DNA of 23,880 bases, taken from positions 1 through 23,880 of IMG/VR virus record IMGVR_UViG_3300021959_000385. The stretch is one strand, 5' to 3'. Below, piece by piece: positions 1 to 23,880 of this stretch. The number at the start of each line of letters is the position of its first letter. Within the stretch, counting starts at the first letter, position 1. The notes below the pieces were generated by a model. It was not told where the DNA came from and made no database searches. It worked only from the letters and a program-made list of their open reading frames with translations. The stretch is from a virus. Both the position numbers and the translations under genes were made by a program.

Positions 1-2
1 AC

Positions 3-191
3 ACTGTTTGTAAAGAAGTAGAGCAAGCAATTGCAGCCGATCCCACATTATCTGGGAAGGCCAAAGATTGCTACATAGAATCTACTGAAATTGAATTTAA
101 TGCAGAGGGAGAACGGCCTTTGGCCTTTGGAACTTTGATTTTTTTAACTAGCTACTATGTCCAGGAGCAAAATCCAGATGTGGCAGTTTAA
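3..191 (+). CDS. Tail terminator / tail-completion protein (C-terminal part)
   Basis: The open frame runs in from the left edge and stops at TAA 189-191, giving 62 visible residues. The visible part reads like the C-terminal half of siphovirus tail terminator (head-to-tail joining) proteins: a short amphipathic helix with 'ADPTLSGKAKD', then the strand pair 'ESTEIEFNAEGERPLAFGTL', then a closing strand. In that family the protein forms a hexameric ring that caps the tail tube and joins it to the head. Its position directly before the tail tube gene fits. The N-terminus lies outside the window, so the assignment rests on pattern and gene order. Confidence 0.6.
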   Translation, partial: TVCKEVEQAIAADPTLSGKAKDCYIESTEIEFNAEGERPLAFGTLIFLTSYYVQEQNPDVAV

Positions 192-204
192 CCAGGAGTA
201 AATT

Positions 205-366
205 ATGAAAATGATTTCACCAGATGGTTCGAGTTCTATAGATGCACATCCTACAAGGGTTGAGTATTTGTTGAAAAAGGGTTGGAAAGGAGAAGCAATC
301 CAGGAAACTAAATCTTCTCCAAAAAAACAGGCGAAAGCCGAGGTAAAAGAAAATGGCGATACATAA
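205..366 (+). CDS. Small phage protein between tail terminator and tail tube
   Basis: A 53-residue ORF with a good ribosome site (AGGAG, 195-199) just before ATG 205. It overlaps the start of the tail tube gene by 14 bases, which suggests coupled translation. The N-terminal half contains 'HPTRVEYLLKKGWKGE', a pattern I associate with tiny phage proteins whose short motif ends in a G-W pair. The C-terminal half is a lysine- and glutamate-rich charged tail. No membrane segment is visible. The function is unknown. The position suggests a minor head-tail or tail accessory role, but that is inference. Confidence 0.6.
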   Translation: MKMISPDGSSSIDAHPTRVEYLLKKGWKGEAIQETKSSPKKQAKAEVKENGDT

Positions 367-742
367 AGGCTCGGAAGGGCTTGTAAAAGTTGGCACAGCA
401 ACTGTGGCCGAGGTTAAATCATATTCAATTGATGAAACTGCGGACACAATAGAATCCACATCAATGGGTGATAGTGCCAAAACATACGAATCTTCACTGA
501 CATCCTTCTCTGGATCAGTTGAGTGTTTTTGGGATGAGACAGATACAACTGGCCAGGTGGCCATGAGTATTGGTTCAACCATAACTCTTAACCTATATCC
601 CGAGGGCTCAGATTCTGGAGATACGTACTACAGCGGATCTGCTGTGATTACTGGAAAGACTGTTTCTGGTTCACACGATGGGCTTATTGAGGCAAGCATT
701 AGCTTCCAGGGTTCAGGTGCATTAACTATTACAACAGTATAA
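353..742 (+). CDS. Major tail tube protein
   Basis: This 129-residue protein fits the phage major tail protein family that polymerises into the tail tube. Visible hallmarks are the N-terminal 'HKGSEGLVKVG' strand, the 'DTIESTSMGDSAKTY' segment that matches the usual 'D.t.m.d.....e' loop of tube proteins, the 'SGSVECFWDETD' strand, and an Ig-like C-terminal 'GLIEASISFQGSG' strand. The length is near the lower end for siphovirus tube subunits. It starts at ATG 353 behind a GAGG site. It lies immediately before the G/GT chaperone pair and the tape measure, which is the standard order. Confidence is high because both sequence pattern and order agree. Confidence 0.85.
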   Translation: MAIHKGSEGLVKVGTATVAEVKSYSIDETADTIESTSMGDSAKTYESSLTSFSGSVECFWDETDTTGQVAMSIGSTITLNLYPEGSDSGDTYYSGSAVITGKTVSGSHDGLIEASISFQGSGALTITTV

Positions 743-745
743 AAA

Positions 746-1081
746 ATGTCAGTAATAGATAACGCAGTAAAACATTTTGAGGCTCAAGATGTGAGAGTAA
801 CGCTGGTTCCAGAATGGGGCCAAGACGATGAACCTTTAAAAATATACAGCAAGCCATTAACGCTTAGTGAAACTTCTAAACTCTACAAAATGAGCCAGGA
901 AGATGATCTAACGATGATGGCTTATGTATTAATTTTTAAGGCATTGAGTAGCGAAGGGGAAAAGTTATTTGATATTGGCGATAAAAATAAACTTCTAAAT
1001 AAAGTTGATCGTGAGGTGTTAGTTAGAGTAGCCCAGGAGATTATGGGGCAAGAGCCTATTGAGGAAACAAAAAAGGACTAA
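746..1081 (+). CDS. Tail assembly chaperone (lambda gpG-like)
   Basis: A 111-residue, mostly helical, acidic protein placed between the tail tube and tape measure genes, the position of lambda G. Such proteins coat the tape measure during tail assembly and are absent from the virion. The first residues and the 'KIYSKPLTLSETSKLYK' region resemble the tail-chaperone fold that copies part of the tube protein surface. The zero-frame product ends E-E-T-K-K-D at TAA 1079-1081, right after a slippery A-AAA-AAG. Only three bases separate it from the tail tube stop, and there is no obvious strong ribosome site, so translation may be coupled. Confidence 0.8.
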   Translation: MSVIDNAVKHFEAQDVRVTLVPEWGQDDEPLKIYSKPLTLSETSKLYKMSQEDDLTMMAYVLIFKALSSEGEKLFDIGDKNKLLNKVDREVLVRVAQEIMGQEPIEETKKD

Positions 1082-1230
1082 CAGAGGATGCTAATTTATT
1101 TCTGCAATACAGCCTTGCAGAAAAGCTAGGTAAAACCTTAGAGGAATTGCAGCAAATTAGTGTTCAGGAATATCAAGGCTGGATTGCTTATTTAGAAATA
1201 TTAGAAGATAGAAGAAAGCATGGCAAATAA
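746..1230 (+). CDS. GT frameshift product of the tail chaperone gene
   Basis: A -1 slip on A-AAA-AAG (1069-1075) moves the ribosome from the gpG-like frame into an open frame that runs to TAA 1228-1230. The fused product is about 161 residues: 110 from the zero frame plus 51 from the -1 frame. The added T-like domain contains 'FLQYSLAEKLGKTLEEL' and 'EYQGWIAYLEI', the aromatic W-x-x-Y type ending often seen in T domains that bind the tape measure. No separate start would make the T part. It overlaps the tape measure start by 11 bases. The G/GT scheme is established for lambda-like tails; its use here is read from the sequence. Confidence 0.85.
1069..1075 (+). promoter_or_regulatory. Programmed -1 frameshift slippery heptamer A-AAA-AAG
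   Basis: Zero-frame reading is ACA-AAA-AAG-GAC-TAA, so the heptamer A AAA AAG is in the correct phase and the zero-frame stop follows one codon later. After a -1 slip both tRNAs re-pair on AAA AAA. I see no strong downstream stem-loop by eye. The heptamer alone can be efficient in bacteria. Confidence 0.85.
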
Positions 1231-2920
1231 AAAAGTAAAGATTGAATTAACAGCTGTTAATAAAACAAAAGCTGCTTTTACCTCTGTAACTGGTGGCCTT
1301 AAATCTATTGGTGGAGCTGCCGCAGGTGCAACCAAAGGAATTGCAGCTGTAGGTATTGCAGCAACAGCAGCAGCTGGTGCATTAGCTTTAATTGTTAATA
1401 AATCTTTTGATGCGGTTGATGCTTTGGGTAAAACTTCTACACAAACAGGAATTGCTACAGATACATTGCAAGCGTTTCATCTTGCGGCCAGAGAATCTGG
1501 TACAACTGTTGAAGGTGCAAATACAGCACTTATTAAATTTGCTAGAAGTGTTGGTGATGCTTCCAGGGGCCTAAAAACGCAAGCAGATATTTTTAAAGAT
1601 CTTGGCGTTGAATTAAAAGACACTAACGGCAACATGAAATCATTTGATACATTGCTAGTTGAGACAGCAAAAGGCGTATCAAACATGGCAGATCAAACAA
1701 CCAGGGCAGCAGCTTTGGCTGGTTTATTTGGTAGGCAAGGTGTTGTTTTAACTGGTGCTATTAAAGATCTCAGCAATAGAGGCTTAAAAGATTTTATTAC
1801 CAGAGCAAAAGAGCTAGGCATTGTACTTAGCGAAAAAGTAATTAGAAGAACCGAGCAATTTAATGATGCTGTAGGTGTTATAAAAATGCAGCTTGGATCC
1901 TTTGTAAACAATATTACAACATCATTCTTGCCAGTCTTTGAAAAGATGCAGGAAACAATTTCAAAAAAAATTAAACAAATAGTAGCTGATGCTGGCGGCA
2001 TGGATGCTTTAGGCTTAAAAATTGCTAATGGCATTATTGAAGGTGTTGCTGGTGGCATACAAGCTTTAGGAGATCTTGGCGATAACATTTTTAAAGTCTT
2101 TACAGATATAAGAATCAAACTTAAAGAGACTGAGATCCAATTTTTAGAATTTCAAAAGGCATTGATGAGCATCATGCCAAGAAAATTTGCAGATGAGTTA
2201 GGTGATTTAGAATTAATGCTTTTGCATAATGATGTTGCTTTAAAAGACCTAAACAAAGAAACAAGTAATTTTGGTGAACAGGCAGAAGTTGTTGCAAACA
2301 AAGTAAGAGGCTACAAATTAAGCATTGATGATTTGAGAGCTGGAACAGATGCAGCAGGTGATAGCACAAATAAACTTGGCGATTCTTTTGTTGATGCACT
2401 TAGCCCATTACAAAAATTTGAAGATTTATTAGGCAAAGAAGGTTTAACCAGAACACTAGAAACAACAGCAGTTGCTGCAATGAAAAAATTTGAAGATGCA
2501 ATTGTTGATGGTCTTAAAAAAGGTAAATTATCATTTGAAGATTTTGCAACTTATGTAGTTGAGCAATTAATGCGAATTGCAATACAACAAATGATTTTAA
2601 AACCATTAATAGGTAGTTTTGGATCTGCATTTGGAAGTTTTGGAGATCTCTTTTCAGCAGATGGCGGTGGCTATACAGGAATGGGAGCCAGGGCAGGAGG
2701 GGTGGACGGCAAAGGCGGTTTTCCAGCAATACTACATCCAAACGAAACAGTTATAGATCACACTAAAGGCCAGGACAACAATGCACCAGCAACAGTTAAC
2801 TTTAATATTTCTACAGTTGATGCGGCTGGCTTCGATCAGTTATTAACATCAAGAAAAGGTTTAATCACATCAATAATAAATAACGCCATGAACAATCAAG
2901 GCAAAATGGGGGTTGTATAA
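1220..2920 (+). CDS. Tail tape measure protein
   Basis: A 566-residue protein that sets tail length and is extruded during DNA entry. Residues about 25-60 form a long Ala/Gly-rich hydrophobic stretch, a usual membrane-active segment of tape measures. Long helices follow. Near residues 481-512 there is a Gly-rich 'GGGYTGMGARAGG' segment leading to 'FPAILHPNETVIDH', a C-terminal signature of lambda/GTA-type tape measures. At about 1.5 angstrom per residue the tail would be near 85 nm, short for a siphovirus. ATG 1220 sits inside the end of the GT frame and has only a weak purine-rich site, so its translation is probably tied to the chaperone gene. Confidence 0.92.
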   Translation: MANKKVKIELTAVNKTKAAFTSVTGGLKSIGGAAAGATKGIAAVGIAATAAAGALALIVNKSFDAVDALGKTSTQTGIATDTLQAFHLAARESGTTVEGANTALIKFARSVGDASRGLKTQADIFKDLGVELKDTNGNMKSFDTLLVETAKGVSNMADQTTRAAALAGLFGRQGVVLTGAIKDLSNRGLKDFITRAKELGIVLSEKVIRRTEQFNDAVGVIKMQLGSFVNNITTSFLPVFEKMQETISKKIKQIVADAGGMDALGLKIANGIIEGVAGGIQALGDLGDNIFKVFTDIRIKLKETEIQFLEFQKALMSIMPRKFADELGDLELMLLHNDVALKDLNKETSNFGEQAEVVANKVRGYKLSIDDLRAGTDAAGDSTNKLGDSFVDALSPLQKFEDLLGKEGLTRTLETTAVAAMKKFEDAIVDGLKKGKLSFEDFATYVVEQLMRIAIQQMILKPLIGSFGSAFGSFGDLFSADGGGYTGMGARAGGVDGKGGFPAILHPNETVIDHTKGQDNNAPATVNFNISTVDAAGFDQLLTSRKGLITSIINNAMNNQGKMGVV

Positions 2921-3526
2921 ATGTCTGGACAATTTCCAACAAATCCAAATTTTAAAACAATAAATTTTAATAGCGATACACCAACGCTGGTAAATCAAAC
3001 ATTATCTGGCCGCAAACAAGTAAGACAAATTGGAGCACAATATTTTCATTTCACAGTTCAAATGCCGCCTATGCAACAAGAAAAGGCCCAGGAAGTATTT
3101 GCATTTTTACAAAAACAAAAAGGTTCTTTTGAAGATTTTACTATACAGGCACCATTAGATAATTTAGGTGCTGGTAGGTCAGAAACAGATATATTGGTTG
3201 CTGGTGCACATACAGCTGGCGATGCTTCTATTGCAATAGATGGCTTCTCAGCAAATCAAACTGGATCCTTAAAGGTTGGAGACATTATAAAATTTGCTAA
3301 TCATAGCAAAATTTATATGGTGCAATCTGACATTGATTCTGATAGCGGTGGTGCATTAACTGTTTTAATATCTCCAAATTTGGTGGCCGCACTTGCAGAT
3401 AATGAAGCTGTTACTGTTAACAAGCCTAGTTACACTGTTTATCTTGCCAACAATGAAATCATGTATGTTACAGATGCCAGTGGCTTTTACAGCATTTCAT
3501 TTGATGTGCGAGAGGCCATTACATAA
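2921..3526 (+). CDS. Probable distal tail / minor tail protein
   Basis: A 201-residue protein that starts directly after the tape measure stop behind a GGGGG-type site (2907-2911) and overlaps the next gene by one base. The N-terminus ('PNFKTINFNSDTPTLVNQT') and the 'QYFHFTVQMPPMQQEKA' segment look like the beta-rich first domain of distal tail or lambda gpM-like minor tail proteins, which form the ring below the tube. The middle part is a second small beta domain ('GDIIKFANHSKIYMV'). By order it corresponds to the slot between tape measure and hub in lambda and gene transfer agents. I cannot tie it to one named family with certainty. Confidence 0.6.
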   Translation: MSGQFPTNPNFKTINFNSDTPTLVNQTLSGRKQVRQIGAQYFHFTVQMPPMQQEKAQEVFAFLQKQKGSFEDFTIQAPLDNLGAGRSETDILVAGAHTAGDASIAIDGFSANQTGSLKVGDIIKFANHSKIYMVQSDIDSDSGGALTVLISPNLVAALADNEAVTVNKPSYTVYLANNEIMYVTDASGFYSISFDVREAIT

Positions 3527-4074
3527 TGCCAAGAAGTTTATCAACAGCTATACAAAACCAGGTATCAGCAACTGCAACCAAAACAGCTTTTTTGGTTGAG
3601 TTAAATTTATCAACAGTAATTAGGCTAACAGACTGGTACGCAAATGTTACTTATGATTCTAATTCTTATGAGGCTGGTGGATCTTTTTTGTCAGTAGATG
3701 GAACAACTGAAACAGGACAATTACAGGTTAACGAAATTAACATTGGTTTTTCAAATATTACAGATCAAGTTAGATCCCTGGTGCAAAGCGGAGCATTTAC
3801 AGATAAAACAGCAGAAGTTTATTTAGCTTACTTTGATGCAAACGAAAGCATTGTGGGTGCTATTAACTTTTTTACTGGCCAGATAAGAAATGTATCTATC
3901 AACGAAAATATAGATAACTCAATTTTATCTATGGTTGTTGCTAGCCATTGGGCAAATTGGAATTTGACCAAGGGTAGGCACTACTCTGATGAATCTCAAC
4001 AATCTTTTAGTTCTGGCGATAGAGGCATGGAATTTGCTGGCCAAGTAAAAGAAGATGTTAGGTGGGGTATGTAA
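3526..4074 (+). CDS. Tail hub-like protein (DUF2163/lambda gpL type)
   Basis: A 182-residue beta-rich protein. The start pattern 'RSLSTAIQNQVSATATKTAFLVEL', then 'VIRLTDWYANVTYDSNSYEAGGSFL', follows the plan of DUF2163-type tail proteins (lv.l...G...r.TD......G..Y.a....). The end has 'ASHWANWNLTKGRHYSDESQQ', 'SGDRGMEFAGQVKEDVRWG', recalling the A-x-x-x-W...R..d..Q motif in hub proteins that begin the tail tip. It overlaps both neighbours by one base (TAATG on both sides). It probably links the distal ring to the central tip protein. Unlike gpL there is no visible Cys cluster for an iron-sulphur site. Confidence 0.65.
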   Translation: MPRSLSTAIQNQVSATATKTAFLVELNLSTVIRLTDWYANVTYDSNSYEAGGSFLSVDGTTETGQLQVNEINIGFSNITDQVRSLVQSGAFTDKTAEVYLAYFDANESIVGAINFFTGQIRNVSINENIDNSILSMVVASHWANWNLTKGRHYSDESQQSFSSGDRGMEFAGQVKEDVRWGM

Positions 4075-7000
4075 TGCAATTTTTTGCTGCCGTTGGTGAA
4101 TTTTTCAAAGCTGCTTTTGCTCTCTTTGCCGAAGCCAAATTAATAACACAAATACAAGTTGCTCTAACAGCAGCAACTTTAGTTGTAGGTGTCAAAGGGT
4201 TTATGCAGGCCAGGGCAATGCTTGCCAAAGGCCAAGACATATTGGCAAACAAAACTTCTATGGGAGGAAAAGTTGGAATTATTTATGGAACAAGGAGGGT
4301 GGGTGCACAAATTATTTACATGGATGTGTCAGACAATGATTCTAGGGATATGTATGTTGTTTATGCTTTATCAGTTGGTGAATGTGATGAAATTATTGGC
4401 AGAACAATTGAACTAGACGGCAACCCTTTAACTGATTCTGCAAGATTTAGAAATGGCGGTTACATTGGTTCAGACAAAATATCTTCTGGCTCTGGATCGC
4501 TAAATACAGTTTCACAAAACGGAACAAATAGCCTAAATCTTACTGCTGGCACTTTTGGAACAGATCCAACAGCAAAATATAGATATGTTATGAATTTGCA
4601 TCATGGGGCTGCATCACAAACAGCAGATCCTATGTTAGTTGCATCAATGTCTAACTGGACTACAGCACATAGGCTAGATGGTATATGTTACATAGTGGCC
4701 CATTACGGCTATGACAAAGAAGGAATGTGGCGTGGAGTGCCGCAGCTAACAGTGCAAGTAAGAGGCAAAAAAGTTTTTGATCCCAGGGATAACACTCAAA
4801 CATTTGGCACTGTTTCTACTTACAAATATTCAGACAATCCAGCCTTATGCTTCCTGGATTACATTGTTAACGATGAGTTCGGAAAGGGCCTCACATCTAG
4901 CCAAATAAATATGTCAACTTTTACGGCAGCTGCAAATGTTTGTGATACAAAAGTAGATCAACCATATTTTAATGGATCTGCTGTAGATACAACTTTTACC
5001 GCAACATCTGGTAATGATTTTTTTGCCATTGATGGTACTTTTGCTAATACTAATTGGTTCCAAAATAAAATAGGCGAAGTTTTAAGCCTATATGATTCAG
5101 ACGGAAATGGAATTATTACTGAGGCTGAGATAAAAGAGGTGCACAGAGATCAATTTTTTGACGAAAGTGCACAATACTTGGTTTATATAAATGATTTATT
5201 TTCTTCTTCATTTGCAGCCGAAGAAGGAACATCTTTAGCAAAGGTTAAAAGATTCCATTGTAATGGCTATGTAGATGCCAATAAGAATGTTATGGATAAT
5301 GCCAAGGAACTCCTGGCAAACATGAGAGGCATATTTTTATACATAGATGGAAAATATGAATTATCTATAGAGGACACAGGTACATCAACATTTAGTATTA
5401 CTGATAATCACATTATTGCTGAATCTGGTATAGGCGTTGATTATGGTAACAAGGATAAAAAGGCCAATAAAGTTATAGTTGAATTTTTCAATGCTAATAA
5501 AAAATATGAATTAGATACCGCCACAGTTTTACATGATGCTTCGCCAAACTACACCTCAGATGATGGTGGTGAAGTGCTAGAAATTAAAGCTGAGTTTCCT
5601 TTAATATCAGATCCTTATATTGCTTACAACATGGCCAAAGCAATTTTAACCAGGAGCAGAAACCAGACAACAATGCAGTTTATGGGAACTCCAGAAATGT
5701 ATAAGTTAAATGTCGGAGACATTGTAGATTTAACTTATGCTGGCCTAGGTTTTAGTGGCAAAGTTTGCAGAGTTGAGGCCCTAGAATTGCAATCTAATGG
5801 ACTGGTTGCTGTTAGCTTAATTGAATATTTTGATGTATATACCTGGGAAGTTCCGCCACAAGAAGCGGTAGAGGAGTTGGCTAACCTGCCTTCAGCTTAT
5901 GCTGTAAAAGCCCCAACAGGTTTATCTTTTACAGATAGCAACTCTAGTTCCACAGGAAGGCCTTTTTTATCTTGGAACGAACCTACAGACTTTCCAGATT
6001 ATCAATATAGAGTAAATGTTGTAGATAGTTCAAACAATCAAGTTACAAATAAAATAGTTAATACTGAGAATTGTGATTTAAACTTTGTTAAAACAGGTTC
6101 TAATTATGTTGCCAGCGTTAGTTCTTTAAACACGCTAGGCGTTGAATCATCGCCAGCAACCTTAACTTTTACTATTGGGATCAAGCCAGTAGATGGTCAA
6201 GTTGATGTTATTTCTGAAACAGTAGATACGCTGCAAATTGCCGCTGATGCGGTAACAAATGCCAAGCTGGCCGTGGATTCTATCCAGGGTGATGTTATTG
6301 CCGCTGGTGCGATAACTGAACAAAAATTTGCAGATGATTCTATTACAGCTGATAAGTTAAAATCAAATTCTGTAACTACAGTTAAAATTTTGGCTAGAAA
6401 TATAATTGCTGAATCAATAGCAACAGATGCTGTAATTGCCAGGACAATACAAACAGATGCAGTAACCGCTGACAAAATATTGGCAGATGCTGTAACAGCA
6501 ACAAAAATTAATGTAAGCGATTTGGCGGCAATTTCAGCTGATATGGGAACCATTACTGCTGGCACCATTTCAGCTGGAACAGTTAAAGCTACAACGCTTG
6601 AACTAAATGGAACAACGCTAAGTGCAGATGCTAATGGGTTAAAAATAGCAGCCAGCGGTGTTTCTTCTGGAGAGTTGGGAACAAGATCTGTTGGATCCAT
6701 GGTTGTAAATGGGGCCTCTGGATCTAGCGGTTTTGGTGATGGTAGATCTGGAGATAGTTTTGGCAGCTTAATTGAAGCAACATTTACTACAGCTGAGGCT
6801 GGGGATTATCAGATTGTTGCTAATTGCATGGTAGGTGGAACCATTAATAATTTAACCCAGGTAGAATCAAGAACAAGGATTGGCTCAACTGTTATAGCTG
6901 ATTATAGTTCTCCAGTTGGTGGCAATATGCTACAACCTATAATACTTGCTGGAAAAGTAACATTGGCCGCTGGCACCAGCTATACAGCAATTTTAGAAGG

Positions 7001-7088
7001 CCAGGTTATACAAGATAATCCAGGGGTAACACCAGCCATTTCTGGTTTTAGCACTAGAATTTCAGCACTCAAATTAAATAAACAATAA
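4074..7088 (+). CDS. Central tail tip / host specificity protein (gpJ-like) with EF-hand
   Basis: About 1004 residues. The first ~60 residues are hydrophobic and helical, then 'GGKVGIIYGTRRVGAQIIYMD' and 'LSVGECDEIIGRTIELDGNPL' match the N-terminal domain of gpJ-like tip proteins. Residues 341-352 (DSDGNGIITEAE, 5094-5129) form a perfect EF-hand calcium loop. An FN3-like domain spans about 613-703. About 710-865 holds repeats of the form 'aDAVTadKI'. The C-terminus is a beta domain. The protein likely closes the tail tip and may contact the receptor. A GTG at 4062 is also possible, but ATG 4074 overlaps the upstream stop (TAATG) and has AGGTGGGG at good spacing. Confidence 0.85.
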   Translation: MQFFAAVGEFFKAAFALFAEAKLITQIQVALTAATLVVGVKGFMQARAMLAKGQDILANKTSMGGKVGIIYGTRRVGAQIIYMDVSDNDSRDMYVVYALSVGECDEIIGRTIELDGNPLTDSARFRNGGYIGSDKISSGSGSLNTVSQNGTNSLNLTAGTFGTDPTAKYRYVMNLHHGAASQTADPMLVASMSNWTTAHRLDGICYIVAHYGYDKEGMWRGVPQLTVQVRGKKVFDPRDNTQTFGTVSTYKYSDNPALCFLDYIVNDEFGKGLTSSQINMSTFTAAANVCDTKVDQPYFNGSAVDTTFTATSGNDFFAIDGTFANTNWFQNKIGEVLSLYDSDGNGIITEAEIKEVHRDQFFDESAQYLVYINDLFSSSFAAEEGTSLAKVKRFHCNGYVDANKNVMDNAKELLANMRGIFLYIDGKYELSIEDTGTSTFSITDNHIIAESGIGVDYGNKDKKANKVIVEFFNANKKYELDTATVLHDASPNYTSDDGGEVLEIKAEFPLISDPYIAYNMAKAILTRSRNQTTMQFMGTPEMYKLNVGDIVDLTYAGLGFSGKVCRVEALELQSNGLVAVSLIEYFDVYTWEVPPQEAVEELANLPSAYAVKAPTGLSFTDSNSSSTGRPFLSWNEPTDFPDYQYRVNVVDSSNNQVTNKIVNTENCDLNFVKTGSNYVASVSSLNTLGVESSPATLTFTIGIKPVDGQVDVISETVDTLQIAADAVTNAKLAVDSIQGDVIAAGAITEQKFADDSITADKLKSNSVTTVKILARNIIAESIATDAVIARTIQTDAVTADKILADAVTATKINVSDLAAISADMGTITAGTISAGTVKATTLELNGTTLSADANGLKIAASGVSSGELGTRSVGSMVVNGASGSSGFGDGRSGDSFGSLIEATFTTAEAGDYQIVANCMVGGTINNLTQVESRTRIGSTVIADYSSPVGGNMLQPIILAGKVTLAAGTSYTAILEGQVIQDNPGVTPAISGFSTRISALKLNKQ
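5094..5129 (+). other. EF-hand calcium-binding loop inside the tip protein
   Basis: The encoded 12 residues D-S-D-G-N-G-I-I-T-E-A-E have acidic or amide ligands at positions 1, 3, 5 and 12, Gly at 6 and Ile at 8, the full EF-hand consensus. A helix-like 'NKIGEVLSLY' precedes and 'IKEVHRDQFFD' follows, as expected for the flanking helices. Only one loop is seen. Confidence 0.85.
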
Positions 7089-7324
7089 TGAGCACTATAT
7101 ACGCACCAACACCAGAAAATCCTTTAACAACGACACAAAAAATAAGGAATCAAAGACTGTTTATGCTACAGGACTGCGATTGGACAGTTGGTGTTGATAG
7201 CCCATTTAACGATGCAAAAAAAGCAGAGTGGGTAACATACAGGCAAGCATTAAGAGATTTGCCATCTCAATACACCGATGATGCTAATTTTGAAGATGTA
7301 GTTTTTCCGACACCGCCAGAATAA
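7088..7324 (+). CDS. Small phage tail assembly chaperone-like protein
   Basis: A 78-residue protein that starts on the last base of the tip-protein stop (TAATG). It has the pattern R-x-x-x-x-L-x-D-C-D-W-T ... W-x-x-Y-R-Q-A-L-R-D-L-P, matching the small Phage_tail_APC-type family (a tail or fibre assembly helper found next to tip and fibre genes in many phages). The C-terminus ends in 'VVFPTPPE', also usual for the group. The role as chaperone is family knowledge; the partner, probably the tip or the first fibre, is inferred from position. Confidence 0.75.
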   Translation: MSTIYAPTPENPLTTTQKIRNQRLFMLQDCDWTVGVDSPFNDAKKAEWVTYRQALRDLPSQYTDDANFEDVVFPTPPE

Positions 7325-7360
7325 AAATATATATGCGTAAACCAATTAATAAAAGTAAAA

Positions 7361-7379
7361 TTTATAAACAACAAAAGGG
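7361..7379 (+). promoter_or_regulatory. TATAAAYA element before fibre 1
   Basis: TTTATAAACAACAAAAGGG occupies the 61-base gap before the large fibre gene. An identical 19-base copy is at 15006-15024, on the other side of the fibre block. The 3' AAAGGG may also serve as the ribosome site for ATG 7386. The core TATAAACA resembles the T4 late promoter core TATAAATA. Confidence 0.5.
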
Positions 7380-7385
7380 TAATTA

Positions 7386-10300
7386 ATGTCTCAGAATACG
7401 AACTACAATTTAGCAAACCAGAGTGGGGCAAACTTTAGGGCGGAACTAAATAATACTCTCCTAGATATTGTTTCAAATAACTCTGGTGCTTCAGAGCCAG
7501 CAACCAAGTTTGCCTATGAATTGTGGGTAGATACTAGCAATTCAGTTATGAAGATTCGCAACAGCGGAAACGATGCCTGGATAACTTTGCCATTTAGCAT
7601 TACAGCTGATAACACAGTTGATATAAATGGCGGAACAATTAATGGCATTACCAGCTTATCTTTTAGCAGTGGATCTACAGTAACAACTGTTTTGGACGAA
7701 GATGATCTTTCAAGCGATTCTGCTACAGCCCTGGCCACACAGCAATCATTAAAAACATACATTGATGCACAGGTTACGGCCCAAGATTTAGATTTCCAGG
7801 GAGATAGCGGTGGGGTGCTTTCAATTGATTTGGATAGTGAAACCTTTACTTTAAATGGCGGCACTGGAATAGATACAGTTGGCTCAGAAAACACAGTTTC
7901 TTTTGCTATTGATTCTACAGTTGCAACCCTTACTGGAACACAAACACTTACAAACAAAACAATAGATTTAGATAGCAATACTTTATCTAATATTGAAGTT
8001 GATAATTTAAAATCTGGTGTCCTGGACACAGATTTAACTTCAGTCTCTACATCCGATGATACTCTGGCCTCAGCAAAAGCAATTAAGACTTATGTTGATG
8101 CGGCCATAACAGCTGAAGATCTTGATGTAAGTGATGGATCTAATTCTGGATCTATAGACCTTGATTCAGAAACTTTAGGCTTACTCGGTGGCACTGGTGT
8201 TACTTCAGCTTTATCTGGCAACAACATTACATTTTCTATTGGCCAATCAGTTGGCACTTCAGACAATGTAACTTTTGGAGTTGTTACAGCTGCTTTAACT
8301 GGCAACGTCACTGGCCAGGTTAGTGATATATCAAACCATTCAACCTCTGATCTTAGCGAAGGATCTAATTTATATTTTACAGATGCCAGGAGCTATACAG
8401 CTTTTGATACCAGGCTTGCAACCAAAGACACAGATGATTTATCAGAAGGGAATTCTCTTTACTATACAGAGGCCAGATGGGATGCCAGGTTGGCCCAAAA
8501 AACCACAGATAACATTACAGAAGGATCTTCTAATTTATTTTTTAACAATGAAAGAACAGATGACAGGGTTTCAGCATTAATACAAAACGGCACTGGCCTT
8601 ACCTGGACTTATGATGATGCCTCTGGAACCTTAACTGGCGTTGTATCGTTATCGCCTTTTAATACATCGCAGCTTTCAGAATCTGGCAATCTGTATTACA
8701 CAGATGCTAGAGCAAGGGCCGCAATATCAGAAAACTCTGCACAGCTTGCTTATGATTCTTCAACTGGTGTTTTAACTTACAACCAGGGAAATTCAGACAC
8801 AGTAGCAGAAGGCTCTACTAATTTATTTTTTACAGATACCAGAGTAGCAACTAAGATTGATTCTTATGTAAATAAAGCGTTTGTAGATGCACTCAATGTT
8901 GTAGCTGCATCAACCTCTGGAAATTCTGCTACAGCCACAGCACTAGCTACGGCCAGAGCTTTTTCTATTACAGGAGATGCTACAGCTTCAGCTCAAAACT
9001 TTGATGGTTCAGGTAATGTAGTTTTAACTTTAACAATTGATGATGATGCAATTGCCCTGGGAACAAAAACCACAGGTAATTATATTGCCACGATTGCAGG
9101 CACTGCCAATGAAATAGAAGTTTCTGGATCAGGATCTGAAACAGCAGCAGTAACTATTGGCCTGCCAGATGATGTATCAATAGCAAATGATTTAACAGTT
9201 GCTGGAGATTTAACAGTTAATGGAGATTTAACTTATTTAGATACAACCAATTTAAAAATAGAAGATAATTTATTTGAATTAAATGCAAACTTAACTGGCA
9301 GCCCAGTTAATGATTCTGGAATGTTAATACAAAGAGGATCTTCAGATAATGCTGTATTTATTTGGGATGAATCAGCAGATAAATTTACTCTGGGGCTAAC
9401 AACAGCAGATGGATCTGCAACAGGCAATATAACCCTGGCTTCATTAGGAACATTGGTTGCTAATGTAGAAGGAGCAATTACAGGTAATGTTACTGGCCAG
9501 GTTTCTACTTTATCTAATCACACCACCGCAGACCTAAGCGAAAATACAAATTTATATTTTACTAATGCCAGGGCACGTTCTGCAATTTCAGCAACAGGAG
9601 ATATTTCTTATAACAGTTCAACTGGTGTTATATCTTTTACAGCTTCAGCTGCACCAGTAACTTCTGTTAATTCAGAAACTGGGGCCGTGGTTTTAGATAG
9701 CGATGATGTAGCAGAAGGCACAAGCAATCTTTATTACACAGATGCCAGGGCCAGGGCGGCCATATCTGAAGGATCAACACAATTAAGTTATAACTCTGGA
9801 ACAGGTGTTCTAACATTTACGCAGGGCAACACGGACACAGTTGCAGAAGGATCAAGCAACTTGTATTACACAGATACCAGGGTTGCTACAAAAGTTGATT
9901 CTTATGTTGATAAGGCATTTGTAGATAACTTATCAGTAGTGGCCGCAAGTGCGACAGGCAATGCAGGAACTGCTACAACATTACAAACAGCAAGAACTAT
10001 TGCTGGCGTTTCATTTGATGGATCTGCAAATATTTCTCTTAACACATCAAACGTCACTGAAGATAGTGGCTACCTTTACTACACAGATGCCAGGGGCAAC
10101 AGTGCAATTGATACCAGGGTAAACAAAGCCTTTGTTGATGCTTTGAATGTAGTGGCCGCCTCAACAACAGGCAACGCTGGTTCTGCAACAGTTTTGGCAA
10201 CGGCCAGGACAATAGCAGGGGTGAGCTTTGATGGATCCGCAAATATTGCATTAGATACAGCGGACATTACAGAAGATGCCTCTGCTTTGTATTTTACTGA

Positions 10301-12065
10301 TTCCAGGGCCAGATCTGCCATTAGTGCTTCTGGATCTCTTTCCTATAACTCATCAACTGGCGTACTTTCATTTACCCAAAGGACTGATGCAGAAGTGCAG
10401 GCCTTAATAACAGCTGGCACTGGCGTTGGGGTTTCTAGTGGCGTGATTTCTATTGGCCAGGCCGTAGCAACTTCTGATTCTCCAACATTTGCCAACATGA
10501 CTTTAAGTGGCACTGGCTCTATAAAAGTTCCAAGTGGCACTACAGCACAAAGAGATGGATCACCTGCAAATGGAATGTTCAGATACAACTCTGAAGATGC
10601 TCAGTTTGAGGGTTATGCCGATGATGCTTGGGGTGCTATTGCAGGTTCAGGTGGTGGTGCTTCAGCAATGGAGACCAACAACTTTACAGGCGATGGTTCT
10701 ACCACTGCATTTACATTAAGCTCAAGTGTTTCAGATGAAGATAATTTATTAGCTTTTATAGAAGGTGTTTACCAAAACAAAGCTGATTTTGTTGCTTCAG
10801 GAACTACCATAACTTTTGATACAGCTCCTGCTAGCAGCAGAAACATAGTTGTACATCATGTTAAATCATCTATCAGTGGCAGCAATGTCATACTAAATTC
10901 ATTTACAGGCGATGGCTCAGATACAACCTTTACATTATCAACAGCACCACAATCTGAAAACAATACTCAGGTTTACTTAAATGGTGTTTACCAAAACAAA
11001 ACAACTTACTCAGTTTCAGGAACAACTTTAACTTTTGATGCAGCTCCTGCTAATACAGTGGCTATCGAAGTAATGATGTTTACACAGACAACTGTTAATG
11101 AGCCAGCAGCAAATACAGTAGGCGTTACACAGCTTGATTTAAGCGATGGCACAAGTGGTCAGGTCTTAACAACCGATGGCTCTGGCACTTTATCATTCTC
11201 AACAGTTGCTGGTACTACGATTAACAACAATGCTGATAACAGAATCATAACTGGTAGTGGTACTGCTAATACTTTAGAAGGTGAAGCTGGTTTTGTATTT
11301 GATGCTGGTGAGGCAAAAATTACAAATACCAATACAGGATCAGAGTCTATTTTTAGACTTTTCCAAGATTCTAATACCCCAGCCCAACAAGCAAGATTAA
11401 CATTTACAAGAGACTGCGATGCTGGTACTGAGAGAGATGTTGCACATATTGCTGCAATTAGAGAGGGTGGCAATGACACTGCTTTAGGATTTTATACAGA
11501 TACTACAGGCTCGGGTTCTTCAGCAGTAGAGCAAATGCGAATTAATGCTGGTGGAAATGTGTTAATTGGCACTACCTCAGACACTTTATCTGGCACAGAT
11601 GCAGGTTTTGTTTTTAAGGGCGATGGCAACGCTTCCTTTGTTACAAGCACTGGTGTTTTGTATATGCGAAGAACGGGATCAGATAGTGTTCACATAAAAT
11701 TCAGATCAACAACAAATGCTTCAGTTGGTCAAATATCTTCCGATGGTTCAAACACCACTTATTCAACATCTTCTGATTATAGATTAAAAGAAAATGTTAT
11801 TTACGATTGGGATGCAACCACAAGATTAAAACAGCTAAAACCTGCAAGATTTAATTTTTTACAAGGTAACACTGAAACGCAAGATGGCTTCTTGGCACAC
11901 GAAGTTCAAACCATTGTTCCCACAGCAGTAGAGGGTATTAAAGATGCTGTAGATGAAAATGGAGATGTAGACCCACAAAGCATAGATCATAGCCAGCTTG
12001 TTCCATTGCTTGTAAAAACAATACAAGAACTAGAAACACGAATTACACAATTAGAAAACGCTTAA
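7386..12065 (+). CDS. Long tail fibre with S74 intramolecular chaperone (chimeric)
   Basis: A 1559-residue fibre. Residues 1-100 are a likely docking head. About 330-1000 holds ten 'LYFTDAR'-type repeats and three copies of a 'VNKAFVDAL' block. About 1100-1240 has two tandem 'F-T-G-D-G-S ... Y-Q-N-K' modules. The C-terminal ~100 residues are a Peptidase_S74 domain: Ser1463 and Lys1468 have the S-x4-K spacing of the autocleaving endosialidase-type chaperone, followed by 'DGFLAHEVQ'. The domain drives trimer folding and is then cut off. Base usage changes near 10.46-10.56 kb (residue ~1025-1060): CCWGG and RGATCY are dense before and absent after, so the distal part appears exchanged. Confidence 0.9.
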   Translation: MSQNTNYNLANQSGANFRAELNNTLLDIVSNNSGASEPATKFAYELWVDTSNSVMKIRNSGNDAWITLPFSITADNTVDINGGTINGITSLSFSSGSTVTTVLDEDDLSSDSATALATQQSLKTYIDAQVTAQDLDFQGDSGGVLSIDLDSETFTLNGGTGIDTVGSENTVSFAIDSTVATLTGTQTLTNKTIDLDSNTLSNIEVDNLKSGVLDTDLTSVSTSDDTLASAKAIKTYVDAAITAEDLDVSDGSNSGSIDLDSETLGLLGGTGVTSALSGNNITFSIGQSVGTSDNVTFGVVTAALTGNVTGQVSDISNHSTSDLSEGSNLYFTDARSYTAFDTRLATKDTDDLSEGNSLYYTEARWDARLAQKTTDNITEGSSNLFFNNERTDDRVSALIQNGTGLTWTYDDASGTLTGVVSLSPFNTSQLSESGNLYYTDARARAAISENSAQLAYDSSTGVLTYNQGNSDTVAEGSTNLFFTDTRVATKIDSYVNKAFVDALNVVAASTSGNSATATALATARAFSITGDATASAQNFDGSGNVVLTLTIDDDAIALGTKTTGNYIATIAGTANEIEVSGSGSETAAVTIGLPDDVSIANDLTVAGDLTVNGDLTYLDTTNLKIEDNLFELNANLTGSPVNDSGMLIQRGSSDNAVFIWDESADKFTLGLTTADGSATGNITLASLGTLVANVEGAITGNVTGQVSTLSNHTTADLSENTNLYFTNARARSAISATGDISYNSSTGVISFTASAAPVTSVNSETGAVVLDSDDVAEGTSNLYYTDARARAAISEGSTQLSYNSGTGVLTFTQGNTDTVAEGSSNLYYTDTRVATKVDSYVDKAFVDNLSVVAASATGNAGTATTLQTARTIAGVSFDGSANISLNTSNVTEDSGYLYYTDARGNSAIDTRVNKAFVDALNVVAASTTGNAGSATVLATARTIAGVSFDGSANIALDTADITEDASALYFTDSRARSAISASGSLSYNSSTGVLSFTQRTDAEVQALITAGTGVGVSSGVISIGQAVATSDSPTFANMTLSGTGSIKVPSGTTAQRDGSPANGMFRYNSEDAQFEGYADDAWGAIAGSGGGASAMETNNFTGDGSTTAFTLSSSVSDEDNLLAFIEGVYQNKADFVASGTTITFDTAPASSRNIVVHHVKSSISGSNVILNSFTGDGSDTTFTLSTAPQSENNTQVYLNGVYQNKTTYSVSGTTLTFDAAPANTVAIEVMMFTQTTVNEPAANTVGVTQLDLSDGTSGQVLTTDGSGTLSFSTVAGTTINNNADNRIITGSGTANTLEGEAGFVFDAGEAKITNTNTGSESIFRLFQDSNTPAQQARLTFTRDCDAGTERDVAHIAAIREGGNDTALGFYTDTTGSGSSAVEQMRINAGGNVLIGTTSDTLSGTDAGFVFKGDGNASFVTSTGVLYMRRTGSDSVHIKFRSTTNASVGQISSDGSNTTYSTSSDYRLKENVIYDWDATTRLKQLKPARFNFLQGNTETQDGFLAHEVQTIVPTAVEGIKDAVDENGDVDPQSIDHSQLVPLLVKTIQELETRITQLENA
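8353..10330 (+). repeat. Fibre shaft repeats of the LYFTDAR type
   Basis: Ten degenerate copies of a unit of the form 'E-G-S-N-L-Y-F-T-D-A-R-A-R-x-A-I' begin near 8365, 8453, 8530, 8689, 8818, 9550, 9730, 9858, 10072 and 10288. Three longer copies of 'VNKAFVDAL-NVVAAST' lie near 8865, 9905 and 10118. They are coding repeats of the trimeric shaft and possible substrates for recombination. Confidence 0.8.
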
Positions 12066-12080
12066 AGAGGAAAATAAAAA

Positions 12081-12122
12081 ATGGCAAATACAAAAGTAAC
12101 ACAGGAACTTATAGATGGCTAA
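12081..12122 (+). pseudogene. 13-codon remnant of a fibre N-terminus (leader ORF)
   Basis: ATG 12081 to TAA 12120-12122 encodes M-A-N-T-K-V-T-Q-E-L-I-D-G, the opening of the fibre family that begins at 12115 (MANTKITSHVIAD) and 13558 (MANTKIPSELIADG). An AGAGG site stands before it, and it overlaps the start of the next fibre by 8 bases. It looks like the 5' end of an older fibre gene cut off by a module exchange at the shared GATGGC word. It may now act as a leader that feeds ribosomes to the fibre behind it. Confidence 0.7.
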
Positions 12123-13557
12123 TACTAAGATCACATCACACGTCATAGCAGACAATGCTATCACCACTGCAGCGATTGCGGATGATGCAGTTACAGGTGC
12201 AAAGATAGAAAACGCTGTAACCATTACAACTTCTGTTACAACTCCATTAGTAGATGCAGCTATTTTAGATGGTGAAAACTTCAAGGTAAATGGCGGACAG
12301 GGTTCTGACGGACAACTTCTAACCTCTACAGGTAGCGGAGTTGCTTGGGAAGATGCACCTGCAGGTGGTCCTACATTTAAAACCTTTGGCACATCTTCCA
12401 TAATGATTGGTGATGATGCTACAGGCACGATTGATGCAGCTAATTATAATACTGGCGTTGGGGTAGATGTTTTTGCAGCACTTACTACTGGTGTTAGTAA
12501 TGTCGCAGTAGGATTCTCTGCAGCCAAAGCTTTAACAACAGGTGTTCGCAATGTATTTATTGGAAAAGAAGCAGGAAGCATAGGTACAACAACAAGTTAT
12601 TCAGTTGGTATTGGTAGAGAATCACTTAAAAATGCAACTGGCAATAATAATACAGCAGTTGGTTATGTAGCCCTAAAAGGATTAACTTCGGGCGAGAGTA
12701 ATACCGCAGTAGGTAGAAGTGCAATGACTGGTGTTGTTACAGGAGATAATAACACAGCAGTGGGTTATGGATCAGGTGCTGCTATTACTTCAGGTATAAC
12801 TAATGTAGCGGTTGGACACAATGCATTAAAGGCAAATACAACAGGCTCAGCCAACACTTCTTTAGGTCAAGACTCTTTACAGGCAGAAGTAACTGGTGAG
12901 GGGAATGTAGCAGTAGGCACAAGTTCTTTGTATACATCCAATGGCGGTTCTTGGAATACATCCGCAGGTTGGAATGCAGGACTAAGTAACACGACGGGCA
13001 GTTATAACTGTTTTTTTGGTATGAAAGCTGGTAGAGATGTTACAACAGGTTCAAACAATGTTCTTATTGGTGGTTCAGCAGGTCGGACAAATCAACCCAC
13101 AACAGCAATTACAACCCAATCAAATAGAATTATTATGGGTAATGCTGATCATACCAATGCTCACATTGCAATATCTTGGACAGTGACTTCTGATAAACGA
13201 GATAAAACAGATGTAACTCCACTAGACATGGGATTGAGTTTTATTAACAAACTAGAACCTGTCATTTATAAGTGGGATAAACGAGCAAAATATGAAGAAG
13301 GAAATACTCCTGACGGCACACACAAAGAAAGTTGGACAGATGTAGGTTTCTTAGCTCAAGATGTTGAAGAAATAGAAGCAGAGTTTGGTCATAAAATAGA
13401 AGATGAAACTAACTTAACAACATACGCGAGTGAGGATAAAGATCATTATGGTCTTACTTACGAAAAATTTGTACCTATGCTAGTCAAAGCCTTACAAGAA
13501 GCAGATGCTAAAATAGATGCTTTAACAGCACGAATAGAAACACTGGAGAACGCATAG
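12115..13557 (+). CDS. Second tail fibre: YadA-head-like beta-roll plus S74 chaperone
   Basis: 480 residues. The N-terminus has repeats 'VIADNAITTAAIADDAVTGAK', also seen in the tip protein and in the next gene. About residues 110-330 consist of 12-16 residue repeats such as 'NTAVGYGSGAAITSG' and 'NVAVGHNALKANTTG', the left-handed beta-roll of YadA-head/Hep_Hag trimeric adhesins. The last ~125 residues are a Peptidase_S74 domain with Ser359 and Lys364 (S-x4-K) and 'VGFLAQDVEEIEAEFG'. No capsid or baseplate anchor is visible, so it probably attaches through its N-terminal repeats. A leader remnant (12081-12122) overlaps the start. It lacks the CCWGG words that fill the backbone. Confidence 0.88.
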   Translation: MANTKITSHVIADNAITTAAIADDAVTGAKIENAVTITTSVTTPLVDAAILDGENFKVNGGQGSDGQLLTSTGSGVAWEDAPAGGPTFKTFGTSSIMIGDDATGTIDAANYNTGVGVDVFAALTTGVSNVAVGFSAAKALTTGVRNVFIGKEAGSIGTTTSYSVGIGRESLKNATGNNNTAVGYVALKGLTSGESNTAVGRSAMTGVVTGDNNTAVGYGSGAAITSGITNVAVGHNALKANTTGSANTSLGQDSLQAEVTGEGNVAVGTSSLYTSNGGSWNTSAGWNAGLSNTTGSYNCFFGMKAGRDVTTGSNNVLIGGSAGRTNQPTTAITTQSNRIIMGNADHTNAHIAISWTVTSDKRDKTDVTPLDMGLSFINKLEPVIYKWDKRAKYEEGNTPDGTHKESWTDVGFLAQDVEEIEAEFGHKIEDETNLTTYASEDKDHYGLTYEKFVPMLVKALQEADAKIDALTARIETLENA

Positions 13558-14640
13558 ATGGCAAACACAAAAATACCAAGTGAGCTGATAGCAGATGGCA
13601 GCATAGTTACGGCCAAGATTGCAGATGATGCGGTAAGCGCAGACAAGTTAGCTTCTAGTGCAGTTGTTACGGCTTCTATAGTTGATGATGCTATAACCTC
13701 TGCCAAGATTGTAGACAATCCTACATTTAGTGGCACTGAGTCTATAACCATCCCGTCAGGAACTACAGCACAAAGAGCAAGTAGCCCTGCAAATGGTATG
13801 GTTCGTTACAATACAACAGAATCAACAGTGGAAGGCTATATTAGTGGTCAGTGGAGAGAATTACAAACAGCAGGTTATGCATACACCTTAGAATATGTAG
13901 TAGTTGCAGGTGGTGGTGCGGGTGGAACAGGTGCATATTCTGATGCAGCAGGTGGTGCAGGTGGGGGTGGTTATCGTTCATCTGTATCTGGTGAAAGTTC
14001 AGGGCGCGGTGCAAGTGCTGAAGCAGCAATGACAGTAAACCCAACTACAGTTTATACAATTACAGTAGGTGCGGGTGGCTCAAATGCCGTTGGTGGTAAC
14101 TCATTAATTTCAGGCTCAGGCTTAACCACGATTACATCTAATGGTGGTGGAGAGGGTGGAGATAGACAAGGATCAAATAACAAAGATGGTGGTTGCGGTG
14201 GCGGTGGTGGTTACCTTTATCCAGCAGCAGGTTCAGGAACAACAGGGCAAGGATATGATGGCGGTCTTTTTGCTTCATCTTATTATCCTGCAGCTGGCGG
14301 TGGTGGTGCAGGTGGCACAGCAACTGGAAGTGTCAATGAAGTTGGTGGAGCAGGTGTAGCAACAAGCGTTACTGGTTCTGCAGTTACCTATGCTTTAGGC
14401 GGTCATGGTGGTAATAGCACTAACGGAGCAAGCCCAGTGGCAGGCGGTGCAAACACTGGAACAGGTGGTGGCGGTTATTATGGCAGTGGTGGTAATGGTG
14501 CAAATGGTGGTTCAGGAATTGTCATTTTAAAAGTACCTACTGCCTCATATTCAGGAACAACAACTGGCTCACCTACAGTCACTACAGTTGGTGATTATAA
14601 AATAATTAAATTTACAAGCTCAGGAACATACACAGGATAA
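13558..14640 (+). CDS. Glycine-rich tail adhesin
   Basis: 360 residues, beginning one base after the previous stop. The N-terminal ~60 residues are 'IADGSIVTAKIADDAVSADKL' repeats. A linker 'SGTTAQRASSPANGMVRYN' is nearly the same as one in fibre 1 near 10540-10590. From about residue 115 ('YVVVAGGGAGGTG') to 325 ('GGSGIVILKV') is a glycine-rich domain in which Gly runs separate short variable loops. Glycine-rich adhesins of this type can pack polyglycine helices and present receptor-binding loops, as known for distal adhesins of some T-even phages. The likely role is receptor binding at the fibre tip. The GGT/GGC-rich DNA is a plausible place for slippage or loop exchange. Confidence 0.8.
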   Translation: MANTKIPSELIADGSIVTAKIADDAVSADKLASSAVVTASIVDDAITSAKIVDNPTFSGTESITIPSGTTAQRASSPANGMVRYNTTESTVEGYISGQWRELQTAGYAYTLEYVVVAGGGAGGTGAYSDAAGGAGGGGYRSSVSGESSGRGASAEAAMTVNPTTVYTITVGAGGSNAVGGNSLISGSGLTTITSNGGGEGGDRQGSNNKDGGCGGGGGYLYPAAGSGTTGQGYDGGLFASSYYPAAGGGGAGGTATGSVNEVGGAGVATSVTGSAVTYALGGHGGNSTNGASPVAGGANTGTGGGGYYGSGGNGANGGSGIVILKVPTASYSGTTTGSPTVTTVGDYKIIKFTSSGTYTG

Positions 14641-14642
14641 AA

Positions 14643-14999
14643 ATGGCACATTTTGCAAAGGTTAAAAATAGAATAGTTACAAATGTAATAGTTGCAGATC
14701 AAGATTTTGTAGATAGTTACATAGACCATGAAGCAGGTAAATGGATTAAAACAAGCTATAACACAATGGGTGGTGTACATACAGAAGGTAAAACTCCATT
14801 AAGAAAAAACTTTGCTTCTATAGGCGGTGTTTATGATGCAGAAAGAGATGCTTTTTATGAACAACAGCCATATCCATCATGGACATTAGATGATAATAGC
14901 TGTTTATGGCAGCCACCAGTTGCATATCCTAATGATGGCAGTAATTACAAATGGAACGAAGATGGCCAAGAATGGGAACTAATTGATAATTCTGTATAA
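14643..14999 (+). CDS. Conserved small protein after the adhesin, function unknown
   Basis: 118 residues, two bases after the adhesin stop. The C-terminal half has a recognisable pattern, 'YPSWTLDDNSCLWQPPVAYP' then 'DG-x-x-Y-K-W-N-E' and 'W-E-L-I', which I associate with small proteins next to fibre genes in marine T4-like and other phages. It is rich in Trp and Tyr and lacks signal peptide or membrane segments. The position suggests a fibre-associated subunit or assembly helper; no activity can be assigned. It belongs to the CCWGG-free block, so it probably moved together with the fibre genes. Confidence 0.65.
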   Translation: MAHFAKVKNRIVTNVIVADQDFVDSYIDHEAGKWIKTSYNTMGGVHTEGKTPLRKNFASIGGVYDAERDAFYEQQPYPSWTLDDNSCLWQPPVAYPNDGSNYKWNEDGQEWELIDNSV

Positions 15000-15005
15000 T
15001 AAAAT

Positions 15006-15024
15006 TTTATAAACAACAAAAGGG
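15006..15024 (+). promoter_or_regulatory. TATAAAYA element before the lysis operon
   Basis: TTTATAAACAACAAAAGGG, identical over 19 bases to 7361-7379. It is the only spacer between the fibre block and the lysis operon. AGGGAG at its end is the likely ribosome site for ATG 15038. Confidence 0.5.
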
Positions 15025-15036
15025 AGTATTAATACT
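15025..15036. promoter_or_regulatory. Perfect 12-base palindrome at the lysis operon ribosome site
   Basis: AGTATTAATACT is its own reverse complement and lies exactly between AGGG and ATG 15038. It could be an operator or could fold to mask the start. It may also be chance in AT-rich DNA. Confidence 0.3.
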
Positions 15037-15037
15037 T

Positions 15038-15310
15038 ATGAGCGATAAAAATAAAAAAACAGAAGAAGAAGTGATAGCGGATCCAGTGGTCATTAACATT
15101 GAAGATGGAGAGGGCAATGTTAGATCCTGGAAACAATCAGAGTGCACAGAACATCAATTGCAGCTGATTAGAGAACTAGAACCTATTTCTAAAGCTTTGG
15201 TAAATTTAGAAACTGAATTTGCCAGGGTAAACAGAGACAAGCAATATCGCTTAGATGATTTTATTGCAGCTGGCAAAGAAGCTGAAGCTGAACAACCAGA
15301 GGAAAAATAA
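15038..15310 (+). CDS. Unknown small acidic protein opening the lysis operon
   Basis: 90 residues, highly charged at both ends (K/E-rich start, 'EAEAEQPEEK' end) with a helical middle ('QLQLIRELEPISKALVNLETEFARV') likely to form a coiled coil. No membrane segment or catalytic motif is visible. It opens the operon of small lysis genes, one base before the next start, behind the 15006 promoter-like element. Similar small acidic proteins occur before lysis genes in marine phages, but I cannot name a function. Confidence 0.6.
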   Translation: MSDKNKKTEEEVIADPVVINIEDGEGNVRSWKQSECTEHQLQLIRELEPISKALVNLETEFARVNRDKQYRLDDFIAAGKEAEAEQPEEK

Positions 15311-15311
15311 T

Positions 15312-15419
15312 ATGGATATGTTAATAATGTTATTACTGTTTACAGTATTTTTAGGATTTTCAATTCGTAAATTTCAACCAGATCGTTGGGCCAAGATTAA
15401 ACAATTTTTGAAATTCTAA
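15312..15419 (+). CDS. 35-residue single-pass membrane protein
   Basis: ATG 15312 to TAA 15417-15419 encodes a hydrophobic helix ('MLIMLLLFTVFLGF') followed by a basic tail (R19, K20, R25, K28, K30, K34). The stop overlaps the next start (TAATG). A short N-terminal membrane segment with a positive C-terminus, one gene ahead of other lysis proteins, fits a small holin accessory or pinholin-like protein, but this is inference. Confidence 0.55.
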   Translation: MDMLIMLLLFTVFLGFSIRKFQPDRWAKIKQFLKF

Positions 15420-15631
15420 TGCCCAACAAACCCACAGCTGCAACCATACACACTGAGTTACAAGTGCACATAAAAGAAAATGAGGAAAGGTGGAAAACTA
15501 ACTTTAAGCAATTAGATAAGTTAGAAGAACAAATAGCCAGGTTGCAGTGGTGGATTATTGGCGGTGTATCTAGCATAGGTATATCGCTATTTACTTTGAT
15601 ACTTACTTTTTTAATCAGGATGAATTATTAA
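15419..15631 (+). CDS. Coiled-coil plus C-terminal membrane helix protein (lysis accessory)
   Basis: 70 residues: about residues 12-42 are a charged amphipathic helix ('LQVHIKENEERWKTNFKQLD', then 'KLEEQIARLQ'), followed by a membrane helix at about 44-66 ('WWIIGGVSSIGISLFTLILT'). This plan resembles XhlA-type haemolysin/holin helpers. It overlaps both neighbours by one base. The likely role is to work with the holin in timing membrane opening. The ORF is convincing; the family call is tentative. Confidence 0.65.
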   Translation: MPNKPTAATIHTELQVHIKENEERWKTNFKQLDKLEEQIARLQWWIIGGVSSIGISLFTLILTFLIRMNY

Positions 15632-16110
15632 TGAAATTTAATAAAATCAAAAACATTATTGGATCCCTGGCACCAACTTTAGGATCTGCCTTGGGTGGGC
15701 CAGTAGGTGGGATGGCCGCTAACTTAGTTGCAGAGGTTCTGGGCTGTGATCCATCACCAAGAAAAATAGAACAAGCAATACACAATGCAACACCAGAACA
15801 ATTGTTGGCCCTTAAAAATGCTGAGTTAGAATTTGAGGCCCAAATGAAGCAAATGGATGTCGATGTATTTGCCCTGGAAACACAGGATATACAAAATGCC
15901 AGATCTGCTTTTTCTAAAGATTGGACACCTAGATTTTTAGGATCTATAACTGTGCTTGGTTTTATGGCCTACATATTTTTAATTACTATCTATCCAGTCA
16001 ATGAAAATGCAGATGATGTGGTTAATTTAATTTTGGGCTATTTTTCTGGAATTGCCTCAGCTGTTATTAGTTTTTATTTTGGAGCTAGTAATAAGGCTGA
16101 GGATAAATAA
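15631..16110 (+). CDS. GTA-type 3-TM holin
   Basis: 159 residues. The N-terminus 'IIGSLAPTLGSALGGPVGGM' matches the conserved start of the GTA_holin_3TM family, known from alphaproteobacterial gene transfer agents and phages. A helical charged middle ('EFEAQMKQMDVDVFALETQD') is followed by 'RSAFSKDWTPRFLG' and two membrane helices at about 107-125 and 131-152. The holin would open the inner membrane and free the lysozyme encoded next, with which it overlaps by one base. The upstream pair of small membrane proteins makes this a three-part membrane lysis set. Confidence 0.8.
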   Translation: MKFNKIKNIIGSLAPTLGSALGGPVGGMAANLVAEVLGCDPSPRKIEQAIHNATPEQLLALKNAELEFEAQMKQMDVDVFALETQDIQNARSAFSKDWTPRFLGSITVLGFMAYIFLITIYPVNENADDVVNLILGYFSGIASAVISFYFGASNKAEDK

Positions 16111-16586
16111 TGTACATGGTCATGCGAGAAGATAAGCATTTTGATAGAGATCTAATTAGATCCAGATTAAAAGATTTTGAGGGTGTAGTGTTAAAGGCCT
16201 ATGAATGTTCCCAGGGCTATACTTCAATTGGTGTTGGCCGCAATTTAGATTCCAGGGGAATAACAGAAGATGAAGCTATGTATCTTTTAAAAAATGATAT
16301 TGAATCTGTATTTAAAGACCTGGATAAGCATTTAGAAATTTGGAGATCTTACCCATTAGAGGCCCAATATGTTTTTATAGATCTCTGCTTTAATTTGGGG
16401 ATCCATACATTATTATCATTTAGAAAAACCCTGGCCTTTTGTGAATTAGGCGAATGGGAAAGGGCTGCTTCTGAGTTATTAGATTCCAGGTATGCCAGGC
16501 AAGTGGGGAGAAGGGCAATTTTTAATTCTGAGGAGTTAGCCAAATGTCAAAATCTAACCAAGAAAACCATAACGCCAAACGCTTAG
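16110..16586 (+). CDS. T4-type lysozyme endolysin (GH24) with E-C-S active site
   Basis: 158 residues, muramidase cleaving peptidoglycan glycan strands. The motif 'LKDFEGVVLKAYECSQGYTS' followed by I-G-V-G-R lines up with T4 lysozyme: Glu24 matches E11, Cys33 replaces D20, Ser39 replaces T26, and Arg44 replaces H31. 'FIDLCFNLG' and 'RYARQVGRRA' match the C-terminal lobe. A Cys at the Asp position is known to work (T4 D20C; phage P1 Lyz). No signal or SAR segment is seen, so release should depend on the holin. ATG 16110 overlaps the holin stop; ATG 16122 is an alternative start. Confidence 0.88.
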   Translation: MYMVMREDKHFDRDLIRSRLKDFEGVVLKAYECSQGYTSIGVGRNLDSRGITEDEAMYLLKNDIESVFKDLDKHLEIWRSYPLEAQYVFIDLCFNLGIHTLLSFRKTLAFCELGEWERAASELLDSRYARQVGRRAIFNSEELAKCQNLTKKTITPNA

Positions 16587-16984
16587 GATCCCTGGGAGAA
16601 TCAATAGTCAAATCATGTTTGCTTGAATACTCAGACTTTTGCTATGAAACTTGCGAATCACACCCAGCAGATCTTATCGTTGAATTTGGTAATGCCCTAT
16701 ATAAGGTGCAAGTTAAATCCAGGAACAAATCAAAAGAAGGCAAGTACACATTTCCCATTGAAAGCCACAGGTCTAAATCTGTTACGCACCAGCATTATCA
16801 TTGCGACATTTACGCTTTTGTATTTTTCCCAGATAAGAGAATCCTCTTTGTACCAAACACAAGCGGCCAGAAGTATTTTGTGTACCAGGAAACAGTCATG
16901 GTGGACAACATGGAATATGACACACTCCAGGACACTTTAGGATCACTTTCACAGGTACCAGTTTTAGATAATCTTTTAGATTAA
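16544..16984 (+). CDS. Small PD-(D/E)XK nuclease-like protein
   Basis: 146 residues, overlapping the lysozyme by 43 bases with its own AGGAG site (16531-16535). 'RLGSLGES' (Glu19), 'HPADLIVEF' (Asp43) and 'YKVQVKS' (Gln56-x-Lys58) form the G-x-x-G-E ... D ... Q-x-K core of small PD-(D/E)XK endonucleases, near the group of intron endonuclease-like/Holliday-junction-resolvase-like proteins. A role in recombination, host DNA breakdown or mobile endonuclease activity is possible. It is the last gene before the methyltransferase cassette; a partner in restriction cannot be shown. Confidence 0.65.
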   Translation: MSKSNQENHNAKRLGSLGESIVKSCLLEYSDFCYETCESHPADLIVEFGNALYKVQVKSRNKSKEGKYTFPIESHRSKSVTHQHYHCDIYAFVFFPDKRILFVPNTSGQKYFVYQETVMVDNMEYDTLQDTLGSLSQVPVLDNLLD

Positions 16985-16985
16985 A

Positions 16986-17034
16986 ATTTATAAATAACAA
17001 ACTATCTTTGCATATATATATATTTATACATATC
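16986..17034 (+). promoter_or_regulatory. TATAAATA element and AT block before the methyltransferase
   Basis: Begins with ATTTATAAATAACAAACTAT, identical over 20 bases to 18583-18602, and continues into alternating AT (CATATATATATATTTATACA), also similar to the other copy. It lies in the 85-base gap before the methyltransferase. This is a likely promoter. The two copies flank the gene as direct repeats. Confidence 0.5.
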
Positions 17035-17069
17035 ATAGGGGGTATGTTATTTATAAATTGAGGTAAAAC

Positions 17070-18581
17070 ATGAATGTATTAAGTTTGTTTGACGGAATGA
17101 GTTGTGGAATGATCGCTTTAGATCGTTTAGGTATCAAAGTAGATAATTATTACGCCAGTGAGATTGATAAGTATGCAATCCAAGTAAGCCAAGCCAATTA
17201 CCCAGATATTGTTCAATTAGGAGATGTTACTAATTGGCAAGAGTGGGATATAGATTGGGCCACCATAGATTTGGTTACAGGTGGTTTTCCATGTCAGTCT
17301 TGGTCATTAGCAGGTAAACAGTTAGGTGATAAAGACGAAAGGGGAATGTTGTTTTGGGTGATGTTAGACATCATACAAAAAGTTATGGAAAACAATCCTA
17401 ACGCTTATTACCTCATGGAAAATGTAAAGATGAAAAAAGAGTTTGAGGAATATATAACCATGCACACTCAAAACGCTTTACCAAATGTTTATAAATATTT
17501 TATTAACAGCTCTTTGGTTTCTGCTCAGTCAAGACAGCGTTACTATTGGACTAACATTCCCAATGTTGAGCAACCTAAAGAGAGGGGAATTGTTTTAAGA
17601 GACATTTTGGAGGCTAACACTTCTAATGAATATCTTGCAGGAGAAAACCTACAAAAGAATTATAAAGGTGGCAATCAACTAAACCCAAACTATAAAAGCC
17701 AAGCGAATACTATCCATGATGTTGATGGCAAGTCTGGAACAATTTGTGCAGGTACTCATGGTTATGCCAATGGTTATGTTGGTGGTGTTGATCCTAAGTA
17801 TCATTTATCAGACAAGGCTATTGCTTACATGAATAGAGGTAGTGAAAAATACACAGGCAAAAAAACAAGAGCAGAACATTACATAAAACATGAAAGCGAA
17901 AAGTCCAAAACACTTACTGCCAATATGCACAAAGGAGTTCCCTATGGGGTTATTGCTATTGATAAACCCAAACACAAAGAGCAAGACCATTTAAAGCAAT
18001 TCAAAATAAAAGACGAAACAGTACCTAAGTATGTACCTAATGAAGAAGGAGACTTTTGCGATCCTTATAATAAAAAAATGATTAAAGGAGATAAATCTAC
18101 AACACTTAGGACAAATTCATCTAATGGTAATACTTGGATAAAACAAACTAGCGATAAACCTCAACATATAGGAACAGCAGTTGATGTTAATGGACACGAT
18201 ATTTTAAAGCGTGTGTATTCGCCTGATGGTAAGTCTCCTACTTTAAATACTTGTGGCGGTGGTAATACTCATGCAAAGGTTGTATGTGGTGCTTGGCGAG
18301 GTAGATACAACCAAGATGGATCAACAAGTCAAAAGTTAGAATTACGCAAAGATAATAAAACCAACACTATTACTACAGTACAAAAGGATAATGTTTTAAC
18401 CAAAGATGAAGTCTATTGGCGAAAGCTCACACCTTTAGAATGTATGCGTCTCCAAACAGTCCAGGACGATTATTTGATGCCTGTTTCAAACACGCAGAAA
18501 TATAAACTTTTAGGCAATGGTTGGACGATAGAAGTCATAGCTCACATCTTACAAAATATGGATCTCTTTTTTGATGCCTAA
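17070..18581 (+). CDS. C5 cytosine DNA methyltransferase, possibly multi-target
   Basis: 503 residues, ATG behind GAGGT. Motif I is 'LFDGMSCG' (residues 6-13), motif IV 'GGFPCQSWS' with nucleophile Cys75, motif VI E117-N-V, motif VIII 'QSRQR' (Arg155, Arg157), motif IX 'PLECMRLQTV', and motif X 'LLGNG' around Asn483. All catalytic parts are intact. The recognition region (about 165-440) is long and holds five spaced copies of K-S/T-x-T-L/I (near residues 221, 278, 341, 387, 430). It probably protects phage DNA from host enzymes. It has its own promoter-like repeat on both sides and only one CCWGG, unlike the backbone, so it looks like an acquired moron. No restriction partner is adjacent. Confidence 0.92.
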   Translation: MNVLSLFDGMSCGMIALDRLGIKVDNYYASEIDKYAIQVSQANYPDIVQLGDVTNWQEWDIDWATIDLVTGGFPCQSWSLAGKQLGDKDERGMLFWVMLDIIQKVMENNPNAYYLMENVKMKKEFEEYITMHTQNALPNVYKYFINSSLVSAQSRQRYYWTNIPNVEQPKERGIVLRDILEANTSNEYLAGENLQKNYKGGNQLNPNYKSQANTIHDVDGKSGTICAGTHGYANGYVGGVDPKYHLSDKAIAYMNRGSEKYTGKKTRAEHYIKHESEKSKTLTANMHKGVPYGVIAIDKPKHKEQDHLKQFKIKDETVPKYVPNEEGDFCDPYNKKMIKGDKSTTLRTNSSNGNTWIKQTSDKPQHIGTAVDVNGHDILKRVYSPDGKSPTLNTCGGGNTHAKVVCGAWRGRYNQDGSTSQKLELRKDNKTNTITTVQKDNVLTKDEVYWRKLTPLECMRLQTVQDDYLMPVSNTQKYKLLGNGWTIEVIAHILQNMDLFFDA

Positions 18582-18582
18582 T

Positions 18583-18630
18583 ATTTATAAATAACAAACT
18601 ATGTAGACATATATATAAATATATACGATA
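18583..18630 (+). promoter_or_regulatory. TATAAATA element after the methyltransferase
   Basis: Second copy of the 20-base block at 16986-17005, followed by ACATATATATAAATATATAC. It begins one base after the methyltransferase stop and probably drives the genes from 18677. Confidence 0.5.
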
Positions 18631-18676
18631 ATACTCTAGTGTTAACAATTAAGGGAAACCTAGGGAGAAAATTAAC

Positions 18677-19102
18677 ATGAGAATACAACTAAAAGAAAAA
18701 ACAGACTGGGAAGGCAACTTTAATGGTTATTTTGAGGTTTACTTAAATGGCAGACCAGTTGGTAATGATGCTCAGTCAGTAAATTTGACTAAAGAATTTG
18801 ATACATTAGGTTTTGAAAGCATCAAAGTCAATAAGGTTGAGCATTCTTACCAAATGGAAATTATTACTGGAAAAACTAAAACTGGTAAAGTATTTGAAAT
18901 TTATGGTGGTAGAAAATCAGGTGGTAGTAGAAATGACTGGTTTTTAGAAGTTGATGGTGTGTGTGTTGGTTATGAAAAATGTGCAAAACATCTTATTCAA
19001 CTATTATGTTGTGTTAGTTGGGATGAAGATCAAATAGAACTTTCACAAGGTCATTACAAAAGAGACTTGCAAAAGCGTTTAGCTAAAATGGGTGCTGCAT
19101 AA
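18677..19102 (+). CDS. Unknown protein in the methyltransferase cassette
   Basis: 141 residues with AGGGAG before ATG 18677. The N-terminus ('KTDWEGNFNGYFEVYLNG') and the middle ('VFEIYGGRKSGGSRNDWFLE') read as beta strands, followed by a C-terminal helix region with 'CAKHLIQLLCCVSWDEDQ'. No signal or membrane segment and no known motif are visible. It has its own promoter-like element and a CCWGG-free sequence like the methyltransferase, so it probably arrived with it. It might be an accessory or defence-related protein; I do not recognise it. Confidence 0.6.
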   Translation: MRIQLKEKTDWEGNFNGYFEVYLNGRPVGNDAQSVNLTKEFDTLGFESIKVNKVEHSYQMEIITGKTKTGKVFEIYGGRKSGGSRNDWFLEVDGVCVGYEKCAKHLIQLLCCVSWDEDQIELSQGHYKRDLQKRLAKMGAA

Positions 19103-19257
19103 TGTTTAATTTAATATTAATTGGCCTGCTATTTATACTTATTAAATACACATTTGTTATGTATAAAGCCCTCAGATCTCATCTAAGGCGTGAAAGGATA
19201 TGGAAGCACATTCCATTGTCCATGCGATTAAACTACGACCAACGCAATGTTAAGTAG
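19102..19257 (+). CDS. 51-residue single-pass membrane protein
   Basis: ATG 19102 overlaps the stop of the previous gene (TAATG). The protein has a membrane helix at about residues 3-20 ('NLILIGLLFILIKYTFVMY'), followed by a basic tail rich in Arg, Lys and His. It overlaps the next tiny ORF by 11 bases. The tight overlaps support it as a real gene. The function is unknown. Confidence 0.5.
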   Translation: MFNLILIGLLFILIKYTFVMYKALRSHLRRERIWKHIPLSMRLNYDQRNVK

Positions 19258-19339
19258 TATTGATTGGGTCTTGGTTCAGCTGCAACTTGCAGCTGGCCTG
19301 GCACCCATGTTAGTAATTTTGTACTTTTTAAATAAATAA
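19247..19339 (+). CDS. 30-residue hydrophobic peptide
   Basis: ATG 19247 to TAA 19337-19339, overlapping the previous gene by 11 bases. The product is nearly all hydrophobic ('LAAGLAPMLVILYFLNK'), with one membrane helix. It contains a perfect 19-base palindrome (19277-19295) whose coding effect is Q-L-Q-L-A-A. It could be a membrane microprotein or a chance frame. Confidence 0.35.
   Translation: MLSSIDWVLVQLQLAAGLAPMLVILYFLNK
19277..19295. repeat. Perfect palindrome with 9-base arms
   Basis: CAGCTGCAA - C - TTGCAGCTG. The one-base centre makes it a poor hairpin but a good dimer-binding site. It lies 115 bases before the recombinase-like gene. Confidence 0.5.
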
Positions 19340-19357
19340 GAGTAGGATTGTTACTTA

Positions 19358-19376
19358 CAAATATATATAAATATAA
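19358..19376 (+). promoter_or_regulatory. TATAAATA element before the recombinase-like gene
   Basis: ACAAATATATATAAATATA, with core TATAAATA at 19366-19373, stands in the 70-base gap before TTG 19410. It is the weaker form without the AACAAA extension. TAGGGGGTA follows at 19395-19403 and resembles the segment before the methyltransferase. Confidence 0.4.
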
Positions 19377-19409
19377 TTTAAGTATTGATATTTATAGGGG
19401 GTAAAAGAA

Positions 19410-20114
19410 TTGAGTGATATTTTAAGAGAGACATCCAATCTCATAAAACTTAGGAATAGAGTGGTTGTTTACTTGCCAAACAAAAAAGTAAAAACCAGGC
19501 AGTTGGCCGCAGACTTACTGAACCTGGAAAAGCATAAGCTGGCAAATTGCCTAGATATGTTTATAGATAAACCAACAAAAAAACCAAAAGATAAACCAGA
19601 GCTAAGAAGGGCGGTTGCTTTGTGTAACAGCAAGGCTAACACTGATTTAATAATTCCAGATCTTGGAACGCTGGCCCAGAGCATATATTTTATTGCTGAG
19701 GTTTCAGCTTTAAAGAGCTTAAAATTTTATGTGGCCACCAGGCCCGCAAGATCCAATGATATTTTATTGCTGCCAATGGACATATTAACGATGGCCAGCA
19801 TTGCAGAAAACATTAGAAAAGATGTCAGAATAAAAACCAAAGCCAGGCTCCAGGAGTTAAAAGATCAAGGAGTGCAATTAGGTGCACCAGATCCAATGGC
19901 TTCACTGGCAATAGCTCATGCAGCCAACAGGGAGATTGCAGACGATTATGCAAAACAGGTTATGCCAATTATTCGTGAGATCCAGGGCCTGGGCCACAGA
20001 ACTTTGACAGACATCGCCAAAATGTTAAATGCCAGGGGGGTTGAAACTGCAAAGGGTGGCAAGTTTTACCCAACGACTGTAAAGAATATTTTAAATAGAT
20101 CTAAATTTTTATAG
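19410..20114 (+). CDS. Degenerate serine-recombinase-family protein (likely inactive)
   Basis: 234 residues, start TTG 19410 after AGGGGG. The C-terminal half 'IIREIQGLGHRTLTDIAKML' then 'NARGVETAKGG' and 'TVKNILNRS' is the helix-turn-helix DNA-binding domain of resolvase-family recombinases, and 'KTKARLQELKDQGVQLG' matches the linker helix of that family. The N-terminal domain keeps the fold pattern, but the nucleophile motif Y-x-R-x-S is replaced by 'VYLPNKK' and the L-D-R-L-S-R motif by 'LGTLAQS', so catalytic Ser and Arg are gone. It should bind DNA without cutting it. A regulatory or DNA-architecture role is likely; it is followed by a winged-helix regulator nine bases later. Confidence 0.75.
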   Translation: MSDILRETSNLIKLRNRVVVYLPNKKVKTRQLAADLLNLEKHKLANCLDMFIDKPTKKPKDKPELRRAVALCNSKANTDLIIPDLGTLAQSIYFIAEVSALKSLKFYVATRPARSNDILLLPMDILTMASIAENIRKDVRIKTKARLQELKDQGVQLGAPDPMASLAIAHAANREIADDYAKQVMPIIREIQGLGHRTLTDIAKMLNARGVETAKGGKFYPTTVKNILNRSKFL

Positions 20115-20123
20115 GAGATAAAT

Positions 20124-20651
20124 ATGGATAAGCACGTTTTTAAAAGTTTTTTAAATTATAAGCTTGATGTTATGCAGGAGGAATACAACTACAGCAAATT
20201 CTCAAAAGTTGTAACTGTAGATCATGGAGAAAGAATGGTTACTTACCACATTGTAAATGCACATATTGATGGTAAAAGCCCAACGCAAACTGAGTTAATA
20301 CATGATTGCGGTATTCCTCACTCAACGCTGAGAAAGATATTAAAAAAATTAATAGTTATGGAATACATTATTGAAATACCTTCAGGCAAAGATCATAGAT
20401 TTAAACATTATGCACCAACAGAAATGGCTTTAGAGGGTTTTAAAATACATACGGCAAGGCATTTTAAAACTTTGCTTAGGGTTGCAACAGAAACTTTAAG
20501 CAAATCTGAGCAGCAAAAAGTTGACATTCAACTTTTAACAAAAATTTTAAATTCTTGTTGCGGAAGTTACGCTGACTATAAAGCCTATGGCGATTTTGAT
20601 TTAAACACGCTTGATGAGGTGTTGTATCAAATGGCTAGTAAAAAAAAATAG
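20124..20651 (+). CDS. Winged helix-turn-helix regulator (MarR-like fold)
   Basis: 175 residues with AGGAG before ATG 20124. Residues about 40-105 form a winged helix: 'TQTELIHDCGIPHSTLRKIL' is the recognition part, 'KKLIVMEYIIEIPSGKDHRF' the wing, and 'YAPTEMALEGF' closes it, as in MarR-like proteins. The C-terminal part is helical ('SKSEQQKVDIQLLTKILNSC'). It probably forms a dimer and represses a phage promoter. The 30-base imperfect palindrome directly after its stop is a candidate site. It likely shares a transcript with the recombinase-like gene. Confidence 0.7.
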   Translation: MDKHVFKSFLNYKLDVMQEEYNYSKFSKVVTVDHGERMVTYHIVNAHIDGKSPTQTELIHDCGIPHSTLRKILKKLIVMEYIIEIPSGKDHRFKHYAPTEMALEGFKIHTARHFKTLLRVATETLSKSEQQKVDIQLLTKILNSCCGSYADYKAYGDFDLNTLDEVLYQMASKKK

Positions 20652-20680
20652 TGTTACACAATAGCACTATTGTATGACAC
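20651..20680. promoter_or_regulatory. 30-base imperfect palindrome after the regulator gene
   Basis: Arms 20651-20664 and 20667-20680 match in 11 of 14 positions around a CA centre (inner arms ACAATAG / CTATTGT perfect, outer arms GTGT / ACAC perfect). A T run follows at 20693-20699. It may be an operator for the nearby regulator. The T run sits too far away for a classic terminator, though a weak terminator is possible. Confidence 0.45.
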
Positions 20681-20727
20681 TAATAATTGCTGTTTTTTTA
20701 ATTTAAGCATTGACCAGAGTTAAATAA

Positions 20728-20748
20728 AATATAAATATACAAATATAA
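20728..20748 (+). promoter_or_regulatory. TATAAATA element before 20759
   Basis: Core TATAAATA at 20730-20737, then ACAAATATAAA. It lies in the 107-base gap between the regulator and the next gene. Confidence 0.4.
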
Positions 20749-20758
20749 AAAAAACATA

Positions 20759-21058
20759 ATGAGCATTAAGCAACAAAAACAATTTAAAACACATACTGGG
20801 CTAAGACAGTATGAAGGGCAGAGAAGGGTGCCAGTTTGTAGAAGGCTAATCTTTTTAAGAGACACCAGGGAGAACATTATTAACAGCACAGACGAAATCA
20901 TGCAAATGTGCCAGGACATTCAAAAAGCGACCAGGCAAAAAACTGCATTGTATATGCTGCAACTGCAAACGGATCACTTTGTTGAGCAATGCAACCAGTC
21001 AATTAAATCTACGGCCAACGATGATGGCAATGATTATCACTACAAAGGGGTGAAATAA
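20759..21058 (+). CDS. Unknown basic helical protein
   Basis: 99 residues, basic at the N-terminus ('HTGLRQYEGQRRVPVCRRL') and helical after ('TDEIMQMCQDIQKATRQ'). No membrane segment or known motif. ATG 20759 follows an A-rich stretch with no Shine-Dalgarno. CCAGG occurs three times, so it belongs to the backbone. It opens the run of early-type genes leading to the exonuclease. Function unknown. Confidence 0.6.
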   Translation: MSIKQQKQFKTHTGLRQYEGQRRVPVCRRLIFLRDTRENIINSTDEIMQMCQDIQKATRQKTALYMLQLQTDHFVEQCNQSIKSTANDDGNDYHYKGVK

Positions 21059-21098
21059 TGCTGGTTACCCTTTTGTTATTTACAAGGAGTTTATAAAC

Positions 21099-21437
21099 AT
21101 GGACTATTTTAAACAGCCAGAATTAAACATTGCAGCAGCAGGCGATAGCGGCTCAATGAATTTATGTAAAGTAAAAAAGACTTCGCATAATATATACTTT
21201 GACAAACAAAACAGATTTCCAGAACTTCCCAACAATTCTAACAAACCTGAAAAGACAGGATCCAAAAGTATAGCATTAAATGTAGTGGGCAAGCCCGCAA
21301 AGGTGCTATTTAAAAGCAATCTCATTTCAGCTGTAACCAATGATTATGGCCAGACCCTTTTGGAGCTTATAAACCAAAAACAACCAATTCAGCTGCGAGA
21401 TAGCGTGGATGAAGTCAATAATTTATTAAGGAGATAG
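21099..21437 (+). CDS. Unknown protein before the exonuclease
   Basis: 112 residues with AGGAG (21084-21088) before ATG 21099. The N-terminal half is polar and likely disordered ('NRFPELPNNSNKPEKTGS'). The C-terminal half 'IALNVVGKPAKVLFKSNLI' and 'LLELINQKQPIQLRDSVDEV' looks like a small mixed fold. It ends three bases before the YqaJ-like gene, which has its AGGAG inside this ORF, so the two are probably co-translated. A role helping the exonuclease is only inference. Confidence 0.6.
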   Translation: MDYFKQPELNIAAAGDSGSMNLCKVKKTSHNIYFDKQNRFPELPNNSNKPEKTGSKSIALNVVGKPAKVLFKSNLISAVTNDYGQTLLELINQKQPIQLRDSVDEVNNLLRR

Positions 21438-21439
21438 CT

Positions 21440-22387
21440 ATGGGTACAGTGGGAAAAATTACAGACGATGGATATGCAAGTTGCAGTTTACTTCCAAGAA
21501 TATGGGCCAAAGAAGTTGTTACTTTGGATAATTGCATAAGGGCCAGGAAGGGTGAAAGTGTTAGAACGCCTGGCAACAGAATTACAGAGATGGGAAATGT
21601 CTTGGAAGAACCATGCATTATTAGAGCGGCAGAGTTGCTTGGGTTAAAAGATTTAGAGCCAGACGTGCAACAAAGATTCAATCATTCTACATTGCCTTTA
21701 CAAGCTTCATTAGATGCAAGGGCCGTGGCAGATAACTTGGTCATACAAGATGATCCAGAGTGGGGTATATACACTCCTGGAGCTTCCAAGTTATTGCTCG
21801 ACGGCCCAGGAGTTATTGAAAACAAAGTTACCAGGGATTATCCAGGCAAAGAGTTAGAGGAGTGGCGTGGTCTATTACAGATGCAAGGCCAGATGGAAGT
21901 GATGGATTATAACTGGGGCGTTGTTAGTGTCTTATACCAATCAACAGATTTTAGGATCTATGTATTTAAAAGAGATCCAACATTTGCAGATCTTCTGGCT
22001 GAAAAGATTAATGATTTTGAAAGAAGGATTGTTAAGGAAGATTATTGGCCTGCAAAAGTGGCCAGTGATACCCACTTAATCTACAAAGACATCCTGGACA
22101 AAGAAGATGTCAAAAAATTAGATTCTGGCGTTGAAGATACCATTGCTCAATACGAGGCCACAAAAAAGATTATTAAAGACATGGAAGCTGCAAGGGATGA
22201 ATTGAACTTGCTGCTGATGAATGAAATGGGAAACCATGTAAAAGGCCAGGTGGGCAGCTATGAAATATCATTGCCAACATCCACCAGGAAACCAACTGCT
22301 AGAAAAATTGTAGAAGCCAATCCTGGCGGAACATTTAGAGCAAAAACAGTAAGGGTTAAAAAACTAAAAGAAGGGCGGCACGCTTAG
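21440..22387 (+). CDS. YqaJ / lambda-exonuclease-type recombination nuclease
   Basis: 315 residues, ATG behind AGGAG. The PD-(D/E)XK core is visible: 'MGNVLEEP' with Glu56, 'LQASLDARAV' with Asp92, 'GVIENKVTRD' with Glu127-x-Lys129, and 'LLQMQGQMEV', the Q-x-x-x-Q-M helix typical of YqaJ. These enzymes resect one strand of a DNA end to prepare it for annealing. About 20 residues before E127 ('WGIYTPGASKLLLDGPG') form an extra loop. The C-terminal 80 residues add a helix ('AQYEATKKIIKDMEAARDEL') and a lysine-rich tail. A partner annealing protein is not in this window; the 23467 gene may be an ssDNA-binding partner. Confidence 0.85.
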   Translation: MGTVGKITDDGYASCSLLPRIWAKEVVTLDNCIRARKGESVRTPGNRITEMGNVLEEPCIIRAAELLGLKDLEPDVQQRFNHSTLPLQASLDARAVADNLVIQDDPEWGIYTPGASKLLLDGPGVIENKVTRDYPGKELEEWRGLLQMQGQMEVMDYNWGVVSVLYQSTDFRIYVFKRDPTFADLLAEKINDFERRIVKEDYWPAKVASDTHLIYKDILDKEDVKKLDSGVEDTIAQYEATKKIIKDMEAARDELNLLLMNEMGNHVKGQVGSYEISLPTSTRKPTARKIVEANPGGTFRAKTVRVKKLKEGRHA

Positions 22388-22434
22388 GGAGCAAACTTAG
22401 GAGAGTTATTGCACCGCCCATTAGAGATTATAAG

Positions 22435-22471
22435 ATATAAATAACAAAAGCCCCTTTTATATATTATAAAA
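22435..22471 (+). promoter_or_regulatory. TATAAATA element with AT hairpin before the RHH gene
   Basis: ATATAAATAACAAAAG (22435-22450) is a full-length member of the element family. It is followed by TTTTATA-TAT-TATAAAA (22455-22471), a perfect 7-base-arm inverted repeat. The gap 22388-22503 holds nothing else I can name. The inverted repeat could be a site for the ribbon-helix-helix protein encoded next. Confidence 0.45.
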
Positions 22472-22503
22472 AGCAACTATATTAATACACGGAGAGTGAA
22501 ATT

Positions 22504-22731
22504 ATGAATGAGTTTGAAAAATTTGAAGAACAAGGCGGCAAGGTCAACTTGCGAGTTACCCCAGAACTAAGAAAAAAAATAAAACAAGTAAGCCTGGATA
22601 GGGAAAAGCCTATGCAAGATATTGTGGAGTATTGCCTAAAGGTTTGTATTTATGCAATTGACAATGCACCAAGTACGCAAAATGTTTTATTGGATGTTGA
22701 GTTAGACCTGGAGAACATAGGCAATGAATAA
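22504..22731 (+). CDS. Ribbon-helix-helix DNA-binding protein
   Basis: 75 residues. 'GGKVNLRVTPELRKKIKQVS' followed by 'LDREKPMQDIVEYCLKV' is the strand-helix-helix plan of Arc/MetJ-type regulators: one beta strand (VNLRVT), helix A, a turn, and helix B. Dimers bind short palindromes with the paired strand. GGAGAG precedes ATG 22504. It overlaps the next tiny gene by 8 bases. It probably regulates its own promoter, given the AT inverted repeat upstream, and possibly early phage genes. Confidence 0.75.
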   Translation: MNEFEKFEEQGGKVNLRVTPELRKKIKQVSLDREKPMQDIVEYCLKVCIYAIDNAPSTQNVLLDVELDLENIGNE

Positions 22732-22825
22732 AGTAGTAAGAGATAGAGAGATCCCAGAACACTTACAGCATCTTTCAAAAAAAGCATTAATTGCTTTGAT
22801 GTATTTATTTAGAGCAGGTATTTAA
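22724..22825 (+). CDS. 33-residue peptide between RHH and nuclease genes
   Basis: ATG 22724 to TAA 22823-22825, overlapping the RHH gene by 8 bases and the nuclease start by one base (TAATG). The product is basic and helical ('IPEHLQHLSKKALIALMYLF'). The continuous overlaps on both sides support translation. The function is unknown. Confidence 0.5.
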   Translation: MNKVVRDREIPEHLQHLSKKALIALMYLFRAGI

Positions 22826-23241
22826 TGGTTAATAGCAGAAACAAAGGTGCGGCCTTTGAACGGCACATTTGCAACTTTTTAAATGATCTCCTGGAAAAAA
22901 GAGGTCATGAAAGATCTGTTAAAAGAAATCTGGATCAATATCAAACTAAAGGCCTGGCAGATTTATATTTCAAAAACTTTGCCATTGAGTGCAAACGCTA
23001 CAAAGCCAGGAAAGATAATTGGCCTATCACCAAGTGGTGGGAACAAGCTGTATCAGCTGCTGGTGATAAATACATACCTATTCTTATTTATAAGTATGAC
23101 AGGCAAGAAATTAAAGCAGTGATTCCCCTGGCATATTTAAATCCAGAATTAAAAGATGTTATGGATCCTAAAAGGATCTGCATTACTAACTTTAAACATT
23201 TCCTACAAATAGCTGAGGCCAAAATTGAAGATCTTGTTTGA
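22825..23241 (+). CDS. PD-(D/E)XK endonuclease / putative Holliday junction resolvase
   Basis: 138 residues. 'NKGAAFERHICNFL' (Glu12), 'TKGLADLYF' (Asp46) and 'NFAIECKRYK' (Glu55-C-Lys57) make the PD-(D/E)XK core, and 'WWEQAVSAAGDKYIPILIYK' is the helix and strand that follow in the phage PDDEXK/resolvase-like group. It probably cuts branched DNA during replication and recombination. The start overlaps the small ORF upstream; the end overlaps the next gene by 17 bases. It is the third nuclease of this fold in the window. Confidence 0.8.
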   Translation: MVNSRNKGAAFERHICNFLNDLLEKRGHERSVKRNLDQYQTKGLADLYFKNFAIECKRYKARKDNWPITKWWEQAVSAAGDKYIPILIYKYDRQEIKAVIPLAYLNPELKDVMDPKRICITNFKHFLQIAEAKIEDLV

Positions 23242-23455
23242 AGATGAATTTGAGGAATATTTGTTTGCCAGGTGGGCTGACTATATAGAGCAGCTTGAAA
23301 ACACTGAAAATAGATTGAATTACTTTGAGTTTGAGGAAGAACACAAAGACCAACTTTTGCAATTCTTTAGGTTGTCAAAAATCAACGAAAAGAAAAGCGA
23401 TGGGGATTTCCAGGAATGGTTATCAAAAAATATGACGAATAAAACTTTACATTAA
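23225..23455 (+). CDS. Unknown small acidic protein
   Basis: 76 residues, highly acidic and helical ('EFEEYLFARWADYIEQLENT', 'YFEFEEEHKDQLLQFFRLS'). The start is probably TTG 23225 behind TGAGG, since no ATG is in frame; TTG 23234 is an alternative. It overlaps the nuclease by 17 bases. No motif is recognised. Its acidity could suit a DNA-mimic or protein-binding role, but there is no direct support for this. Confidence 0.5.
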   Translation: MKILFEDEFEEYLFARWADYIEQLENTENRLNYFEFEEEHKDQLLQFFRLSKINEKKSDGDFQEWLSKNMTNKTLH

Positions 23456-23466
23456 AAGGAGTAAAA

Positions 23467-23880
23467 ATGGGTATGTTAGGACTAACAGGCGGAAGCGGAA
23501 ATGGTTTCTTGAATTGGAAACATAAAGATAAAGCATTTTGGATTAATTCAGATGAGATAGTAGATTTTGATTTCATGGTTTTAGATCCAGAAACAATAAA
23601 AACAGGCTGGGGCATTTATGCCAACGGCAGCTTTGATGAAAAATGGGATGCTAAAGCAGGCATTGAGGATCCTAAGCCAGCAGATATTGGCGATCAGGCC
23701 TGGAAACGTGCTTTTAGTGTCAAAGTGCAATTAAGTGGTTGGGATAAACCAGTCATTTGGAAGTCTCATGCATTTGGTAATGTTATGGCTTTTGATTTAG
23801 TAACTGATTGTTATCTAAACCAGGCACAAACTGATGCAGCCAAATTGCCATGTGTTAAGAATCTAAAATTAGAAGGTGGT
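23467..23880 (+). CDS. Possible ssDNA-binding-like protein (partial, runs off the end)
   Basis: 138 residues are visible from ATG 23467 (AGGAG before it); the gene continues beyond the window. The plan 'LTGGSGNGFLNWKHKDKAFW', 'DPETIKTGWG', 'AWKRAFSVKVQLSG' and 'WKSHAFGNVMAFD' recalls a group of phage proteins that sit near exonucleases and are suspected to bind single-stranded DNA: a glycine-rich start, conserved G-W pair, then a beta strand with F-x-V-x-V. This match is by memory and not firm. The position after recombination genes fits. Confidence 0.5.
   Translation, partial: MGMLGLTGGSGNGFLNWKHKDKAFWINSDEIVDFDFMVLDPETIKTGWGIYANGSFDEKWDAKAGIEDPKPADIGDQAWKRAFSVKVQLSGWDKPVIWKSHAFGNVMAFDLVTDCYLNQAQTDAAKLPCVKNLKLEGG

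Follow-up and report, generated by a model that had tools for sequence, protein, structure and literature searches.

The window, by which we mean the whole stretch of 23,880 bases analysed here, carries a palindrome-free island whose most probable explanation is that a receptor-binding module was imported and replaced the resident one, a reading to which we assign a probability of roughly 85% on the basis of sequence comparison. The backbone around the island belongs to a clade of phages whose substitution patterns argue that four palindromic words have gone from near-complete avoidance to enrichment under directional selection. The swap of the module is ordinary phage biology, and the surprising part is the reversal from avoidance to what looks like selected enrichment.

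Direct word counts confirmed that the island is real. The window contains 95 CCWGG, with none from 10457 to the next at 15126, and 63 RGATCY, with none from 10332 to the next at 15079, and two of its 92 GGCC lie within the island, at 13611 and 14964; CCSGG is absent from the whole window. The limits given in the earlier note (about 10454 to about 15125 for CCWGG, about 10335 to about 15078 for RGATCY, and about two GGCC in 4.6 kb) were therefore reproduced almost to the base, and its left border does lie inside the gene for the 1559-aa fibre, which spans that border from 7386 to 12065. A fourth word that the note had missed is CMGCKG, to which we were led by CAGCTG; the variants CAGCGG and CCGCTG show the same behaviour, and the word is enriched like the other three. 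A second word-poor stretch, 16928-18460, corresponds to the C5 cytosine methyltransferase gene. The spacing of the words is random (CV about 1), and regular spacing, as marking at intervals, was rejected.

Amino-acid content and codon usage were examined with two null models. When codons were permuted within each gene, with amino acids and codon usage kept, the backbone showed observed-to-expected ratios of about 3.6 for CCWGG, 2.2 for RGATCY, 2.2 for GGCC and 2.0 for CMGCKG, its palindromes lying above the corrected expectation by 2.05-3.7-fold (z 11-47); codon usage was rejected as the cause of the enrichment, because the shuffled controls stay 2-3.7-fold lower. In the same test, with the four words counted together, the island has 3 occurrences against 12.9 on its own codon usage (P about 0.001), so that it appears to be mildly avoiding as well as unenriched. 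The second null, in which the island proteins were back-translated with backbone codons, gave a neutral expectation of 22.1 words, against which the 3 observed have a Poisson probability of 5e-7, and about 51 at backbone enrichment, and for CCWGG alone 2.3, hence about 8 at the 3.6-fold enrichment of the backbone. The earlier note had expected some 25 CCWGG in the island; the backbone density of about 4.9/kb does give about 23 per 4.6 kb, but the amino-acid-corrected figure is only about 8. Amino-acid content, which the note had named as a possible full explanation of the drop, thus accounts for part of the CCWGG deficit and not for the rest, and was rejected as the full cause of the island.

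By family matches, the island is a candidate receptor-binding module. The distal fibre, second fibre and adhesin that had been recognised in it from the letters yielded S74, tail-spike and glycine-rich family matches, and a 118-aa protein is also included (Table 1). The best relative of the 480-aa protein reaches 56% over most of the length. A PDB sequence search with the adhesin and the second fibre gave nothing meaningful, and megablast against phage records gave zero matches.

Table 1. Features of the fibre region, its borders and the second word-poor gene, in window coordinates.
Feature	Position	Strand	Evidence or remark
Proximal segment of the tail fibre gene (1559 aa), within the word-rich backbone	7386..10460	+	62 words against 15 expected (neutral, back-translated with backbone codons)
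Left border zone	10460..10520	+	Words end at 10460; affinity switches from word-rich to word-free at about 10520
Distal fibre with predicted C-terminal S74 chaperone domain	10520..12065	+	PF13884 at aa 1463-1515
Second fibre or tail-spike-like protein, 480 aa, predicted C-terminal S74 chaperone	12115..13557	+	phrog_4636, tail spike (8e-68); PF13884 (2.5e-12)
Glycine-rich adhesin-like protein, 360 aa	13558..14640	+	PF21722 Gly_rich_2 (1.2e-8); phrog_2295 (6.5e-29)
Module-closing protein, 118 aa	14643..14999	+	phrog_7759
First conserved backbone gene past the module, 90 aa	15038..15310	+	Kept in word-rich relatives
Predicted C5 cytosine methyltransferase, 503 aa, second word-poor gene	17070..18581	+	PF00145 (7e-42)

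The nearest relative of the window changes sharply at both borders of the module, and the alignment to sister phages proposed in the earlier note as a check for such breaks gave a switch at about 10520 and a resumption at 14985-15000. Upstream of 10520 the word-rich phage L044 is mostly 84-95% identical to the window (86% over 7322-11304), and most word-free phages are at most 80% identical or unalignable, the exceptions being the word-free L041 with 93% over 10460-10520 and L147 with 88% over 10410-10460. Over 10520-10800 most of the word-free phages carrying the segment match the window at 91-97% (94-97% for L056, L147 and L143; 80-92% in places for L057, L138 and L146, with L041 also lower in places), and L044 does so at just 82-85%. 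The identities to word-free phages average 86-90% out to about 11.3 kb, where they have fallen to about 80-88%; in their flanking tail genes these phages reach about 65-81% identity with the window. These values agree with the suggestion made from the letters that the module was replaced from a phage without the word habit. Relatives carrying the same island on a different backbone, which the earlier note would have counted against an import, were indeed found, but a swap predicts such relatives and the import is not refuted by them. In the part homologous to 10461-11290, L044 has about a dozen words and the window and eight word-free sequences have zero; 7 of the 20 private substitutions of L044 in this part fall in words. 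The word-rich L028 was left out of the segment-by-segment identities, and its values come from a separate alignment, in which the same segment is nearest to the word-free L146 (90%) and 84% identical to the window; this suggests that the segment of L028 is a separate import.

A conserved fibre motif, SGTTAQR..SPANGMxRYN, coincides with the left border zone and occurs a second time further on; the two copies (10500-10588 and 13723-13811) are 74% identical. At the right border, homology with most word-rich relatives restarts just before the gene at 15038, whose product is 82-93% identical at the amino-acid level among word-rich relatives and for which no counterpart was found in the word-free relatives examined. 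An earlier restart, at 14800, is seen in L113, because this phage has retained a relative of the 118-aa gene as well. Both junctions are present at 100% identity in a second contig, L003, which makes it improbable that they arose in assembly.

The most probable course of the exchange would be recombination at two points, one at about 10460-10520 within the conserved stem of the fibre and one at about 14985-15000, shortly before the gene at 15038, by which the distal fibre, second fibre, glycine-rich adhesin and small closing protein (10460-15000) would have come in together. The first 0.8 kb would derive from a donor closely related to the word-free marine siphophages that surround the clade of the window. 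From 11.3 to 15.0 kb, the collections searched gave no close donor and just short matching patches, and we infer the same kind of origin for this part. A fresh import into an enriched backbone would form a word desert that refills with age. At this place the modules of nine rich phages have 0-9.7 words/kb, compared with 14-20/kb elsewhere in the same phages (3.6/kb against 17.2/kb when pooled), and in most rich relatives covering the place the word-poor part lies between the distal fibre and the gene at 15038; L038 has no word gap in its available part. The nine modules are mostly unalignable to one another, and the spread of densities among them fits imports of different age that are refilling with words. 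It appears that the fibre module is taken over from word-free phages again and again and regains words afterwards, and the import in the window has good support from its left end and from this recurrence. Such a swap may change the receptor or the host range.

It is very improbable that there was no import and that the module simply evolves too fast under host-receptor selection, or is made of amino acids that cannot hold words. Fibre tips are fast-evolving in general, and the island proteins offer fewer chances for CCWGG, as the neutral figure of 2.3 indicates; but three words remain far below both the neutral and the enriched expectation, the proximal repeats in the same gene are very word-rich, L044 holds its dozen words in the homologous segment, and identity with word-free phages reaches 95-97% in 10520-10800. 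The switch of identity at 10520 largely refutes this alternative.

The relatives used here are IMG/VR sequences related to the J-like tail protein of the window, and they are sharply bimodal, each being rich in the words or almost devoid of them when all are counted jointly. The word-rich group, which includes the window, has 4-6 CCWGG, about 4 RGATCY and about 5 GGCC per kb, its clade reaching about 14-17/kb for the four words together, and the word-free group has zero or almost zero of each of these three over up to 21 kb. In place of a noisy whole-window 6-mer Markov scan, we pooled 142 kb of rich and 166 kb of free sequence. Observed and expected numbers were 599/93 (6.4-fold) in the rich and 2/127 (0.02-fold) in the free group for RGATCY, 641/182 (3.5-fold) and 8/142 (0.06-fold) for CCWGG, 752/325 (2.3-fold) and 4/206 (0.02-fold) for GGCC, and 261/61 (4.3-fold) and 3/70 (0.04-fold) for CMGCKG. 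CCGG, GCGC, GGWCC and RCATGY are avoided in both groups alike, and ACGT, CTYRAG and ATGCAT in the rich group alone. In the tail-protein tree the rich clade, composed of 14 rich rows and one word-free fragment (L063), is nested within word-free phages with an SH-aLRT of 99; the row of L116, a mis-joined fragment on a very long branch, was set aside. Because of this nesting, avoidance is apparently the ancestral state and enrichment the derived one. In L177 three of the words are abundant and CMGCKG is less so, and ACGT is not among its avoided words; this suggests that the habit was put together stepwise.

Aligned tail genes of eight rich phages (about 3.2 kb) yielded 284 derived synonymous changes at third positions, of which 22 created words against 5.1 expected (P 3e-8). 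The excess is found in transitions (T>C, 9 observed and 2.2 expected; A>G, 6 and 1.6) and in transversions (T>A, 4 and 0.6; A>C, 3 and 0.3). The same changes made an otherwise avoided word once against 15.3 expected, and in word-free phages two word-creating changes occurred against 11.5 expected. Retention among rich phages was 56-65% for CCWGG, RGATCY and GGCC and 44% for CMGCKG, compared with 41-42% for control words, although the degeneracy of the target words makes this a rough comparison. Neighbours one C-to-T step off the words show no special depletion except GGTC, the ratios being 0.88 for CTWGG and 1.06 for RGATTY. Because transversions are in excess and C-to-T neighbours undepleted, selection, or a bias in fixation that does not distinguish between types of mutation, is favoured over Vsr-type repair.

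As to why the words accumulate, our preferred conjecture, which we hold at clearly less than even odds, is methylation of the four words in the hosts of the rich clade, so that dense marks, a former liability, would let the DNA of the phage pass for the host's own. In G001 and G002, both near-complete genomes of the rich clade, no C5, N6/N4 or Vsr family was recognised, and any methylation would therefore have to be supplied by the host. Taken as a whole, the fuller account, namely a lytic-type marine phage clade under positive selection for the four words, with host methylation protecting or disguising its DNA and with imports being converted so that density dates each of them, is possible but doubtful. 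The main rival to host methylation, which we regard as unlikely, is that methyl-directed mismatch repair fixes mutations creating methylated sites and that the enrichment is an epiphenomenon, for which Elhai's work on cyanobacterial HIPs (PMC4390886) is a precedent. The words are restriction-type palindromes, and such a ratchet would likewise yield an excess of both transitions and transversions; but the ratchet model saturates near 1 site/kb (PMC4390886), far below the density of the rich phages, and the host genome should be enriched too, which is not seen for CAGCTG in the SAR86-order genomes described below, although the host of the rich clade may differ.

The odds are long on the words being safe alternatives to near-miss words forbidden in the host of the rich clade: TCAGG, GGTC and GAGCT are depleted in the rich and not in the free group, but the neighbours of RGATCY, the most enriched word, are mostly undepleted, and those of CCWGG when pooled, and most of those of GGCC, are near normal. 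Improbable, too, is that the phage's own C5 methyltransferase lets the clade tolerate and gather the words. The variable region of this predicted m5C enzyme is long (about 295 residues separate motifs VIII and IX, as read by eye), which would allow for more than one target, and the word-rich L175 and L176 have a C5 methyltransferase at the same locus. However, G001, G002 and most rich records carry none, the centre of the enzyme differs between phages, its gene is word-poor and hence apparently recent, and enrichment does not track its presence; since near-complete rich genomes are without one, the enzyme of the window cannot be the general cause of the habit and was rejected as such. Least credible is very-short-patch (Vsr-like) T:G repair making words from their C-to-T neighbours, to which the enrichment of the backbone for CCAG and CTGG tetramers and the depletion of GGTC/GACC in the rich group would point. 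This repair predicts T-to-C (A-to-G) changes only and leaves the T>A and A>C excess unexplained, the neighbours CTWGG and RGATTY are not specifically depleted, and the Vsr family had zero matches in nine rich records, and it was rejected on these three grounds.

The phages probably belong to the CRP-822-type family, and their host is probably SAR86. The window is without a portal gene, but the portal of these phages has about 47-48% amino-acid identity to that of the Roseobacter phages CRP-406 and CRP-811, and genome size and low G+C are similar to those of subgroup V of the family, for which the accessible part of its description gives low G+C (35.4 +/- 2.25%) and SAR86 as the predicted host (PMC12629253). 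In AG-390-L11, a single-cell genome of SAR86, one contig carries 50 kb of host genes followed immediately by a word-free relative; this may be a prophage or an amplification chimera, and either way it ties the phage to that cell. CAGCTG, the sole word counted in host genomes, showed no elevation across 151 SAR86-order genomes (0.2-0.35/kb, compared with 1.5/kb in the rich phages), and a host genome of this order sharing the word habit was rejected on that count. C5 methyltransferases were found in 51 of 199 SAR86-order genomes, and may or may not recognise the four words.

The textbook response of phages to restriction is to avoid the sites. In the present case sister lineages are opposite in sign for the same four words, with word-creating changes in excess, and the purpose of iterated palindromes becomes testable in a small, fast-evolving genome. 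Word content can also be used as a simple signature to detect, and roughly to date, imports of fibre modules in uncultured phages. If the methylation reading is true, restriction sites would have shifted from liability to asset. The literature searched, with its limited coverage of journals, contained the precedent of the cyanobacterial HIPs and no description of a reversal from avoidance to enrichment in phages.

Among known systems, subgroup V of the CRP-822-type phages resembles the present phages in portal (about 48% to CRP-406 and CRP-811), size, low G+C and the link to SAR86, and the accessible part of the family paper (PMC12629253) has no mention of the word habit. In CRP-406 and CRP-811, unlike in the word-free group, avoidance covers CCWGG and RGATCY and leaves out GGCC and CMGCKG. 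The footprint of very short patch repair is similar in its CCAG/CTGG excess and differs in that C-to-T neighbours are undepleted here and transversions take part. The predicted enzyme of the window, with its 503 aa and long variable region, may be compared with the SPR type of Bacillus, a known kind of multispecific phage methyltransferase. Exchange of tail-fibre and receptor-binding modules is matched by the apparent swap in the fibre stem, the variable distal genes, the predicted S74 chaperones and the glycine-rich adhesin; unlike in the usual exchange, the donor class is marked here by restriction-word content, which would roughly date each import. HIP1 and its substitutes in cyanobacteria (PMC4390886) are likewise over-represented palindromes of methyltransferase type whose identity varies by lineage, but they occur at about 1/kb, whereas here lytic-type phages carry four unrelated words at 14-17/kb and their relatives avoid them. 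Restriction-site avoidance in phages (PMC6286503) is seen in extreme form in the word-free group, whose observed-to-expected ratios for the four type II-like sites are 0.02-0.06; the backbone of the window is the reverse, and the derived clade to which it belongs is opposite in sign for the very same words.

The C5 methyltransferase gene of the window is itself poor in the four words (CCWGG, RGATCY, GGCC and CMGCKG). When its product was compared with the enzymes encoded at the same locus in the word-rich relatives L175 and L176, the N-terminal part was found to be 44% and the C-terminal part 63% identical, and the centre was not common to them. Because the ends are shared and the centre is not, the sequences suggest target-domain exchange among the methyltransferases of this locus. 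The word-rich L190 (record of L113) carries an N6/N4 methyltransferase (PF01555, 4e-34) in place of the C5 enzyme.

Features of the window
Feature	Position	Length	Basis
C5 methyltransferase gene	17070-18581		
Serine recombinase-like protein of the word-rich clade	19410-20114	234 aa	PF07508, phrog_95

In the recombinase-like protein, the usual catalytic serine motif was not visible on inspection by eye; the protein may be a DNA-binding relic.

In G1 (record of L116), a near-complete word-rich genome, word density is about 22 words/kb in the replication half (20650-33000) and lower, about 15 words/kb, in the head and tail genes (600-13400). L063, a 6.1-kb contig, has zero words; the tail-protein tree joins it to the rich clade, though only weakly (support 82), and it is possibly a reversal or a recombinant. 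On L178, a contig of the SAR86 single-cell genome AG-390-L11, 50 kb of host genes are followed by a word-free phage genome, and no integrase was seen at the junction (about 50.2-50.5 kb); the arrangement could represent a prophage or an amplification chimera.

Further words are forbidden in both the rich and free groups (CCGG, GCGC, GGWCC and RCATGY) or in the rich group only (ACGT, CTYRAG, ATGCAT, GAGCT and TCAGG), and these sets may mirror the hosts' restriction repertoire.
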